Below, piece after piece: positions 1 through 64,000 of a stretch of 64,000 nucleotides of DNA. The translations under genes were made by a program, and so were the position numbers. The DNA lies in the NCBI GenBank assembly GCA_934217675.1, contig CAKQCV010000008.1:1-64000 (forward strand), in the 5' to 3' direction. The notes below the pieces were generated by a model. That model did no database searches, was not told the DNA's origin, and worked only from the letters and a program-made list of their open reading frames with translations. The first letter of the stretch is position 1. Each line of letters starts with the position of its first letter. The stretch comes from an uncultured Prevotella sp. Its GTDB lineage: Bacteria; Bacteroidota; Bacteroidia; Bacteroidales; Bacteroidaceae.

Positions 1-2
1 TG

Positions 3-1037
3 ACAGCCCAGTTCGATACTTACCTACGCATGTTGCCAAATGCCACAAGACGAACAAAGTTTTATTGGGGACACGATGGTGCATCATTTTCAGAGCAGAT
101 AGAAAACTGCGGTTTGCCCAATCCTACAGAATATGGCAAGCACAAACCTGGCGATGACCCAGGCATGGACCGCAATGCCTGGCTTGAATATCAATGGGAC
201 ACGGCTCTCGAATTTTGCTCCATGATACTGCAAGCACACAAATACTGCAGCATGGATATAACAAAATATGAGCCACTAATACGGCAAACTATTGTTTTCT
301 TTGATGAGCATTATCAATATCTCGCAAAGAAACTTGGAGTGAAGCCACTTAATGCAGAAGGCAAACTGATGCTCTACCCCTCTTCTGGCTGTGAAACATA
401 CAAGATGGCATACAATCCGTCGAGTGTAATTGCAGGACTGAAAACGGTAACAGAACAATGGGTGGAATATAAAGGCGACAGTCTTAACAATTTCCTTTCT
501 CGCATTCCTGATATTCCACTCCGCACCATCAACGGAGACACTTGCATCGCTCCGGCTATAGTCTGGGCAAGAATACAAAACATTGAAACACCACAGTTGT
601 ACCCTGTATTCCCGTGGAGAATTTATGGCATGGGCAGAGAAAACTTGCAGATTGGACGCAACACTTACCTTAAAGACCCTCATACCGTAGAGATGCATTC
701 TTCTAAGGGATGGAAACAAGATAACGTATGGGCGGCTTGTCTTGGACTTACTGACGAGGCTTTCAGACTTAACAAAGAAAAACTCGCCGACGGACCATAC
801 CGCTTCCCGGCATTTTGGGATCCTGGCTATGATTGGGCACCAGACTGCAACAAAGGTGGGGCATCAATGATTGGCTTACAGGAGATGCTTCTTCAAGAGA
901 AACAAAACGGAGAACTTTTACTTTTCCCGGCATGGCCACAAAACATCAATGCTAAATTCAAACTTAAAGCCACCAATGGCAGAACAGTGGAAGCTGAAAT
1001 AAAGAACGGAAAGATAAGCTATCATACATTTAAATAA
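3..1037 (+). CDS. C-terminal part of DUF5703 / GH95-like glycoside hydrolase-type protein (5' end outside window)
   Basis: The frame is open from base 3 and the first ATG (30) lies inside a conserved stretch, so this is the last 344 residues of a longer protein. The visible part has the (alpha/alpha)6-like look of GH95 and related families: aromatic-rich segments (a WGHDGASF motif near the start, FWDPGYDW near residue 275) and a C-terminal beta region, LLLFPAWP followed by a KLKATNGRTVEAEIKNGK-like strand pair, typical of the end of GH95-type enzymes. I think it belongs to the DUF5703 group, which Bacteroidetes often encode beside rhamnosidases. Only 12 bases separate it from the GH78 gene, so the two are probably one operon acting on rhamnose-containing plant polysaccharide. 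Catalytic residues cannot be assigned from this fragment. Confidence 0.75.
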   Translation, partial: TAQFDTYLRMLPNATRRTKFYWGHDGASFSEQIENCGLPNPTEYGKHKPGDDPGMDRNAWLEYQWDTALEFCSMILQAHKYCSMDITKYEPLIRQTIVFFDEHYQYLAKKLGVKPLNAEGKLMLYPSSGCETYKMAYNPSSVIAGLKTVTEQWVEYKGDSLNNFLSRIPDIPLRTINGDTCIAPAIVWARIQNIETPQLYPVFPWRIYGMGRENLQIGRNTYLKDPHTVEMHSSKGWKQDNVWAACLGLTDEAFRLNKEKLADGPYRFPAFWDPGYDWAPDCNKGGASMIGLQEMLLQEKQNGELLLFPAWPQNINAKFKLKATNGRTVEAEIKNGKISYHTFK

Positions 1038-1049
1038 AAAAAGAAAGAA

Positions 1050-3854
1050 ATGAAATATATACCATTAGCACTGTTGGCACTTGCCGCAATATCGGTGGAT
1101 GCCAAAATAACAATAACCCAAACCACATGCAATTACCAAAAAGGACTTGCCGTGTGCGAAGGTGATATAAAAGTGGGCTGGCAAATGCTATCGGATATAA
1201 ACGGCGATAGACAAAAGGCATACCAAATTGTCATTACAGAAAACACATCAGGAAAATGTATCTATGACTCAGGAAAGAAGAAATCATCAGAGAGCCAATT
1301 TATCGCAATTCCATGGCTGAAATCAAACAAGCATGGTTATTTGTGGAAAGTGCGTGTATGGGACAAAAACGGTAAGCCATCCGAATGGAGCAAACAACAG
1401 CAAATTAGAATAGCACCAAATACCGCCGCATCCTGTTTCCATAATAGTGAAACAAAAGGAGGGCAAAGCACTTGGATTGGTGCCATTACCAAAGCTGACG
1501 CCAAACTCCCTGAAGGGCGTTTCTCTAATGCCGAATTCAAGAAAGACTACTTCAAAGACAAATGGAATCCAGTAGATACGTTGTCTTCGAAAAGCATTAT
1601 TCTGCGCAAGGAATTTTCCAACAAAGGCAAAAAAATAACCGATGCTGTTGTATACATCAGTGGCATGGGACACTACGAAATGCATATCAACGGGAAAAAG
1701 GTTGGCGACAGTGAATTTTCACCTCTTTGGAGTGAATATAGCAAGACGATATATTACAATACGTATGATGTTACCAGCATGCTAACAGCCGGTAACAATG
1801 CTATTAGCGTTATGCTCGGCAATGGTTTCTTCAACGTGCAACGTGGCACAAGATACAGCAAACTGATGACAAGTTTCGGTGCACCACAGATGATTATGCG
1901 CATGGAAATAAACTATAACGATGGAACAAGCCAAACTATCGTCAGTGATTCTACTTGGAAATATGCACTAAGCCCAGTGACGTTCAACAGTATATATGGC
2001 GGTGAATCCTATGATGCACGACTTGTGCAGAACGGATTTGACCGTGCAGGCTTTAATGACTCAACATGGAAAAATGCAGTCGTCGTGGAAGGAGCTGGAG
2101 GACAACTTGAACCACAAACTGCTCAACCTGTTAAAATAATGGAACGCTTCGGCATAAAATCATGGAAATATCTGCCAATTGACTCGGTAGCGATTGCATC
2201 GGAAAAGACAAAGCGCACAGTGTCGGCACACACATTTATAGCAGATATGGGACAGAACCTTGCCGGTTTCCCTGAGATTACAGTAAAGGGGAAACCTGGA
2301 CAAAAGGTTACAATGCTTGTTTCTGAAAATTTGAATAAACAGGGTGTATGCGACCAGCGACAGACAGGACGACAGCATTATTATGAATACACTATCGGCA
2401 GCGATACAACTGAGACATGGCATCCACGCTTCTCTTACTATGGCTTCAGATATATACAAGTTGAGAATGCTGTACTTGAAGGGGAACCGAATCCATACAA
2501 CTTGCCTATAATATCAAAACTGCAGAGTTGCTTTATATACAACTCCACCGAAGAGGGTTCGTCATTTGAATGTTCAAACCCACTGTTCACTCAGACACAT
2601 CGGTTAATTGAGCGTGCCGAAAGAAGCAACATGCAGAGCGTGATGACTGACTGTCCTCACCGCGAAAAGTTAGGGTGGCTGGAACAGGACAACCTTGTAG
2701 GTCCGAGCCTTTTCTATAACTTCGACATGACACAATATTGCCCGAAGATTATCCGTGACATAACTGACACACAGAAACAAAATGGAATGGTACCAACCAC
2801 TGCACCTCAGTATGTGTCGTTCGGCAATTTGTTTGATGATTCACCAGAATGGGGCAGTACACTTGTCATAATGCCATTCCAGTATTATGAACAGTACGGC
2901 GACAGTACGCTTATTACTCGCAATTACACCGCAATGCGCCATTACGTGGACTACTTGACAAGCAGGTCGAAAGGCGGCATCGTCAGCCACGGCTTAGGTG
3001 ACTGGTATGACGTTGTGGAAGGCGAGAAATCTGGTTTCTGCAAGAACACCCCTATTCCTCTCGTTGCTACAGCTCACTACATCTACGACTTGAAACTTTT
3101 GACCTATGCTGCAAAAATGGTTAACAACAAAGCTGACGAGAATAAATATTCTGCATTATACAATAAGGTGGTTGATGCCTTCAATACAGAATTTTATCAT
3201 CCCGACTCTTGTTATTACGGCACTGGCAGTCAGACCTCAAATGCCCTACCATTATTTCTTGGCATAACGGGCAATAACAAGGAAAAGGTGTTGAACGCTT
3301 TGGTAAACGACATACAGAAACACGGCAACCGCCTAACTACAGGCGATGTTGGCAACCGCTATCTATTCATGTCGCTTGCAATGAACCAAAAAGATGAGCT
3401 GCTATACACAATGCTTAACCATTATGAAACTCCAGGTTATGGTTTCCAAATAAAACAGGGAGCGACAACTCTTACCGAACAATGGGATCCAAGACAGGGT
3501 TCTTCGTGGAACCACTTGATGATGGGACAAATTGACGAATGGTTGTTCAAACGCATTGCTGGCATTCAAAATTTACCTGGTACAAACGGCATGCGTCACT
3601 TACTTATATCACCAACTCTTGTTGGAGATTTAAAGAGTGTGAAAGGTTCAACCACCACTCTATATGGTAAAGTAGAAGTTGAGTATACAAAAGAATATCT
3701 GTCTGTAAATATTCCTATAGGCTGTGATGCTGTTATTACATTGGGAAAATTCAGCAAAAAAGTTGGAAGCGGTTCTCATTTATTCCTGTTTAAAGAAATA
3801 AACGGCACAACCAACATATATGAAGCAATAATGCCAAAAGCGAAAAGACAATAA
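1050..3854 (+). CDS. Secreted alpha-L-rhamnosidase, GH78 family
   Basis: A 934-residue enzyme predicted to release terminal alpha-L-rhamnose from pectic side chains or plant glycosides. An N-terminal signal peptide (about 1-18) ends at VDA. Next come a fibronectin-like domain (about 25-125), beta-sandwich domains (about 190-500), the (alpha/alpha)6 catalytic barrel (about 505-830) and a C-terminal beta domain. The GH78 hallmark DCPHREKLGW begins at D534, which places the likely general acid at E539. A second conserved acidic site is E810 in TLTEQWDP, followed by SWNHLMMG and the DEWLFKRIAGI helix typical of the family. Length and domain order are normal. It lies 12 bases after the DUF5703-like gene and ends before a strong terminator. 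The product most likely acts in the periplasm or on the cell surface. Confidence 0.93.
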   Translation: MKYIPLALLALAAISVDAKITITQTTCNYQKGLAVCEGDIKVGWQMLSDINGDRQKAYQIVITENTSGKCIYDSGKKKSSESQFIAIPWLKSNKHGYLWKVRVWDKNGKPSEWSKQQQIRIAPNTAASCFHNSETKGGQSTWIGAITKADAKLPEGRFSNAEFKKDYFKDKWNPVDTLSSKSIILRKEFSNKGKKITDAVVYISGMGHYEMHINGKKVGDSEFSPLWSEYSKTIYYNTYDVTSMLTAGNNAISVMLGNGFFNVQRGTRYSKLMTSFGAPQMIMRMEINYNDGTSQTIVSDSTWKYALSPVTFNSIYGGESYDARLVQNGFDRAGFNDSTWKNAVVVEGAGGQLEPQTAQPVKIMERFGIKSWKYLPIDSVAIASEKTKRTVSAHTFIADMGQNLAGFPEITVKGKPGQKVTMLVSENLNKQGVCDQRQTGRQHYYEYTIGSDTTETWHPRFSYYGFRYIQVENAVLEGEPNPYNLPIISKLQSCFIYNSTEEGSSFECSNPLFTQTHRLIERAERSNMQSVMTDCPHREKLGWLEQDNLVGPSLFYNFDMTQYCPKIIRDITDTQKQNGMVPTTAPQYVSFGNLFDDSPEWGSTLVIMPFQYYEQYGDSTLITRNYTAMRHYVDYLTSRSKGGIVSHGLGDWYDVVEGEKSGFCKNTPIPLVATAHYIYDLKLLTYAAKMVNNKADENKYSALYNKVVDAFNTEFYHPDSCYYGTGSQTSNALPLFLGITGNNKEKVLNALVNDIQKHGNRLTTGDVGNRYLFMSLAMNQKDELLYTMLNHYETPGYGFQIKQGATTLTEQWDPRQGSSWNHLMMGQIDEWLFKRIAGIQNLPGTNGMRHLLISPTLVGDLKSVKGSTTTLYGKVEVEYTKEYLSVNIPIGCDAVITLGKFSKKVGSGSHLFLFKEINGTTNIYEAIMPKAKRQ

Positions 3855-3901
3855 AAATACTCTCTATTATATAATAAAAGCAAATAGAAACAATAAAAAA
3901 A

Positions 3902-3938
3902 CGGATGTTTGGAATTTTACCTAAACATCCGCTTTTTT
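3902..3938. terminator. Bidirectional terminator between GH78 gene and alaS
   Basis: A perfect 9-bp stem (CGGATGTTT at 3902-3910 with AAACATCCG at 3923-3931) has an A-run on its left and a T-run on its right, so it can terminate both convergent genes. Confidence 0.85.
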
Positions 3939-3959
3939 ATTATTGTTATATATTGTTTT

Positions 3960-6581
3960 TTACAACTGTGCCAATTCAACGACCTTATCCACCGCAGCAG
4001 AAAGTCCATCAATATTCTTTCCGCCGGCAGTAGCGAAATGTGGCTGACCACCACCGCCACCTTGTATCAATTTGGCAGCCTCACGGATTATCTTGCCTGC
4101 ATTGAATGCATGATCACTCACGAGGTCATCGGTTGCCATAACTGTGAGCAACGGTTTGTCTTCATGTTTGCTACCGATAACACAAAGCATATTCTCAGGC
4201 TGTGCAGCACGAAGTTTGAAAGCAAGATCCTTAGCTGCGTCCGGAGCCAAAGGTAACACTGTTGCAATTACCTTAACACCGTTTACGTCGCGAGCCTGAC
4301 CAAGCAAACGCTCTTTAGCACGTTCTACAGCTTCTGCCTGGAATTTCTCTATGCTCTTCTTCATAACCTCATGCTCTTCGATATACTTGCCAATAACAGT
4401 CTGCAAATCTTTTGCATTGTGGAAGAGAGCCTTAATTGCTTTCATACCATCCTCAAGGTCATACATCATTTGCTCACACTCTGCTCCTGTTTTTGCCTCA
4501 ATTCGGCGAATTCCAGCAGCAACGCTACTCTCTGATATTATCTTTATCATTCCTATGCGTCCTGTGCTCTTTGCATGAATACCACCACAGAACTCTACAC
4601 TCGGACCAAATTGAACAACACGAACCTTGTCACCATATTTCTCACCGAACAATGCGATGGCACCAAGTTTCTTTGCTTCCTCTATTGGCACGTCACGATG
4701 GTCTTGCAATGGAATGTCCTGACGAATCATGTCGTTTACAATACGCTCCACCTTGCGAATTTCCTCATCGGTTACTTTCTGGAAGTGGGAGAAGTCAAAG
4801 CGCAGTGTATCAGGAGAAACGTATGAGCCCTTCTGCTCAACATGCTCTCCAAGCACCTGCTTCAATGCATAGTCAAGCAAGTGGGTAGCTGTATGATTGG
4901 CAGCACTGGCATCACGCTTGTCTGTGTCAACACATGCCATAAAGTCTGCCTCAACGTTCTTTGGCAGAGCTTTTACTATATGTATAGACTGGTTATTCTC
5001 GCGCTTTGTATCTATAACATTAATTGTTTCATCCTCGCTAACAAGTACACCGGTGTCACCAACCTGTCCACCCATCTCGCCATAAAATGGAGTTTTGTCA
5101 AGAACAAGTTCATAATAAGAACTCTTCTTTTGAGTCACTTTACGGTAGCGTAGAATATGACACTCATATTCAGTGTAATCATAACCAACAAACTGCTGTT
5201 CGCCTGGGTGAACCTCAATCCAATCGCCATTCTCTACTGCTGCGGCATTGCGAGCACGCTCTTTCTGCTTCTGCATCTCAACTTCAAACTGCTTTTCATC
5301 TACATTGATGCCACTCTCTCGACAGATAAGTTCTGTCAAATCAAGAGGGAAGCCATATGTATCAAACAAACGGAATGCCTGAGTTCCATCAAGCTCAGTC
5401 TTTCCTGCAGCCTTAACCTCTTCAATAGCATTATTCAGCATATTGATACCATTAGACAGAGTGCGGAGGAAAGACTCCTCCTCTTCTTTTATAACCTTAG
5501 TTATAAGTTCACGCTGGGCAGCAAGCTCAGGGAATGCACCTCCCATTTCATTAACGAGCACTGGAACAAGTTTATACAGGAAAGACTCTTTCTGATTCAA
5601 GAAAGTATAAGCATAGCGCACTGCACGACGAAGAATTCTACGTATAACATAACCCGCCTTAGCATTACTTGGCAACTGTCCATCGGCAATAGAGAATGAA
5701 ACAGCACGCAAATGGTCGGCAATTACACGCATTGCAACATCTACATCCTCTGTATCACCATATTTCAACCCTGAGAGATTGCAAATCTCTTTAATAATTG
5801 GTTGGAAGATGTCTGTATCATAGTTTGAATGTTTGCCCTGAAGAGCGCGAACAAGACGCTCAAAGCCCATACCTGTATCGATAACATGCATTGGCAGTGG
5901 TTCAAGCGAGCTGTCTGCCTTGCGGTTGAACTGCATAAACACAATATTCCAAATCTCAATAACCTGTGGGTCATCTTTATTCACAAGCTCGCGTCCTGGA
6001 ACTTTTGCCTTCTCCTCAGGAGTACGTGAATCAAGATGAATCTCAGAACAAGGACCACAAGGACCTGTATCACCCATCTCCCAGAAATTGTCGTGTTTGT
6101 TTCCATTTATGATATGGTCAGCTGGAACATGCTTCAACCAATAACCTGCAGCCTCGTCATCTCTGTCAAGACCTTCTTCTTTAGAACCTTCAAAAACTGT
6201 TACATACAAATCTTTTGGATCAAGATGCAGCACATCAACTAAGTATTCCCATGCGTAGTCGATAGCGCCCTCCTTGAAATAGTCACCAAAACTCCAGTTG
6301 CCAAGCATCTCAAACATCGTATGGTGATATGTATCATGACCAACTTCCTCAAGGTCATTATGCTTACCGCTAACTCGCAGACACTTCTGCGTATCGGCTC
6401 GACGGCGCGGTTCTGGCTCTCTTGTGCCAAGGATTATATCCTTCCATTGGTTCATACCTGCGTTAGTAAACATCAACGTCGGATCATCTTTGATGACCAT
6501 CGGAGCTGATGGTACGATAACGTGTCCTTTCGACTCAAAGAACTTCTTAAATGAGTCGCGGATTTCATTTGCTGTCATCAT
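3960..6581 (-). CDS. alaS: Alanine--tRNA ligase
   Basis: Cytoplasmic alanyl-tRNA synthetase of 873 residues, full bacterial length. The class II aminoacylation core occupies about 1-240 (motifs around [14 protein letters not shown] and RADTQKCLR), followed by the tRNA-recognition region to about 460. The editing domain has intact zinc ligands: H563 and H567 in HTATH, C665 and H669 in CGGIH. These match the E. coli positions within one residue. The C-terminal DHHA1/C-Ala domain carries a run of five glycines ([14 protein letters not shown]). The protein begins with two Met codons, so the start could be one codon later. It stands alone, with a good promoter 76 bases upstream. An essential translation gene with nothing unusual in sequence. 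Confidence 0.98.
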
Positions 6582-6656
6582 TGTCTTTTGTATATTTATG
6601 TTTTATCTTTCTTTTGTTTTTTAGCGTATGTGCCACACGCTTTTATAATTAGGTGG

Positions 6657-6688
6657 CAAAATTAAAAAAAATATGATAAACAGCCAAA
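6657..6688 (-). promoter_or_regulatory. alaS promoter (Bacteroidetes type)
   Basis: Read on the minus strand: TTTG (6685-6688), 20 bases, then TAATTTTG (6657-6664), matching the primary sigma factor pattern of Bacteroidetes. The rest of the 415-bp alaS-merR gap (6582-6996) is AT-rich and shows nothing else except the divergent merR promoter. Confidence 0.75.
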
Positions 6689-6933
6689 TTATTTCCATGT
6701 GTTATCCGTATATTTTGAGTTGTATTTTTAATTACAACATGAATCTTATATAAGATACAGATAACAGCCCGTTGGCACATTTAGTCATTTTTTCACACTT
6801 CAGCTATAGTTTTTGATTTATCACTATATAACTTTCATTCATACAAAATAAAATATTATTTACTCGCTAAATCAAATAATTGTATGTATCTTTGCATAAG
6901 ATAAGTTGCATATCAGCATAATATTCAAGCAAG

Positions 6934-6967
6934 CTTGGTATTCTGCATCCGATTTGCATTATCTTTG
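6934..6967 (+). promoter_or_regulatory. Probable promoter of the MerR-type regulator gene
   Basis: CTTG at 6934-6937, 22 bases, then TATCTTTG at 6960-6967. A 9-codon open frame (6981-7010) begins with the first ATG after this box and overlaps the regulator start out of frame. A second TATCTTTG at 6887-6894 has no convincing -33 partner. Confidence 0.55.
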
Positions 6968-6996
6968 CCAAAAAATTAATATGAACAAGAAAGAAT

Positions 6997-7344
6997 ATGG
7001 CATTAAATAAAGATAAAAACCTAAAGCTGTACTACTCTATAAAGGAGGTTGCCCAAATGCTAAACGTTTCTGAAAGCATGCTACGCTTTTGGGAAAAGGA
7101 AATTCCTATGATTAAACCTAAAACCACAGGAAACAATATTAGGCAATATACAGAAGAGGATATTGAAAACATCCGACTGGTTTACAACCTCGTGAAAGTG
7201 CGCGGATTCAAACTTGCTGCTGCACGCAAGATGCTAAAAGAAAACAAAAAGTCTGTGGACAGCAATGCCAAGGTAATGGAGTTGCTTATAAATCTTCGAG
7301 ACGAGTTACAGGAGATGAAAAAGCAATTTGACTATCTAACATAA
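6997..7344 (+). CDS. MerR-family transcriptional regulator
   Basis: A 115-residue DNA-binding protein. The MerR winged helix-turn-helix covers about residues 11-80: YYSIKEVAQMLNVSESMLRFWEKE, then a wing with RQYTEEDIENIRLV. A short helical C-terminal segment (about 85-112) probably makes the antiparallel dimer coiled coil. There are no cysteine ligands and no effector domain, so it is not a metal or drug sensor of the classical type. Such short MerR proteins are common in Bacteroidetes and their targets are mostly unknown. It is followed after 64 bases by a membrane protein gene on the same strand, possibly co-transcribed. The start fits an AAGAAAG ribosome-binding region. Confidence 0.88.
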   Translation: MALNKDKNLKLYYSIKEVAQMLNVSESMLRFWEKEIPMIKPKTTGNNIRQYTEEDIENIRLVYNLVKVRGFKLAAARKMLKENKKSVDSNAKVMELLINLRDELQEMKKQFDYLT

Positions 7345-7408
7345 AAAGTTAAATCACACAATCAAGATATACATTGCATTTTTCCATACGGATAACGAGA
7401 AGAATAAA

Positions 7409-8452
7409 GTGAAAACAAAAAATATAGTAAATACCGCTATAAGATTCTTGTTGCCAATATTACTTGGCGGCATTATTCTTTATTGGATGTATCGTGACTT
7501 CGACTTTAAGCGCATCGAATATGTCATGATGCATGATATGGATTGGACTTGGATGATATTGTCATTGCCATTCGGTATTACGGCGCAAATATTCAGAGGA
7601 ATAAGATGGAGACAGACTTTGGAACCAATAGGTGAAAAGCCAAGGCTGCAAACTTGTGTAAATTCAATATTCTTATCCTATGCTGCAAGTCTTGTAATAC
7701 CAAGAATTGGAGAATTCACCAGATGCGGTGTATTAAGTAAATATGATAAAGTATCATTTCCAAAAGCTCTCGGCACAGTGGTCACAGAAAGAGCTATAGA
7801 TACTCTGCTCGTAATAGCAATAACAGGGGCAACACTTCTTGCACAGATGAAGATATTCAACAGATTCTTCGTCAGTACAGGAACCAATATGGACTATATT
7901 CTGAAAAGTTTTTCCGTCACAGGATATGCTGTAACTGCAATATGCGGAATAGCAATTCTTACACTATTGCATTTCTTATTAAAGAGATTGGCGTTCTATG
8001 ATAAAGTGAAAACTACTCTCAGTGGAATTTGGCAAGGCATGATGTCATTGAAAAGCGTGAAAAACATTCCACTTTTCGTTTTACTGACTATTGGAATATG
8101 GGGCAGTTATTTTCTGCATTATTATCTCACTTTCTTTTGCTTTGAATTCACATCTGGACTTGGACTGATGTGTGGACTTGCAACATTTGTAGTGGGAAGT
8201 ATCGCTGTTATCGTGCCAACACCAAATGGTGCAGGACCATGGCATTTTGCCGTAAAGACAATGATGCTACTATATGGAACTACAGCAATTAACGGCAAGC
8301 AAATAACTGCCGATGAGGCTCTGTCGTTTGTATTGATTGTACATACTATACAGACTATGCTCGTAATACTATTGGGAGTATGGGCTTTGAGTGTACAACC
8401 AAAGGCATTGACTGAAAGGCATGATTTTCTTTCCACACCACATGTAGACTGA
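7409..8452 (+). CDS. UPF0104 / lysylphosphatidylglycerol synthase-like integral membrane protein
   Basis: A 347-residue protein with about eight hydrophobic segments spread over its whole length and no catalytic soluble domain. It resembles the membrane part of MprF (UPF0104, YbhN/AglD-like), a family proposed to move or shield lipids; the substrate here is unknown. Recognisable features are the conserved SLVIPRIGEFTRCG segment near residue 95 and a VPTPNGAGPWHF loop near residue 275, both typical of the family. It starts with GTG at 7409; no in-frame ATG lies close enough to keep the first membrane helix, and AGAAGAA upstream is a plausible ribosome-binding site. It may share a transcript with the regulator upstream. 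Confidence 0.82.
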   Translation: MKTKNIVNTAIRFLLPILLGGIILYWMYRDFDFKRIEYVMMHDMDWTWMILSLPFGITAQIFRGIRWRQTLEPIGEKPRLQTCVNSIFLSYAASLVIPRIGEFTRCGVLSKYDKVSFPKALGTVVTERAIDTLLVIAITGATLLAQMKIFNRFFVSTGTNMDYILKSFSVTGYAVTAICGIAILTLLHFLLKRLAFYDKVKTTLSGIWQGMMSLKSVKNIPLFVLLTIGIWGSYFLHYYLTFFCFEFTSGLGLMCGLATFVVGSIAVIVPTPNGAGPWHFAVKTMMLLYGTTAINGKQITADEALSFVLIVHTIQTMLVILLGVWALSVQPKALTERHDFLSTPHVD

Positions 8453-8658
8453 TTTCACTTCACTACATTCCATGGAGCTGCAGAGAATCATACTATATAA
8501 GACAATAAATATGAATAAATAGGATATTAACAACACCGCTTTTTCCACAAAGCAAATTGTGCAGTTGCATACCTCTCAATTCCTTTTCTATATGAAGGAC
8601 AAGCGGTAGAATTTGTATGGTTAGCTTTAATCTGGTAAAAGCTTAAAAAGAAAATACT

Positions 8659-10116
8659 ATGAGTGAAATCAGAAATCTGAAGCCAGAGGCTCTCTGGAGA
8701 AATTTCGATGAGCTGACACAAGTGCCACGCCCATCTGGTCATTTAGAGAAAGTGCAGGAGTTCCTACTTGAATTTGCAAAACAAGTAGGTGTAGAGGCTT
8801 TTAAAGATCCTGCCGGGAACATCGTAATGCGCAAAACAGCCACTCCAGGTATGGAAAACCGCAAAACAACCATAATGCAAGCCCACATGGATATGGTACC
8901 ACAAAAAGATCCTAAGAGCACTCACAACTTTGAGACAGATCCTATACAAACATGGATTGACGGTGAGTGGGTGAAAGCGAAAGGTACTACTCTCGGCGCT
9001 GATGACGGTATAGGTGTGGCTGCTATAATGGCTGTCATGGAAGACAAAACACTGAAACACGGTCCACTGGAAGCTCTTATCACTGCTGATGAGGAAACTG
9101 GAATGTATGGTGCAAATGATCTTCCGGAAGGCGAACTGACTGGCGAAATTTTGCTTAATCTTGATACGGAAGACGAGGGACAACTTATAATCGGTAGTGC
9201 AGGTGGTGTTGATATCACAGCAACTCTTGATTATAAAGAGGTTGAAACAGACAAAGAAGACATCGCTGTGGCTGTTACCGTTAAGGGACTGAAAGGCGGA
9301 CACTCTGGTTTGGAAATTGGTTTGGGTAGAGGAAATGCAAACAAGATGTTGGTTCGCATAGTTCGCGAAGCTATCAGCGATGATGACGCTCGCCTTGCAT
9401 CATGGCATGGTGGAAACATGCGCAATGCCATTCCTTTTGAAGCAACTGCTGTTCTTACTATACCTAAAGAAAACAAAGAAGACTTCCTCGCTCTCGCTGC
9501 CGATTACAAAGAGGATTTCAACAATGAATTTAAAGGTATTGAGAATGAAATAGACGTTATAGTAGAAGATGTTGAACTACCTGCAACTGAAGTTCCTCAA
9601 GAAATTCAAGATAACTTGGTTGATGCTATATATGCTGCCCACAATGGTGTGTGGCGTTATATTCCTTCAATTCCGAATATCGTGGAAACCTCTTCTAACC
9701 TTGCCATTGTAGATATCGATGGAGGTAAAGCTGCTGTGAAGATCCTTGCACGTAGCTCAAGCGAAAGCGTGAAAGCTGAAATAGGCACATCACTTGCAAG
9801 TTGCTTTAGCATGGCTGGAATGAAGGTTGAATTCAGTGGTGAATATGGTGGTTGGGATCCAAACCCAGACAGCGAACTTATAAAAGAGATGCGCCGTATA
9901 TACAATGAACTGTTTGGCAACGAACCAACTGTTGAAGTTGTTCATGCCGGACTTGAGTGCAGCATTATCTTGAGCAAATATCCTGGTTTGGACATTTGTT
10001 CATTCGGTCCGACACTACGTTCGCCACACACTCCTAACGAACGTTGTTTGTGGGCAACAGTTCCTAAGTTTTGGGATTTGCTCGTAAGAACTCTTGAGGA
10101 AATACCGACAAAATAA
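8659..10116 (+). CDS. pepD: Aminoacyl-histidine dipeptidase (Xaa-His dipeptidase, M20C)
   Basis: A 485-residue cytosolic zinc dipeptidase that cleaves Xaa-His and other dipeptides. The M20 metal site is intact: H76 (QAHMDM), D115 (LGADDG), E146 next to the catalytic E145 (ADEET), D169 (NLDTED) and H457 (SPHTPNER). The spacing equals that of characterised PepD proteins with a constant shift of four residues. The lid domain lies between about 190 and 400. Length is normal for the family. The 206-bp gap upstream has no clear promoter match. The gene ends 25 bases before a strong bidirectional terminator and converges on the transporter operon. Confidence 0.96.
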   Translation: MSEIRNLKPEALWRNFDELTQVPRPSGHLEKVQEFLLEFAKQVGVEAFKDPAGNIVMRKTATPGMENRKTTIMQAHMDMVPQKDPKSTHNFETDPIQTWIDGEWVKAKGTTLGADDGIGVAAIMAVMEDKTLKHGPLEALITADEETGMYGANDLPEGELTGEILLNLDTEDEGQLIIGSAGGVDITATLDYKEVETDKEDIAVAVTVKGLKGGHSGLEIGLGRGNANKMLVRIVREAISDDDARLASWHGGNMRNAIPFEATAVLTIPKENKEDFLALAADYKEDFNNEFKGIENEIDVIVEDVELPATEVPQEIQDNLVDAIYAAHNGVWRYIPSIPNIVETSSNLAIVDIDGGKAAVKILARSSSESVKAEIGTSLASCFSMAGMKVEFSGEYGGWDPNPDSELIKEMRRIYNELFGNEPTVEVVHAGLECSIILSKYPGLDICSFGPTLRSPHTPNERCLWATVPKFWDLLVRTLEEIPTK

Positions 10117-10141
10117 TGATTTAATTATCTGCATATAAAAA

Positions 10142-10184
10142 AACTTCACCTTCATAATGCATAGCATTGAAGGTGAAGTTTTTT
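10142..10184. terminator. Bidirectional terminator between pepD and the EamA transporter gene
   Basis: A 13-bp perfect stem (10142-10154 with 10168-10180, core AACTTCACCTTC) carries an A-run on the left and a T-run on the right. Confidence 0.9.
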
Positions 10185-10200
10185 AATTAAAAGCATATTA

Positions 10201-11145
10201 TTATTTCCATCTCCACTTTTTCTTTACTTTCATACCTAATCTTGACAGCACGTAGGTGATATGTTGAGTTGGTAATGTCTTACCTACTACAATAAGTATC
10301 ACTGCCACTAAAATAAGCAAGCAACCTATTGCAAGGCGCATTGTAAAAGCTTCTCCAAAAATAAATATGCCTATGCAGACCGCCGTTATAGGCTCCAAGG
10401 CTCCCATTACGGCTGTTGATGTAGAACCAACATTATGTACAGCAATAACCATAAGAATAAGTGAAATTACCGTTGGAAATACAGCAAGAAGCATTGCGTA
10501 CATAAATCCATGGAGAGAAGTCAGAGGTTGCAGTTCTGCATTTTTACCAATGAGAGAATAACCCAAAATAAAGATTGTTCCGATGAAAAGTACATAGAAC
10601 GTGAGTTTTACTGATGACATTCTCAAAGCAGACTTATTTACTATAATTATGTATATGGCATAAGTCAACGATGATATTATTACGAGTAAAACACCTACTG
10701 TAGACAATGTCGCACCATTACCGCCTTTATACAGCAAACTTATTCCACTCAAAGCCAAAGCTATAGATATAACAGTAACAGCTGTGACCTTTTCTTTGAA
10801 AAACACAGCCATAATAACCGCCACCATCACAGGATATACAAACAAAATTGTTGAAGCGATACCTGCATCCATAAAATTGAAACTTAAATAAAGAGCCAAA
10901 GATGAACCAGCCATAAGAACTCCAAGTGTAGCAAGCACAGTCAATTCATATCGCGTAACCTTAAACGATTTCTTCTCAACAAGCATAATTATAGCAAGTA
11001 AAGCTGTTGCAAAAAAATATCTATAAAATATAACAGAATTGGCATTAAGTCCATCTTGATAAAGATTAAGTGCTCCTAATGGATTCGTTCCATAGCTCAC
11101 GGCCGCCAATATGCCACATATTGTTCCTTTTAATTTTGAATTCAT
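10201..11145 (-). CDS. EamA-family (DMT superfamily) transporter
   Basis: A 314-residue inner-membrane protein made of two EamA repeats, each with about five membrane segments (about 5-140 and 155-290), and a short basic tail ending KKKWRWK. The first helix has the usual GILAAVSYGTNPLG look. DMT family members export metabolites or amino acids; the substrate here cannot be read from sequence. Its ATG shares one base with the stop codon of the antiporter gene upstream (TAATG on the minus strand), so translation is probably coupled to it. Third gene of the pepT-antiporter-EamA unit. Confidence 0.88.
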   Translation of the reverse strand: MNSKLKGTICGILAAVSYGTNPLGALNLYQDGLNANSVIFYRYFFATALLAIIMLVEKKSFKVTRYELTVLATLGVLMAGSSLALYLSFNFMDAGIASTILFVYPVMVAVIMAVFFKEKVTAVTVISIALALSGISLLYKGGNGATLSTVGVLLVIISSLTYAIYIIIVNKSALRMSSVKLTFYVLFIGTIFILGYSLIGKNAELQPLTSLHGFMYAMLLAVFPTVISLILMVIAVHNVGSTSTAVMGALEPITAVCIGIFIFGEAFTMRLAIGCLLILVAVILIVVGKTLPTQHITYVLSRLGMKVKKKWRWK

Positions 11146-13406
11146 TATTTTTTATATATATTAGCATTCATCAAATTCACGAGATTTTCATTTTCTCCAA
11201 CTACCCATATTATGTCACCTTTTTCAAAACGGTGGTCAGGAGTTATCATGGAAAGTGTTTCTTCGCCTTCCTCCATTCCAACTACCATACATTCAAACTT
11301 GTCGCGGATGCCACTTTCAGAAAGAGTTTTTCCAAAGAAATTCCCCTTAGGACTAATTACAATCTGACGTAATTTCATCTCTCTCTTTTCTATATCTGGA
11401 TCCTCTGGATAAAGATTATCACGCAACGAATTACTAAATGCAGTCAACTGTTCATCACTACCTATTGCCTGAATTTTGTCACCAGGAAAAACACGGTTGT
11501 CACCATTAGGAATATTTATCCTCTGCCTGCCTCTTAGAATACTACTCACATTTATTCCAAATTTCTTTCTCAACTGTAATTCTGCCAATGTCTTTCCAGC
11601 CCACAAAGAACCTTCAGGCATTTCAAAGTCTGAAATATGAATATCCCGATCAAGCAAATGCCCTTCATACAATGGGCGTTTATGCCCATAGACCTGTGCC
11701 TCAATGTCTTTTGAACGGAGATTCTGCATAAATAATCTCTCCATACGAATGCTACGTTTTTTAAGATGCCGGGAGAGTATCATCAGTGTAACCACCACAA
11801 CGGCAATGACAATCATCAAGGCATTAGTGAAACGAGTAAGATAATTGCATATATAGAATATAAATCCCATTGCTATAATAAAGCGAACAATTATTGTAAA
11901 GATAAGTGACGCACGGTTCATCTTGTTCTCGCGCCACAATTTTTTGAACTCTTCACTATGATTCTTTTTCATCACCATAGCACGCAAAAAAGGTGATATC
12001 AATGATACTGTTATCAGTCCACATGCAGCATTTGCCCACCAATGAGGCAACATCTGTCGCAATGGAAGCAATACAAACGTGAACATTAAAGCTATCACCG
12101 CCACCGACAGAATAGAATATATAATCGTGATACGCAACAGTTGCATTATCAAGCTATGCCAGTTGCCTTGTGGAGCCGAAGACGGATGGCTCAAAGCAAA
12201 ATCATTTAGCATGTGTATAATATTCTTTGGCAAATGTCTCTCCAAACGGTTATATGCAGGGATAGATAGACGTATCATATATGGTGTAAGAAATGTAGTT
12301 ATTACAGACACAGCCACAACTACAGGATAAAGGAAATCACCAATAACACCGAGCGAAAGTCCAAGCGAAGCAATAATAAACGAAAATTCTCCTATTTGTG
12401 CCATCGAAAATCCGCACTGCATTGCCGACTTTAACGACTGTCCACTAATTAGAAATCCCAAAGAGCCAAACAAAGACTGCCCTATAAGTATTGTCATTAC
12501 GAGTACAAGAATCGGTATGCTGTATTCTACCAATATCTTTGGGTCAACAAGCATACCCACAGAAACAAAGAATACTGCTCCAAACAAGTTTTTTACAGGT
12601 TCTACAAGTTTTATAATTTTCTCAGCCTCAACAGTTTCTGCAAGTATAGACCCCATAACAAAAGCTCCGAAAGCACTACTAAAACCCACCTTTGTTGATA
12701 TTACAGCCATAGCACAACAAAGTCCAAGTGACAAAATCAACAATGTTTCACTATTGATAAGTTTACGCGACGAACGCAAAAGCCACGGTATGGCGAATAT
12801 ACCCACCACAAACCATAAAATGAGGAAAAAACCGATACGCAACACACTACCAAGCATTTGCCCGCCACTGAAGTTGGCACCTGTTGCTATTGCTGACAAC
12901 ATAACCATCATAACAATGGCAAGCATATCCTCAAGAATAAGCACACTCATCACCATACTTGCAAAACGTTGCTGTCGTAAGCCAAGGTCATCGAATGCCT
13001 TATAAATAATAGTAGTAGAACTCATAGCAAGCATTCCACCAAGAAATATGCAATCCATGTGCCCCCAACCAAAAGCATGCCCTACAATCATTCCCAACAC
13101 CATCATGCAAAACACAATGGCACATGTGGCAATAATTGGTGAAGAACCCATTTTAACAATTTTCTTGAAAGAAAAATCAAGTCCAAGCGAAAACAACAGA
13201 AACATTACTCCTATATCTGCCCAAGTATGAATATCGGCAATGTCTACAACAGACATAATGTAAGGCATGTTTGGACTCACTAAAAAACCAGCAACCACAT
13301 ATCCAAGGACAAGTGGTTGCTTTAATCTTTTAAAAAGGATTGTCACTATCCCCGCCACAACGAGGATAAGTGCCAAATCCGTTATAAGGTGAGGAAGTTC
13401 ACTCAT
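11145..13406 (-). CDS. CPA2-family cation:proton antiporter with C-terminal RCK/TrkA-C domains
   Basis: A 753-residue KefB/Kch-like antiporter. The Na/H exchanger domain occupies about 1-390 with around twelve membrane helices, including GLDFSFKKIVKMG and the FSSAFGAFVMGSILAET segment typical of CPA2. A second hydrophobic region (about 415-545) is followed by two TrkA-C type regulatory domains (about 585-665 and 670-750). These bind ligands or ions in related proteins. There is no clear Rossmann (TrkA-N) domain between them, which differs from KefB/KefC. It probably exchanges K+ or Na+ for H+ at the inner membrane. It lies 9 bases downstream of pepT and overlaps the transporter gene by one base. 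Confidence 0.9.
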   Translation of the reverse strand: MSELPHLITDLALILVVAGIVTILFKRLKQPLVLGYVVAGFLVSPNMPYIMSVVDIADIHTWADIGVMFLLFSLGLDFSFKKIVKMGSSPIIATCAIVFCMMVLGMIVGHAFGWGHMDCIFLGGMLAMSSTTIIYKAFDDLGLRQQRFASMVMSVLILEDMLAIVMMVMLSAIATGANFSGGQMLGSVLRIGFFLILWFVVGIFAIPWLLRSSRKLINSETLLILSLGLCCAMAVISTKVGFSSAFGAFVMGSILAETVEAEKIIKLVEPVKNLFGAVFFVSVGMLVDPKILVEYSIPILVLVMTILIGQSLFGSLGFLISGQSLKSAMQCGFSMAQIGEFSFIIASLGLSLGVIGDFLYPVVVAVSVITTFLTPYMIRLSIPAYNRLERHLPKNIIHMLNDFALSHPSSAPQGNWHSLIMQLLRITIIYSILSVAVIALMFTFVLLPLRQMLPHWWANAACGLITVSLISPFLRAMVMKKNHSEEFKKLWRENKMNRASLIFTIIVRFIIAMGFIFYICNYLTRFTNALMIVIAVVVVTLMILSRHLKKRSIRMERLFMQNLRSKDIEAQVYGHKRPLYEGHLLDRDIHISDFEMPEGSLWAGKTLAELQLRKKFGINVSSILRGRQRINIPNGDNRVFPGDKIQAIGSDEQLTAFSNSLRDNLYPEDPDIEKREMKLRQIVISPKGNFFGKTLSESGIRDKFECMVVGMEEGEETLSMITPDHRFEKGDIIWVVGENENLVNLMNANIYKK

Positions 13407-13415
13407 ATTTTATCT

Positions 13416-14639
13416 TCAATCGTTAAATGCAGCGGTAATCTCACAAATCTTTACTACAACCTGCATAGCTTTCTCCATTACTTGAATGCTGACGAATTCA
13501 TATGGTCCATGGAAATTTACACCACCAGCAAAAATATTCGGACATGGAAGTCCTTTAAATGAAAGCTGCGCACCGTCGGTTCCGCCACGAATAGGTTCTA
13601 CCTTTGGTGGAACACCACATGTTTCCATTGCTTTCAGCACAATGTCAATTACATGCATATTCGGGTCTATCTTTTCCTTCATGTTGTAATATTGATCGTT
13701 AACGACAATGTCTACCGTTCCCTCTCCATATTTTTCGTTCATCTTTTTTGCAATAGAAATGATAAAGCGTTTACGCTCCTCAAACAATTTACGGTCATGG
13801 TCGCGTATGATATAAGACAATTTAGCATGCTCTATATTGCTTTCTATTCCAAGGAGATGATAGAAGCCCTCATAGCCTTCTGTTGTTTCCGGTGTTTCGT
13901 TAGCTGGCAGCATCCCGACAAACTCTGCAGCAAGCATATTTGCGTTTATCATCTTGCCTTTTGCATATCCAGGATGCACACTCACACCTTTAATGTTCAC
14001 CTTTGCTGAAGCTGCATTAAAATTCTCATACTCTAAATCGCCAAGATCTCCACCATCCATAGTATATGCCCACTGACAACCGAATTTCCCAACATCAAAA
14101 TGATGTGCTCCCATGCCAATTTCCTCATCCGGATTAAATCCCATGCGAATATCACCATGCTCTATCTCATCATGATCACGAAGCCAGCACATAGCCTGTA
14201 CAATCTCAGCTATACCAGCCTTATCGTCAGCTCCAAGTAAAGTATGTCCATCAGTCACAATAAGGTCTTCGCCTTTATGTGCAAGCAATTCAGGAAATTT
14301 CTTCGGTGATGAAACAATTCCGTCAGAAAGGATTATGTCACCACCATCATAATTTTTCACAATTCGCGGTTTTATATCTTTTCCACTACAATCAGGTGAT
14401 GTATCATAATGACTGATGAATCCTATAGTTGGAATAATTTTTTTTGTATTTGCTTTCAATGTGGCATAAATATAGCCCATATCATCCATTTCTACATCAC
14501 TGAAGCCTTCAGCCTCTAATTCATCACGCAGATACTTTGCAAATATAAGTTGCTTACTTGTGCTCGGCACTGTCTGGCTTTCTTCAGCCGACTGTGTGTC
14601 GAACTTCACATAGTTTAGAAATCTTTCTGTTATGTTCAT
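13416..14639 (-). CDS. pepT: Peptidase T (tripeptide aminopeptidase, M20B)
   Basis: A 407-residue cytosolic tripeptidase removing the N-terminal residue from tripeptides. All M20B site residues are visible: H77 and D79 (ISHYDTSPD), D139 (LGADDKAG), catalytic E172 with E173 (NPDEEIG), D195 (YTMDGG) and H377 (VNFHGPYEF), which match E. coli PepT almost exactly. Length is normal. First gene of a three-gene unit with the antiporter and the EamA transporter; 9 bases separate it from the antiporter. A Bacteroidetes-type promoter lies 72 bases upstream. Together with pepD across the convergent border, the region is rich in peptide-utilising enzymes, as expected for an asaccharolytic-capable gut or oral bacterium. 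Confidence 0.96.
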
Positions 14640-14710
14640 GTCCTAAAAAGAATTGTTTGTTAAAATCTCAATGTATGAATACATACTTTATCAAATCTCC
14701 ATACAATTAG

Positions 14711-14741
14711 CAAATTTATAAATGAATTTCGATATAGACAA
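14711..14741 (-). promoter_or_regulatory. pepT operon promoter
   Basis: Minus strand: TTG (14739-14741), 20 bases, TAAATTTG (14711-14718). Confidence 0.65.
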
Positions 14742-14804
14742 GAATTTAAGATAAAATTAAGAATAATATTATCAAATGCAGCAAGACTGCATACAATAAA
14801 AATA

Positions 14805-14831
14805 CCCCAAACCACAAATTGCAGTTTGGGG
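14805..14831 (-). terminator. Terminator after the three-repeat secreted protein gene
   Basis: An 8-bp stem (CCCCAAAC 14805-14812 with GTTTGGGG 14824-14831) is followed on the minus strand by a T-rich stretch. It separates the surface cluster from pepT. Confidence 0.7.
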
Positions 14832-14866
14832 CATTTCAATACTTTTCAATTCAAGATGCAAGGCTA

Positions 14867-16531
14867 TTAGAATCCCCACTTCTTTATGTTTATAGTTCCT
14901 GTCCATGATGCTGTCACGGTATTTTGTGGTTCAGAATCGTCTCTTAACTCATACTCCACAGTGTACGTACCGTCATCATTCTTTGTTATCTGTATAACTC
15001 CATCTGTTGCTGCAGCAATGACATCAGGTTCATTTGAATCACTTGTATAATGCTCGTATGCCCATGTACCCTTTCTTACTGCAGTATATCCAACATAATA
15101 GCCTGGTACAAATGTATATGGCTGATAGTTGTTATTTGCCACATCTGCCACTTTATATGTTCCTTCTGGCGTCATGACATCCTCAGGAACGATAAGATCA
15201 AGCAGATAAGACTCATTTGTTATATGGTCGTTCATAACAATCTCAAACTCGTTTACGCCTTTATATGCATTATCATTCTTGTCAACATATCCAGGTGTAA
15301 GATATGCATAGCTGTATGTATCGTTAGAGAATTTCAAGTCTTTATCCTCTTTCAGCTTTTCATCATTATTCCCCGGACGACGGTCAATAATGTCAACACT
15401 CCCCATAGGATATTCGCCTGTAACATGTATACCGTTTCTTGTTGTCAAGTCAAGTTTAACGTTATATCTTTCTCCGTCTCGCTTAATAGTGATTGTTCCC
15501 TGATTAGCATATCCGTAAAGCATTGTCCCCGTTTCAGCACTATTTCTCATATCCTGTATATATGTTCCGATATAGAGAGGATATCCTATCACAGTATAGC
15601 AGTCGCCAGACAAGAATGTGAAAGGTTCAAACTCTTTTATGTCTTCATAGTTTGGAGATGCTTTATATGTTCCGTCTGCAATAACAATATTGTCATCAGC
15701 AGGAGTTGTTGAGAACAAATCCACGTTAACCACTATTCCCCCTGTAATAATTCCGCCTTTTTCATCACCATCAAACAGCTGCAATGTATAACGATGATAG
15801 TCGGCATCACCTCCATGGGCAGTTATCGTAAGTCCTTTAAACACGGTATTGTCAACATTATCCTTCATCAATGTATCAGCCGAACTTGAACTTTTGTTCT
15901 CGAATGTCAGTTCACCCTCATAATGTATAGAGAAAGTTTCTCCTTGATCAGACACAAAGTTTCCATCTATTTTATAGCCTTTTTCGGTATGAGCCACAGT
16001 TACAGTTCCGCTTTTTATTGTTTTATACTCAATTTCATTATCGTCATTGAGCATTCTAACAAATGTAGATTGAATGTCACATGTCCCGGCAGACGTTGAT
16101 TCATCAAGTTTGTATGTTCCTTCCGGAATTATTGCATTGTCAGGATTCTCGCTATCGTTACCATATAAATCCAAAGAGAGAACAATTCCGCCAGGAGTTG
16201 TAGGCATATACTGCTGCTCATCACTAACTTCAAGTTCATCATTTGTCAGAATCATATAATAGTTTGCCGCTCCTTCGCTCGACTGCGATTTCAGTCCCTC
16301 AAAATAGTTTCCTTTCACTTGTTCTGTGAGTTTGAATTTTTGAGTTCTCTGTATAGAAGCGATGTCAGCTATATTCACTCCTCCCACAGTCCATGCATCA
16401 AGAGCTTTAGTAAAAGTGAGGTTTCCATCAACATTGGTCTTCATTTTATCCTTCTTGTTTATAAGGAATTGTGCATTTGCCGTAGTAGCAAGCAGCAAGA
16501 AGGTAATTATGGTGTATAAAATCTTCTTCAT
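14867..16531 (-). CDS. Secreted protein of unknown function with three related repeat units
   Basis: A 554-residue protein with a clear signal peptide (about 1-20, ending ANAQ). I do not recognise the family. The body is made of three diverged units of about 140-170 residues. Each has hydrophobic strands leading to PEGTYK or ADGTYK (near residues 137, 285 and 457), and in units two and three then a Tyr/Phe-rich YxPFTF-type strand. All three end in alternating beta-strand segments such as GTVTVAHTEKGYKIDG, GTITIKRDGERYNVKL and GVIQITKNDDGTYTVEY. The pattern suggests tandem beta-sandwich domains. No sorting tail is present at the C-terminus (it ends INIKKWGF), unlike its upstream neighbours. 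The gene follows the small sorting-tail protein after 32 bases and is probably its operon partner. Function unknown; ligand binding at the surface or in the periplasm is a guess. Confidence 0.8.
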   Translation of the reverse strand: MKKILYTIITFLLLATTANAQFLINKKDKMKTNVDGNLTFTKALDAWTVGGVNIADIASIQRTQKFKLTEQVKGNYFEGLKSQSSEGAANYYMILTNDELEVSDEQQYMPTTPGGIVLSLDLYGNDSENPDNAIIPEGTYKLDESTSAGTCDIQSTFVRMLNDDNEIEYKTIKSGTVTVAHTEKGYKIDGNFVSDQGETFSIHYEGELTFENKSSSSADTLMKDNVDNTVFKGLTITAHGGDADYHRYTLQLFDGDEKGGIITGGIVVNVDLFSTTPADDNIVIADGTYKASPNYEDIKEFEPFTFLSGDCYTVIGYPLYIGTYIQDMRNSAETGTMLYGYANQGTITIKRDGERYNVKLDLTTRNGIHVTGEYPMGSVDIIDRRPGNNDEKLKEDKDLKFSNDTYSYAYLTPGYVDKNDNAYKGVNEFEIVMNDHITNESYLLDLIVPEDVMTPEGTYKVADVANNNYQPYTFVPGYYVGYTAVRKGTWAYEHYTSDSNEPDVIAAATDGVIQITKNDDGTYTVEYELRDDSEPQNTVTASWTGTINIKKWGF

Positions 16532-16563
16532 ATTGACATGTGTTTAAATGTTTTAGAAAAATG

Positions 16564-17031
16564 TTATTGCTTAACGAATTTAACTTTCGACTGTTTAGTC
16601 TTCAACACATACGTACCTTTAGCCATATCACTAACGTCTATGTTCAAAGCATCACCTGTCGAAACAGCATTTTTTATGAGTTTGCCATCTACAGAATAAA
16701 CGCCAACCTCTGTACCACAGGCAAGCCCCGAAATCTGCAAACATCTTGATGCTTTTGTAGGCAACACAACTTTCTCCTTTCCTACCCCATTATAAACACT
16801 TTCAATACCAGTTGTTTGCTGGTCGAAAGTAACTCTTTTGATGTTGGCAACAGGCTCCCCTTCCTTTACAACAACAGTAAAGTGATCATCATCATCGGCA
16901 GCCAAGAAATAGTCAACACTCTCTACAGGTATCCTCACTTGGGTATCAGTTTTCAAAAACCACGCTTTATCGTCAGCCTTGGCATAGCCAACAGCCAACA
17001 GCGCAAACACAGAAAGCAATAATTTCTTCAT
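16564..17031 (-). CDS. Small exported protein ending in a type IX secretion-like sorting tail
   Basis: The start is placed at the ATG at 17031 (155 residues); the frame can be extended three codons to a TTG, but the ATG gives a standard MKK signal peptide (cleavage near YAKA). The mature part has two pieces. The first, about 20-75, is a strand-rich segment with an acidic run (AADDDDHF) and a VANIKRVTF motif seen in many Prevotella exported proteins. The second, about 80-155, matches the pattern of T9SS type A sorting domains: VYSVDGKLIKN, then GTYVLK and a basic VKFVKQ end. Almost nothing besides the tail and one small module is exported, so it may be a minor surface component or scaffold piece. 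It has its own -7 box upstream and is followed by the three-repeat gene. Confidence 0.75.
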   Translation of the reverse strand: MKKLLLSVFALLAVGYAKADDKAWFLKTDTQVRIPVESVDYFLAADDDDHFTVVVKEGEPVANIKRVTFDQQTTGIESVYNGVGKEKVVLPTKASRCLQISGLACGTEVGVYSVDGKLIKNAVSTGDALNIDVSDMAKGTYVLKTKQSKVKFVKQ

Positions 17032-17068
17032 GATAGACAATATTGATTAATATTAAACTTTTCAACAG

Positions 17069-17076
17069 CAAAGATA
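17069..17076 (-). promoter_or_regulatory. Probable -7 box for the small sorting-tail protein gene
   Basis: TATCTTTG on the minus strand, 38 bases before the ATG at 17031. The -33 element is unclear. The box lies downstream of a terminator, which supports a separate transcription unit for the last two genes of the cluster. Confidence 0.5.
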
Positions 17077-17180
17077 CAAAAATTATCAACACAAGAAAGC
17101 ATTTCATCTAAAAAACTGTTATTTTGAGCACAACAATACAAAAAAAGCCCAAAACAAATCACACTTATTGAACACAAAAA

Positions 17181-17232
17181 GAAGGACCGAAGCACAAGGT
17201 ATTTTCTCAAACCCCAAGATGCTCAGTCCTTC
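17181..17232 (-). terminator. Terminator after the two-cohesin protein gene
   Basis: An imperfect 13-bp stem (17181-17194 with 17220-17232, one mismatch and one bulge) is followed on the minus strand by a TTTTT run. Confidence 0.7.
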
Positions 17233-17286
17233 ATACCAACATGTTCTATGTATCAATAAAATCTTACTTTATAAAAACTTTCTAAT

Positions 17287-18996
17287 TTACTTTACAAATA
17301 CCTTCATAGTCTTACCGTTAGCATAACGGAATATATAAGACATACCCTTAACAGGATTTTCAACCTTTGCTCCATTGAGAGTGTAGATACCTGTGCATTC
17401 AGCCCCATCCACATTCATCAACGCACTATTAATACCAGTTGTTTCACTTGCTTTCTTCGCATCAGCCAAAAGCTTCTCAATAGTATCCTTCAATAGTTTC
17501 AGATCAAGTTGAGACTCTTCTGTAAGTTCAATATTCTCATACTTTGTCTGAAGATCCTTGGCAATCTTGTCCAATTCAAGCTGGATTGAGAGTTCTGTTC
17601 CAGAGAACTGTCCTTCAACATTTGCATAATCTTTACTTATGGTTTCCTTTACCTCGTCAAAGCGAGCCTGTACAGCAGCAAGTTCTTCCGACAAACGTTT
17701 ATAAGCAGCCTCATTGGCAGCAACTTTCTCCTCGTATGCCTTCTTTTCATCCTCAAACTTCTTCTGAGCGTCTTGTGCTGATGTGATATAATTTGCTATC
17801 GCATTATTAACAGCCTCAACAGTCTCTGCATCAAGAACAGACTCCTCGTTCAAGTCATACGAAGCGTTCTTTTTTTCAACATCAGTCTTCAGAGCATCAA
17901 TCTGAGTTTGGATAGCAGCAACAGCTTCTTCATAATTTCCAGCAACATCCTTGCACTCCTCTGCCACCTTAGCCTTTGCATCATCAAGAGCTTTCTGCAA
18001 TGCAGCGATTTCAGTTGTCAAACGAGTGTAAGCTGCATCGTTAGCAGTCTTCATACTTGAAACTTTAGCCACGGCCTTCTCATTGTCAAGAGAATACACG
18101 TAGCCATTTTCGTCTGAAGCAAGAGTATTAGTAAAATATATTACAGTATTCTCATCAGAAACGAAATTTTGGTCTGCCACAACATTGAAAGAGAAGATCA
18201 CGCCATCATTACCGCTTATTTTGTCAATTGGCAACGAAGACAACACAACTCTTACATATCCGTCGTTTTGCTTTGACGAAATAGAGAAATTACTTGAAAG
18301 GCGGTCACCATAAGTAAATTTAAATCTGTCCTTTTCGTTTTTCTCTATCTGCAAGCCTTCAGGAAGGATAATATCCGTCTGCATTCCATAAAGACCAATT
18401 TCATTGTTCAAAGCCACATCAATTCTGTGTGTGCCACCAGGTTTGATAGAGAAAGCATTCTCTCCCAATGTCAGATTACCGATAAGAGGTGTAACAGCTT
18501 GATACGAAGGGGCATCAATAGCCAACTTATTGGCTTCAACATCTGTACCGCTGTTTGTAGAAAAATAAATTCGTGCATTGTCGTCTTTTGTGAAGTCCTC
18601 ATCTGCCTTTATTGTGAAATATCCCAATGCACCCTCTTTGCCACTGATAACATTAAGTCCAGTAGGTTTGGTCAGCACAGCATAACGCCATTTACCATTA
18701 TCCATGTGATACAAAGTTGTGCTGTGGAGTTCCCTGTCTACACGCTCGTCATTAACCTTCAAACTACCCTCAACTATTTTAACCTTATCGGTAGTAAACT
18801 CCATGTCAAACTGCAATCCCGAAATTTCATCATCATTAACAAGGTTCACAGCAATGACCTTCGACTCACCCGGCTTGATAGAAATAGGTCCACCATCACC
18901 AAGCATCAGTTTGTTTCCTGCCAGAGCAGTAAGCACACCACTCATTGCCATAACAGCAACAAGAGCTATTCTATTTATATGGTTGAATTTAAACAT
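17287..18996 (-). CDS. Surface protein with two cohesin-like domains, duplicated helical stalk and sorting tail
   Basis: The start is set at the ATG at 18996 (569 residues, good GAAAG ribosome-binding site); a TTG three codons upstream is less likely. A signal peptide ends near LTALAG. Residues about 32-162 and 177-312 look like two cohesin-type beta-sandwiches: each opens with ISIKPGES or FSIKPGG, then a LQFDMEF or MQTDIILPEG strand and an ISGKEG or ISGNDG turn. Residues about 320-425 and 430-525 are two copies of a helical repeat, beginning NDAAYTRL and NEAAYKRL. The end (TGIYTLNGAKV then KTMKVFVK) resembles a T9SS sorting domain. The second cohesin-like domain resembles the one in the giant protein encoded just upstream. 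Likely an outer-surface partner of that protein; the exact role is unknown. Confidence 0.85.
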   Translation of the reverse strand: MFKFNHINRIALVAVMAMSGVLTALAGNKLMLGDGGPISIKPGESKVIAVNLVNDDEISGLQFDMEFTTDKVKIVEGSLKVNDERVDRELHSTTLYHMDNGKWRYAVLTKPTGLNVISGKEGALGYFTIKADEDFTKDDNARIYFSTNSGTDVEANKLAIDAPSYQAVTPLIGNLTLGENAFSIKPGGTHRIDVALNNEIGLYGMQTDIILPEGLQIEKNEKDRFKFTYGDRLSSNFSISSKQNDGYVRVVLSSLPIDKISGNDGVIFSFNVVADQNFVSDENTVIYFTNTLASDENGYVYSLDNEKAVAKVSSMKTANDAAYTRLTTEIAALQKALDDAKAKVAEECKDVAGNYEEAVAAIQTQIDALKTDVEKKNASYDLNEESVLDAETVEAVNNAIANYITSAQDAQKKFEDEKKAYEEKVAANEAAYKRLSEELAAVQARFDEVKETISKDYANVEGQFSGTELSIQLELDKIAKDLQTKYENIELTEESQLDLKLLKDTIEKLLADAKKASETTGINSALMNVDGAECTGIYTLNGAKVENPVKGMSYIFRYANGKTMKVFVK

Positions 18997-19044
18997 AACT
19001 TTCAAAATTAAATGTTATCACTTTTCATCAATTTATAAATAAAT

Positions 19045-19083
19045 GGCGTGGCTGGTTATCACCGTAGCCATAACAGCCACGCC
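19045..19083 (-). terminator. Strong hairpin between giant gene and two-cohesin gene
   Basis: A stem of about 14 bp with one bulged base (19045-19059 with 19070-19083, core GGCGTGGCTG). There is no strong T-run on the minus strand, only an AT-rich tract, so it may be a leaky terminator, attenuator or RNA-stability element setting the ratio of the two products. I see no convincing promoter between it and the next gene. Confidence 0.55.
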
Positions 19084-19126
19084 TTTAATTAAGAGAGAAA
19101 AATATTACTGATGTTTATGTGTGTTC

Positions 19127-22100
19127 TTATTTACCAGTAACCTTTTTGGCTTTGCCGTTGACATTACGTATAATGTTAATGCCCTGCTTAACCTTGTCAA
19201 GCAACTGACCACCTACAGAATAAACCTTCTGCTTCAAGTTGCCCTCTGTCTCAACACCATTTATGCCTGTGGTGTTACCGCCAATAGTTGTTGTGCGTCC
19301 GTTAGCCTCAGCAAAGATGATGTTCTGAAGAGCCACATTGTCAACATTACCACCCTGAACATCAAGATACATAATTGCATCACCGCCATTAAAGCTGTTG
19401 ATGTCAATAGTACTGATAACCACACGGTGAACATTTCCAAGGTCGTTAGAGTATAGTTCGTGTCCGTTAGCACGGTCACCAACACCCTCTCCAACTATTG
19501 TCATACCAGCAGGCAACACTATATCCATCTGGCATCCCACATAGTTCTTATAGTTGTTCAAGTTAATTGCAATGCGCTGAACGCCACCATTATCTTGAGC
19601 CGAGATACTCATAGTTTCAGCAGAAGCCATCGGAGCATTGTTCATTATCGGACCATTGTTTGGCCATCTGCCCGTAGTAACCTTGTTTGCCATAAGAGTA
19701 ACATCACCGATTGTAATGCTCTGGTCGCGATCAACATCAGCGATTTCAAATTCCATGCCAGTCAACGCATTCGGGTCAAGAACAGCCTTGACAACAGCAT
19801 TATAGTCATCGCTAAGAATCTCACCATCGTGATTTACATCACCCTTCATATAAGAATTTGCCGTCAGTGATTCTGTCAGCGTATTGACTTTCTCAACAAG
19901 TTCGTCTGCAGTTTTCTTCACGAGTTCGAATCCTTCAGCATCCTTTACATAGTTGATATACTTCAATACCGTATTTCCACTCTCATCATATCCCCATGCC
20001 TGACCATTGATATCGAAAGATGTCGCAGAAGGAGTATTTCTCCAATCATTAAACTGGTCAGCATAATCATTCAAATAATCAACACGGTCTTTAAGTGCGT
20101 AGTACTCAGATTTAAGAGTGCCATCAGGATCGTAGATACCTTTTGAAGATTTGCTCAAACCAACTCCATACTGCAAGAAGGCTCTAAACATAGCATCTTT
20201 TGCTTTATTAACTTTGCCTCTATAATACAAGTTTGTTTCATTGTATATAGCGTATCTCTCAAGTTTACCTACCCATTCCTTTATTACGCTCTCAAGATAA
20301 GACAGTTCACTATTAGGCTGAAGCAAAGCTGAAGCAGGACCTGTCTCCAATGCCTTGTTTGCATTTTCCAGAATTTGAGTATTATAAGCTACAGCATTCT
20401 TTGCACTTTCAATACAAGCAGCATAATAAACCTTCCAGGTGTCATAAACATTATCATAGTCAATGTCAAAGTTTGAAACTTCATCCAGATGGTTCAACTC
20501 GCCTACAACACTTTCCACTCTCTTCACTTCTGCATCAGCAGCAGCATTCTGAGCAACGAGAACCTCATATCTTGCTTCATGGATATCATACGGTTCATCA
20601 GCAGTATTAAGGGCAGTGCGTGCAGCCTTGATATCATTTACAGCCTTGTTGACAACAGCTATAATCTTGTCATCGTAAGTCTGGATGTCATCACCACAAG
20701 ATTCATACAAAGCCTTAGCCTCGGCAAATCTATTCTTGCAAATCTCATACTTCCTTGCGAATTCACCCTGAACAGGCTTATGAGCATTGTCAAAGTCATC
20801 CTGTGCAGCTTTGAAATCATCTTCAGCATCATCAACAATCTGCTTAACGTTTGCTGTAAGTTCACCTATAAGGTCTCTCTTCCAAAGTTTCGTCAAATCA
20901 GAATGAGCCTTGGCAACCTTCTTTTCAAGAGCCAGCAAGCCAGCATCTTTCTTTGCCTCTTCCTTCGTTCCATTATTTATGAAGCCATCCAACAAGTTAT
21001 CAAGTTCTGCAAGCAATCCCTTGCAGTTGCTATCGTAGAATGTTTCAATTTCTTGAATCTTCTCTGTATCCTTGCCATAGAACTTATCAATAGCCTCTTG
21101 CTTTTCCGTATTGATAGCTACGATTTCAGCTCTAATATTGTTAATTTCCTGATTATTAGAATCATAGTATATACTTCCAATAGCACCAGAGATTACATTA
21201 TAGTCATACCAGCTCTTTCCGCTCTCTATCGTGTTGCCAGCGATTCGATCTGTGAGTTCCCGTGAAGCATTTTGCTCCGTTAGAGCTGTCTGCCAATTTT
21301 CAACCTGCGTAAATGCAGCAGCAATATTTCCTTCTATTGTATTGCTTATCACATTAAATTCTTGATAATACTTGGCAGCTGCAGCAATCTTGTCAGCCAA
21401 AGTCTTATAATCAGCCGTCAATGTAGCAAATGCCTTGGCATTAGCCTGGAATGCATCATTCTGTGCCTTTGCACTATGATATACAGGAACAGCTTGGTTG
21501 TAGAACTGTTCAACAAAGTTTCTTACCTCAGCAAGTTTAGCATACATATTGTCAGCCTCAACAGCAGCTTCAGCCATTGCTATTGCCTTGTCGAGAGTAG
21601 TCTTCACGATGCTGTTATAAGTAGCGATGTCGGCAGCTGCATTCTCATATCCGAAGCCAGCCATACTGTTGAGCATATTCTCATTGTCAGCCTTGGCTCC
21701 AGCATAACGCAAGTCACCCTCCGTGATAGTTCCGGCAGCACCAACATACTTACCGTTATACATTGCGTTCCACTCATTCTGAGCAGCCTTTTCAAGGTCA
21801 GCTCCAATCCAACTGTCAACCTTTTCGAAATCAGCCCAATCGTTATCGAGATTGTTTATCAAGAATGAATTATTTCTGTAACTTGTAGCATTACACTTGT
21901 CGTAGAAGTCAAACACATCCTTGAATGCATCCTTACGAACATTCTTGTCGAATGAACTTATGTCAGTCTCTGCCGCAGATATTTGTGTAAGTACAGTTTG
22001 GAGTTTGCTGTCAAGCACAACTCTTGCCTGATTGTTAACCTTGTCGTCAAGATCCTGTTTTGCATCTTCAAGTTCAGTTCTATATGTTTCTGCCTTTTTA

Positions 22101-25100
22101 GCATACGATCCTTCAACATCCCATAGTGCAGGCGATACAGTTTTAGCGCGACTATCCTTTGCCTCTTTCTTCAAGTCTTCAATCAAGATAGTATACTTGT
22201 ATATATTCTCCTGAGCCGTGATAATGTCATCAATATTAACAAGAGCCTTCAGCTCCTCTGTCGTAATATTCTGATATTTCTTTATAAGTTCCTTTGCTTC
22301 GGTATTAGCGGCATCAGTCTCAGCAACAACAGTCAAGAAAGCCTCGTAACGTGCAGTATTGTCAGCAGATATTACTTCATTGTATTCCTCACCACCATTG
22401 ATAAAGTCTTCTTTCTCCTTCAACTGATTGCGCAATGACTCGAATTTCTGCATCAAATCGTTGTCGTTCTTTGCAGACAAGCCCTTCATGAAGTAATCTT
22501 CAACATCTTTTTGAGCATCCTTTATATCCTTCTGAATCGTAGCCAATTTGTCAAGATACGGTTTCAATGTAGCAGGAGCAATATCCGAAGCGTTGAACTT
22601 GTTGTTGACCTCATTCCAGTAAGCCATCAACTTCTCACCTTCTGTAACTTGAGAATTTTTGCCGTCAGCTTCAAGAGTTCTGCCATCGTAAGCTTTCTTG
22701 TCGGCAGCTGCAAGCTCTGGCAACTCTGCAACATTTGCAGTGAGAGTTTTCAGTTTGTTTGTTATCTCGTCAGTCTTCTCGGCAACATCTCCATTTGCAT
22801 AAGCATTCTCTATATCTTGCAACAAAGCATCAGCCTCTTTTACATACTTGCCATTAGGATTTGCTATGAGCGAGAGATAGTAAGCCTCGTTTGCACCTTC
22901 AGTATTTTCAGATACAAGAGTGCGGCACTTGTCAAAGATTGCAGAATAACCAGTAAAGTTTGTTCCGTCAAATTTAACCTTCTGTCCGTCATAAACATCC
23001 TTGAGATCAAGGTAAGCATCATAGTTAGCAGTAGAATCCTTAGCAAGCTGCAACAAGTCGTCAGCTTTCTTCTTCAAATCCTTTATGCGGCTATCAATAC
23101 CTTTAACTGTTGCGCCTTCATCATCAGTGCTGTCCTGGCGAGCTTTCTGCAAGTTTTCAGCGTTACGCTCTTTTTGTGCATCAACCTTGACAGTCTTAAC
23201 TTCTGCCTCGATAGCATCAATCTGCGGTTGTATAGTTTCAGAACCAGTATAAGCCACCTTGAATGCCTTCTTTGCCTTTGTCAAAGTTGTTGTAACAGCC
23301 TTTGCATTCTTGTCTACTTCTTTCTTGGCCTCATTCTCGCTCTTTACTAATGTTATTTGCTCGCTTGCTTCTGTTTCAAGATTAGCAAGTTTAGTGTTGA
23401 TTTCGTCAACAGCAGTCTTTATTTCAGCCAATAGCGACATCGCCTCAACCGCATTGTCTGGAGTAATGGCATCAACATCCGAAGCAACATTTGTTATATT
23501 AGCATCCTGTGCCTGTATTTCAGTCTTCAAACCGGCAAGTTTTGCCATAAGGTCATCATACTTCAAGCCAAGCTGTCCGTCAGCATTTCCAGCCTCCCAA
23601 TAGTTCTCGTTACCAGCAGTTTCGTGGTTTGTAATACGAGTTTCAACCGACTTTATCAAGTCGTTGGCAGCATTGTATAAGATTTTAGCCGCTTCGACCT
23701 TGGTTATATCCTCTGAAGTTTTCTTGTCGTTACCGAACGCTGTCTTCAAAGCATCAGCATCTGTAGAGATTGTAGGATCAAGTGATATTGCGTTCAAAGC
23801 TGCAAGATGAGCAGCATCAAGCTTATTGTTAGCAGCCTTAAATGCGCTTTCGATTCCAGCCTGTTTTACCTTTAGAGTATCTATACGGTCACCGTATGTA
23901 GTTCCAGAAACTGTTGTAGACGCAGTTTTCACAACAACGGCAGTGTTTGCACCAACAGCATCAGTCAATGCAGTCATCTTTGCAGCATAATCCTTAACTG
24001 CAGCACTAACCACATCGAAGCGTGCCACTGCATCCTCGGCATCCTTCTGATATTTGGCGATAGCAGTCTTGGCAGCATCAACCCTTGCATCCAAAGCAAC
24101 ACGCGTTGTTGCCGAAAGCTGTCTTGCATCGTATTTAGCCTTTACATCTTTAGCCAAAAGATCAATAGTGGTCTGCAAGCCACTGGCTGTTACACCGAAC
24201 TTAGCAGCTACGTCATACACATCCTCTTCTACTGCAGGTTTCAGAGCACCAACGGCTGTCTTCGCATCGTTGAATTCTTTCTGCAAGCCTGTGTCACTGC
24301 CAAGAGCAGCGAGGAATTCATTATTTATATTAAAGTTTTCTATAACAGGAGCTGCATCAGCAGCGAGCTGGTCTATCTTATTCTGTATTGAAGTAATAGT
24401 AGCCGAGTAGTCGGCTGTCTCTATAGGATGCCCAACAGCTGTATAATCAGCCTTTACCTTGTTTTCCAAAGCAGCAATATTGCCGTTGATACCATCAATA
24501 ACCGTCTTGAAATCATTCTTCACATCGGCATTTTCCGTTGCTGTCGTTAAGTTTGCATTCAATGTAGCTATAGCGGTATCAGCATTTTTCTTGTTAGCCT
24601 CTACGGTATTGTACTTGTTGATATAAGTAGTCTTCACATCAACAATTGCAGTTTTTTGGGTTTGGATAATATCAACAAGTTCTGTTTCCTTTTCAGCAGT
24701 AACCAAAGCCTTGTCATCTTTCACAGTTTTCCATGCATCCGACAATATCTTCCATGCAGCCTGCATGTCAGTAAGCACCTTTTCGTTCCAGTCTTTATAG
24801 TTACCGTCGACAGGCATTTTCTCCAGCACCTCAGCCGTAGCCTCGTTGAATGCTATCTGTGCTTTATCATATTCATCCTTGACGCGCGTCCAAGAAGCAT
24901 CGTTGCCATTTGCCTTGACAACATTTGTCTTCAACGTCTGAATATCGGCATTTACCTTATCAGTAAATTCATTAATTTTCAGTTTTGCAGCTTCACGGTC
25001 ACCGTAAGCCTTCTCAAGCTCAGTTCCGAAGTTTTTGATATATTCGCCAATTGCCAGATAAGCTTCGCCATATACACCCTTTGCATATTCAGAAGCAGTT

Positions 25101-25840
25101 GCCCACTCTCCACCGGCAGCGGCAAGAGCCTCATAGACAGCTAAAGCATTAGCCTGAGCAGTCTTTGCATCATTGTAAGCCTTGTAGTTATCAACAGCAG
25201 CATCAAGTTCTGCCCCAAAAGCAGTAACCTTAGCGGCAAGAGTTTTTATATCTTCACTATCAGCACCTTTCCAAAGCTTGTAGTCGCCATAAAGTTTATA
25301 GTCGCCATTCTTTATTGCCTTTAGCTCTGTTGCCAATTCTGTAGACTGATACTTCAAATCACCACTGGTATTGTTCCAGCGCTTATCGCCTTGTAAATTG
25401 TCATCACCCTTTTTTGTTATTTCAGAAAGCTGGGTCAAGATAGGGTCAACGACAGCAGCAAAGTCGTAAACGAGTTCAAACTTTACGCCAGAGAAAGAGA
25501 ACTTTGTGTCAGCAGTAACAGCCGTAACCTTTACAGTCACGTCTGCAGCATTTTCTCCGGTGATTTTAAACTCTGTATTTAGTGCATATTCACGACCGCC
25601 GTAAACAGCAACAATCTTTGCATTGTCTACGACAGTACCTTGCAATTTGTAATTACCTGGGAGTAGAGATTTCTTTATAGAAACTTCCTTACCTGTAGAA
25701 ACAGTTACAGTGCCGTCTGCAGCAACTGTAAGATCATCTCCTGTCCAAACGTTTTTGTCTATTACAACATCAGCATTCGCCAAAGCTGCAACAGGTGCAC
25801 CTGTTAAAGCCAAGAGAGAAATCAGTACATTTTTTCTCAT
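19127..25840 (-). CDS. Giant helical-rod surface protein with dockerin, cohesin-like domain and sorting tail
   Basis: A 2237-residue protein. A signal peptide (about 1-23) is followed by an N-terminal beta domain (about 24-125). About 1860 residues of Ala/Lys/Asp/Glu-rich predicted helix follow, almost free of Cys, in irregular helical repeats (Y-containing helices separated by G/N/P turns): probably a long rod. At 1998-2057 there is a type I-like dockerin with two complete calcium loops, D2001-V-N-H-D to D2012 and D2035-V-D-R-D to D2046. Residues about 2077-2190 form a cohesin-like sandwich (CQMDIVLPAG motif). The end (KVYSVGGQLLD, then basic KAKKVTGK) resembles a T9SS tail. The gene is preceded by a 406-bp regulatory region with a 21-bp-phased repeat array and by a LytTR regulator gene. 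I infer a secreted, surface-attached rod able to self-associate or dock to the neighbouring cohesin protein; no adhesion target can be read. Confidence 0.87.
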   Translation of the reverse strand: MRKNVLISLLALTGAPVAALANADVVIDKNVWTGDDLTVAADGTVTVSTGKEVSIKKSLLPGNYKLQGTVVDNAKIVAVYGGREYALNTEFKITGENAADVTVKVTAVTADTKFSFSGVKFELVYDFAAVVDPILTQLSEITKKGDDNLQGDKRWNNTSGDLKYQSTELATELKAIKNGDYKLYGDYKLWKGADSEDIKTLAAKVTAFGAELDAAVDNYKAYNDAKTAQANALAVYEALAAAGGEWATASEYAKGVYGEAYLAIGEYIKNFGTELEKAYGDREAAKLKINEFTDKVNADIQTLKTNVVKANGNDASWTRVKDEYDKAQIAFNEATAEVLEKMPVDGNYKDWNEKVLTDMQAAWKILSDAWKTVKDDKALVTAEKETELVDIIQTQKTAIVDVKTTYINKYNTVEANKKNADTAIATLNANLTTATENADVKNDFKTVIDGINGNIAALENKVKADYTAVGHPIETADYSATITSIQNKIDQLAADAAPVIENFNINNEFLAALGSDTGLQKEFNDAKTAVGALKPAVEEDVYDVAAKFGVTASGLQTTIDLLAKDVKAKYDARQLSATTRVALDARVDAAKTAIAKYQKDAEDAVARFDVVSAAVKDYAAKMTALTDAVGANTAVVVKTASTTVSGTTYGDRIDTLKVKQAGIESAFKAANNKLDAAHLAALNAISLDPTISTDADALKTAFGNDKKTSEDITKVEAAKILYNAANDLIKSVETRITNHETAGNENYWEAGNADGQLGLKYDDLMAKLAGLKTEIQAQDANITNVASDVDAITPDNAVEAMSLLAEIKTAVDEINTKLANLETEASEQITLVKSENEAKKEVDKNAKAVTTTLTKAKKAFKVAYTGSETIQPQIDAIEAEVKTVKVDAQKERNAENLQKARQDSTDDEGATVKGIDSRIKDLKKKADDLLQLAKDSTANYDAYLDLKDVYDGQKVKFDGTNFTGYSAIFDKCRTLVSENTEGANEAYYLSLIANPNGKYVKEADALLQDIENAYANGDVAEKTDEITNKLKTLTANVAELPELAAADKKAYDGRTLEADGKNSQVTEGEKLMAYWNEVNNKFNASDIAPATLKPYLDKLATIQKDIKDAQKDVEDYFMKGLSAKNDNDLMQKFESLRNQLKEKEDFINGGEEYNEVISADNTARYEAFLTVVAETDAANTEAKELIKKYQNITTEELKALVNIDDIITAQENIYKYTILIEDLKKEAKDSRAKTVSPALWDVEGSYAKKAETYRTELEDAKQDLDDKVNNQARVVLDSKLQTVLTQISAAETDISSFDKNVRKDAFKDVFDFYDKCNATSYRNNSFLINNLDNDWADFEKVDSWIGADLEKAAQNEWNAMYNGKYVGAAGTITEGDLRYAGAKADNENMLNSMAGFGYENAAADIATYNSIVKTTLDKAIAMAEAAVEADNMYAKLAEVRNFVEQFYNQAVPVYHSAKAQNDAFQANAKAFATLTADYKTLADKIAAAAKYYQEFNVISNTIEGNIAAAFTQVENWQTALTEQNASRELTDRIAGNTIESGKSWYDYNVISGAIGSIYYDSNNQEINNIRAEIVAINTEKQEAIDKFYGKDTEKIQEIETFYDSNCKGLLAELDNLLDGFINNGTKEEAKKDAGLLALEKKVAKAHSDLTKLWKRDLIGELTANVKQIVDDAEDDFKAAQDDFDNAHKPVQGEFARKYEICKNRFAEAKALYESCGDDIQTYDDKIIAVVNKAVNDIKAARTALNTADEPYDIHEARYEVLVAQNAAADAEVKRVESVVGELNHLDEVSNFDIDYDNVYDTWKVYYAACIESAKNAVAYNTQILENANKALETGPASALLQPNSELSYLESVIKEWVGKLERYAIYNETNLYYRGKVNKAKDAMFRAFLQYGVGLSKSSKGIYDPDGTLKSEYYALKDRVDYLNDYADQFNDWRNTPSATSFDINGQAWGYDESGNTVLKYINYVKDAEGFELVKKTADELVEKVNTLTESLTANSYMKGDVNHDGEILSDDYNAVVKAVLDPNALTGMEFEIADVDRDQSITIGDVTLMANKVTTGRWPNNGPIMNNAPMASAETMSISAQDNGGVQRIAINLNNYKNYVGCQMDIVLPAGMTIVGEGVGDRANGHELYSNDLGNVHRVVISTIDINSFNGGDAIMYLDVQGGNVDNVALQNIIFAEANGRTTTIGGNTTGINGVETEGNLKQKVYSVGGQLLDKVKQGINIIRNVNGKAKKVTGK

Positions 25841-26060
25841 AATTGTAAAGTTTTTGGGTTAATTGATCTAAAATTTATGTTATTAGCATTATCTCGTTTT
25901 CATGTTGTTCCATACATATTACAATACTGTAGACAGTAAAAATAGTATCAGATAAACAACTAAGTATAGCCATTTCGTTTTGTGTATTCTAACAGCTTTT
26001 CTTTGCGAGTTGGTTGCGCCAAAAGAACATATCGGTAGATATCAATTCAATTGACATTTG

Positions 26061-26068
26061 CAAATATA
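26061..26068 (-). promoter_or_regulatory. -7 box of the giant surface-protein gene
   Basis: TATATTTG on the minus strand, predicting a leader of about 210 bases. The nearest TTTG (26095-26098) is 26 bases away, too far for a normal -33 element. This weak -33 fits a promoter needing an activator bound at the array just upstream. Confidence 0.6.
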
Positions 26069-26107
26069 AAGAAAAAACAGCTTCTGATAACTCACAAAAG
26101 TTTGGTT

Positions 26108-26180
26108 TTCGTGAATTCGCGAAGTTTATTCGTGAATTTAATACGCATCAACGCGAACATATTTTAATTGTAAGCTAACA
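26108..26180 (-). promoter_or_regulatory. Array of four half-sites with exact 21-bp period (candidate LytTR operator)
   Basis: Plus-strand 10-mers start at 26108 (TTCGTGAATT), 26129 (TTCGTGAATT), 26150 (AACGCGAACA) and 26171 (TAAGCTAACA): always 21 bases apart, two helical turns. A TTCGCGAA at 26116-26123 makes the first site half of an imperfect palindrome. LytTR proteins bind pairs of 9-bp direct repeats separated by 12-13 bp, and the first two copies match the published W-M-M-G-T-T-N-W-K pattern at seven of nine positions. The array ends 39 bases before the -7 box of the giant gene. The rest of the 406-bp gap shows only AT-rich DNA and weak hairpins. Confidence 0.65.
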
Positions 26181-26246
26181 CTTTAGCAATCAATGTGTTA
26201 CACTATTTTACAAGTGTACAGTTTACATCATTCGTTCTTCACATCA

Positions 26247-26660
26247 TTATAAAATATCTCCATCGGAGTCTTGCTCCGGCTCATATTCCACTACACTCTC
26301 ATCATTAGCCTTAATCATTTCCATCAGCATGCGGAGAACGGTTTTTGAAAGACTGAGCGTCATAACCTTTCCATGGTTATCAGCAAGAGAAACTGTCTGC
26401 TTTACCGCATTTACATGATATATGCTATTGATATTGATAATGTATCTTCTGCCAAGCCTCAAAAGATTTTTATTATCACAATGTTTAGCTTTGATTTTTT
26501 CTTCTATTCGTGCCAAGCTGAAAGGCACCATAAAACTGTTTCCACGTGAAGTGAACACATGGGTGTAATGGTCGTCTGCCTCAAAACACATTATATCACT
26601 GAGGTCAACAACATAAAGCTCGCCATGCAAGCTAAGACATAGTTTAGAGTTTGATTTCAT
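26247..26660 (-). CDS. LytTR-domain-only transcriptional regulator
   Basis: A 137-residue protein that is almost entirely a LytTR DNA-binding domain (about 5-110): LYVVDLSDIMCFEADDHYTHVF, then LRLGRRYIININSIYHVN, then a C-terminal strand-helix. No receiver domain, membrane segment or kinase partner is present, so how it is signalled is unknown. An acidic tail (about 120-137, EYEPEQDSDGD) could contact another protein. It has its own strong promoter and is encoded directly upstream of the giant surface-protein gene on the same strand. The 21-bp-phased array between them has the geometry of a LytTR site, so it probably controls that gene, possibly in response to cell density or the envelope. 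Confidence 0.9.
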   Translation of the reverse strand: MKSNSKLCLSLHGELYVVDLSDIMCFEADDHYTHVFTSRGNSFMVPFSLARIEEKIKAKHCDNKNLLRLGRRYIININSIYHVNAVKQTVSLADNHGKVMTLSLSKTVLRMLMEMIKANDESVVEYEPEQDSDGDIL

Positions 26661-26825
26661 AAAAGTTTAGTTCTTATAATAGCAGCAAATCAACTCCATA
26701 CACCTTCACATTATTATATATGCCATAAGGTTTATTTGTATAAAGCAATAAAATCTGTTGCTCTGTCATTCAAGTATTAGTGCAACTACTATTTAGCACC
26801 AGTTATCGTTTTTGTATATCTGTTG

Positions 26826-26857
26826 CAAATATAGATATTTATTATCATCAATCCAAA
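26826..26857 (-). promoter_or_regulatory. Promoter of the LytTR regulator gene
   Basis: Minus strand: TTTG (26854-26857), 20 bases, TATATTTG (26826-26833); leader about 160 bases. Of the 473-bp gap 26661-27133, the part 26860-27085 shows no gene I can support; it holds three CGTGC-containing short repeats near 26945-26995 and nothing else I can name. Confidence 0.75.
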
Positions 26858-27087
26858 AGCCGGCAAAAAAAGCTTTTATTTTTTTTATATTTTTAAATTA
26901 TAACCGGGCAACTATAGAACACCCACAAGAGCAGTTACAGAAAGCCGTGCACTTAGCTATGCTAACCGCACGGATTAAAAGGTGTATGCCGTGCGCTTAC
27001 TTCCTGCAAAAAGGCAGCTTAAAGCAAGGCATCGATTTTCTAACGCTAAAGAGCATCTACTTTACATTAAATTTATAGCTGCCGTAT

Positions 27088-27119
27088 GTTGCCTGTTGCT
27101 CTTCTTTTATGTAATTTTG
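27088..27119 (+). promoter_or_regulatory. Promoter of the M15 peptidase gene
   Basis: GTTG (27088-27091), 20 bases, TAATTTTG (27112-27119). It overlaps the 5' extension of the frame and therefore places the true start at 27134, with a very short leader. Confidence 0.6.
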
Positions 27120-27133
27120 CAAAAAAGATAAAT

Positions 27134-27847
27134 ATGAAAAGATTTTTGTCTATACTAACTGTATTTATATTAACATGCGGTATAAGCTTGGCACAAAGCT
27201 ATGCGCTACGCACATGGACTGCTGGCAAGGCTGTGACAATGGCAGAAGCGAAAGAATTTGGGATAGAACGGTGTTTCAAGGCTACGGAAATACCCGACAA
27301 TGTTTTTGCACGGATGAAAGGAAAAACATTCAAGAGTTACTGCACAGTGAAACGAACTGACTTGCGATACGTAAAGGTGCTACACTATAATATAGAAAAA
27401 GAAATACGCATAGGAGAGCTTGTATGCCATAAAGATATAGCCAACGACCTTGTTGACATTTTCCACAAACTTTTCCTTGCAAAATATCCTATTGAAAGAA
27501 TGGTGCTTATCGACAACTATGGCGCTGCCGATGAGCCATCGATGAATGCGAACAACACTTCTTGCTTCAATTTCAGATTTGTAGCAGGAACAAAGGTGCC
27601 TTCAAACCATAGCTGGGGAAAGGCTATCGACATTAATCCGCTATACAACCCTTATGTGAAGAAAAGGAAAAACGGCACTACTATGGTGAATCCTGAAAAG
27701 GGAAGGAAATATGCAAACCGCTCTAACAACTTCGCTTATAAGATAAATAAAGGCGACTTGCTGTATAAAGAGTTCACAAGCCATGGCTTTGCATGGGGTG
27801 GAAACTGGAAATCGCTAAAAGATTATCAGCATTTTGAAAAGAAATGA
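27134..27847 (+). CDS. Exported M15-family metallopeptidase (D-Ala-D-Ala carboxypeptidase type)
   Basis: A 237-residue protein from the ATG at 27134; the frame extends 16 codons upstream, but those codons overlap the promoter. A signal peptide (MKRFLSILTVFILT, cleavage near SLAQ) sends it to the periplasm. The M15 zinc motif is visible as HSWGKAIDINPLYNP (His and Asp ligands near 165-171), with the third ligand in YQHFEKK at the extreme C-terminus. SNHSWG and GFAWGG are typical of the Peptidase_M15_4 group. It probably trims peptidoglycan peptides (L,D- or D,D-cleavage cannot be separated by sequence). It stands alone between divergent and convergent neighbours. Confidence 0.87.
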   Translation: MKRFLSILTVFILTCGISLAQSYALRTWTAGKAVTMAEAKEFGIERCFKATEIPDNVFARMKGKTFKSYCTVKRTDLRYVKVLHYNIEKEIRIGELVCHKDIANDLVDIFHKLFLAKYPIERMVLIDNYGAADEPSMNANNTSCFNFRFVAGTKVPSNHSWGKAIDINPLYNPYVKKRKNGTTMVNPEKGRKYANRSNNFAYKINKGDLLYKEFTSHGFAWGGNWKSLKDYQHFEKK

Positions 27848-27875
27848 AAGCCCGACTGTAAATCATCGGACTTTC
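27846..27875 (-). terminator. Terminator of the LRR-ppk-ppx operon
   Basis: A 10-bp stem (27846-27855 with 27866-27875) that is fully paired on the minus strand with one G-U, followed there by a T-rich stretch. Confidence 0.65.
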
Positions 27876-27898
27876 AATCTGCAATCTATGGATACTCC

Positions 27899-28840
27899 CT
27901 ATAATGTTATCTTACCCTTTTTATATTCATAATCAATAATGCTGTCAGCAAGGCTTATGTTTGGCACATGTATGGAATCGCAACCCAATGCCTCGGCTGC
28001 CGTTACATATATTTCAGCGGCAGGAATGATAACATCGGCGCGGTCGGGCTTCAGTCCATACTGTGAGATTCTCTCATCAACGCTGAGCGCCCTAAGTTTT
28101 GAGCAGATATCCTTTATCTCGCTTACCTTAATCTCCTTAGGGCCTTTCTTTGAATGGGTAAGTTTGAAAAGCTTGTTTATGTTTCCGCCAGAACCTATCA
28201 GATGGATTCCCTGTATCTCCTTGCCATAAAGCGAAAGGTCGGTTTTCATCTCATTGATTGCCGACTGCGACACTTTTCCGCTCAACATTCTCAGTGTGCC
28301 GATATTGTAGGAACGGCAATGGGCAATCATGCCATTATGGAGAAGCGAAACCTCAGTGCTACCGCCACCCACATCAATATATGCAAAGTCGCCAACGGTG
28401 CAGTCGGTTTCCTCAACAATATTGTCGCAGAGCAACTGTGCTTCCTCCTGTCCTTTTATAATCTCTATTTTTATTCCTGAATTTTTATACAAGCGCTTCA
28501 GCACTTTCCCACCATTCTCGGCATCACGCATTGCTGAAGTGGCACAGGCTCTGTAGCTCACCACGTCATTCAGTTTCATTATCTGCTTGAAAGCCTTGAG
28601 CATATACAGCATTTTTTCTTCTCTTTCTTTTGATATTTTACCAAGTGAGAAAACGTCTTTTCCCAATCGCAGCGGCACACGCATATACATCACTCTTGAT
28701 ATTTTGGGTTCTCCTTCCCCATTCTTGCGGAAGAAATTTTTTATCAACAGTCTGGCTCCGTTTGATCCGATGTCTATGGCTGCAATATTGTAAGATATAT
28801 CAAAGTTGTCCATCTGCTGCCACTTTTCTGAGTTTTTCAT
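27899..28840 (-). CDS. ppx: Ppx/GppA-family exopolyphosphatase
   Basis: The protein begins most plausibly at the ATG at 28840 (313 residues), after AAGAACAAGAA; a later ATG at 28813 is possible, and the longer in-frame extension runs inside ppk1. It has the actin-like ASKHA fold: phosphate loop AAIDIGSNGARLLI, the RACATSAMRDAENG segment, catalytic KGQEEAQLL and FAYIDVGGGSTEVSLL, and a second glycine loop LIGSGGNINK. It is a short form lacking the C-terminal HD-like domain of E. coli Ppx. The predicted role is removal of terminal phosphate from polyphosphate (or pppGpp). It overlaps the end of ppk1 by 41 bases, so synthesis and breakdown of polyphosphate are translationally coupled. Confidence 0.9.
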   Translation of the reverse strand: MKNSEKWQQMDNFDISYNIAAIDIGSNGARLLIKNFFRKNGEGEPKISRVMYMRVPLRLGKDVFSLGKISKEREEKMLYMLKAFKQIMKLNDVVSYRACATSAMRDAENGGKVLKRLYKNSGIKIEIIKGQEEAQLLCDNIVEETDCTVGDFAYIDVGGGSTEVSLLHNGMIAHCRSYNIGTLRMLSGKVSQSAINEMKTDLSLYGKEIQGIHLIGSGGNINKLFKLTHSKKGPKEIKVSEIKDICSKLRALSVDERISQYGLKPDRADVIIPAAEIYVTAAEALGCDSIHVPNISLADSIIDYEYKKGKITL

Positions 28841-30917
28841 TTTCTTGTTCTTTATTATTGATACTGTCACTTTTTTTCTGCAGCTCTTCTTGGGAGCGGA
28901 ACTGTTTTCCGTCTGCTGCCTGCAGTATAGGGTCGTTGCCCTTTCCGTCAACAAGTCTGCCGTTCATCGTGTCGGCAAGCCCATAGTCCACGGTGCGCAG
29001 CAAGTCGCGCTGCATGTCAAGGTCGTATACTGGAGTATATACTTCAATGCGGTTCTGCAAATTACGAGGCATCCAGTCGGCACTGCCTATATAATATTTA
29101 GGCATTCCACCATTGCATGCTATTATTATTCTTGAGTGTTCCAGATAGCGGTCTATAATTCCAACCACACGGATGTTCTCACTCACTCCAGGAATACCTG
29201 GAACAAGAGAGCAGTTTCCTCGCACAAGCAAATCAAGTTTCACTCCGGCACATGATGCTTCATAAAGTTTGTCAACCATATCATGCTCGGTTATATGGTT
29301 TATCTTCACCTTCAGCCATGCCTCTTTTCCTGCTTTCGCATTTTTTATTTCCGTATTGATAATCTGCAGTAGCTTTGTCTTCATTACATTTGGCGAAACG
29401 AGCAGTTCTCGGAAGCGTGGCTGTGAAAAAGGACGGTTGATAAAATCGAACACGTGTTCCACTTCATTGACAATCTCTTTTCTTGCCGTCATCATAAGAT
29501 AGTCTGTATATACTTTAGCATTTCCTTCATGGAAGTTTCCTGTTCCTATACAGGCTATGTTTCCTTTCTTTGACTCTATATACAAGAGCTTTGAATGGAC
29601 TTTGAGTCCGTCAACGCCAAATATCACATTGATACCTTCCTCTTGCATACGCTTGCTCCATTTTATGTTACTTTTCTCGTCAAATCTGGCAAGAAGCTCA
29701 ACTACGGCTGTTACCTTTTTGCCATTGCGTGCTGCACAGACAAGGGCTTTTACTACTTTTGAATCGGAAGCAAGACGATATAATGTGGTCTTTATCTCTT
29801 TTACATCGGGATGAAGTGCTGCTTCTCTCAACACTCTGATATATGCATCAAACGAGTTGTAAGGCACATGGATAAATCTGTCTTTCTCTCGTATCTGCTT
29901 CAATATACTGTTGTTGCTCAGAAATTCTGGCTTCATGACGTGGTTCCACTTTGGATATTTCAGCTCCTTATGACCGAAATCGGGAAATTTCATCAAGTCT
30001 TTATGATTTTGATAACGTCCGCTTGGCAGTGCAGCGTCAAGATGATCAACGTTCATTCGCGACATTATCTTCTTCTGCATGTCTTTTGGCATCAGTTTAT
30101 CGTAGATAAGTCTTACTGGCTCTCCCTTCTTACGACTGTTCACACCTTTTGCTATTAACTGCAAAACGCCATAATCTGAATCGTTTTCTATATCCATCTC
30201 TGCGTCTTTGGTAAACTTGAATGAGTATGCCTCGAAGGTGCTTGACTTGAAGCCAACGAATATAAGCGGAAGACAAAAGCGCACCACGTCGTCAAGATAT
30301 ATTGCGTTCTGATAACCGTCGCTGGGCGGAAGAACGATAAATCTGCCGAAATCACTGTCGGGCACTTTTATTATAGCATAGTCTGTTTTTGGCTTCTTGC
30401 CAAAAGTTTCGTCTGTTTCGGTTTTCTTTACGATAAGATATATACGATTGTCTTGAAGTTTTCCTATTTCAGAAATATTCGACAACCATATTGGATTTGT
30501 TGCTCCGTTTAGTTTATCAAAGTAGAAGTCTGTTATAAACCTCTTCTGCTCGTCGTTGAGATGTTGCTCGTCAAGAAGACGTATATTGTGCTCTTCAAGC
30601 AGTTTGAAAACTTCATCTATTGCTGAAGTGTATTCTTTACTGTATATACTGTTAAGCTTATTGATGGTTTTTATCGTATGCTTAAGATGTTCTTTTTCTC
30701 TTTTTGCCGATTTGTCGGCAGATTCAAGCAGACGGTTCAACGATGCCATGCGAACTCTGAAGAACTCGTCGAGATTGTTTGAATATATACCGAGGAATGA
30801 CAAACGCTCAAGCAATGGCACTGTGACTTTTTGTGCTTCGCTGAGAATACGATGGTTAAAATACATCCAGCTTATATCGCGGTCTACGTAATAGTCTTTA
30901 AAATTCTTGTTTTTCAT
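28800..30917 (-). CDS. ppk1: Polyphosphate kinase 1
   Basis: A 705-residue enzyme that makes polyphosphate from ATP reversibly. Domains run in the usual order: N domain (about 5-110, starting YVDRDISWMYFNHRIL), H domain (to about 320), then C1 and C2. Both active-site histidines are visible: the autophosphorylated one in GLKVHSKLLYIE and the second in YLEHSRIIIACNGG, with the substrate loop GTGNFHEGNAKVYTD between them. Length is normal for Bacteroidetes. The tail (about 670-705) is charged and coiled. Middle gene of the LRR-ppk1-ppx unit: 16 bases after the LRR gene, overlapping ppx. Confidence 0.96.
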   Translation of the reverse strand: MKNKNFKDYYVDRDISWMYFNHRILSEAQKVTVPLLERLSFLGIYSNNLDEFFRVRMASLNRLLESADKSAKREKEHLKHTIKTINKLNSIYSKEYTSAIDEVFKLLEEHNIRLLDEQHLNDEQKRFITDFYFDKLNGATNPIWLSNISEIGKLQDNRIYLIVKKTETDETFGKKPKTDYAIIKVPDSDFGRFIVLPPSDGYQNAIYLDDVVRFCLPLIFVGFKSSTFEAYSFKFTKDAEMDIENDSDYGVLQLIAKGVNSRKKGEPVRLIYDKLMPKDMQKKIMSRMNVDHLDAALPSGRYQNHKDLMKFPDFGHKELKYPKWNHVMKPEFLSNNSILKQIREKDRFIHVPYNSFDAYIRVLREAALHPDVKEIKTTLYRLASDSKVVKALVCAARNGKKVTAVVELLARFDEKSNIKWSKRMQEEGINVIFGVDGLKVHSKLLYIESKKGNIACIGTGNFHEGNAKVYTDYLMMTARKEIVNEVEHVFDFINRPFSQPRFRELLVSPNVMKTKLLQIINTEIKNAKAGKEAWLKVKINHITEHDMVDKLYEASCAGVKLDLLVRGNCSLVPGIPGVSENIRVVGIIDRYLEHSRIIIACNGGMPKYYIGSADWMPRNLQNRIEVYTPVYDLDMQRDLLRTVDYGLADTMNGRLVDGKGNDPILQAADGKQFRSQEELQKKSDSINNKEQENEKLRKVAADGQL

Positions 30918-30933
30918 CTTTTATCGGTAATGT

Positions 30934-31803
30934 TCATTTTTTATACATTGGAGCTTTTCTCTTTTTTTCAACAACACGGTCGTCAAAGTCTCGTGTCAAT
31001 TTGCCAAATTTCTCAATACTTCCATCTGGCACTAAGATGACATTAAGATTGTCACAACCACTAAGCATACTGCGTTTATATTTGGCAGGAACGCCACTGA
31101 ATTCAACTTTCTTCAGCGAAGCACAATCGGCAAAAGCGCATGCACCTATTTGATCTATTCCGCTTGGCAGCGTTATGCCGATGAGAGAATCACAATCAAA
31201 GAAAGCTTCATCGTCTATAACTTTCAGTGATGACGGCAAGGCAACCGCCTTTATATACTTGTTTTTTGAGAATGCTTTCTCTCCTATTGTTTCAACGCCC
31301 TTTGGTATTTTGTATTCTTGGTCAGAAGATATGTAAGATACAAGTGTTTTCCCACCATCGGCAAACACAGCTTTTCCGTCTGATACTACATAATCTGAAG
31401 AACTTTCAACTTTCAAATCTACTATCTCAATAAATGGATTTGTTCCGAGTTTCACCACTGTAGACGGAATCTTTATTTCCCTAAGAGATATACATCTGCC
31501 AAAAGCTTCATGACCTATAGTTTCAATACCTTCGGGCAAGGTTATCTCCTCAAGATAAGCACACCCCCAAAAAGCATCCGAATCTATGTCTCTTGTTCCT
31601 TCACATACTGTATAGCTACCCTTTAAACTCTTAGATGCCATCAGCACATGACGCCCATTTTTTGAATAGAATACTCCGTCAAGGTCTTCCCTGCTACCTG
31701 ACGTTTTTCTTATAGCAAAGTCAATGACAAGTTGCTCAAGCTTATCCTCGGCATTCAAATCTTTCTTTAAATCCTTTAACTGAGATTTCTTCAAGTCCTT
31801 CAT
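30934..31803 (-). CDS. BspA-like leucine-rich repeat protein, predicted cytoplasmic
   Basis: A 289-residue protein with no signal peptide: it starts MKDLKKSQLKDLKKDL, a charged helix. Residues about 70-250 carry LRR_5/BspA-type repeats with the pattern IxxxAFxxCxxLxxIxLPxxIxxIG (for example DAFWGCAYLEEITLP, EAFGRCISLREIKIP, KAFSKNKYIKAVALP, EAFFDCDSLIGITLP, CAFADCASLKKVEFS). The tail is basic (VVEKKRKAPMYKK). BspA proteins are usually secreted; this one lacks export and sorting signals, so it is probably an intracellular binding protein. It is the first gene of the operon, 16 bases before ppk1, which invites a link to polyphosphate but does not prove one. Confidence 0.85.
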   Translation of the reverse strand: MKDLKKSQLKDLKKDLNAEDKLEQLVIDFAIRKTSGSREDLDGVFYSKNGRHVLMASKSLKGSYTVCEGTRDIDSDAFWGCAYLEEITLPEGIETIGHEAFGRCISLREIKIPSTVVKLGTNPFIEIVDLKVESSSDYVVSDGKAVFADGGKTLVSYISSDQEYKIPKGVETIGEKAFSKNKYIKAVALPSSLKVIDDEAFFDCDSLIGITLPSGIDQIGACAFADCASLKKVEFSGVPAKYKRSMLSGCDNLNVILVPDGSIEKFGKLTRDFDDRVVEKKRKAPMYKK

Positions 31804-31827
31804 AATGTTGCATTTTTATTTCAGTTG

Positions 31828-31835
31828 CAAAATTA
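31828..31835 (-). promoter_or_regulatory. -7 box of the LRR-ppk1-ppx operon
   Basis: TAATTTTG on the minus strand, 24 bases before the LRR start; no clean -33 element. Confidence 0.5.
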
Positions 31836-31923
31836 CTCCAAACTATTGATATACAGAGTGTAGAAACAATTACGTTATTGTGAAGATAATGTTACAAACG
31901 TATTATCGGCAGTTATTATATAA

Positions 31924-31968
31924 AAGAAAGGCTTCCGCAAAACTGATTGTTCTGCGAAAGCCTTTCTT
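31924..31968 (-). terminator. Terminator of the LptD/MaoC operon
   Basis: A 16-bp stem with one mismatch (31924-31939 with 31953-31968) followed by a T-rich stretch on the minus strand. Confidence 0.85.
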
Positions 31969-31989
31969 ATAATGCTATAAAAATGTATG

Positions 31990-32454
31990 TTACTCGAAAT
32001 AGTAAAGGAATGTTGCTACTCCTTCAAGGGCTTTTTTGCCTGTTTCCTTTATTTCTATACGGAACTTTATCTCTGCTTTTGTAACGCCACGAAGGTTTGC
32101 AATAGACTGCAGGTCTGTTACCAAACGAATGCTCTCGCCAGACTTCACTGCCTGTCCGAACTTCATCTTGTCCATACCGTAGTTTACCATCATCTTCAGA
32201 TTGTTAACCTCAATAATCTGATTCCAAAGATATGGAAGCATAGATAGTGTGAGATAACCGTGTGCGATGGTTGTCTTGTATGGACTTTCTTTCTGTGCCT
32301 TTTCTGTGTCTACGTGTATCCACTGATGGTCGAGTGTAGCGTCAGCAAACATGTTGATACGCTCCTGCGAAAGTTCTACATAGTCGGAAGTGCCGAGGTT
32401 CTTACCTAAATAGGTTGCGAACTCGTCGTAGTTGTTAATGATAAGTTTTGCCAT
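31990..32454 (-). CDS. MaoC-family (R)-hydratase/dehydratase
   Basis: A 154-residue hot-dog fold protein. The MaoC signature is present: FADATLDHQWIHVD (catalytic Asp and His near 39-44) followed by IAHGYLTLSML. These proteins add water to (or remove it from) 2-enoyl thioesters; a fatty-acid role is likely but the substrate is not known. It is the last gene of an operon otherwise devoted to the outer membrane (lipoprotein, LptD, lipoprotein), 8 bases after the preceding gene. A link to lipid A acyl chains is therefore possible, but only by position. Confidence 0.9.
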   Translation of the reverse strand: MAKLIINNYDEFATYLGKNLGTSDYVELSQERINMFADATLDHQWIHVDTEKAQKESPYKTTIAHGYLTLSMLPYLWNQIIEVNNLKMMVNYGMDKMKFGQAVKSGESIRLVTDLQSIANLRGVTKAEIKFRIEIKETGKKALEGVATFLYYFE

Positions 32455-32462
32455 TGCTTTAT

Positions 32463-32855
32463 TTATTTTGTTGAATAATCTTTTTGCGTTATGTTTATCT
32501 CATAAAGTTTCTGCCCCTTATGCTTCTCTGAATAGAATGTGTACATAAAATTATAGCCTGCATCTTTATAGCCACGCACTGAAGTGTTGCCTTTCAGACC
32601 ATCGATCATATCCTTACGAATTGTCGTGTTTTGGATTGCTGTTGTGTCGGCAGGACCACTCACTGTCATGCAATAGTGTAGGGTGAGTGTGGTTTTGTCA
32701 AAAACAAGACTGTCGGTTGTTATCCCGTTTCCTAACTTCATCGGACAGTTTTTCCTTGTGAAATCCTGTGCCTCGCGTGCTGCACGGTCTTCCAAGCTCT
32801 CCTGACAGGAAGTTGCAGCTATTGCCACAGCTGCCAACAATATTATCTTCTTCAT
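32463..32855 (-). CDS. Small lipoprotein of unknown function
   Basis: 130 residues from the ATG at 32855; the frame extends 18 codons further but that part lacks a signal. The N-terminus MKKIILLAAVAIAATSC is a lipoprotein signal with C17 as the lipidated residue. The mature domain is a small alpha/beta unit with a second Cys pair (CPMKLG and HYCMTV). It resembles small Bacteroidales lipoproteins of unknown role. It sits between lptD and the MaoC gene (44 and 8 bases), so envelope function is likely. Confidence 0.78.
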   Translation of the reverse strand: MKKIILLAAVAIAATSCQESLEDRAAREAQDFTRKNCPMKLGNGITTDSLVFDKTTLTLHYCMTVSGPADTTAIQNTTIRKDMIDGLKGNTSVRGYKDAGYNFMYTFYSEKHKGQKLYEINITQKDYSTK

Positions 32856-32899
32856 AATATAAATATATATAGTCTTTTTTCTTTTATGCTCATATTGTT

Positions 32900-35728
32900 T
32901 TAATACCACTGCACGGCATTGCTGTAGCCACTGCGCTTGTCATATTTCAAAGCATCGGTGAGCGTAGAGGCATTGCACCTGAATGTAAAGTTGTATGAGG
33001 TGTAAGGCGCAAGTACTACCGAACAACTCATGTTGAAACAATGCAAATCGCGCTGCAATGAAGCTGTGGTCATTGAAAGGTCATGCTCCTCAAAATCGTA
33101 ACCGGAAGAGAAGCTGATGTTCCAACCATCACTGATACGTATGTTTCCGCTGAAATTCAAGGTCTGAGTGAACTTATACGGATAGCGCATTGTCTTCTTG
33201 TTGAACTTTCCAGATGTGTTCTCACGCATCATAATACCGTATCCAAATGTTACCGACCATGGCATTGAGAATTTCATATAACCATCGTCATCGGTCTCTG
33301 CCTTTGTCGAGGTCTTTTTTCTTGCACCATTCTGTGCCTTTATCATATCATCGTCAACATTGGTTTCAACTCCAGTGTCATCGTCATCATCGTTTTTCCT
33401 GTCGCTATTTTTATCATCGCTGCCACCGCCAAACAGTTTCTTTATCTTCTCTGGATTGAGGGTGTAGGATATGTTCTGTGACATTCCCTGGAATCTTCCG
33501 AACCTGCCTTTTCCCCACTCCGTGTGGTTGCCAACATAAGGGTTTCCGTTTGCATCAAGCTCGTAAGCATAAGTGGCAAACACGGCATTCATATTGAATG
33601 TGTAGTTCTTCCACCATTTCAGTCGGATATTAAGAGAGAGGTCGCTCCATGGCTTCTCCTTTGCTGCCATATTATACGACATATTGGCTCCCAATTCGTC
33701 GATAATACTGATTTTCTTGAATCCTGTGGAATCCTTGTCTGACTTCACCTTCATCTCAATATTATTAGACAACGACATTGATATGCTTCCTGTTCTGCCA
33801 CTGCCCGGAACTCCGAAGAGTGAGCCTGAGAATGGTGAATATTTCTCCATCGTGACATTACCTTCGGCATCGGTCTTCATGTATGTTTCATAATAGCCAT
33901 AATGACTTGTGCTGAAATCCGGAGCGAAGCTGTATGACACCTGTGGCGTGATGACATGACGTATTGCTTGTATCTTGTCGCCAAAGATTTTTCTGTTTGG
34001 CATCCAAAAGCCATATAGCTTTGTTGAAGCACTAACACTCATCGACCAGTTGTAAACGTTATAGAAGCCGTAAGTTGTGTCACGCATCACCGTCTGGTGC
34101 TTTGCATCCCAACTCTGCATCACTTTATTTGTATACATACGGTCGGTGAAGTTTATCGACGGATTTATGTTTATATAATTAAATAAGGTGAAGTTTGCAT
34201 TAATAGGGATATTATGCTGCATACCATTACGCCAATCTTTTATCAGATTTGACTTCATGATAAGGTCTTCCTTCGTATTTATCGAGTTGCGCAGACTTCC
34301 CGTATAGCTCATGGAAATTTTTTCATACCAACGCTCCTTACCAACCAAACGCTTGCGTTTGAATGGATAAAAACGGCTCACGGAGATGTTCAAATCCGGA
34401 AGAGTGATTGCCACTGTTGAATCGCGCATGTTTTGATCGAAGTTTGTTGTTCCGCTGATTGTCATTCCTAAACTTGAGAATGTGGTGGTCCAACTGACAC
34501 TTGATGTTCTTGTGCTTTGTGTTAGCGACTGCGGATTATACATGCTTGTCAGATTATTTCGCTCATAGCTTGATGTGGCAAAGTTTACACTGGCAGAAAG
34601 GGTGTTGAAAGGATTTGACTTTGCATCCTGACGGTGGTTCCATTGAATTTTGAAACTCTCCTGTTCTGTAAAGTCTGGCATTCCTTTATCACCATTCTTT
34701 GTGTCTTGATAGCTAAAATAGAAACTGCCACTGTATTTATATCGCTTGCGGTAGTTGCTTGCTGCCGAGAGTCCCCAAGACCCCTTGGTGTAAATCTCGC
34801 CAAGGAGTTTCAAATCCCACTTGTCGTTTATAGCAAAATAGTATCCTCCATCACGCAAATAAAATCCACGGGCACTTTCATCACCATACGATGGCATGAT
34901 GAATCCGCTTGAATAGCTCTTGGAGAATGGAAAAAAACCGTATGGCACAGCAAGTGGCAATGGAACATCTGCAACGACAAGATATGCTGGACCGAATACT
35001 ACATCCTTGCCTGGACGCACCTTGGCACGCGAAAGGGCTATGTAAAAATCAGGATGTTCGGCATCGCAAGTAGTATAGCGACCATGCTCCAAAAAGAGTT
35101 CTCCTTTATCATTGCGCTTTGAACGCATACTTGTCAGGAAACCATCTTCTTGTTCTGTATAAACATTATTGATAAAGCCTTTCTTCGTCTTAAAGTTAAA
35201 GGCTATGGTATCACTGTCATACTGAGTCTCTCCCATCTTAAACACCGGACGACCTTGTAAGTTACCAGAAGTGTCTCTCGCTCCTGTGGCATGCACAAGG
35301 CTACTGTCCATATTCATCGTGATATCGGCACTCGTAAGGTTCATGTTCTGATATTGAACATTTGAATTTCCGTATAAATAGGCAAGCTTGTCAGAGGCAC
35401 GGTATACCATGGAGTCGGCTGCAGCAAATTTTACAGGAGCGTCTACTCCTGTAGATTTTTTTCTGTTTATACTGTCAAGCCGTATAGAATCGTCAACCTG
35501 CTTATTGTGACGATAGATTGCAAGCTGAATGGAGTCCATATTTGTCGTGTCCGGTTCCAGGCCTACAGTTTCAGCCATAACAGTATCATGCCCAAGCGTA
35601 TCAGCAAGGGCTAAAGAAGTTTTGGTGGCTTTTTGCTTCTTTTGATTTTTCAGAAATGGAACATTTGTACCTGCCATAACGAAAACGAAGGCAAAAAGAA
35701 GTATGAATATAGTGGATTTCTTTCTCAC
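32900..35728 (-). CDS. lptD: LPS-assembly outer membrane protein LptD (OstA-like)
   Basis: A 942-residue outer-membrane protein. Its signal anchor (about 1-22) is followed by a linker and an OstA/LptA-like beta-jellyroll (about 95-220: DSMVYRASDKLAYLYGNSNVQYQ then TSADITMNMDSS). A long C-terminal beta-barrel follows (about 240-942), ending in an aromatic residue (NAVQWY), as expected for BamA recognition. It delivers LPS to the outer leaflet. In the barrel, near residues 780-825, is an unusual acidic, repetitive insert (GGGSDDKNSDRK, a DDDDD run), probably a long extracellular or periplasmic loop. The cysteines typical of E. coli LptD are not conserved in pattern. Ten bases separate it from the lipoprotein gene upstream. 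Confidence 0.9.
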   Translation of the reverse strand: MRKKSTIFILLFAFVFVMAGTNVPFLKNQKKQKATKTSLALADTLGHDTVMAETVGLEPDTTNMDSIQLAIYRHNKQVDDSIRLDSINRKKSTGVDAPVKFAAADSMVYRASDKLAYLYGNSNVQYQNMNLTSADITMNMDSSLVHATGARDTSGNLQGRPVFKMGETQYDSDTIAFNFKTKKGFINNVYTEQEDGFLTSMRSKRNDKGELFLEHGRYTTCDAEHPDFYIALSRAKVRPGKDVVFGPAYLVVADVPLPLAVPYGFFPFSKSYSSGFIMPSYGDESARGFYLRDGGYYFAINDKWDLKLLGEIYTKGSWGLSAASNYRKRYKYSGSFYFSYQDTKNGDKGMPDFTEQESFKIQWNHRQDAKSNPFNTLSASVNFATSSYERNNLTSMYNPQSLTQSTRTSSVSWTTTFSSLGMTISGTTNFDQNMRDSTVAITLPDLNISVSRFYPFKRKRLVGKERWYEKISMSYTGSLRNSINTKEDLIMKSNLIKDWRNGMQHNIPINANFTLFNYININPSINFTDRMYTNKVMQSWDAKHQTVMRDTTYGFYNVYNWSMSVSASTKLYGFWMPNRKIFGDKIQAIRHVITPQVSYSFAPDFSTSHYGYYETYMKTDAEGNVTMEKYSPFSGSLFGVPGSGRTGSISMSLSNNIEMKVKSDKDSTGFKKISIIDELGANMSYNMAAKEKPWSDLSLNIRLKWWKNYTFNMNAVFATYAYELDANGNPYVGNHTEWGKGRFGRFQGMSQNISYTLNPEKIKKLFGGGSDDKNSDRKNDDDDDTGVETNVDDDMIKAQNGARKKTSTKAETDDDGYMKFSMPWSVTFGYGIMMRENTSGKFNKKTMRYPYKFTQTLNFSGNIRISDGWNISFSSGYDFEEHDLSMTTASLQRDLHCFNMSCSVVLAPYTSYNFTFRCNASTLTDALKYDKRSGYSNAVQWY

Positions 35729-35738
35729 TTTTATTTTG

Positions 35739-36497
35739 TTATTTCTTGCGATAATATGATTTCACGCCATCCTTGAAACGCAACTGCAGACTGTCTTTCA
35801 TCATCAATACTATATCTACGGTGTCGCGCATTGGCTTTGCTTTTTTACGCTTACGATTGCCAAATTCGATTGTGCCTTCTGTAAATACGAGTCTTCCGTT
35901 TAGAACATTCCACTCTGTGTAGTATTTTACTTGAGGATATATTACAGGACTTTCGCTTGCTTCAGAACCGACAGAATATTGCAATCCTACAGGTTGCATC
36001 ATATTTTGCTTCTTTATCTTGAAACCTTGTTCACGAGGCACCATAAAGGTCTGCATGATAGAATCAGCCTCTGAAGACGGCTTCTTATTCATTCCGCCAA
36101 GCACAGGACCATGTTTGCGCATCTTTGGCTCTGCAAGATACACCCATGTACCTTTCAGTTCATCAAGGTCTATCACAGCATCTGCCACCCGCTTGTTATC
36201 CTTATTCACAACAATAGCCATTTGGTCGCCAATCTTTGGTCTGCCAAAAACTTTATGGTTTCGCATTGCCGACAATATATTATAAATTACAGGGTCGCTA
36301 TCGTCTGACGGTAACAATACCAAAACTGAATCTGTACATCCATCACATGCAAGTCCGTAGACAGAAGTATCGCCTGCCAAGCGCACATCCTTGACAATAT
36401 CTGCAGTTACATTCTTGCCAGCTTTCTTGTTGCCACCGCAGCTGCCCAAAAGCAATGCTGCAGCAAAAGCGAAAGGCAATATTCTATTTATATTCAT
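35739..36497 (-). CDS. Lipoprotein of unknown function upstream of lptD
   Basis: 252 residues from the ATG at 36497; a GTG two codons earlier is the alternative. Lipoprotein signal: PFAFAAALLLGSC, C20 lipidated, followed by GGNKK. The mature part starts with a strand-rich domain with a CDGC pair (near 51-54) and SVLVLLPSDD, and ends with a second beta domain (KYYTEWNVLNGRLVFTEGTIEFG) and a basic end. The family is conserved in Bacteroidales as far as I can recall, but I cannot name a function. First gene of the lptD operon, so a role in outer membrane assembly is plausible. Confidence 0.75.
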   Translation of the reverse strand: MNINRILPFAFAAALLLGSCGGNKKAGKNVTADIVKDVRLAGDTSVYGLACDGCTDSVLVLLPSDDSDPVIYNILSAMRNHKVFGRPKIGDQMAIVVNKDNKRVADAVIDLDELKGTWVYLAEPKMRKHGPVLGGMNKKPSSEADSIMQTFMVPREQGFKIKKQNMMQPVGLQYSVGSEASESPVIYPQVKYYTEWNVLNGRLVFTEGTIEFGNRKRKKAKPMRDTVDIVLMMKDSLQLRFKDGVKSYYRKK

Positions 36498-36518
36498 ATT
36501 CACTTATATTATAGCGTG

Positions 36519-36526
36519 CAAAATTA
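36519..36526 (-). promoter_or_regulatory. -7 box of the lptD operon
   Basis: TAATTTTG on the minus strand, 22 bases before the ATG; no clear -33 element. Confidence 0.5.
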
Positions 36527-36607
36527 GCAAAAAAACTCCGATAATCTGTTGTTATGTATTTTAAATTAATAAAAAACACATGAGAATGTATTGCCGACTT
36601 TCCAGTT

Positions 36608-36626
36608 TTAATGGTAAAACCATTAA
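36608..36626. promoter_or_regulatory. Perfect 8-bp palindrome in the lptD / oadA-like divergent region
   Basis: TTAATGGT, three bases, ACCATTAA. No T-run follows, so it is more like an operator than a terminator. It lies about 80 bases upstream of the rightward -7 box and about the same distance upstream of the leftward one. Nothing else is seen in the 313-bp gap. Confidence 0.4.
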
Positions 36627-36705
36627 TTTCCAGAAAAAGGGAAATAATACGAGATTTTAAAATAGTTTTTTGCGATAATAATTCAAATTATTCAAGCAAA
36701 AGCTG

Positions 36706-36713
36706 TACTTTTG
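36706..36713 (+). promoter_or_regulatory. -7 box of the carboxylase-like gene
   Basis: TACTTTTG, 98 bases before the chosen start at 36811; no good -33 element. Confidence 0.45.
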
Positions 36714-36810
36714 CACTTGTAAACACACGCAGCAGACTGTTCGGTGGGATTAGAATGCTGTAATTTTGAATGTCCACCCTTTAGCCTGTTACGCTTTAAA
36801 TCGATTTGAA

Positions 36811-38586
36811 ATGAAAAAGAAAATCCAGTTCAGTCTCGTATACAGAGACATGTGGCAATCTTCAGGCAAGTTCCAGCCACGCAAGGATCAATTAGAGCGC
36901 ATCGCTCCGGTTATAATCAAGATGGGATGTTTCTCTCGTGTTGAAACCAACGGTGGAGCTTTCGAACAAGTGAACCTGCTTGCCGGCGAAAATCCAAACG
37001 AGGCTGTGAGAGCCTTCTGCAAGCCGTTTAACGAAGTAGGTATCAAAACTCACATGCTCGACCGTGGACTTAATGCTTTGCGCATGTATCCAGTGCCTGA
37101 TGATGTGAGAGCTTTACAGTATAAGGTAAAACATGCTCAAGGCGTGGATATTACACGTATTTTCTGTGGACTTAATGATGTGCGCAATATTATACCAAGC
37201 ATTAAATGGGCTTTGGAAGCTGGAATGACGCCACAGGCAACTCTGTGTATAACAACTTCACCTATACATACTGCTGAATATTATTCAAATATCGCTGACC
37301 AACTTATCGCTGCAGGTGCAACAGAAATATGCTTGAAGGATATGGCTGGCATCGGACAGCCGGCAATGTTGGGCAAGCTCACAAAAATGATAAAGACAAA
37401 TCATCCAGACATCATTATACAGTATCATGGACATTCAGGTCCGGGTCTGTCTATGGCTTCAATTCTTGAGGTATGCAACAATGGTGCTGATGTTATTGAT
37501 ACAGCTATCGAGCCTCTGTCGTGGGGTAAGGTGCATCCTGACATCATCTCGGTTCAGAGTATGCTGAAGAATGAGGGATTTGATGTTCCAGATATTGACA
37601 TGAATGCTTACATGGAAGCTCGCCACCTTACTCAAGAATTTATCGACGAGTGGCTGGGATACTTCATCAATCCAGGTAACAAGATTATGAGTTCACTACT
37701 GTTGGGATGCGGACTGCCTGGCGGTATGATGGGTAGCATGATGGCTGACCTTGCAGGAATACACCGCTCAATAAATTCCATTCTGCGTTCTAAAGGAAAG
37801 GCTGAATATTCTACTGACGAAATGCTCGTAAAACTGTTTGATGAGGTGGCTTATGTATGGCCACGCGTAGGATTCCCTCCATTGGTAACTCCATTCTCAC
37901 AATATGTCAAAAACATTGCACTCATGAATCTTCTTACTATGGCTCAAGGTAAGGGGCGTTTCGTAATGATGGATGATTCTATGTGGGGCATGATTCTTGG
38001 CAAGAGTGGTAAGTTGCCAGGAAAACTGGACGATGAAATTATTGCACTTGCAAAGAAACAAGGTAGAGAGTTTACTGATGCAGACCCTCATACTCTTATT
38101 CCGAATGCTCTCGATGACTTCAAGAAAGAAATGGACAAGAATGGATGGGACTACGGTAAAGACAATGAGGAGTTGTTTGAACTTGCCATGCACCCAGAAC
38201 AGTATCGCGACTACAAGAACGGACTGGCTAAAAAACGTTTCTTGGCTGATTTGCAGAAGGCTAAAGATGCAAAACTCGGCAGTACTCTTACTCCTGAGGA
38301 ATTGGCTGCATTCAAACATGCAAAAGCTGATGCTATCGTTGCACCTGTTAAGGGACAAGTATTCTTTGAATTCCAAGGAAGCAGCGAATGTACTCCTTGT
38401 ATTGAACCTTTCATCGGGCAGCATTATAAAGAGGGTGAGACATTCTGCTATATTCAGGCTCCATGGGGACAGTTTGTCGCTGTGCCGGCTTGTCTCGGTG
38501 GCAAGCTTGTAGAAATTGCAGCAAAACAGGGATCCAAAATTAATCGTGGAGATGTCATCGGATATATTGAAAGAGACAAAGAATAA
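36811..38586 (+). CDS. Oxaloacetate decarboxylase alpha / pyruvate carboxylase B-like protein with degenerate biotinyl domain
   Basis: 591 residues from the ATG at 36811, where homologous proteins begin (MKKKIQFSLVYRDMWQSSG); the frame extends 15 codons further without support. The carboxyltransferase barrel (about 1-290) keeps the expected metal and catalytic motifs: the YRDMWQSS strand, LKDMAGIG with the lysine, and YHGHSGPG with the two metal histidines. A conserved C-terminal helical part follows (to about 500). The last 80 residues (AIVAPVKGQVFFEF to GDVIGYIE) have the shape of a biotinyl/lipoyl domain. At the hairpin, where AMKM is expected, the sequence is QAPWGQFVAV, so no lysine is available for biotin. 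It probably works with a separate biotin carrier or on a different substrate. The HD gene follows after 3 bases. Confidence 0.88.
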   Translation: MKKKIQFSLVYRDMWQSSGKFQPRKDQLERIAPVIIKMGCFSRVETNGGAFEQVNLLAGENPNEAVRAFCKPFNEVGIKTHMLDRGLNALRMYPVPDDVRALQYKVKHAQGVDITRIFCGLNDVRNIIPSIKWALEAGMTPQATLCITTSPIHTAEYYSNIADQLIAAGATEICLKDMAGIGQPAMLGKLTKMIKTNHPDIIIQYHGHSGPGLSMASILEVCNNGADVIDTAIEPLSWGKVHPDIISVQSMLKNEGFDVPDIDMNAYMEARHLTQEFIDEWLGYFINPGNKIMSSLLLGCGLPGGMMGSMMADLAGIHRSINSILRSKGKAEYSTDEMLVKLFDEVAYVWPRVGFPPLVTPFSQYVKNIALMNLLTMAQGKGRFVMMDDSMWGMILGKSGKLPGKLDDEIIALAKKQGREFTDADPHTLIPNALDDFKKEMDKNGWDYGKDNEELFELAMHPEQYRDYKNGLAKKRFLADLQKAKDAKLGSTLTPEELAAFKHAKADAIVAPVKGQVFFEFQGSSECTPCIEPFIGQHYKEGETFCYIQAPWGQFVAVPACLGGKLVEIAAKQGSKINRGDVIGYIERDKE

Positions 38587-38589
38587 TAG

Positions 38590-39138
38590 ATGGATTATCA
38601 AAAGATAATAGATAAATTATACGGTGAGGATAATGAGCTTAGGCATATCCTCATCGTTCACAGCCAATCTGTAGCACACAAAGCGCTACAGATTGTTTCG
38701 TTACATCCGGAACTGAACATCGACAGACAGTTTGTCGAGGAGGCGGCTATGCTTCATGACATTGGTATAATAAAAACCAATGCTCCTGGAATTAAATGCT
38801 TTGGCACAGAACCTTATATTTGTCATGGCATACTTGGAGCAGAAATGCTGAGAACTGAAGGTTTTCCTCGCCATGCAAGGGTTTGTGAACGACACACTGG
38901 AGCTGGACTTTCACTAAATGATATAGTAAGTCAGAACTTACCTCTTCCACATCAGGATTTCTTGCCAGAAACGATTGAAGAAAAGTTGATTTGCTATGCT
39001 GACAAGTTCTTCTCAAAAACTCATCTTGATAGGGAAAAGACTGTTGAACAGGCTGAAAAAAGCATTGCAAAATTTGGAAAAGAAGGTTTGAACAGATTCA
39101 AAGAGTGGGAAATGATATTTAGTACTCCAAACAAGTAG
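38590..39138 (+). CDS. HD-domain phosphohydrolase
   Basis: A 182-residue metal-dependent phosphohydrolase of the HD superfamily. Metal ligands are visible: an early His (HSQSVAHKA, near 24-29), the HD pair in AAMLHDIGII (near 55-56), CHGILGAEM, and a late Asp (ICYADKFF, near 137). It resembles the TIGR00295-type HDIG proteins; the substrate is unknown. It starts 3 bases after the carboxylase-like gene and is almost certainly co-transcribed with it, although the functional link is not obvious. Confidence 0.87.
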   Translation: MDYQKIIDKLYGEDNELRHILIVHSQSVAHKALQIVSLHPELNIDRQFVEEAAMLHDIGIIKTNAPGIKCFGTEPYICHGILGAEMLRTEGFPRHARVCERHTGAGLSLNDIVSQNLPLPHQDFLPETIEEKLICYADKFFSKTHLDREKTVEQAEKSIAKFGKEGLNRFKEWEMIFSTPNK

Positions 39139-39221
39139 CCATAGGTCGCTTTTGTTCATTTACTGTGAAAAGGATGGCTACTATGTAGCATAACAAATAA
39201 ACCTCAAAGCATATAGGTATT

Positions 39222-39872
39222 ATGATTTTGCGTGTATTCATTGCCGCCATTCTTGGGGGCATCATAGGTTTTGAACGCGAATATCGCGCTAAAGAAGCGG
39301 GATTGCGCACTCACTTTCTTGTGGCTATGGGCAGTGCGTTGTTTATGATTCTATCGCAATACGGATTCAACGACCTACTTGGGGGCGACTCTATATCGCT
39401 TGACCCATCGAGAATTGCTTCGCAAGTAGTTACAGGCATAGGATTTATTGGTGCAGGAACTATTATATTTCAAAAGCATGTTATAAAAGGATTGACTACC
39501 GCTGCTGGATTATGGGTTACTTCAGCTATCGGACTAACATGTGGGGCTGGAATGTATTTACTTGCAACAACTGCAACTATACTTGTGCTTGTATGCCTTG
39601 AAACGATTTATTTCATACAGCACCGCTTTGGCTCACGTAATATCTCTGTAACAATAAGCACAAACCAAATGGACAAGATAAAGGATATGCTGGATAAACT
39701 GCGAAACGATAATATTGATATTGACTCATACGAAATGAAAGAACAGTCAACAGCATCCAATATAAAATATGTTGTGTCAATGGAACTCACGGTTAAACGA
39801 AACAGGTATCAAGATAATATTATCAACTTTATGAATAAGTTTGACGGTGTTGATATAGAAAGTATTGAATAG
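39222..39872 (+). CDS. MgtC/SapB-family membrane protein
   Basis: A 216-residue inner-membrane protein. It opens with the MgtC signature (AAILGGIIGFEREYRAKEAGLRTH, including the conserved ERE and RTH). Five hydrophobic segments cover about 1-130, with the usual VVTGIGFIGAGTI loop. The last 75 residues form a soluble ACT-like domain (ISVTISTNQMDKIKDML). MgtC proteins modulate the F1Fo ATPase and help growth at low magnesium or inside hosts; here the role is unproven. It follows the HD gene after 83 bases and ends before a convergent terminator. Confidence 0.9.
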   Translation: MILRVFIAAILGGIIGFEREYRAKEAGLRTHFLVAMGSALFMILSQYGFNDLLGGDSISLDPSRIASQVVTGIGFIGAGTIIFQKHVIKGLTTAAGLWVTSAIGLTCGAGMYLLATTATILVLVCLETIYFIQHRFGSRNISVTISTNQMDKIKDMLDKLRNDNIDIDSYEMKEQSTASNIKYVVSMELTVKRNRYQDNIINFMNKFDGVDIESIE

Positions 39873-39986
39873 CTAACTATTTCTCACCCCCTCACCTTAT
39901 TGACACATTGCAGATAAAGAACATAAGCTTTAAAAAGTGAAATAGAGATATTTCGGAAGAAATATTTTCTGTATAAAGAACAAATA

Positions 39987-40025
39987 TAAAGCGGTACATA
40001 CAAACCTAATGTCTATACCGCTTTA
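39987..40025. terminator. Convergent terminator between the MgtC-family gene and ndk
   Basis: A 10-bp stem (TAAAGCGGTA 39987-39996 with TACCGCTTTA 40016-40025), AT-rich on both sides. Confidence 0.75.
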
Positions 40026-40057
40026 ATTTATTTCCAACAAGAATTTACCATGTGAGC

Positions 40058-40525
40058 TTAAAATTCATCAGAAGCATAAAGACTATTAAACACGCTCTGC
40101 TTCCAATCAAAGATTTCATCGTCGCGGAAGAAACGTTTTAGCTCTACAGCTGCATTTTCCGGACTGTCTGATGTGTGAACAATATTCTCTTGAAAACTCA
40201 TACAGTATGTGCCACGAATAGTGCCAGGAGCAGCTTTTCTGCCATTCGTAGGACCAGCCAAGGCACGCACAGCCTCAACGGCATCCACTCCACTCAAACA
40301 CATTGCCACAACTGGAGTATCCATCATTGAATCTTTAACCCTCTGAAAAAAAGGTTTTCCGGCAAGATGGGCATAATGTTCACTTAATATCTTATCATCA
40401 AGCTGCATCATCTTTAAGCCGCAAATCTGCAAGCCTTTCTTCTCAAACACACTGATTATCTCTCCTGCCAAACCACGCTGTAGTGTGCATGGTTTAAGCA
40501 ATACTAATGTTTTCTCTATAGCCAT
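40058..40525 (-). CDS. ndk: Nucleoside diphosphate kinase
   Basis: A 155-residue NDP kinase that moves the gamma phosphate from NTPs to NDPs. The phosphorylated histidine is H117 in ENIVHTSDS, and the nucleotide-binding segment GPTNGRKAAPGTIRGTY (91-107) is normal. The sequence starts with EKTLVLLKPCTLQRG in place of the more common KPD. Length is slightly longer than E. coli Ndk, as in other Bacteroidetes. It is monocistronic, with its own promoter and a convergent terminator. Confidence 0.97.
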   Translation of the reverse strand: MAIEKTLVLLKPCTLQRGLAGEIISVFEKKGLQICGLKMMQLDDKILSEHYAHLAGKPFFQRVKDSMMDTPVVAMCLSGVDAVEAVRALAGPTNGRKAAPGTIRGTYCMSFQENIVHTSDSPENAAVELKRFFRDDEIFDWKQSVFNSLYASDEF

Positions 40526-40575
40526 AGATAAAGTTAAGTTTTATGTTATTTTGTCAAGTTAATTCTATTCTTGTG

Positions 40576-40607
40576 TAAAGGTAAGAAGATTTTAGGTAAC
40601 AGCCAAA
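40576..40607 (-). promoter_or_regulatory. ndk promoter
   Basis: Minus strand: TTTG (40604-40607), 20 bases, TACCTTTA (40576-40583), one base from the TAnnTTTG consensus. Confidence 0.55.
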
Positions 40608-40634
40608 TATTTTTGTCTTTTGTACCAATAAAGT

Positions 40635-40668
40635 TATGGCAAGCTCATAATGAAATGAACTTGCCATA
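40635..40668 (-). terminator. Hairpin at the 3' end of the pectin-type locus
   Basis: A 9-bp perfect stem (TATGGCAAG 40635-40643 with CTTGCCATA 40660-40668) after the last gene of the locus; no strong T-run on the minus strand. The arm sequence recurs in the hairpin at 41699-41727. Confidence 0.5.
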
Positions 40669-40715
40669 TATTATATCTACCGCTAACGGCAGATTAAATA
40701 AGATTTATGCTCTTA

Positions 40716-41657
40716 TTATTTAACGAACTTCTTGCCGTTCTGGATAGCAATACCCTTGAAGCTCTTGTTTACACGCTGACCAGCAAGGTTGTAAATTGGA
40801 GCATTAACGTCTGCCTTAGAAACAGTAGCGTTGCTAATGCCTGAACCACCCTTATTGATCAAAACAACATCTGCTACAGAACCGTCAGAAGCCTTTAATG
40901 TAACATTTTCAACAGGCTCTGTTGTGAAGATTGCACCACAAGTAGAAATCTTAGAACCAGCAGCCTGAACAAGGTATGAACCAGCCTCAGCATATACAGG
41001 GAAAGAAATCACACCAACACCATTCTTCTTTACTTCTGATTCTGGACCAAGAATAATCTGCTCTGGCCAGAAGAACTTTGTACCATTCAGATAAGTAGCA
41101 ATATTAGCAGCTGAGAAATCTACATAACCATCCTTGTCTGCAGGAATGCTGTAAGCCAATGTTGGATGCTCAGCCAATCCAGCAGCAGACCAATCCATTG
41201 CAAAATCATAAGCCATAGGAGTTGCTGCAGTTGCATCACCTTCCCATGCATAATACTCTTTGTTTGAAGACATCTTACCAATAACTGTAAGATAACCATC
41301 TTTCTTTACATCAAAGCCAATGACGAAACCAGCTGTTGGAGGTGTTGAAGCACCATCAGCAAGAGCCTGACCTGAAGGGTTTGTAGAACCTGTAACACCT
41401 GTTCCTACCTCATACTCTGTACCATTAACAACAATTCTGTCATAGCTCTGAAATTTAATATCAAGAGATTTGCAATTGTCATCGTAAGCAATCTTCATTG
41501 TCACATTATCAGACTGTCCAACAACAGTACCACCTGCAACATCAGCAGCATCACTTGTAAGTCCAGCAGACTCAGCATTAACAGCACAATACTCAGACTG
41601 AGCGTTAGCACTCATAGCACCCATAAGGAGCGCAGTAAAAAGTAAACTCTTTTTCAT
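40716..41657 (-). CDS. Secreted protein with type IX secretion-like sorting tail, pectin-type locus
   Basis: A 313-residue protein with a signal peptide (about 1-19, ending ANAQ). The mature body is beta-rich with repeated Gly/Asn/Asp turns (about 20-270). I do not recognise the fold family; in these loci such proteins often bind or cleave polysaccharide. The last 30 residues, PIYNLAGQRVNKSFKGIAIQNGKKFVK in pattern (split by the usual KGI turn), are a good match to the sorting tails of Prevotella-type T9SS substrates. It is the last gene downstream of SusC, SusD and a lipoprotein. Probably surface-attached; enzymatic activity is not shown by any motif I can see. Confidence 0.8.
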   Translation of the reverse strand: MKKSLLFTALLMGAMSANAQSEYCAVNAESAGLTSDAADVAGGTVVGQSDNVTMKIAYDDNCKSLDIKFQSYDRIVVNGTEYEVGTGVTGSTNPSGQALADGASTPPTAGFVIGFDVKKDGYLTVIGKMSSNKEYYAWEGDATAATPMAYDFAMDWSAAGLAEHPTLAYSIPADKDGYVDFSAANIATYLNGTKFFWPEQIILGPESEVKKNGVGVISFPVYAEAGSYLVQAAGSKISTCGAIFTTEPVENVTLKASDGSVADVVLINKGGSGISNATVSKADVNAPIYNLAGQRVNKSFKGIAIQNGKKFVK

Positions 41658-41698
41658 AATTTTATTTTTTAATGTTAATAAATTATTTTCTTTATAAG

Positions 41699-41727
41699 TA
41701 TGACAAGCAAGTTATTTGCTTGCCATA
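41699..41727 (-). terminator. Intercistronic hairpin before the sorting-tail gene
   Basis: A 12-bp stem with one mismatch (41699-41710 with 41716-41727) and a 5-base loop. No T-run, so it may be an RNA processing or stability element that protects the upstream mRNA. Confidence 0.5.
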
Positions 41728-41738
41728 CTCAAGTTATT

Positions 41739-42188
41739 TTATTGTTTTGTTCCTTCAAATGTAAATGTTGCAACAACCCATTTACGTCCTTCCTTAACCT
41801 TTGACTGGAAAGTAATGATTGCCTTACCATCTTTCACACTACCATTAAAGTTTGTTCCAAAACCATTGGTAGGAAAGTTATTATAGAAAGAATAAGCAGG
41901 AGTAATATTAGCAACACTTGAATAATTCAAAGAGAAAGTTGGGCAAGCAACAGTTACATTTGTAATGTAAGCTTTTTCTGTAGCCTCCAAAGTCAATGTA
42001 CCATCTGCTGTTGTAAGAGTACCATTCTTATCCTGTGTGTAAACACCAGTATAAACACCAGCTACTTCTTTCTCCGGATTAGTTGGAGTTCCAGTTCCTG
42101 CTACCCCATCCTCATCGTCTGTATCGCAAGCCGTAAAAGCTAAGCATGCAGCACAAAGTAGAAACATTAAACTAAATATCTTTTTCAT
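41739..42188 (-). CDS. Small surface lipoprotein of the pectin-type locus
   Basis: 149 residues. The lipoprotein signal LCAACLAFTAC lipidates C21. The residues after it (DTDDEDG) form an acidic run of the kind that marks surface-exposed lipoproteins in Bacteroidetes. The mature domain is one beta-barrel-like unit (VAGVYTGVYTQDKNGTLT, TLEATEKAYITNV, AIITFQSKVKEG, VATFTFEGTKQ), similar in look to lipocalin-like calycin folds. It is 24 bases after susD, where many loci encode a surface glycan-binding protein; its short length argues against a classical multi-domain SusE/F. Specific ligand unknown. Confidence 0.78.
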   Translation of the reverse strand: MKKIFSLMFLLCAACLAFTACDTDDEDGVAGTGTPTNPEKEVAGVYTGVYTQDKNGTLTTADGTLTLEATEKAYITNVTVACPTFSLNYSSVANITPAYSFYNNFPTNGFGTNFNGSVKDGKAIITFQSKVKEGRKWVVATFTFEGTKQ

Positions 42189-42212
42189 TTTCTTTAGTCT
42201 TTAATTAAATTA

Positions 42213-44030
42213 TTAATAACCAGGGTTCTGATCAGCAGTTGTCATAGCTGTATTAGAATTGATTTCCTCAGCAGGTATCGGACGATACCATTTGATTTCA
42301 CCCTTAGCATTCGACATATCAGATACACTTGATATATTTCTGTTAAACTCAATGTTATAACGAACCAACTGCTTTGTACGACGAAGATCCATCCAACGTG
42401 TACGCTCAGCATAAAGCTCACGACCGCGTTCATCAAGAATAACATCAAGAGGAGTTAATTCACCAAACGATGTTGTAACAGCATACTCATACTTATTATT
42501 ATACTCGCTGAATGAGTTCATACGAGCAAGCCCTGCACGCTGACGAACATCATTAACTTTTTCAAGAGCTTCGCTTGTTTTGCCAGCCATCAAATAAGCC
42601 TCTGCTGCAACAAGATACATGTCGCTTACATGGAAGAGAACAACATCACGATAGTCATTCTGCTTTGTTACATTATCAGATTCAGGATCATCAAACTTCT
42701 TAACACAAACACCATTGTTTGTCAATTTCATAAATGCATCAAGTGTTTTTGTAGAGGCTGATGGTGTTCCATTTGCTGAGAAAGAGAATGTTATTACATT
42801 ATTCTCATCAATGATTGCAGCTTCAGGTTTTGCCAATCCCCACCCTGTGCCCTTTGGCACGAGCTGCGACTGATGAGACTTCAAATCAGCAATAGCCTCA
42901 GCCTGAGTAACATAGTAAGGATAGAATTTCATTGCTATAGGATAGGTTGCCTTCTCCTTATCAGACAATGTATAATATGCGAAATATCCTGAATTAGGCC
43001 AATTTTCTTTATCCCAATTATAGAATGTCGTCATAAATGTAGCATCATATCTGGTATCGCCCTTTTCAAACAAGCGAATAGCCTTAGCCGACAAATGGTT
43101 TGTTCCACCACTACCTGTTGGCTTCATACCTGTCTGTGTGCAGTTTCCATAGTATGCCATGTAATCATTCTGCAAACTATGACCACCAGTTGTTTTATCA
43201 CCAGGATAACCAGCTCTGTCATACTGAATAGAGAATATCTCTTCTGCATTTCCTTCATTTGAAGGAGACCATTTATCCTCAAACGACATTGTTAACTGAA
43301 CACCATGTATTGCTTTTTCTGCCCAATTTGCCGCTTCATTAAAATTGTCTGTGGAGTTTACAGTATAAGTACCCTTAACTGCATCATTGAGAGTAGTATT
43401 TATATCCCATCCCTCAGCAAGATATAATTTTGCCAACAAAGCGGCAACAGCCTGCTTGCTTGCATGACCGTCATGGTCTTGATCGGCAAGAGTTGAATTA
43501 TTATACAAATCCTTCAAATCCTCAATAGCTTTTGAATAAATCTCAGATAAATCTGTACGAGGATAATTACGGTTTGCATCCTGTATATAATTTGTTATAT
43601 AAGGAACAGAACCAAACTGCTGGGTCAAGTAATAATATCCCAATGCTCTAAGGAATCGAGCCTCGTATACATCTTGTGACTTTGAATCACCATAGTATAT
43701 TACACCATTTGCATAGTTGATTGCCTTATAGCACTCTGTATAAAAGGACTTGACATCTCCATCCTCAGGAGTGATAATATATGTAGAAAACTTATCATCC
43801 ACACCACGAGGATTAATATAGAAATCAGTACCATGCTCATTCATGTTGATTTCTGTTGCCATTGGCTTGAATGCATCATACGCACTAACAAGCATAGCTG
43901 TCGGGTTCTTTGAGAATGTTTTGTCCGCATCATCTGGATTTTTCTTGTTTGTTGTATCAAGAAAATCTGAGCATCCTGACAAAACCATTGACAAAGCTGC
44001 CGCTGCATATATATATTTGAATGTTTTCAT
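42213..44030 (-). CDS. SusD/RagB-family outer membrane glycan-binding lipoprotein
   Basis: A 605-residue lipoprotein (signal LSGC, lipidated C20, then SDFLDTTNKKNPDD, the typical SusD opening). Helical TPR-like segments follow: ARFLRALGYYYLTQQFGSVPYIT and ASKQAVAALLAKLYLAEGWD. The C-terminal half holds the usual FHVSDMYLVAAEAYLMAGKT and VRQRAGLAR motifs and ends ELYAERTRWMDLRRTKQLVRYN. It forms the lid of the SusCD complex and delivers oligosaccharides to the SusC channel. It is 17 bases after susC. The neighbouring pectinesterase suggests a homogalacturonan-derived ligand, which is inference. Confidence 0.95.
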   Translation of the reverse strand: MKTFKYIYAAAALSMVLSGCSDFLDTTNKKNPDDADKTFSKNPTAMLVSAYDAFKPMATEINMNEHGTDFYINPRGVDDKFSTYIITPEDGDVKSFYTECYKAINYANGVIYYGDSKSQDVYEARFLRALGYYYLTQQFGSVPYITNYIQDANRNYPRTDLSEIYSKAIEDLKDLYNNSTLADQDHDGHASKQAVAALLAKLYLAEGWDINTTLNDAVKGTYTVNSTDNFNEAANWAEKAIHGVQLTMSFEDKWSPSNEGNAEEIFSIQYDRAGYPGDKTTGGHSLQNDYMAYYGNCTQTGMKPTGSGGTNHLSAKAIRLFEKGDTRYDATFMTTFYNWDKENWPNSGYFAYYTLSDKEKATYPIAMKFYPYYVTQAEAIADLKSHQSQLVPKGTGWGLAKPEAAIIDENNVITFSFSANGTPSASTKTLDAFMKLTNNGVCVKKFDDPESDNVTKQNDYRDVVLFHVSDMYLVAAEAYLMAGKTSEALEKVNDVRQRAGLARMNSFSEYNNKYEYAVTTSFGELTPLDVILDERGRELYAERTRWMDLRRTKQLVRYNIEFNRNISSVSDMSNAKGEIKWYRPIPAEEINSNTAMTTADQNPGY

Positions 44031-44047
44031 TTTTATATTCTTTTGTT

Positions 44048-47000
44048 TTAGAATTTAATGCTTGCACCAATCTGATAAGTAACAGTACTTGGACCATCAT
44101 TTTTCAAAGAAGCATCAGCCCACTCTGGGTCGAATCCTTTGTATTTTGTAAATACGAATGGATTTGTAACAGTTGCATAAAGACGTAGATATTGACATCC
44201 CCAAGGTGTTAACAATTTCTTAGGGAAGGTGTATCCCAATGTAATGGTCTTAACTTTCACATAAGATCCATTTACAACTTTCTTTGCCAAATCCCACTGA
44301 TCTTTAAACTTACCGATACCATCATTAGTACCATAGTTAGGATAAGGATACTTTCCATAATGAGTCTCTGTCTGATAAACAGGATTAATATAAGTACCAT
44401 CAGCATTCATACCATCAGCATCGATCAATGCTCCCTTTGGTATATAATAATCCATATACATCTTACCACGACCACGATCATGATAGTCATAATAGTCGCT
44501 ACCCATAAACTCTGAAGCTACCTTATAGTTCTGCTTCGTGTAAATGGTGAAAGAGAAATCCCAATTCTTATAAGAAAGATTTGAAATCAAACTTCCTGTC
44601 CATACTGGATCTGATCTGAATAGATACTTATCGTTATCATCAATTGTTCCGTTTCCATCCTTATCGCGAACGATAGGCTGACCTTCTGTCAGACCATAGC
44701 AAGCATAATAGTAATCAGCTTGTTTAACGGTTTCACCCGGTGTAAAGTTTTTAGCCTTAGCTATGTCATTATTTGGAACAACCATATCACCATCAGTAAC
44801 AATACCATCCCATATATAAGTATATACATTATTGATATACTTACCGACAAACAGGTTTCCAGTCTGGCTACTACCATTCAAATAGCTATCTGACACACCA
44901 TTGATTTCCTTAACCTTATTCTTGTTGTGAGAGAACATAAATGTTGTTGTCCACAACCAATCCTTAGTCTGAACGTTTACAGTATTCAACTGCAACTCAA
45001 CACCTGTATTCTGAACTCTACCCACGTTAGTACGCATTCTACCGCCACCAACTTCAAGAGGAAGGTTCACATTATACAGAAGGTTTTCTGAATTCTTATT
45101 ATAGAAATCGATAGTTCCGTTAATTCTATTCTTCAAGAAGCCATAGTCCAAACCAATATTAAACTCCTTTGATTTCTCCCATTGGATTTTCTTGTCAACA
45201 ATTGAACCAGGAATAAAACCATTGATATATGCTGAACCAAAAGGATATGACGTTGGAGAATCAACAGTTTGAATAGTTCCGAATGCGCCTACACCCTGAG
45301 AGTTTCCTGTAAGACCGTAGCTCACACGAAGTTTCAAATTCGAAAGCCATTCTGCATTCTTCATAAACGACTCCTCTGTTATGCGCCATGCAGCAGCAAC
45401 AGATGGGAAGCATCCCCAACGATAGTCAGGATCAAATTTTGAAGAACCATCCCAACGTACAGTACCTGTCAACAGATATTTTCCTTTATATGAGTAGTTT
45501 GCACGCAAAGCATAAGATAACATTGTATGTTTTATATATCCTGTGCCTGAATCATCTTTATTGAACTCTCCGGAGTTCATATTCCACCAGTCTGTATTTT
45601 CAAGTACACCATTTGCTACCCAACTATAGTTTTCACTTGACCAAGAACTCCATGAAACAAGTCCCATAAAGTTTATGCTGTGATCTTTTGCGATAGTTGT
45701 GTTATAGTTAATAATATTATCCCACGTCCAATCCAAAGACTTAGCATTCTTCACAGTAGCAGTACTTGTTGATGCATCTTTGTCATCATAAGTTTTTTGC
45801 GTTTCCGGATTAATATATCCAGAGAACTGACCGTCACGATAGTTCGTATAGTTTGGAGAGAATGTAGTTTTGAAATTCAATCCTTTGATAATATCAAACT
45901 TCAAATAAAGATTACCCAACATTCTCCAAGTTTCACGCTTATGCGACGTATTCTTCATAATGTCAAGAGGATTTATGAAATCAGAGAACTGCCAGTTATC
46001 TGTACCCATTGTTCCTTTTGCACCAGGATAATGATTAATGTTTCCATCCTTATCGTATGGTCTCATAAATGGATTAACACGATAAGCAAGCTTTATAGCT
46101 TCATCATTAGCATAGGAATTGTCAATACGAGCAAGGTTAACACTAAATCCTGCACTTACGATATCATTAATCTTGGTATCAAGACTACCCTTAAAGTTCA
46201 CTTTCTTCTGGTCATCACCTGAGTATATACCTTTTTCACGGCTGTATCCGACACCAAAATGATAGCTTGTACGTCCACCTGTTCCATTAACTGCAATATA
46301 ATGGTTCTGCTGTTCACCATCCTTTGTTACAAGATTTGGCCAATTATAAGTTTCGCCATTTCTAAGCATTTCTTTCAGAACAAACGGTGAAGAATAGTCA
46401 TTTGCCTCCTGCTGAATCATAGCCATACCAAAATCATTTTGGTTAACAATCTGATAAGTAGGATTTGCACTATTATCCACAGGTGTCATGAACTTTGACA
46501 AACGATATCTATAGAATTGCTCCCCTGACATAAAGTTAGGCATTCGAGCTGTTTTCGTCAAGCCATAATATCCATCGTAACTAATAGTAGGTTTAGAGTC
46601 TTTCTTTACATCAAGACCACCCTTAGTAGTTACCATGATAACACCTGCCGTTGCACGTGATCCATAGATTGCTGTTGATGAAGCATCTTTCAATACATCA
46701 ATACGCTCAATATCCTGTGGATTCAAGAACTGGATATCATCACAAATCACACCATCAACAACATACATAGGTTTAGTATCACTTTCAATAGAAGACTTAC
46801 CACGAATCTCTATATTGAAATCACCACCTGTACGGCTTGAAGACTGAGTAATATTTACACCAGGAGTTGTTCCTTGCAAGCTTTCCATCATAGTTGGAGC
46901 ACCTTTACCAACCATGTCACCTACATTTACAGAAGAAATAGAACCTGTCAAATCCTTCTTTTTCATCGTACCATAACCTACAACCACAACTTCATCAAGC

Positions 47001-47302
47001 TGTGCATTGTCCTCTTGCAGCACGATATTCACCTTTGAAGAGTTTCCAAGTGTTACAGTTTGGTCTTTGTAACCAACATAGGAAACCTTTACCTTTGATG
47101 AAGGAGATGCATTTGGAATAGAGAAATTACCGTCAATATCGGTTATAGATCCAGGTTTGCCATCAACAAACACTGTCACACCGATCAGTGGTTCTCCCTT
47201 TGCATCCTTCACTGTACCCGTGACTGTCTTCTGTGCTAATGCAGTAAGACAAACCATAGGCAAAACGGAAGCCGTCAAGGCTCTTCTGATTTGATAATGC
47301 AT
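44048..47302 (-). CDS. SusC/RagA-family TonB-dependent outer membrane transporter
   Basis: A 1084-residue receptor. The signal peptide (about 1-23, ending TALAQ) is followed by a carboxypeptidase-regulatory-like domain (about 25-105: VTGTVKDAKGEPLIGVTVFV). A TonB box/DEVVVVGYGTMKKKDLTG segment (about 108-125), plug (to about 240) and 22-strand barrel ending IGASIKF come next. There is no STN domain, so it is not wired to an anti-sigma factor. It imports oligosaccharides into the periplasm in partnership with the SusD lipoprotein. It has a strong promoter and a 143-base leader with two small hairpins. No HTCS, ECF or AraC regulator is encoded nearby. Confidence 0.97.
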   Translation of the reverse strand: MHYQIRRALTASVLPMVCLTALAQKTVTGTVKDAKGEPLIGVTVFVDGKPGSITDIDGNFSIPNASPSSKVKVSYVGYKDQTVTLGNSSKVNIVLQEDNAQLDEVVVVGYGTMKKKDLTGSISSVNVGDMVGKGAPTMMESLQGTTPGVNITQSSSRTGGDFNIEIRGKSSIESDTKPMYVVDGVICDDIQFLNPQDIERIDVLKDASSTAIYGSRATAGVIMVTTKGGLDVKKDSKPTISYDGYYGLTKTARMPNFMSGEQFYRYRLSKFMTPVDNSANPTYQIVNQNDFGMAMIQQEANDYSSPFVLKEMLRNGETYNWPNLVTKDGEQQNHYIAVNGTGGRTSYHFGVGYSREKGIYSGDDQKKVNFKGSLDTKINDIVSAGFSVNLARIDNSYANDEAIKLAYRVNPFMRPYDKDGNINHYPGAKGTMGTDNWQFSDFINPLDIMKNTSHKRETWRMLGNLYLKFDIIKGLNFKTTFSPNYTNYRDGQFSGYINPETQKTYDDKDASTSTATVKNAKSLDWTWDNIINYNTTIAKDHSINFMGLVSWSSWSSENYSWVANGVLENTDWWNMNSGEFNKDDSGTGYIKHTMLSYALRANYSYKGKYLLTGTVRWDGSSKFDPDYRWGCFPSVAAAWRITEESFMKNAEWLSNLKLRVSYGLTGNSQGVGAFGTIQTVDSPTSYPFGSAYINGFIPGSIVDKKIQWEKSKEFNIGLDYGFLKNRINGTIDFYNKNSENLLYNVNLPLEVGGGRMRTNVGRVQNTGVELQLNTVNVQTKDWLWTTTFMFSHNKNKVKEINGVSDSYLNGSSQTGNLFVGKYINNVYTYIWDGIVTDGDMVVPNNDIAKAKNFTPGETVKQADYYYACYGLTEGQPIVRDKDGNGTIDDNDKYLFRSDPVWTGSLISNLSYKNWDFSFTIYTKQNYKVASEFMGSDYYDYHDRGRGKMYMDYYIPKGALIDADGMNADGTYINPVYQTETHYGKYPYPNYGTNDGIGKFKDQWDLAKKVVNGSYVKVKTITLGYTFPKKLLTPWGCQYLRLYATVTNPFVFTKYKGFDPEWADASLKNDGPSTVTYQIGASIKF

Positions 47303-47357
47303 AAATTCTTATTTTGATTATTAGTTAGTAGCAAATTATTTTAGATGTACCTCTGCA

Positions 47358-47413
47358 ATGGATTAAAATCCATATCTTCATATTGTAGTTTGTTGGGGCA
47401 CACCACTTGTGCC
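47358..47413 (-). promoter_or_regulatory. Two small hairpins in the susC leader
   Basis: 6-bp stems at 47358-47363/47368-47373 (ATGGAT with ATCCAT, 4-base loop) and 47397-47402/47408-47413 (GGCACA with TGTGCC, 5-base loop) lie within the predicted 5' untranslated region. They may affect translation or stability. Otherwise the 332-bp gap 47303-47634 holds only the susC promoter and the terminator of the pectinesterase gene. Confidence 0.4.
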
Positions 47414-47451
47414 GTGTTCTTATGTGAACGGTATAGTTTGATATTCGTTTG

Positions 47452-47482
47452 CAAATATATACAGATTTATTTAAATTGCAAA
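47452..47482 (-). promoter_or_regulatory. susC promoter
   Basis: Minus strand: TTTG (47479-47482), 19 bases, TATATTTG (47452-47459), close to consensus. Confidence 0.8.
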
Positions 47483-47576
47483 ACGTTACTAAAAGTTTTT
47501 CAAAATTAGGACACACTTTTAACGTTATAATCTATTGTCAAAGGTATTATATGCCCACTACCCTACCGATATAAAA

Positions 47577-47610
47577 AATGTGGAAGGAACTGATTTATTC
47601 CCTCCACATT
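47577..47610 (-). terminator. Terminator of the pectinesterase gene
   Basis: A 10-bp stem with one bulged A (47577-47587 with 47601-47610, core AATGTGGA) followed on the minus strand by TTTTTT. Confidence 0.85.
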
Positions 47611-47634
47611 ATAATATAATAGCATTGTATCATA

Positions 47635-48615
47635 TCAAATGACGGGCTTCCACCCATCATTCTGCTTAAACACATTCTCTATTGTCACCTGTGCTGCTTC
47701 TTTCTTTGAGAGCTGACGGCTCCAGGCTACTCGTGTTTTTGGCGAAGCTCCATCTCCATGGTTGTTGTATTCGCAGTAGCGTGCCGTAGTTTCGTTATTC
47801 TTATTGCCCCAGTTATACCAGCCTTCCTGGCGTATATGTCTACCAAGTTCGCAGTTCATGAACAGCGTGTGTGCATACGGGCGCCATGGCCTGCCAAGAT
47901 ATACCCTGTCAACTCCTTCTGCCGCAACGATACGGCATTTGTTAAACACATATCCATATTTCACGTTTTGTGGAGTTGAAGCTGCAGTAATATATGAATT
48001 TATGCGACTCAATATAGTACAGTTCTCAAACCATGCTGTAGACGGACCGAAGATAAAGTCAGTAGTACCCTCAATATGACAATCCTTAAAGAACAGTCTG
48101 GTATTTATTCCCCCAGTATAGATAGTATCTTGATTTCCCAATATTTTGCAATTTACAAATATCAAGCGGTCGCCCTGTGTATGAAGTGCAACAGCCTGTC
48201 CAAGGCGTGCGGCATCATTTTCAATTGTAATATTCTTGAATGTTATGTCATTGCCGTCCACCCTCACTGTATATGAACGGAAAGTACCCATTTTCTTGTC
48301 TGTCCCCGGAATAAAAATATTTGCATGATCATCGTATGTGATTATTGTGTTGTCCACATCTTCACCACATATTTCTATATTAGTTAACCACGAAGGGATG
48401 ATGAGTTTTTCCTTATAAACACCTTTCTTTACGAAAATCACTTTATGATATTCCATAAAAGCACGGCAAACCTCTACTGCATCATCAATATTACGAAACT
48501 CTGCCGTTCCGTCACGTGCCACGAACAAGGTGTCAGGGTTGTCATATTTGTTTGCTGCATTTACAGCCACCACACTCGCCATTGCGAGGAGGAGTAAAGA
48601 TAGAATTTTTTTCAT
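47635..48615 (-). CDS. Secreted pectinesterase (CE8)
   Basis: A 326-residue pectin methylesterase with a signal peptide (about 1-20, ending VNA). It has the right-handed beta-helix typical of carbohydrate esterase family 8. The catalytic aspartates are in GNQDTIY and GTTDFIFG, the conserved Gln in LGQAVALH, and the Arg/Trp in YLGRPWRPYAHT. It removes methyl groups from homogalacturonan so that lyases or hydrolases can cut it. A separate transcript from susC (terminator and promoter lie between). It starts the pectin-type locus of the window; no pectate lyase or polygalacturonase gene is present within the 64 kb. Confidence 0.95.
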   Translation of the reverse strand: MKKILSLLLLAMASVVAVNAANKYDNPDTLFVARDGTAEFRNIDDAVEVCRAFMEYHKVIFVKKGVYKEKLIIPSWLTNIEICGEDVDNTIITYDDHANIFIPGTDKKMGTFRSYTVRVDGNDITFKNITIENDAARLGQAVALHTQGDRLIFVNCKILGNQDTIYTGGINTRLFFKDCHIEGTTDFIFGPSTAWFENCTILSRINSYITAASTPQNVKYGYVFNKCRIVAAEGVDRVYLGRPWRPYAHTLFMNCELGRHIRQEGWYNWGNKNNETTARYCEYNNHGDGASPKTRVAWSRQLSKKEAAQVTIENVFKQNDGWKPVI

Positions 48616-48651
48616 TTTGTTGATTGTTATTGTTTTCTATTACTATAAAAT

Positions 48652-48690
48652 AAAACGGCTCAAGATACAATATGTACCCTGCACCGTTTT
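48652..48690 (-). terminator. Terminator after rel
   Basis: Stem AAAACGG (48652-48658) with CCGTTTT (48684-48690), 25-base loop, followed by a T-rich stretch on the minus strand. This is a weaker candidate than the others because of the large loop. Confidence 0.45.
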
Positions 48691-48699
48691 TTCATGACT

Positions 48700-50994
48700 C
48701 TAAACAGTTTGGTTTACTTCCTGCACACCTTTTATTGTTTTTAGTCCTTTAATTATAGTCTCAGCATCTGCCCGGTCATGAATCAGCAATTCAAACACAC
48801 CTGCGAATATGCCTTCATCACACGATATTGTCACTTTGTGGATATTCACGTCAAACTGGTCTGAAATAACTTTCGTAACCTCGTTCAGCATACCTATCCG
48901 GTCAATGCCTTTTATTGATATTGTTGCATCAAACAGCATCTTACGGTGCATATCCCATTTTGCATCAAGTATACGGTTGCCATAGCTTGACTTCAGTTTC
49001 GATGCTACCTTACATGAACGCTTATGTATCTCTATACGGTTTTTGCCGTCAATAAATCCCAACACGTCATCGCCAGGAATTGGATGACAACATGGTTTGA
49101 ACACATACTGTCCAATATTGGTTTCATTGATGTATATAGGTTTCTTTCTGTTGAAATCCTTAGGTATAACGATATAGTCTGGGTTATCACATTTATCCTT
49201 GTCTTGCTTTTTCTGTTTTCCAAGGAAAGGCACAAGTCTGCGCCACCCTTTCACCGTTTCAGTATTCTTTGGTTTCAGTTTTCCTTGCAGCTCTTTCAAG
49301 TCCTGCTCACCAAGAATAATATTTTTCTCGCCAAGTGCCTGCAGCAGCTGTTCATGCTTTTCTATCTCATGCAGGGAGCAGAGCTTGTCCATAACAGAGA
49401 AAGTAAGTTCAAGTGAATTTCTTTTCAGGAATTCATCAAGAATTTCCTCACCACGTTTCTGCACCTCTCTGCCATCACGCCTCAATATTGCTTGTATTTT
49501 TGTCTTTGCTTTTGCTGTAGATACAAAATTTATCCACGATGGCTGTACATGCTGCGAATTTGACGTTAAGATTTCCACCTGGTCTCCACTGCTCAGTTTG
49601 TGGCTCAATGGCACAAGTTTGTGGTTCACCTTTGCTCCTATACAGTGACTTCCAAGGAATGTATGTATTTGGAAAGCGAAGTCGAGAGCCGTACACCCTG
49701 CAGGCATAGTTTTTATCTCTCCTTTTGGAGTAAATACGAAAATCTCTGATGCAAAAAGATTTAGCTTTATAGTATCAAGGAAATCCATTGCGTCAGGCTG
49801 TGGGTCGTCAAGAATTTCCTTTATTGTGCGCAGCCAATTGTTCAGTTCTCCATCATCTTCCGAGATTTCTCCATTAGCCGTCACTCCATCTTTGTATTTC
49901 CAATGTGCAGCGAATCCTTGTTCTGCCATTTCATCCATTCTTTCTGAGCGTATCTGAACTTCTATCCACTTTCCTTGTTTGCTCATCAAGGTTACATGCA
50001 GAGCTTGGTATCCGTTTGCTTTCGGATGGTTCACCCAGTCGCGGAGTCGGTCTGGATGCGACTTGTATATCTGACTTATTGCCACATATATATTGAAACA
50101 GTCGTTAACCTCCTCGTCTTTGTTCTTTGGCTTGAATATAATGCGCACAGCAAGTATGTCATAAATCTGGTCAAAAGTGACTTGCTTTTGCTGCATTTTG
50201 TTCCATATAGAGTATGGACTTTTCACCCTTGCCTTTATCTCATACTCGTAGCCCATCTTGTCGAGAGCTTCGCGTATAGGTTTTGTGAAATTGTCAAACA
50301 GCACATCACGCGATGCCTGTGTGCTCGACAGTTTTTCTTGAATAATTGCGTATTGCTCTGGATGCTCGAACTTGAAACTAAGGTTTTCAAGTTCCGTCTT
50401 TATATTATTCAATCCGAGTCTGTTTGCAAGCGGAGCATATATATATAATGTCTCCCCAGCTATTTTATATCTTTTGTTTGGCGGTTGCCCCTCAAGAGTT
50501 CTCATATTGTGCAATCTGTCACAAATCTTTATGAGAATCACACGGATATCGTCGCTCATCATCAGTAGGAGCTTTTTGAAGTTCTCGGCTTGTGCCGATG
50601 CTTTGTCTCCAAATATTCCTCCCGAAATTTTTGTCAGTCCGTCAACGATCTGCGCAATCTTTGGTCCAAACATGTTTTCGATGTCCTCAACCGTATAGTC
50701 TGTATCCTCCACCACATCATGAAGCAAAGCAGCACTGATACTCGTTGATCCGAGTCCCATCTCCGAGCATGCAATCTGCGCCACGGCAATAGGGTGCATG
50801 ATATACGGTTCTCCCGACAGGCGTCTCACTCCCTTATGCGCCTGTCGGGCAAAGTTGAAAGCTTTTGTTATAATATCAACTTTCTTTCTATGTCGCGATG
50901 CGAGATAACAGTCAAGCAAATGCTTAAAGGCATCGTCAACCATCTTGATGTCGGCTGCCTCTCGCTCTTGGTCTGTAAGTTTCTGTTCACCCAT
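48700..50994 (-). CDS. Bifunctional (p)ppGpp synthetase/hydrolase, RelA/SpoT family
   Basis: A 764-residue Rel enzyme controlling the stringent response. The HD hydrolase domain (about 45-200) is intact: H53 in ARQAHKG, H92-D93 with E96-D97 in LLHDVVED, and ICDRLHNMRTL. The synthetase domain (about 245-370) contains YDILAVRIIF and GYQALHVTL. TGS (about 405-465: EIFVFTPKGEIKTMPAG) and the C-terminal ACT domain (about 685-764) follow. With both catalytic halves intact, it is likely bifunctional. It is the last gene of the parA-parB-DUF5683-MltD-rel run; a short, tight hairpin lies just before it. Confidence 0.96.
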   Translation of the reverse strand: MGEQKLTDQEREAADIKMVDDAFKHLLDCYLASRHRKKVDIITKAFNFARQAHKGVRRLSGEPYIMHPIAVAQIACSEMGLGSTSISAALLHDVVEDTDYTVEDIENMFGPKIAQIVDGLTKISGGIFGDKASAQAENFKKLLLMMSDDIRVILIKICDRLHNMRTLEGQPPNKRYKIAGETLYIYAPLANRLGLNNIKTELENLSFKFEHPEQYAIIQEKLSSTQASRDVLFDNFTKPIREALDKMGYEYEIKARVKSPYSIWNKMQQKQVTFDQIYDILAVRIIFKPKNKDEEVNDCFNIYVAISQIYKSHPDRLRDWVNHPKANGYQALHVTLMSKQGKWIEVQIRSERMDEMAEQGFAAHWKYKDGVTANGEISEDDGELNNWLRTIKEILDDPQPDAMDFLDTIKLNLFASEIFVFTPKGEIKTMPAGCTALDFAFQIHTFLGSHCIGAKVNHKLVPLSHKLSSGDQVEILTSNSQHVQPSWINFVSTAKAKTKIQAILRRDGREVQKRGEEILDEFLKRNSLELTFSVMDKLCSLHEIEKHEQLLQALGEKNIILGEQDLKELQGKLKPKNTETVKGWRRLVPFLGKQKKQDKDKCDNPDYIVIPKDFNRKKPIYINETNIGQYVFKPCCHPIPGDDVLGFIDGKNRIEIHKRSCKVASKLKSSYGNRILDAKWDMHRKMLFDATISIKGIDRIGMLNEVTKVISDQFDVNIHKVTISCDEGIFAGVFELLIHDRADAETIIKGLKTIKGVQEVNQTV

Positions 50995-51024
50995 AGTATT
51001 TCATTTTTAAGAGTTAATGGATGG

Positions 51025-51050
51025 AGCCATAGGGACAATGCCCCATAGCT
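51025..51050 (-). promoter_or_regulatory. Tight hairpin between MltD-like gene and rel
   Basis: On the minus strand, 11 bases pair completely (two G-U pairs) around a 3-base AUU loop, 30 bases before the rel start. No T-run follows, so it is more likely an mRNA stability, processing or attenuation element than a terminator. Confidence 0.5.
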
Positions 51051-51054
51051 GTTA

Positions 51055-52425
51055 TCATTTCACTTTTATCTTCTTTCCGGCACGGATATTACTACCCTTA
51101 ATACCGTTCAGTTTACGAAGTTTGCTCACGGTGGTATGGTTCCTTGCTGCTATTTCCGACAGTGTATCACCATTCCTTACCGTAACATTTTTTTCTTTCT
51201 TGCTTTTGTTCTTTCCTTTCTTTCCTCTTTTGTTATTGCTCTTTGTACTCTTTGACGAGCCACTGTTCTTATGCGAAACTTTCTTTGAGCTTGTATATCG
51301 TGGCTGAGCCGATTCGTCAACTTCCACAAGGGAGCGACGTGTGAGCAATTGATCTGCCTGATAGTTATAAATAGAGTCTTCGTTACTGATGAACGAATTC
51401 ACTACAGATATAGGCAATCTTATTGCCGACGGCTTTGAATTTCCATTCACTATATCGCGGCGATACTGAGGGTTTAAAGCTCTAAGCTCCTCTATATCAA
51501 CGCCACACACATCAGCAATCTGCTTAAAGTGCACATCTCTTGTCACCTGCACCGTATCTGTCTTTGCTGGCAAAGTGGTGCGCATCGGACATATATTGTG
51601 GTCGCAATAATATGTCATCACATAGTTTGCCGCGATGAATGCCGGAACATATCCCTTTGTTTCTTTTGGCAAATACGGATAAATGGTCCAATAGTCTGTT
51701 TCGCCATTTGAGCGTTGTATAGCCTTGCGCACATTCTCCGGTCCACAGTTATAAGCTGCGATAACAAGATTCCAGTCGCCATATATTTTATACAAGTCGC
51801 GCAGGTATCTTGCTGCTGCATACGATGATTTCACGGGGTCGCGACGCTCGTCAACGAGCGAGTTTATCTCCAATCCGTATTGTTTTCCTGTCGACGGCAT
51901 AAACTGCCATAATCCTGCAGCACCTACATGTGATGTTGCTTTAGGGTTAAGTGCCGATTCTATCACTGGCAGATATTTCAGTTCAAGTGGCACTCCGTAT
52001 GCTTCAAGCGCATCCTCGAATATTGGCATATAGAAGTTTGAGGCACCAAGCATGTAGCTCACCGAGCGACGAAGTCTACCTGTGTATCTGTCGATAAACT
52101 TCTGCACGATATCGTTGTATGGCATTTCCATTATGTTCGGCAGCCTTTTCAGTCGGTCGATATATACTTCTTTCTCGTATGTGCGGTTTTCGTTACGGAA
52201 GTTGCAGTCATCATCAAATCTCAAGTATTTCTTTGAGTAATACTCCTGCAAGAGGTCATCAAATTCTGTGTCCATAGATTCTGGCACATCGATAACTTCT
52301 TCATTTCCGTCTTTGTCCTTTACCGTTATTTCGTTGTCGTCGTTTGTTTGAGCAAGCAGACCACTGTTTCCGCCTATCAGCAGAAGTGCTGCTATTGCTG
52401 CACTTTTTATATTTAGTTTCATCAT
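51055..52425 (-). CDS. MltD-like lytic murein transglycosylase with LysM
   Basis: 456 residues from the ATG at 52425 (a second ATG follows directly); an upstream TTG would add nine residues before the signal peptide. The signal peptide covers about 1-26 (ends LLAQ). The SLT lysozyme-like domain (about 130-260) contains the catalytic Glu in YLPVIESALNP, with GAAGLWQFMPSTGKQYG and AAYNCGPENVRKAI, all typical of MltD. A LysM-like segment (about 285-325) and a C-terminal LysM (about 413-456: VRNGDTLSEIAARNHTTVSKL) bind peptidoglycan, separated by a basic Lys/Ser-rich linker (about 370-410). It cleaves glycan strands in the periplasm. Its place in the parAB-rel run suggests coordination of wall remodelling with growth. 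Confidence 0.92.
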   Translation of the reverse strand: MMKLNIKSAAIAALLLIGGNSGLLAQTNDDNEITVKDKDGNEEVIDVPESMDTEFDDLLQEYYSKKYLRFDDDCNFRNENRTYEKEVYIDRLKRLPNIMEMPYNDIVQKFIDRYTGRLRRSVSYMLGASNFYMPIFEDALEAYGVPLELKYLPVIESALNPKATSHVGAAGLWQFMPSTGKQYGLEINSLVDERRDPVKSSYAAARYLRDLYKIYGDWNLVIAAYNCGPENVRKAIQRSNGETDYWTIYPYLPKETKGYVPAFIAANYVMTYYCDHNICPMRTTLPAKTDTVQVTRDVHFKQIADVCGVDIEELRALNPQYRRDIVNGNSKPSAIRLPISVVNSFISNEDSIYNYQADQLLTRRSLVEVDESAQPRYTSSKKVSHKNSGSSKSTKSNNKRGKKGKNKSKKEKNVTVRNGDTLSEIAARNHTTVSKLRKLNGIKGSNIRAGKKIKVK

Positions 52426-52452
52426 TTTCTTTTGTTGTTCTTTATCTCGCAA

Positions 52453-53166
52453 TCAGAAATTCAGCGAGCACTGCAGTCCGAGCGAGGATGCTTTTACAGG
52501 ATTTGCCGACGAATGATTGTTTATAACCGACGGTTCTATCCTCAAGCTCAAATCCTTTGATATATCAAACTGCGATAGTGATGCATCCACGTATGCATCG
52601 ATAACCGACAGGGCATACACTCCTATCAGGCAGAATATGCTCAAGTCGCGGTATTTTCTGTAATAATCTTTACGACGCTTAAAGAGATTCTGGTATCTCT
52701 CCTTATTCTCATCGTTTATTGTCATCCCAAGATGCAAGAACTGGTTGTAGCTCTCTGTCGTTGGGTCATCGTCCATAATGTCAAGATATGCCTGCGAATA
52801 ATCGCGATACATCTGGTTATTCCAACGCCAAGCGTATATGCATCCCAAGAATCCGCCATACACGATAGGCAGTTTCCAGTATTTGCGGTTATAGATCTGC
52901 CCTCCTCCTGGCAGCACTATGGCAAGCCACATGGCTCTCTTTGGATCTGGAGCCCATGTTGCCCAATCGCGCTTAACCGGCTTCTTGGCAATATTAGCCA
53001 TGGTGTCCACCTTATTATATATAAGGGTGTCGCGCAACGACTCCACCGCAACAGGCTGTTCTTGTGTTTCCACCAAGCTCTCAGCCTTCATCTCGCTGGT
53101 TGTCATCACGGTCATTACCGACAGGCAAGTCAATATTTTTCGTATACTGCTATACACGTTGCGCAA
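52453..53166 (-). CDS. DUF5683-family membrane protein
   Basis: About 237 residues. No ATG is available near the 5' end; the start is TTG at 53166 or GTG at 53157, which has better spacing to an AAAGACTAAAG stretch. A signal-like segment (about 9-30) is followed by a conserved DWATWAPDPKRAMWLAIVLPGGGQIYNRKYWKLPIVYGG region with one hydrophobic segment, and a second near 180-200 (LSIFCLIGVYALSVIDAYVDA). The family is found throughout Bacteroidetes, nearly always between parB and the lytic transglycosylase; its function is unknown. It starts within 4 bases of the parB stop, so translation is probably coupled. Confidence 0.85.
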   Translation of the reverse strand: MRNVYSSIRKILTCLSVMTVMTTSEMKAESLVETQEQPVAVESLRDTLIYNKVDTMANIAKKPVKRDWATWAPDPKRAMWLAIVLPGGGQIYNRKYWKLPIVYGGFLGCIYAWRWNNQMYRDYSQAYLDIMDDDPTTESYNQFLHLGMTINDENKERYQNLFKRRKDYYRKYRDLSIFCLIGVYALSVIDAYVDASLSQFDISKDLSLRIEPSVINNHSSANPVKASSLGLQCSLNF

Positions 53167-53169
53167 ACT

Positions 53170-54060
53170 TTAGTCTTTCAATTTATCGAGCACTGCCATG
53201 ATGTGCTCCAACTCGTCAGCATTGGCAAACGGGATGCTGATTTTTCCTTTTCCCTTTGGCGAGCATGTCATCTGCACCTTTGTTGAGAAGAAAGACGACA
53301 AGCGGTCTTTAAGAGCGTTGAACTCCTCTGGCAACTGCACCTTCGAGGATATCACCTTCTTTCCACTCGTCACATCTTCGCCACTGTTCAGCTGCTTGGC
53401 TATCTCCTCCACTTTTCTCACGGAGTATCCGTTTTTCTGGATTTCCTTAAACACTTTTATCTGCAGCGACGGAGAGTCGATAGAGAGCAGTGCCCTGGCA
53501 TGCCCCATATCTATTTCTTTTTTCTGTAAAGCCATCTGCACTTGTGCCGGGAGTTTCAGCAGTCGCAGATAGTTTGTTATCGCCGTGCGGCTTTTTCCCA
53601 CCCGCTCCGAAACTTTCTCTTGTGTCATCCCTGAGTTCGACAGCAGATGTTCGTATGCAAGTGCTATCTCTATAGCGTTCAGGTCTTCTCTCTGGATATT
53701 CTCCACGAGAGCCATCTCCATAACATTCTCGTCTCTTGCTGTGCGGATATAAGCCGGTATTGTTTCAAGTCCGGCAAGCTGCGATGCTCTCCATCGGCGC
53801 TCTCCGGCTATTATCTGGTATTTGTCGTCTGCCACCTGTCTCAATGTGATTGGCTGTATGATACCTATCTCACTGATACTGTTGGCAAGTTCCTGTAGGG
53901 CGTCCTCATCAAACTCTCGTCGTGGTTGGTTCGGATTCGGCTCTATTTTGTTCAAATCTATTTCGTTTATCGTTGAACTTCCTTGCGGACGCACATCGTC
54001 CGTGGATATAAGGGCGTCGAGTCCGCGTCCCAAAGCACTGTATCTCTTGTGTACTCCCAT
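53170..54060 (-). CDS. parB: Chromosome-partitioning protein ParB
   Basis: A 296-residue CTP-dependent centromere-binding protein. The N-terminal ParB/Srx domain (about 35-130) has NPNQPRREFDEDALQELANSI and the nucleotide-binding GERRWRASQLAG box. The helix-turn-helix (about 145-190) contains MTQEKVSERVGKSRTAITNYLRLL. A C-terminal dimerisation segment (about 250-296) follows. It binds parS, spreads along DNA and loads SMC. No convincing parS site was seen in this window. Ten bases separate it from parA. Confidence 0.97.
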   Translation of the reverse strand: MGVHKRYSALGRGLDALISTDDVRPQGSSTINEIDLNKIEPNPNQPRREFDEDALQELANSISEIGIIQPITLRQVADDKYQIIAGERRWRASQLAGLETIPAYIRTARDENVMEMALVENIQREDLNAIEIALAYEHLLSNSGMTQEKVSERVGKSRTAITNYLRLLKLPAQVQMALQKKEIDMGHARALLSIDSPSLQIKVFKEIQKNGYSVRKVEEIAKQLNSGEDVTSGKKVISSKVQLPEEFNALKDRLSSFFSTKVQMTCSPKGKGKISIPFANADELEHIMAVLDKLKD

Positions 54061-54070
54061 TTATTTTTTA

Positions 54071-54847
54071 TTATTTGCTTACTTTTTCGTTCTTGTTGAT
54101 TATTTCCTTGGCAAGTGCGAGATGGTTCTTGCTTCCTGTCGAATCGGCATCATATAGTATCACGGGCAGTCCATGACTTGGCGACTCGCTGAGTTTCACG
54201 TTTCTCTGTATAACTGTTTTGAACACGAGTTCCTGAAAATGCCTCTTCACCTCATAATAGATTTGGTTGGCGAGCCTCAAACGGCTGTCATACATTGTGA
54301 GCAGGAAGCCTTCTATTTCAAGTTTCGGGTTCAGCTTGCTTTTTATTATCTTTATCGTGTTAAGCAACTTGCTGATTCCCTCAAGGGCGAAATATTCACA
54401 TTGCACTGGGATTATCACCGAGTCGGCTGCAGTCAAGGCATTTACGGTTATCAGTCCGAGCGACGGAGAACAGTCTATCAGTATATAGTCGTAATCGCCA
54501 CGTATTGGTTGCAGCAATTTCTTTATCACTTGTTCACGATGATCGAGATTTAGCATTTCTATCTCGGCGCCTACCAAATCTATATGACTGGGTATGATGT
54601 CCAACCCGTCTATATCTGTAGTATAAACAGCGTCTCTAACATCTGCTTGGTCTATTATACATTCGTATAGCGTGCAATCCACATCTTTCGAATTCACTCC
54701 GAGTCCGCTTGAAGCATTTGCCTGAGGATCGGCATCAATCACAAGAACTTTTTTTTCAAGTGTTGCCAATGATGCTGCCAAATTTATCGTAGTGGTTGTC
54801 TTGCCCACTCCACCTTTTTGGTTTGCCAATGCTATAATCTTTCCCAT
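54071..54847 (-). CDS. parA: Chromosome-partitioning ATPase ParA (Soj)
   Basis: A 258-residue Walker-type ATPase working with ParB to segregate the chromosome. The deviant Walker A motif QKGGVGKTTTTINLAASL (about 9-26), Walker A' LVIDADPQANASSG and Walker B YILIDCSPSLG are all intact. There is no N-terminal HTH, so it is the chromosomal, non-autoregulatory type. First gene of the parA-parB-DUF5683-MltD-rel run, with a -7 box 74 bases upstream and a divergent surE. Confidence 0.97.
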   Translation of the reverse strand: MGKIIALANQKGGVGKTTTTINLAASLATLEKKVLVIDADPQANASSGLGVNSKDVDCTLYECIIDQADVRDAVYTTDIDGLDIIPSHIDLVGAEIEMLNLDHREQVIKKLLQPIRGDYDYILIDCSPSLGLITVNALTAADSVIIPVQCEYFALEGISKLLNTIKIIKSKLNPKLEIEGFLLTMYDSRLRLANQIYYEVKRHFQELVFKTVIQRNVKLSESPSHGLPVILYDADSTGSKNHLALAKEIINKNEKVSK

Positions 54848-54920
54848 TTTGTCCTTTCTGTTATGATAAGTGTGCCATAACTTAGTTTAAACAAACTACA
54901 CATTACAGCGAATTTAGATG

Positions 54921-54928
54921 CAAAGATA
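54921..54928 (-). promoter_or_regulatory. -7 box of the parAB operon
   Basis: TATCTTTG on the minus strand, 74 bases before parA; no clear -33 element. Back-to-back with the surE -7 box. Confidence 0.5.
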
Positions 54929-54970
54929 CATATTATTATGGGATTATCGGAGATTTTAAACCTTTTTTCG

Positions 54971-54978
54971 TACTTTTG
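54971..54978 (+). promoter_or_regulatory. -7 box of surE
   Basis: TACTTTTG, 22 bases before the ATG at 55000. It overlaps the upstream extension of the frame and so fixes the start. Confidence 0.5.
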
Positions 54979-54999
54979 CAAGCAAAAGAAGATGAATTT

Positions 55000-55767
55000 A
55001 TGAAAAATAAGAGACCTTTAATACTGATTTCAAACGACGACGGCTATGCGGCAAAGGGCATAAACTGTCTTATCGAGTTTGTGCGTGGATTCGGGGATAT
55101 TATCGTGTGTGCACCTGAATCGGCACGATCGGGATTTTCGTGTGCGTTTTCTTCTGAAACACCTCTAAGGCTGTCGCTCGTCAGAAAGGAGGAGCATTTG
55201 CAGGTCTGGGCATGCAACGGCACACCGGTGGACTGTGTAAAAATGGCTTTCAGCCAGATTTGCGACCGCCGCCCTAACTTGATTTTGAGTGGCATCAATC
55301 ATGGAAACAACGCTTCGGTAAACACTCATTATAGTGGCACAATGGGGGTGGCTCGCGAGGGATGCATGAAGGGGGTACCGGCTGTGGCTTTTTCTCTTTG
55401 CGATTATGATGCGGATGCCGACTTCTTGCCAGCAGCCAGACTTATAAAGATTATCACTGGCAGAGTGCTTGAGGAGGGATTGCCAATGAACACATGTCTG
55501 AACGTTAACTTCCCGAAAGTCAAGGAGTTCAAGGGCACTAAGGTGTGCAGGATGTGTAATGGCATTTGGGAGAACGAAGTGGTTAAGCAGCGCCATCCGC
55601 GTGGTTACGACTACTATTGGATGGTGGGCGAATTCCGCGACACCGAACCTGATGCTGCCGACACTGACGAGTGGGCTCTTGCCAATGGATATGTGGCTAT
55701 CACTCCTACCACTATCGATATCACTGCATATTCTGCAATGGATAGGATAAAGGAATGGGAACTTTAA
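55000..55767 (+). CDS. surE: 5'/3'-nucleotidase SurE
   Basis: 255 residues from the ATG at 55000 (the frame extends eight codons to a TTG that overlaps the promoter). A metal-dependent survival protein dephosphorylating nucleoside monophosphates. SurE motifs: ILISNDDGYAAKGI (metal-binding Asp pair near 10-11), VCAPESARSGFS (metal Ser), LSGINHGNNAS (metal Asn) and HYSGTMGVAREG. Length is normal. It lies 16 bases before lpxB, probably the same transcript. Confidence 0.95.
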   Translation: MKNKRPLILISNDDGYAAKGINCLIEFVRGFGDIIVCAPESARSGFSCAFSSETPLRLSLVRKEEHLQVWACNGTPVDCVKMAFSQICDRRPNLILSGINHGNNASVNTHYSGTMGVAREGCMKGVPAVAFSLCDYDADADFLPAARLIKIITGRVLEEGLPMNTCLNVNFPKVKEFKGTKVCRMCNGIWENEVVKQRHPRGYDYYWMVGEFRDTEPDAADTDEWALANGYVAITPTTIDITAYSAMDRIKEWEL

Positions 55768-55783
55768 CGAAAGGGCGTGATGT

Positions 55784-56950
55784 ATGAAATATTATCTTAT
55801 TGCTGGTGAGGCAAGTGGCGATTTGCATGCTTCCCGACTGATGAGGGCTATTAAGGAAAAAGACCCTGAGGCTGAATTTCGTTTCATCGGTGGCGACTTG
55901 ATGGCAAAGGTTGGAGGCTCTATGCTGAAACATTACCGCGAACTTGCTTATATGGGTTTCATCCCCGTATTGCTGCATCTCAAAACTATTCTCAGCAATA
56001 TGGAAGCATGCAAAAGGGATATTGAGAGGGTATGCCCTGATGTGCTTATCCTCATCGATTATCCGGGCTTTAATCTCAGCATCGCCAAGTTTGTTCATTC
56101 TCATACCAACATTCCTATATTCTACTATATCTCGCCTAAGATTTGGGCATGGAAGGAGTATCGCATAAAGAATATAAAGAGGGATATCGACGGATTGTTT
56201 TCTATCTTGCCTTTCGAAGTGGATTTCTTTGAGAACAAGCATCACTATCCTATTCACTATGTGGGAAATCCCACTGCCGACGAGGTTGAGGAATTCAAAA
56301 ACGCATATAATGAGTCTTTCGGAGAGTTCACAAGCAGGAACAGCCTTGCCGACAAACAGATAATAGCACTGCTTGCGGGTAGCCGCAAGCAGGAAATCAA
56401 GGATAATCTGCCACACATGATTAGGGCAGCAAAAAGGGTGGCTGGCAACAACTGTCAGATTGTTATAGCCGGCGCACCGGGCATCGACCGTTCTTATTAT
56501 GACGAATTCATACATGCCAAGGGAGTGGAGATTGTTTTCAACCAGACTTACGAGTTGCTTTTCCATTCTCGCGTGGCTGCCGTAACGAGCGGCACGGCTA
56601 CTCTCGAAACGGCACTCTTCAATGTTCCGCAGGTGGTGTGCTATGAAACACCGCTTCCTAAGGTCATCGGTTTCTTGCGCCGTCATCTGCTGAAGGTCAA
56701 GTATATTTCGCTGGTAAACCTCATTGCCAACCGCACGGTGGTCAAGGAGCTTGTGGCTGATTCTTTCAGCGAGAACAACATCGCGGCTGAGCTGTCGGCT
56801 CTGGTTGCCGACGGCAAGGAAAGAAGTGTTATGCTTGAAGGCTACGCTGATGTGAAACACATTCTTGGAGACAAGCATGCAGCTGAGAATGCTGCCGAGA
56901 AAATGATTAGTTCTCTTTCTGGCAAATATAACAGCAAAGACAGGGTGTAG
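55784..56950 (+). CDS. lpxB: Lipid-A-disaccharide synthase
   Basis: A 388-residue GT19 glycosyltransferase joining UDP-2,3-diacylglucosamine and lipid X to give the lipid A disaccharide, at the inner membrane face. Signatures: IAGEASGDLHASRLM at the N-terminus, LIDYPGFNLSIAK, FYYISPKIWAWKEYRIKNIK and LLAGSRKQEI, then ATLETALFNVPQVVCY near the C-terminal donor site. Length is normal. It follows surE after 16 bases, a common arrangement in Bacteroidetes. Together with lptD it shows a full LPS pathway in the genome. A long open frame on the opposite strand is a shadow. Confidence 0.97.
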   Translation: MKYYLIAGEASGDLHASRLMRAIKEKDPEAEFRFIGGDLMAKVGGSMLKHYRELAYMGFIPVLLHLKTILSNMEACKRDIERVCPDVLILIDYPGFNLSIAKFVHSHTNIPIFYYISPKIWAWKEYRIKNIKRDIDGLFSILPFEVDFFENKHHYPIHYVGNPTADEVEEFKNAYNESFGEFTSRNSLADKQIIALLAGSRKQEIKDNLPHMIRAAKRVAGNNCQIVIAGAPGIDRSYYDEFIHAKGVEIVFNQTYELLFHSRVAAVTSGTATLETALFNVPQVVCYETPLPKVIGFLRRHLLKVKYISLVNLIANRTVVKELVADSFSENNIAAELSALVADGKERSVMLEGYADVKHILGDKHAAENAAEKMISSLSGKYNSKDRV

Positions 56951-57008
56951 GCTGTGGCATGCACTAAAAGATTTGTTTTAATGATTTTAATTGCATAAAA
57001 TTTTTATT

Positions 57009-57752
57009 ATGAACATAAAGATAAAAACTACCGAGGGGGATATCATTGTCCGCCTCTACGATGAAACTCCTAAGCATCGCGACAATTTCATAAAGCTTGC
57101 CAAGGAGGGGTATTTCAACGGAACTTTGTTCCATCGCGTAATTAAGGATTTCATGATTCAGGGTGGAGACCCTGACAGTAAGGGTGCTCCTAAGGGGAAA
57201 ATGTTAGGCACTGGCGGACCTGACTATACTATTCCAGCTGAATTTGTTTATCCTAAGTATTTCCACAAGCGTGGTGCGCTGAGTGCTGCTCGCCTTGGCG
57301 ATGAGGTGAACCCTGAACGTGAAAGCAGCGGAAGCCAGTTCTACATCGTTTGGGGAAAGGTGTACAAGCCGGCGGAACTGAAACAAATGGAAAAACAACT
57401 TGAGATGCAGCAGGAGCAAACCATCTTTAACCAACTGGCAAAGGAGAACCGCGACAAGATTATGGAACTGCGACGCAACCGCGACAGGGCTGGCTTGCAG
57501 GAGCTTCAGGATGAGCTTATTGCCGAGACCAAGGCTATCAGCATGGAGAAAGGCAAGCCGTCGTTCACTGATGAGCAGCGCGAGGCTTATACATCTGTTG
57601 GGGGCACTCCGTTCCTTGACAATCAGTACACGGTGTTCGGAGAGGTCGTTGAGGGGCTTGATGTCGTGGAGAAGATACAGAACTGCGAAACTCTGCGTGG
57701 CGACCGACCTAAAGATGACATAAGCATGACTGTTGAGATTGTAGAGGACTGA
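57009..57752 (+). CDS. Cyclophilin-type peptidyl-prolyl isomerase with a long helical insert
   Basis: 247 residues from the ATG at 57009; a TTG six codons upstream is less likely. No signal peptide, so cytoplasmic. The cyclophilin fold is visible: IVRLYDETPKHRDNF, LFHRVIKDFMIQGGDP (catalytic Arg and Phe), SSGSQFYIV and TVFGEVVEGLDVVEKI. Between the middle and last parts sits an insert of about 75 charged residues (about 115-190, KQMEKQLEMQQEQTIF to ETKAISMEKGK), predicted to be coiled helix. This is a variant of the ordinary PpiB form seen in Bacteroidetes. It folds proteins at proline bonds; specific clients are unknown. Confidence 0.93.
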   Translation: MNIKIKTTEGDIIVRLYDETPKHRDNFIKLAKEGYFNGTLFHRVIKDFMIQGGDPDSKGAPKGKMLGTGGPDYTIPAEFVYPKYFHKRGALSAARLGDEVNPERESSGSQFYIVWGKVYKPAELKQMEKQLEMQQEQTIFNQLAKENRDKIMELRRNRDRAGLQELQDELIAETKAISMEKGKPSFTDEQREAYTSVGGTPFLDNQYTVFGEVVEGLDVVEKIQNCETLRGDRPKDDISMTVEIVED

Positions 57753-57786
57753 TGGTTTTATATTGTTGCTTTAATACTGAAATATA

Positions 57787-58218
57787 ATGAACAGCGAGGA
57801 TATTGAAAAAAGGCTTGAGCAGAAGGGGGTAAAGCCTACTGCCAACAGAATCCTTGTATATAAAGTGCTTGCCGGACTTAAAAATCCGGCAAGCCTTTCT
57901 AATATTGAGGGTTTACTGCTGTCGATGGACAAGTCGAGCATCTTCCGTGTGCTCACGCTTTTCCATGAACATGATGTGGTACATTCGTTCGAGGACGGCA
58001 GAGGTATTTTGAATTATGAACTTTGCCTCAGCAAAGGGGCGTGCAACATGAAAGACAATCATGTGCATTTTTATTGCGAGTCATGCCAACGCTCGTTTTG
58101 CTTGGAGGATGTGCATATCCACGACATCCAGTTGCCTGAGGGGTTTCATGCTCATTCTCTGTCGTTTGTCATCAAGGGCGAATGTGCTGACTGTCGCAGG
58201 AAGAACCACCACATTTGA
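57787..58218 (+). CDS. Fur-family metal-responsive transcriptional regulator
   Basis: A 143-residue regulator. The winged helix occupies about 1-80 (GVKPTANRILVYKVLAG and SSIFRVLTLF, the recognition helix). A metal-sensing, dimerising part follows, with a CESC pair (C97, C100) and CADC (C133, C136) for structural zinc. His-rich metal-sensing stretches (DNHVHFYCESC, DVHIHDIQLPEGFHAH) and an unusual RRKNHHI tail complete it. Fur, Zur and PerR cannot be separated safely. Because it converges on a Zn/Cd-type efflux ATPase and overlaps it by 47 bases, a zinc or related role (Zur-like or efflux-controlling) is more likely than iron. Start ATG at 57787. Confidence 0.87.
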   Translation: MNSEDIEKRLEQKGVKPTANRILVYKVLAGLKNPASLSNIEGLLLSMDKSSIFRVLTLFHEHDVVHSFEDGRGILNYELCLSKGACNMKDNHVHFYCESCQRSFCLEDVHIHDIQLPEGFHAHSLSFVIKGECADCRRKNHHI

Positions 58219-60088
58219 TTGACAATGCACGCATTGCATTGAGCACGGCTATCACCGTGACGCCTACATCGGCAAACACTGCCATCCACATTGTGGCTGT
58301 GCCAAATGCTGCGAGAAGCAACACAAGCAGTTTCACGCCTATTGCAAATGCCACGTTCTGGCGGGCTATGCCTATTGTGCGGCGGGCTATGCTTATTGAC
58401 AGGGCTATCTTCGATGGTTTGTCGTCCATCAGTACCACGTCGGCGGCTTCTATTGCTGCATCTGAACCTAAGGCTCCCATTGCTATGCCTACATCGGCAC
58501 GGGCGAGCACCGGGGCATCGTTTATGCCGTCGCCAACGAATGCCACACTTTTGTTTCCTCTTTTTTCATTTATTGTTTTCTCCATTGCTTGCACTTTGTC
58601 GGTTGGCATCAGTTCTGTGTGCCACTCGTCGATATGCAGCTCTTTTGCCACGTGCTCTCCCACTTCATGCCTGTCGCCGGTGAGCATCACGGTTTTCTCC
58701 ACTCCTATCTTCTTCAACTGGCTTATAGCGTCTTTGGCATCTTCTTTCAGCACATCCGACACTACTATGTGGCCGGCATACTCGCCGTCTATTGCCACAT
58801 GCACTATTGTGCCCACTTTATGACATTGGTGCCATTCTGCTCCTATCGCTTCCATCAGTTTGCTGTTACCCACGTATACTGTCTTACCGTTAACAATGGC
58901 TTTCACGCCTTTGCCTGCTATTTCCTCCACACTGTCCACTTTGCATCCATCGTCTTCATTTCCAAATGCAGCTTTCAGCGACTGGGCTATCGGGTGGGTT
59001 GAATATCTCTCCACATGTGCGGCAAGGTGCAGCAACTCTCTCTCGTCAAGGTCTTTAGGGTGGATTGCCTCTACTTCAAACTTGCCTTTTGTCAGCGTTC
59101 CGGTCTTGTCAAACACCACGGTTCCCGTTGCTGCCAGTGTATCCATATAGTTGGAGCCTTTTATTAGCACTCCGTGTTTTGAGGCTCCGCCGATTCCTGC
59201 AAAGAATGTTAGCGGAACTGAAATTACAAGGGCGCATGGGCATGAAACCACAAGGAAGGTCAATGCTCTGTTCAACCAAACGGGGAGTGTGGTGATGTAG
59301 CTGTCGCCAAAGAATGGGGGGATGAATGCCAATGCTATTGCCACACACACCACTATTGGAGTGTAGACATGGGCGAATTTAGCTATAAAGGTTTCGCTCC
59401 TCGATTTGTTCTCACTGGCGTTTTCAACAAGGGCAAGTATCTTGCTTACGGTTGATTCGCCATAGGTCTTCGACACTTTCACGCTGATTGCACCTGAGAT
59501 GTTCACACAGCCCGACACCACTTCGTCGCCAATGCCTGCCGAACGGGGAATGCTCTCACCGGTAAGTGCCACGGTGTCAAGGCTTGTCTTGCCTTCTGTT
59601 ATCGTTCCGTCAAGGGGGATTTTCTCTCCTGGCTTAACGGTTATCGTCTCGCCAACAGCCACTTCTTCTGGTTTCACAACTTCTGTCTTGCCGTTTCTCT
59701 GCACATTTGCCACATCTGGACGGATGTTCATTAGGTGGGAGATTGACTTGCGACTGTTGTCCTCGGCATAGTCTTCAAAGAGTTCGCCTATTTGGAAGAA
59801 GAGCATTACGAACACTGCTTCGGGGAATTCGGTCTCGGCTCCTGGCAGGAAACCGATGAATAGTGCTCCGATGGTGGCTACACACATCAGGAAGTCTTCG
59901 TCGAACACTTCACCTTCCATTATTCCTTCTGCTGCCTCACCTATCACATCATAGCTTATCAACAGAAATGGCACAAGGTATACCAATAGCAGTTGCCACA
60001 CTGCAAGTCCCATTGTTTTCTCCACTACAACTGCTGCCACAAGCAGCACGGCTGTAATAATGATTCTAAGGAGTTTCTTTTTATCCAT
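58172..60088 (-). CDS. Zn/Cd/Pb-type heavy-metal exporting P1B-ATPase (ZntA-like)
   Basis: A 638-residue P-type ATPase with eight membrane helices. Key motifs: SCPCALVIS (metal site, ZntA type), VFDKTGTLTKG (phosphorylated Asp), the STHPIAQSL HP motif and VGDGINDAPVLARADVG. In the last helices, DVGVTVIAVLNAMRAL contains the acidic residue typical of Zn/Cd exporters. The usual N-terminal heavy-metal-associated domain is missing: the protein begins with the first membrane helices. The C-terminal tail KCGGSSCDSQHIRP carries Cys, Cys, His and may bind metal. Its last 47 bases overlap the end of the Fur-family gene on the other strand. It pumps excess divalent metal out of the cytoplasm. Confidence 0.92.
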   Translation of the reverse strand: MDKKKLLRIIITAVLLVAAVVVEKTMGLAVWQLLLVYLVPFLLISYDVIGEAAEGIMEGEVFDEDFLMCVATIGALFIGFLPGAETEFPEAVFVMLFFQIGELFEDYAEDNSRKSISHLMNIRPDVANVQRNGKTEVVKPEEVAVGETITVKPGEKIPLDGTITEGKTSLDTVALTGESIPRSAGIGDEVVSGCVNISGAISVKVSKTYGESTVSKILALVENASENKSRSETFIAKFAHVYTPIVVCVAIALAFIPPFFGDSYITTLPVWLNRALTFLVVSCPCALVISVPLTFFAGIGGASKHGVLIKGSNYMDTLAATGTVVFDKTGTLTKGKFEVEAIHPKDLDERELLHLAAHVERYSTHPIAQSLKAAFGNEDDGCKVDSVEEIAGKGVKAIVNGKTVYVGNSKLMEAIGAEWHQCHKVGTIVHVAIDGEYAGHIVVSDVLKEDAKDAISQLKKIGVEKTVMLTGDRHEVGEHVAKELHIDEWHTELMPTDKVQAMEKTINEKRGNKSVAFVGDGINDAPVLARADVGIAMGALGSDAAIEAADVVLMDDKPSKIALSISIARRTIGIARQNVAFAIGVKLLVLLLAAFGTATMWMAVFADVGVTVIAVLNAMRALSIKCGGSSCDSQHIRP

Positions 60089-60134
60089 ATCTTATTTTTT
60101 GTTTTAGTTGCTTGTCTTTTGTTTTTTACATCGG

Positions 60135-60169
60135 CAAAGGTACTGACTATGTTTTGCAATCGGGTTGCA
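60135..60169 (-). promoter_or_regulatory. ATPase promoter with overlapping inverted repeat
   Basis: -7 box TACCTTTG (60135-60142, minus strand). At 60155-60169, in the -33 region, TGCAA, five bases, TTGCA forms a perfect 5-bp inverted repeat, a plausible site for the Fur-family protein or another dimeric repressor. No second copy was found elsewhere in the window. Confidence 0.5.
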
Positions 60170-60305
60170 TTTTTGGGTGTGGCGTGTTTTTTTATACATC
60201 AATCTGAAAGAAGAGGCTTTAGGAAAGCTACCATAAAAAGGCTAATTAAAAACAGCAAAACAAGGGTCTTTCTTTTAGTATATATTTACATATCCAAATA
60301 TTGCT

Positions 60306-60422
60306 TTGCGCCACTTGCGCCACTTGCGCCATTGCGCCAATTTAATAAAACAGTATAAAAACACCACTTTTTGGCTATTTGGCGCAATTGGCGCAATGGC
60401 GCAAGTGGCGCAAGTGGCGCAA
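60306..60422. repeat. Perfect 37-bp inverted repeat made of GCGCCAC-type units
   Basis: Arms 60306-60342 and 60386-60422 are perfectly complementary and enclose 43 bases. Each arm is a string of four near-identical 8-9-base units (TTGCGCCAC and shorter variants), so the element is both tandem and inverted. It lies in an 843-bp non-coding stretch (60089-60931) between divergent genes. No T-run directly follows an arm. It could be a REP/MITE-type element, a protein-binding site or a transcription barrier. Not coding on either strand. Confidence 0.85.
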
Positions 60423-60477
60423 GCGTTTGTATAAATAAGTTAAAAGCAAATGTAAGAACTTCAAGTTTATATTTTCA

Positions 60478-60502
60478 CCTCCCCCTTTGGAGGCGGGGGA
60501 GG
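60478..60502. repeat. GC-rich hairpin (CCTCCCCC / GGGGGAGG)
   Basis: An 8-bp stem (60478-60485 with 60495-60502) with a 9-base loop, standing out in AT-rich DNA. Similar C-run/G-run hairpins are scattered in Bacteroidetes intergenic DNA to my recollection; the function is unknown. Confidence 0.6.
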
Positions 60503-60549
60503 GAAGAACTTTGAGAGAGATAATGGAAGAAACGATTTTCTTCGGCTGG

Positions 60550-60581
60550 TAAGCTAACGGATTGTTAATTCTAAGCTAACG
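60550..60581 (+). promoter_or_regulatory. 22-bp-spaced direct repeat upstream of the fimbrial operon (candidate LytTR site)
   Basis: TAAGCTAACG at 60550-60559 and again at 60572-60581, 12-base spacer. On the opposite strand each copy reads as CGTTAGC preceded by A/C-rich bases, matching seven of nine positions of the LytTR half-site. The 9-mer TAAGCTAAC also occurs at 26171 in the array before the giant gene. About 135 bases upstream of the presumed -7 box. Confidence 0.55.
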
Positions 60582-60716
60582 TTTTTTTTCTGCCAATCTG
60601 ACGGCTTTCTCCTGTCAAACATATATTGTTTTTAGAAAACAATTCGTCTTTTTTATTCAAAAATTAACTTTTATATAAAAAAAACAAAAAAGTATTTCTA
60701 TATTACAGATTTTTCT

Positions 60717-60745
60717 TATTTTTGCAATTAGAATATCGGGGGGGG
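60717..60745 (+). promoter_or_regulatory. Fimbrial operon -7 box followed by a G8 tract
   Basis: TATTTTTG at 60717-60724, then a run of eight G at 60738-60745, near the expected transcription start. The leader to the GTG start is about 190-200 bases. A homopolymer here could change promoter strength by slippage. No flanking inverted repeats of an invertible promoter were seen. Confidence 0.5.
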
Positions 60746-60931
60746 TAAAACGTTACCATTCAACCCTTTACAACTTTTCAACTGAACAATTAAAACGGCT
60801 ACAATTTGGCACGATTCAGATTAATTTAAATAACATTACCGAAATCACATTAAGCACAAGAAGGGAGAAGAAACTGATTGATTCTTCCTGGTGTGAAAAC
60901 TTTACGTAAAAAGTAACAAAAACAACGCAAC

Positions 60932-62266
60932 GTGAAATATATCATAACGATGTTCACTACATTTTTTTTCTTCGCTCAGGATACGGTTGCCCAGGTTAAA
61001 ACTACCGACAGCACCTTTATCCGAAATTCGCGTCCGATAGAATTTGTCGTGAACAAAATAAATATCAACGAGCAAGACAGGAAATGGATCACCGAGGTTC
61101 TCATTCCTGAGCTGAAGGCTTTGGGCGATAGGGGTATCGTTCTGGGGCGTGCTACGGCATCGCCTGAAGGACCGCTACCCAATAACCAAAGGCTGGCAAG
61201 GGAGAGGCGTGCATCGGTAGACGCTTTGCTCAGCAGCTATGGCATCAGCACAAAGCGCATAAGATATGATGTGGTCGCCGAGGATTATCCGTTGCTGCGG
61301 GCGTTGATGTTGCTTAACCACGATACAAGACTGCATGAGGTTGACTCGCTGATTAAACGTTTTGGCGGAAACACGGAGCGTTTGAAGGCTGAGATGAAAC
61401 GATTTGATGGGGGCAAGTTGTGGAGATATGTGCTGAAGGTGTATTTCCCGAAGTTGCGTGCTGTCAGAATAATGGCTATCGACGAAAGACTTGTTGATAT
61501 TGACGACAACGGCAAACTTGCTTTGCCTGTCAAACCTGTACCTATGTTTATTCCGCTCAATACTGGATTGCCAATGCCAGAGGCGGATATCAGGGTGCCG
61601 TATATTGAACTGCCTGTAAATATGAAACGAAGAGAATTGCTTAGCATAAAGTCCAACATTCTTCTTGACTTTGCCTATATGCCGGGCTACGACCGTTTCT
61701 GCCCTATCCCCAACGTGGCGGTGGAGTATTATCCGCTGCACGGGCATTTCACATACGGGGCGAGCTTCGACGGTCCGTGGTGGCAGCACTACGATGCCCA
61801 CAAGTATTTCCAGCTGCGCAACTACCAGCTCCACACGCGCTACTATCTGCGCTCGGGCGACATCGCCAAGCGTCGTCCAGGCGAGGGGGCTGCTTTCAAG
61901 GGACTGTATCTAAGTATGTACGCCCACGCGTTCCTATATAATATATGTTTCGGAGAGAAGCGCGGATGGGAAGGCGAAGGCTGGGGCACAGGATTGGGTA
62001 TCGGCTACTCCCTGCCTTTGGGCAAGTCGGAACACTGGCGACTGGAGTTTGGCATGCAAGCCGGCTTCTTCAACTCCCACTACGACCCCTACCAGTGGCT
62101 CTGCCCCGTTGACCCCGACACTGACCAGCAGCTGTATTACTACAAATGGTATGGCGACGCCAAGAACTTCAAGAAGCGTCAGCACAGCTACTCCTGGTTT
62201 GGTCCCACCAGGGTGGACATCACCCTCAGTTACGACCTGATATACAGAAAACGAACAACAAAATAA
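60932..62266 (+). CDS. DUF3575-family exported protein of a fimbrial operon
   Basis: 444 residues from GTG at 60932, the only start near the signal peptide (MKYIITMFTTFFFFAQDTVAQ). The N-terminal part (about 25-200) resembles OmpA-like/peptidoglycan-associated domains (LIPELKALGDRGIVLGRATASPEG, ARERRASVDALLSSYG). The C-terminal DUF3575 part is an outer-membrane-barrel-like region (about 235-444) rich in aromatic residues: SNILLDFAYMPGYDRFCPIPNVAVEYYP to VDITLSYDLIYRK. DUF3575 proteins often open Mfa/FimA-type fimbrial operons in Bacteroidales. They probably anchor or help export fimbriae, which is inference. The second half is much richer in G+C than most of the window. Confidence 0.85.
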   Translation: MKYIITMFTTFFFFAQDTVAQVKTTDSTFIRNSRPIEFVVNKININEQDRKWITEVLIPELKALGDRGIVLGRATASPEGPLPNNQRLARERRASVDALLSSYGISTKRIRYDVVAEDYPLLRALMLLNHDTRLHEVDSLIKRFGGNTERLKAEMKRFDGGKLWRYVLKVYFPKLRAVRIMAIDERLVDIDDNGKLALPVKPVPMFIPLNTGLPMPEADIRVPYIELPVNMKRRELLSIKSNILLDFAYMPGYDRFCPIPNVAVEYYPLHGHFTYGASFDGPWWQHYDAHKYFQLRNYQLHTRYYLRSGDIAKRRPGEGAAFKGLYLSMYAHAFLYNICFGEKRGWEGEGWGTGLGIGYSLPLGKSEHWRLEFGMQAGFFNSHYDPYQWLCPVDPDTDQQLYYYKWYGDAKNFKKRQHSYSWFGPTRVDITLSYDLIYRKRTTK

Positions 62267-62270
62267 TCCC

Positions 62271-62342
62271 TTGTGCGTCGGCGTTCCACGCCCGCCACCC
62301 CAAAAGAGAAAACATGTGCGGCGGCGTTCCACGCCCGTCGCC
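62271..62342 (+). repeat. Two copies of a GC-rich palindromic intergenic repeat
   Basis: Copies at 62271-62299 and 62314-62342 (29 bases each, differing at four positions) fill the gap between the DUF3575 and DUF5119 genes. Each contains GGCGT-TCC-ACGCC, a 5-bp stem with a 3-base loop, extended imperfectly by outer GCG/CGC bases. A third copy is at 63616-63645. Confidence 0.85.
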
Positions 62343-62358
62343 TAAAAACGAAAAAAAA

Positions 62359-63603
62359 ATGCAACACCTAACGAACATATCCCCCCGCTTCCTCGCAGCA
62401 AGCCGCCACGCCTGCCGCAAGTTAGCCTATATATGTTTCGTTATAGTCGCCCTCGTTGCCACCAGTTGCGAGCGCGAGCCCGACCTACATCTCCACCAAG
62501 GTGGCAAGGATGTTGACATGGAGCTTCCTGCCATCGACCTCGACCTGAAGGTGGTTTGGGACTATCTCTTCAAATACGGAGTGGAATACGACTGGCAGGC
62601 GGAATGGATTTATGGATGGGACGAGACCGACGAGTCGCTCTTCGGTCCTATCGGCTACACGGAGCCTACGGCTTTCGACATCCGCAGATACTACACGGGG
62701 CAGACGCAGTATGGCGCGCACCGCTCTCCATACACGCACACCATCACCGACCGCTACCTGTCGGCAAGGTTCGACTTCGGTTTCTGGGACATCTTAACAT
62801 GGAACGACATACAGACGCCCGACGGCGTGCAGAGCGTGCGCATCGATGAGACATCTACTTACGACTACGTGACGGCAAACACCGGGCAGACCATGAACTC
62901 GGCGATGTATAACGCTCCGAAATTTACGCGCTCGTTCTACCAGCCGGAGGAGCTGTTTGCAGGCTATGAGAGCGGCATCGAGATCAACAAGAACCTTGAC
63001 GGCTTCACTTTCGACGAGGAGCGCAACTGCTGGGTGCGCCTGTTGGAGATGCAGCTGCAGCCGGTCACTTATATCTATCTCGTGCAGGTAATTCTGCACA
63101 ACAACAACCGCGAATACCGCAAGGTGACTGCCATCGACGGAAACGCCAATATCAGCGGCATGGCGCGCTCTGTAAACCTGAACACAGGCGTCACGGGAAC
63201 GGATGCCATCACCGTAAACTTCAACATGCGCATGAAGCAGGATTTGCAGACGAAGAGTGGTGAGCAGGTGGATGTCATCGGCGGCAAGGTGCTCACCTTC
63301 GGTATGCCGGGGCTCAATCCTCACAAGTTGAGCACACGTGCCTACATGGAGTCACTGCAGAAGGTGGCAGACGCCGACACCGGCAACCGCCACTATGTGG
63401 ATGTGAACATGCAGTTCTACAACGGCAAGGACTCCACCTTGGTCTTCGACGTCACCGACCAGGTGCGTCGGCTCTTCCGCGGCGGTGTGATAACGATAGA
63501 TGTTGACATGGACAAAGTGCCCATTCCAAACCAGAAGGGCGGCTCCGGTTTCGATGCTGTAGTGAAGGACTGGGAAGAGAAAGAATGGGAGTTTGACATG
63601 TAG
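62359..63603 (+). CDS. DUF5119-family fimbrial lipoprotein
   Basis: 414 residues from the ATG at 62359, just after an A9 run; the longer upstream frame passes through the intergenic repeats. A long lipoprotein signal (basic start, then YICFVIVALVATSC) lipidates C37. The body is rich in Asp, Thr and aromatic residues, with beta-strand pairs such as TSTYDYVTANTGQT and KVTAIDGNANISGMA, and ends with a coiled acidic tail (WEEKEWEFDM). DUF5119 lipoproteins typically lie between the DUF3575 gene and the fimbrillin gene and may be accessory or anchor subunits; the exact role is unknown. Codon use is clearly G+C-rich at third positions compared with the first 50 kb. Confidence 0.85.
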   Translation: MQHLTNISPRFLAASRHACRKLAYICFVIVALVATSCEREPDLHLHQGGKDVDMELPAIDLDLKVVWDYLFKYGVEYDWQAEWIYGWDETDESLFGPIGYTEPTAFDIRRYYTGQTQYGAHRSPYTHTITDRYLSARFDFGFWDILTWNDIQTPDGVQSVRIDETSTYDYVTANTGQTMNSAMYNAPKFTRSFYQPEELFAGYESGIEINKNLDGFTFDEERNCWVRLLEMQLQPVTYIYLVQVILHNNNREYRKVTAIDGNANISGMARSVNLNTGVTGTDAITVNFNMRMKQDLQTKSGEQVDVIGGKVLTFGMPGLNPHKLSTRAYMESLQKVADADTGNRHYVDVNMQFYNGKDSTLVFDVTDQVRRLFRGGVITIDVDMDKVPIPNQKGGSGFDAVVKDWEEKEWEFDM

Positions 63604-63615
63604 CATAAAACATCC

Positions 63616-63645
63616 TTGTGCGTCGGCGTTTCAACGCCCGTCGCC
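63616..63645 (+). repeat. Third copy of the GC-rich palindromic repeat
   Basis: A 30-base copy with TTGTGCGTCGGCGTTTCAACG instead of TTCCACG (one extra base at the loop), between the DUF5119 and fimbrillin genes. Confidence 0.85.
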
Positions 63646-63706
63646 CATAAAAGGAAAAAAATTAGAGAATTAAACAATAATATTAACATTTAAAACACGA
63701 TTTCGT

Positions 63707-64000
63707 ATGAAAAAGTATTTTATTTTCGCAGCTTCAGCTCTGGCCCTCGCCAGCTGCTCAAGCGATGACTATCTGGGCAATGACCCAGGTAACACACAAA
63801 GTGGGAATACTGCAATTCTGTTCGGTAGCGAAACGGGCAAGATTACCCGTGCTGATAAGGAAGGATCAGCTGCAGCCTCTTTTTTGAAGAATCATTTTGT
63901 TGTATTCGGTAGCAAAACGCAAGGCAATGCTACACAAACCGTTTACGACCACTACGATGTGCAATGGGTAGGTAACGATGCTGAGAAAAAAACTCAATCT
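63707..64000 (+). CDS. Mfa/FimA-type fimbrillin lipoprotein (3' end outside window)
   Basis: The first 98 residues, from the ATG at 63707, are in the window. Lipoprotein signal MKKYFIFAASALALASC, lipidated C17. The mature start has the typical FimA/Mfa layout: a low-complexity SSDDYLGNDPG stretch, an ILFGSETG strand, and an arginine site (KITRADKEG), near which a surface or Arg-specific protease may trim the precursor before strand exchange. The strand FVVFGSKTQGNATQTVYDHYDVQW follows, as in major fimbrial subunits. It is the third gene of the operon and probably the structural subunit. A type V pilus (donor-strand polymerised, lipoprotein precursor) is implied. Confidence 0.85.
   Translation, partial: MKKYFIFAASALALASCSSDDYLGNDPGNTQSGNTAILFGSETGKITRADKEGSAAASFLKNHFVVFGSKTQGNATQTVYDHYDVQWVGNDAEKKTQS

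Follow-up and report, generated by a model that had tools for sequence, protein, structure and literature searches.

A LytTR-linked Prevotella gene cluster as a candidate enzyme-free cohesin–dockerin surface assembly

A regulator-linked gene pair and its borders

The window analyzed here comprises 64,000 nucleotides of contig CAKQCV010000008.1 from an uncultured Prevotella sp. (GCA_934217675.1) and harbors, at 14867..26660, a cluster encoding a LytTR-only regulator, a giant rod protein, a partner protein and two smaller exported proteins, all on the minus strand (Table 1). The cluster proposed in the original prediction was confirmed, and domain scans found no enzyme in it, as had been claimed. 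The giant N-terminus is signal-peptide-like, as judged by eye, and the real start of the partner may be the ATG at 18996.

Table 1. Coordinates of the features of the cluster within the window.
Feature	Position	Strand	Basis
LytTR-only regulator gene, 137 aa	26247..26660	-	domain match
Third and weaker half-site, TTCGCGTT, another period upstream	26150-26157	-	
Candidate LytTR operator, TTCACGAA-N13-TTCACGAA, 21-bp period	26108..26136	-	repeat search
TATATTTG, putative Bacteroidota-type -7 element	26061..26068	-	sequence match only
Giant rod protein, 2237 aa	19127..25840	-	ORF
Giant N-terminal domain, residues ~24-125	25466..25771	-	consensus; conserved in homologues
Giant helical rod, residues 136-1990	19871..25435	-	sequence; structure model for last ~350 residues
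Giant dockerin, residues 1999-2054	19679..19846	-	profile match and sequence comparison
Giant dockerin calcium loops	19805-19840 and 19703-19738	-	
Giant cohesin-like domain, residues ~2070-2193	19262..19633	-	structure model
Giant tail, short sorting-domain-like end	19130..19261	-	profile comparison, local mode, probability 79.5
Hairpin, giant/partner gap	19038..19090	-	10-bp uninterrupted GC-rich stem; sequence reading and folding
Partner protein, 572 aa	17287..19005	-	ORF
Partner first cohesin-like domain, residues ~31-168	18502..18915	-	low-confidence model
Partner second cohesin domain, residues ~173-319	18049..18489	-	structure model
Partner helical stalk, residues ~320-522	17440..18048	-	
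Partner tail, related to giant tail	17290..17439	-	profile comparison
Hairpin then T-run, 3' of partner	17181..17232	-	sequence reading and folding
TATCTTTG, -7-like element of separate downstream unit	17069..17076	-	sequence match
154-aa exported protein, type IX sorting domain; separate unit	16564..17028	-	profile match
Exported protein of 554 aa lacking a family match, in a separate unit	14867..16531	-	

In LytTR regulatory systems (LRS), as described in the excerpted text of PMC6193735, direct repeats 11–13 bp apart lie just ahead of the promoter and precede the regulator's own operon, the examples from Bacteroides featuring an 11-bp spacing and a TATCTTTG element. The Prevotella locus resembles these systems in having a regulator that consists of a LytTR domain alone, without a receiver, and direct repeats spaced within the same range ahead of the putative promoter of the giant, where TATATTTG lies 39 bp after the candidate operator and would yield a leader of ~215 nt. 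It differs from them in that the repeat precedes a surface-protein gene, that of the giant, and in that no membrane inhibitor gene lies beside the LytTR gene, which is flanked by the giant and, on the opposite strand, a peptidase M15 gene. Of 16 upstream regions linked to a regulator, 10 contain repeats of at least 8/10 at a 21-bp spacing, compared with 0–5 for other spacings between 12 and 42, and the operator repeat tracks the LytTR subclass in the subclass alignment (9/9 vs. 0/7). Within the 583,734 bases of the window and 28 loci, to which its uniqueness ahead of giants is limited, the candidate operator is found with at most one mismatch in 10 places, all ahead of giants. Among the matches listed by a whole-genome search, four are exact, each at a giant, and many two-mismatch and some one-mismatch matches lie away from the giant. 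The LytTR gene and the matching repeat ahead of the giant support the predicted regulation of the cluster and indicate that the giant–partner gene pair is probably switch-controlled.

The further proposal that five genes are regulated as a unit is retained for the LytTR–giant–partner core and dropped for the genes of the 154-aa and 554-aa proteins. These fall outside the core because they are preceded by a hairpin with a T-run, possess their own TATCTTTG -7-like element and lack homologue matches (zero phmmer matches at E up to 1e-3 across 29 scanned loci), and a single five-gene operon is rejected for both of them. They nevertheless stay neighbors of the core in close relatives: the longest contigs with homologues of the 554-aa protein and of the giant are equal in size (112220, 39333, 30241). 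The hairpin and T-run 3' of the partner likely mark the end of the giant–partner unit. Neither this hairpin nor that of the giant/partner gap is among the sites of a consensus terminator scan with a loop limit of 8, which the loops of both exceed, and the scan returned 10 sites against 7.2 expected, a small excess; the operon borders are hence drawn from sequence reading and folding. A stem of 10 or more is present after 15 of 19 giants (those of L001, L027, L060, and L061 have shorter ones), yet also after 71 of 181 control genes, which weakens the case for the conserved giant–partner hairpin as a specific regulatory element. In 17 relatives with a partner, TAnnTTTG is absent from the giant–partner gap (230 bases scanned), the sole match, in L024, lying inside a gene, and this fits co-transcription of the pair. 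In the window itself, this gap contains one TAnnTTTG, 14 bases ahead of the partner ATG.

Dockerin, cohesin-like domains and tails

Fold comparison of structure models and the presence of two calcium loops bear out the cohesin folds and the calcium-type dockerin of the original prediction, and the Pfam profiles do so in part. The dockerin of the giant scores marginally above the PF00404 cut-off (23.0 vs. 22.9 bits, E 9e-5), with homologous giants ranging from below it (G205, 22.2; G101, 22.0) to 44.5 bits (G084), whereas PF00963 gives no match to the window's own domains at E up to 1. The calcium-loop motif of dockerins is worded DxNxDGxxxxxD, and both loops of the giant dockerin are of this type. 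Across 20 aligned giants, loop 2 has Asp at positions 1 and 12 and Asn or Asp at position 3 in 20/20, and loop 1 has Asp at position 12 in 20/20 and at position 1 in 19/20, its positions 3 and 5 showing greater variation. By sequence, the nearest dockerin is that of xylanase Y (2ccl/1ohz).

The modeled cohesin-like domains adopt a cohesin fold, with the highest Z for 2vo8 and 2jh2 and 2xdh close behind (ties within 1 Z); for the first partner domain this is tentative, as its model has a pLDDT of ~60 and its cohesin match is a dyad match only. In a six-frame scan of 16 genomes, the orthologous partners of 5 score above the Pfam Cohesin cut-off of 24.1 bits (24.3–28.6 bits). In protein scans L024 alone lies above it (28.7), followed by L023 (23.5), L064 (22.1), L029 (19.3), and L025 (18.1), and the L065 partner has no Cohesin match at E up to 0.01.

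Curated sorting-domain profiles do not match the giant or the partner, and do match the 154-aa protein as a type IX sorting domain. Compared with a set of sorting domains that contains one wrongly picked row (L108), giant tails reach a probability of 79.5 in local mode (control regions 0.2 and 3.1) and 14.9 in global mode; the partner tail reaches 97.4 to giant tails and 46.1 to sorting domains. SprA, which stands for the type IX translocon, was found in 15 of the 16 genomes of giant-bearing relatives. In 5 of the 17 loci with a readable end, a count that leaves out L001 (truncated where its contig ends) and L030 (which stops inside the stalk), the partner terminates in a dockerin and not in a sorting-like tail. 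The number of stalk repeats differs among partner homologues, and the L066 partner carries CBM_4_9.

Conservation in relatives and resemblance to known systems

A first scan of genome contigs with the partner alignment returned zero loci and a scan with the giant C-terminus returned one. Gene order was examined in 29 loci (L001, L022–L038, L057–L067), and nine of them with shorter proteins and a related C-terminus (L031–L038 and L067) were excluded from its counts. The predicted order is conserved: the partner lies beside the giant in 18/20 loci (17 detected with phmmer at 1e-3 and L030 by sequence reading), and a LytTR gene lies within 5 kb upstream on the strand of the giant in 15 of 18 testable loci, the genomes of these 15 carrying 1–6 LytTR genes each. 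L001 and L059 have a contig end upstream; the giant of L022 is split into two frames and includes a stretch of N, and L063, with an interrupted giant, was counted for gene order and left out of the alignments.

Cohesin–dockerin pairs are known chiefly from Firmicutes enzyme complexes, and surveys of non-cellulosomal cohesins exist. The cluster shares with the cellulosomes of Clostridium, Acetivibrio, and Ruminococcus both folds and the presence of multiple cohesins on one carrier, but differs from them in its lack of enzymes, its huge helical rod, its Bacteroidota host and its probable type IX export. The top fold matches of its domains are non-cellulosomal cohesins, from Clostridium perfringens glycosidases (2vo8, 2jh2) and Archaeoglobus (2xdh); the perfringens module rides on a glycosidase, whereas the Prevotella domains are carried by a rod and by a stalk that share a single regulator. 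In R. albus, single-cohesin surface anchoring has been suggested, and its few genomic cohesins could likewise tether dockerin proteins at the surface (PMC6118326, excerpted text), but at the Prevotella locus the carrier has a dockerin of its own and is followed by a gene for a dedicated partner. The excerpted text of PMC12997984 (2026) reports 78 human-gut Bacteroidetes MAGs with both cohesin and dockerin, a co-presence that it calls surprising, in need of investigation and left for future work, and states that cellulosome systems are undescribed outside Firmicutes; gene cluster, architecture, and regulation are not described in that excerpt. No report of the giant–partner gene pair was found in searches of open-licence papers. 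The cluster offers a concrete, conserved and probably regulated test case for enzyme-free use of cohesin and dockerin in surface architecture, in which the adjacent gene pair supplies the first combinations for measurement and the operator repeat makes control of the unit directly testable.

A proposed surface assembly and its alternatives

We give roughly even credence to a model in which the cluster encodes a LytTR-switched, enzyme-free cohesin–dockerin surface assembly. LytTR would bind the direct repeat and activate giant and partner jointly, and both proteins would be exported, probably via the type IX system, with their tails retaining them at the surface, a role that a dockerin tail would take on the partner of some relatives. 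At the base of the giant, the calcium-loaded dockerin would then clip into the partner cohesins and couple rods to one another or to the partner, with the giant's own cohesin as a further socket, and the ~1,850-residue rod would project from the cell and provide a regulated coat or adhesion brush. The original interpretation is supported in part, its self-assembling fiber or mesh being hypothetical. If the tail is an anchor, dockerin and cohesin would be next to each other where the giant meets the cell, an arrangement more in keeping with cross-linking at the base or with docking than with head-to-tail polymerization.

Giant and partner might instead be anchored cohesin carriers whose sockets serve as a docking station for dockerin-tailed proteins encoded elsewhere, with giant–partner contact secondary, a possibility that we regard as rather unlikely. 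Giant-bearing genomes contain 1–15 dockerin matches, that of the giant included (16 genomes), and the dockerin of the giant may hence not be exclusive. Among 20 dockerin-bearing proteins scanned, many end at or just past the dockerin, and the 16 from giant-bearing genomes include Peptidase C10, Endonuclease I, BspA-type LRR (4 proteins), List-Bact or InlB repeats and Big_2 domains, making a protease, a nuclease, leucine-rich adhesins and repeat proteins candidate clients; Peptidase C25 and CotH accompany dockerins solely in the 4 proteins from giant-lacking genomes. The latter genomes, however, carry 0–16 dockerin matches themselves (10 genomes), so such clients would be independent of the giant, G358 (one 3.55-Mb contig in the part covered) has only 3 matches, one of them the giant, and gene adjacency under a single regulator favors contact between giant and partner. 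An absence of any intermolecular assembly, with the dockerin and cohesin of the giant clasping each other or forming a calcium-stiffened neck close to the anchor, and the rod acting as a stand-alone adhesin or spacer, seems less plausible still. It would suit the adjoining of both domains in one chain, matched jointly in 20/20 giant loci, and the cohesin and dockerin matches found in one frame in other proteins (G036:C52, G101:C6, G032:C150), but it leaves unexplained both the separate two-cohesin partner and the partners with a terminal dockerin. That the cluster encodes a cellulosome or another complex for glycan degradation is highly improbable: cohesin and dockerin are present, the L066 partner has its CBM_4_9 and dockerins with GH modules are described for rumen Prevotella bins (PMC7480376, excerpted text), but the cluster lacks enzyme domains, no glycoside hydrolase was detected in any of the 20 dockerin proteins (long ones scanned up to 1.5 kb from the dockerin), and neither cluster nor these proteins combine dockerin-bearing carbohydrate enzymes with a scaffold.

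A distinctly doubtful suggestion is that, in this group, dockerin and type IX sorting tail can replace one another: partners have either a sorting-like tail or a dockerin at their end, and dockerin-tailed proteins that lack a recognizable sorting domain would be displayed, and perhaps also exported, by clipping onto tail-anchored cohesin carriers, the giant among them.

Conservation of the giant, its partner and their gene order

A profile of the C-terminus of the giant (the 2237-aa rod protein), at a cut-off of 1e-20, matched 17/139 genomes of the genus of a relative and 19/399 genomes sampled from that relative's family, with G001, G048, G101 and G105 common to both sets. One homologue is named Prevotella sp. 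and another match lies in a Prevotellaceae MAG, which puts the source organism near Prevotella. Among the 20 giant-type loci, a frame above 2000 aa is present in 19 and interrupted in one. A cohesin partner lies behind the giant in 18 of these loci (17 by phmmer at 1e-3, and L030, with three cohesin-like repeats, by sequence reading) and is absent from L058 and L060, while a same-strand LytTR gene occurs within 5 kb upstream in 15 of the 18 testable loci. Since those 15 genomes hold just 1–6 LytTR genes each, this neighbourhood is not due to chance, though shared descent accounts for part of it. An opposite-strand frame separates LytTR gene and giant in L057; in L028 (upstream stretch L155) they are separated by a gene for a second, probably helical protein (863-aa frame in the stretch read).

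The constant portion of the partners is their N-terminal cohesins. The middle consists of helical repeats (about 2 to 6 copies by eye, in homologues of 572–942 aa), List-Bact or InlB repeats (L026), a carbohydrate-binding module (L066) or long coils (L064), and 5 of the 17 partners with a readable end, the window's included, terminate in a dockerin, not a sorting-like tail (L023, L024, L025 and L029 via Pfam; L061 via reading). In four relatives the partner is followed by a third gene, encoding about 380 aa (see table); its product is cohesin-like by eye in the N-terminal half and has a sorting-like end. Protein scans gave no family match for it in these four, and in G088 it reaches 19.4 bits to PF00963, under cut-off.

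A candidate operator and the LytTR subclasses

LytTR proteins bind direct repeats, mostly 11–13 bp apart, immediately upstream of the promoter, as described in PMC6193735. When ten-base words with at least 3 G or C were scanned in 16 regulator-linked upstream regions of 420 bp each, period 21 gave an identity of at least 8/10 in 10 regions and at least 9/10 in five, against 0–5 and 0–2 regions for other periods from 12 to 42. The core TTCRCGAA-N13-TTCRCGAA, with at most one mismatch, occurs at 10 places in 583,734 bases (the window and 28 loci), all ahead of giants, and a -7-like element follows 39–41 bp from the core end at all 10: TAnnTTTA in L057, L058 and L059, TTACTTTG in L030, and TAnnTTTG in the remaining six. 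L057 and L059 additionally carry TAnnTTTG at other distances. In scans of 20 whole genomes, the exact matches listed all lie at the giant (4/4; G350, G329, G205, G222), one-mismatch copies do occur elsewhere, and two-mismatch matches are no more numerous than those of a reversed control pattern in 12/20.

The giant-linked LytTR proteins form two subclasses, with 32–52% and 17–25% identity to the window's LytTR. The core repeat is present in 9/9 of the former (window counted) versus 0/7 of the latter, some of which have other period-21 repeats (L023, L025, L026). L059, where the gene upstream of the giant lies past the contig end, carries the core; L062 and L064, both without an adjacent LytTR gene, lack it. 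Among the new findings, this association of the repeat with one LytTR subclass weighs most, shared ancestry being the caveat.

Proposed assembly, probable export and other dockerin proteins

Domains, gene order and repeat pattern are the observed part of the proposed mechanism, in which LytTR would activate giant and partner. No TAnnTTTG was found between giant and partner in any of the 17 partner-carrying relatives (230 bases scanned; the L064 gap is longer), and the partner is therefore probably on the giant's transcript, its expression perhaps attenuated by the intervening hairpin. Calcium-bound dockerin and cohesin would then clip giant and partner together. Alternatively, the cohesins of both might receive dockerin-tailed proteins encoded elsewhere, a reading that we consider rather unlikely and that stays alive because giant-bearing genomes encode other dockerin proteins, including a C10 protease, an endonuclease, leucine-rich proteins and repeat proteins. 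Scans of 20 dockerin proteins (16 from giant-bearing genomes; long ones within 1.5 kb of the dockerin) revealed no glycoside hydrolase.

The tails of giant and partner are related (probability 97.4). In local mode the giant tail scores 79.5 (P 1.5e-5) against the type IX sorting domain, compared with 0.2 and 3.1 for control regions, a resemblance not seen in global mode (14.9); curated sorting-domain models match neither tail. SprA was found in 15/16 giant-bearing genomes. Should the tail serve as the anchor, dockerin and cohesin of the giant would sit at the base, with the rod pointing outward and the N-terminal domain at the tip.

The individual parts are known. Dockerins have been reported in rumen Prevotella (PMC7480376), and PMC12997984 notes 78 Bacteroidetes MAGs that have both cohesin and dockerin, leaving the matter open. 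The combination, here in Bacteroidota, of an enzyme-free cohesin-dockerin pair, helical rods, and a LytTR gene with a matching repeat appears new, and no account of the giant-partner cluster was found in the open-licence papers searched.

Four dockerin proteins of relatives (L071, L076, L081, L097), each with BspA-type leucine-rich repeats, share the C-terminal residues DPQ. Shorter proteins with the giant's C-terminal region occur in L067 and L032, where their clusters also contain chitobiase-C-terminal and Fn3-associated domains; phmmer gave no LytTR match in these loci.

Surroundings of the cluster

The terminator-like site agrees with the end of a separate downstream unit (154-aa and 554-aa genes). 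For the 554-aa protein, whose family has no name, 63 homologues were found at E up to 1e-3; by eye it apparently has repeated beta domains. The rhamnosidase and the SusC/SusD pair near a pectinesterase suggest that pectin use is encoded near the cluster.

Coordinates of features in the window and in relatives
Feature	Sequence	Coordinates	Remark
Rhamnosidase	window	1050-3854	
Terminator-like site	window	14799-14837	18 pairs; directly behind 554-aa gene
554-aa protein	window	14867-16531	
Perfect repeat pair	window	26108-26136	21-bp period; ahead of giant
BspA-type leucine-rich repeat protein	window	30934-31803	289 aa; few kb from cluster
SusC/SusD pair	window	42213-48615	close to pectinesterase
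Third gene	L023	12778-13920	
Third gene	L024	12012-13178	
Third gene	L025	6080-7219	
Third gene	L029	13206-14351
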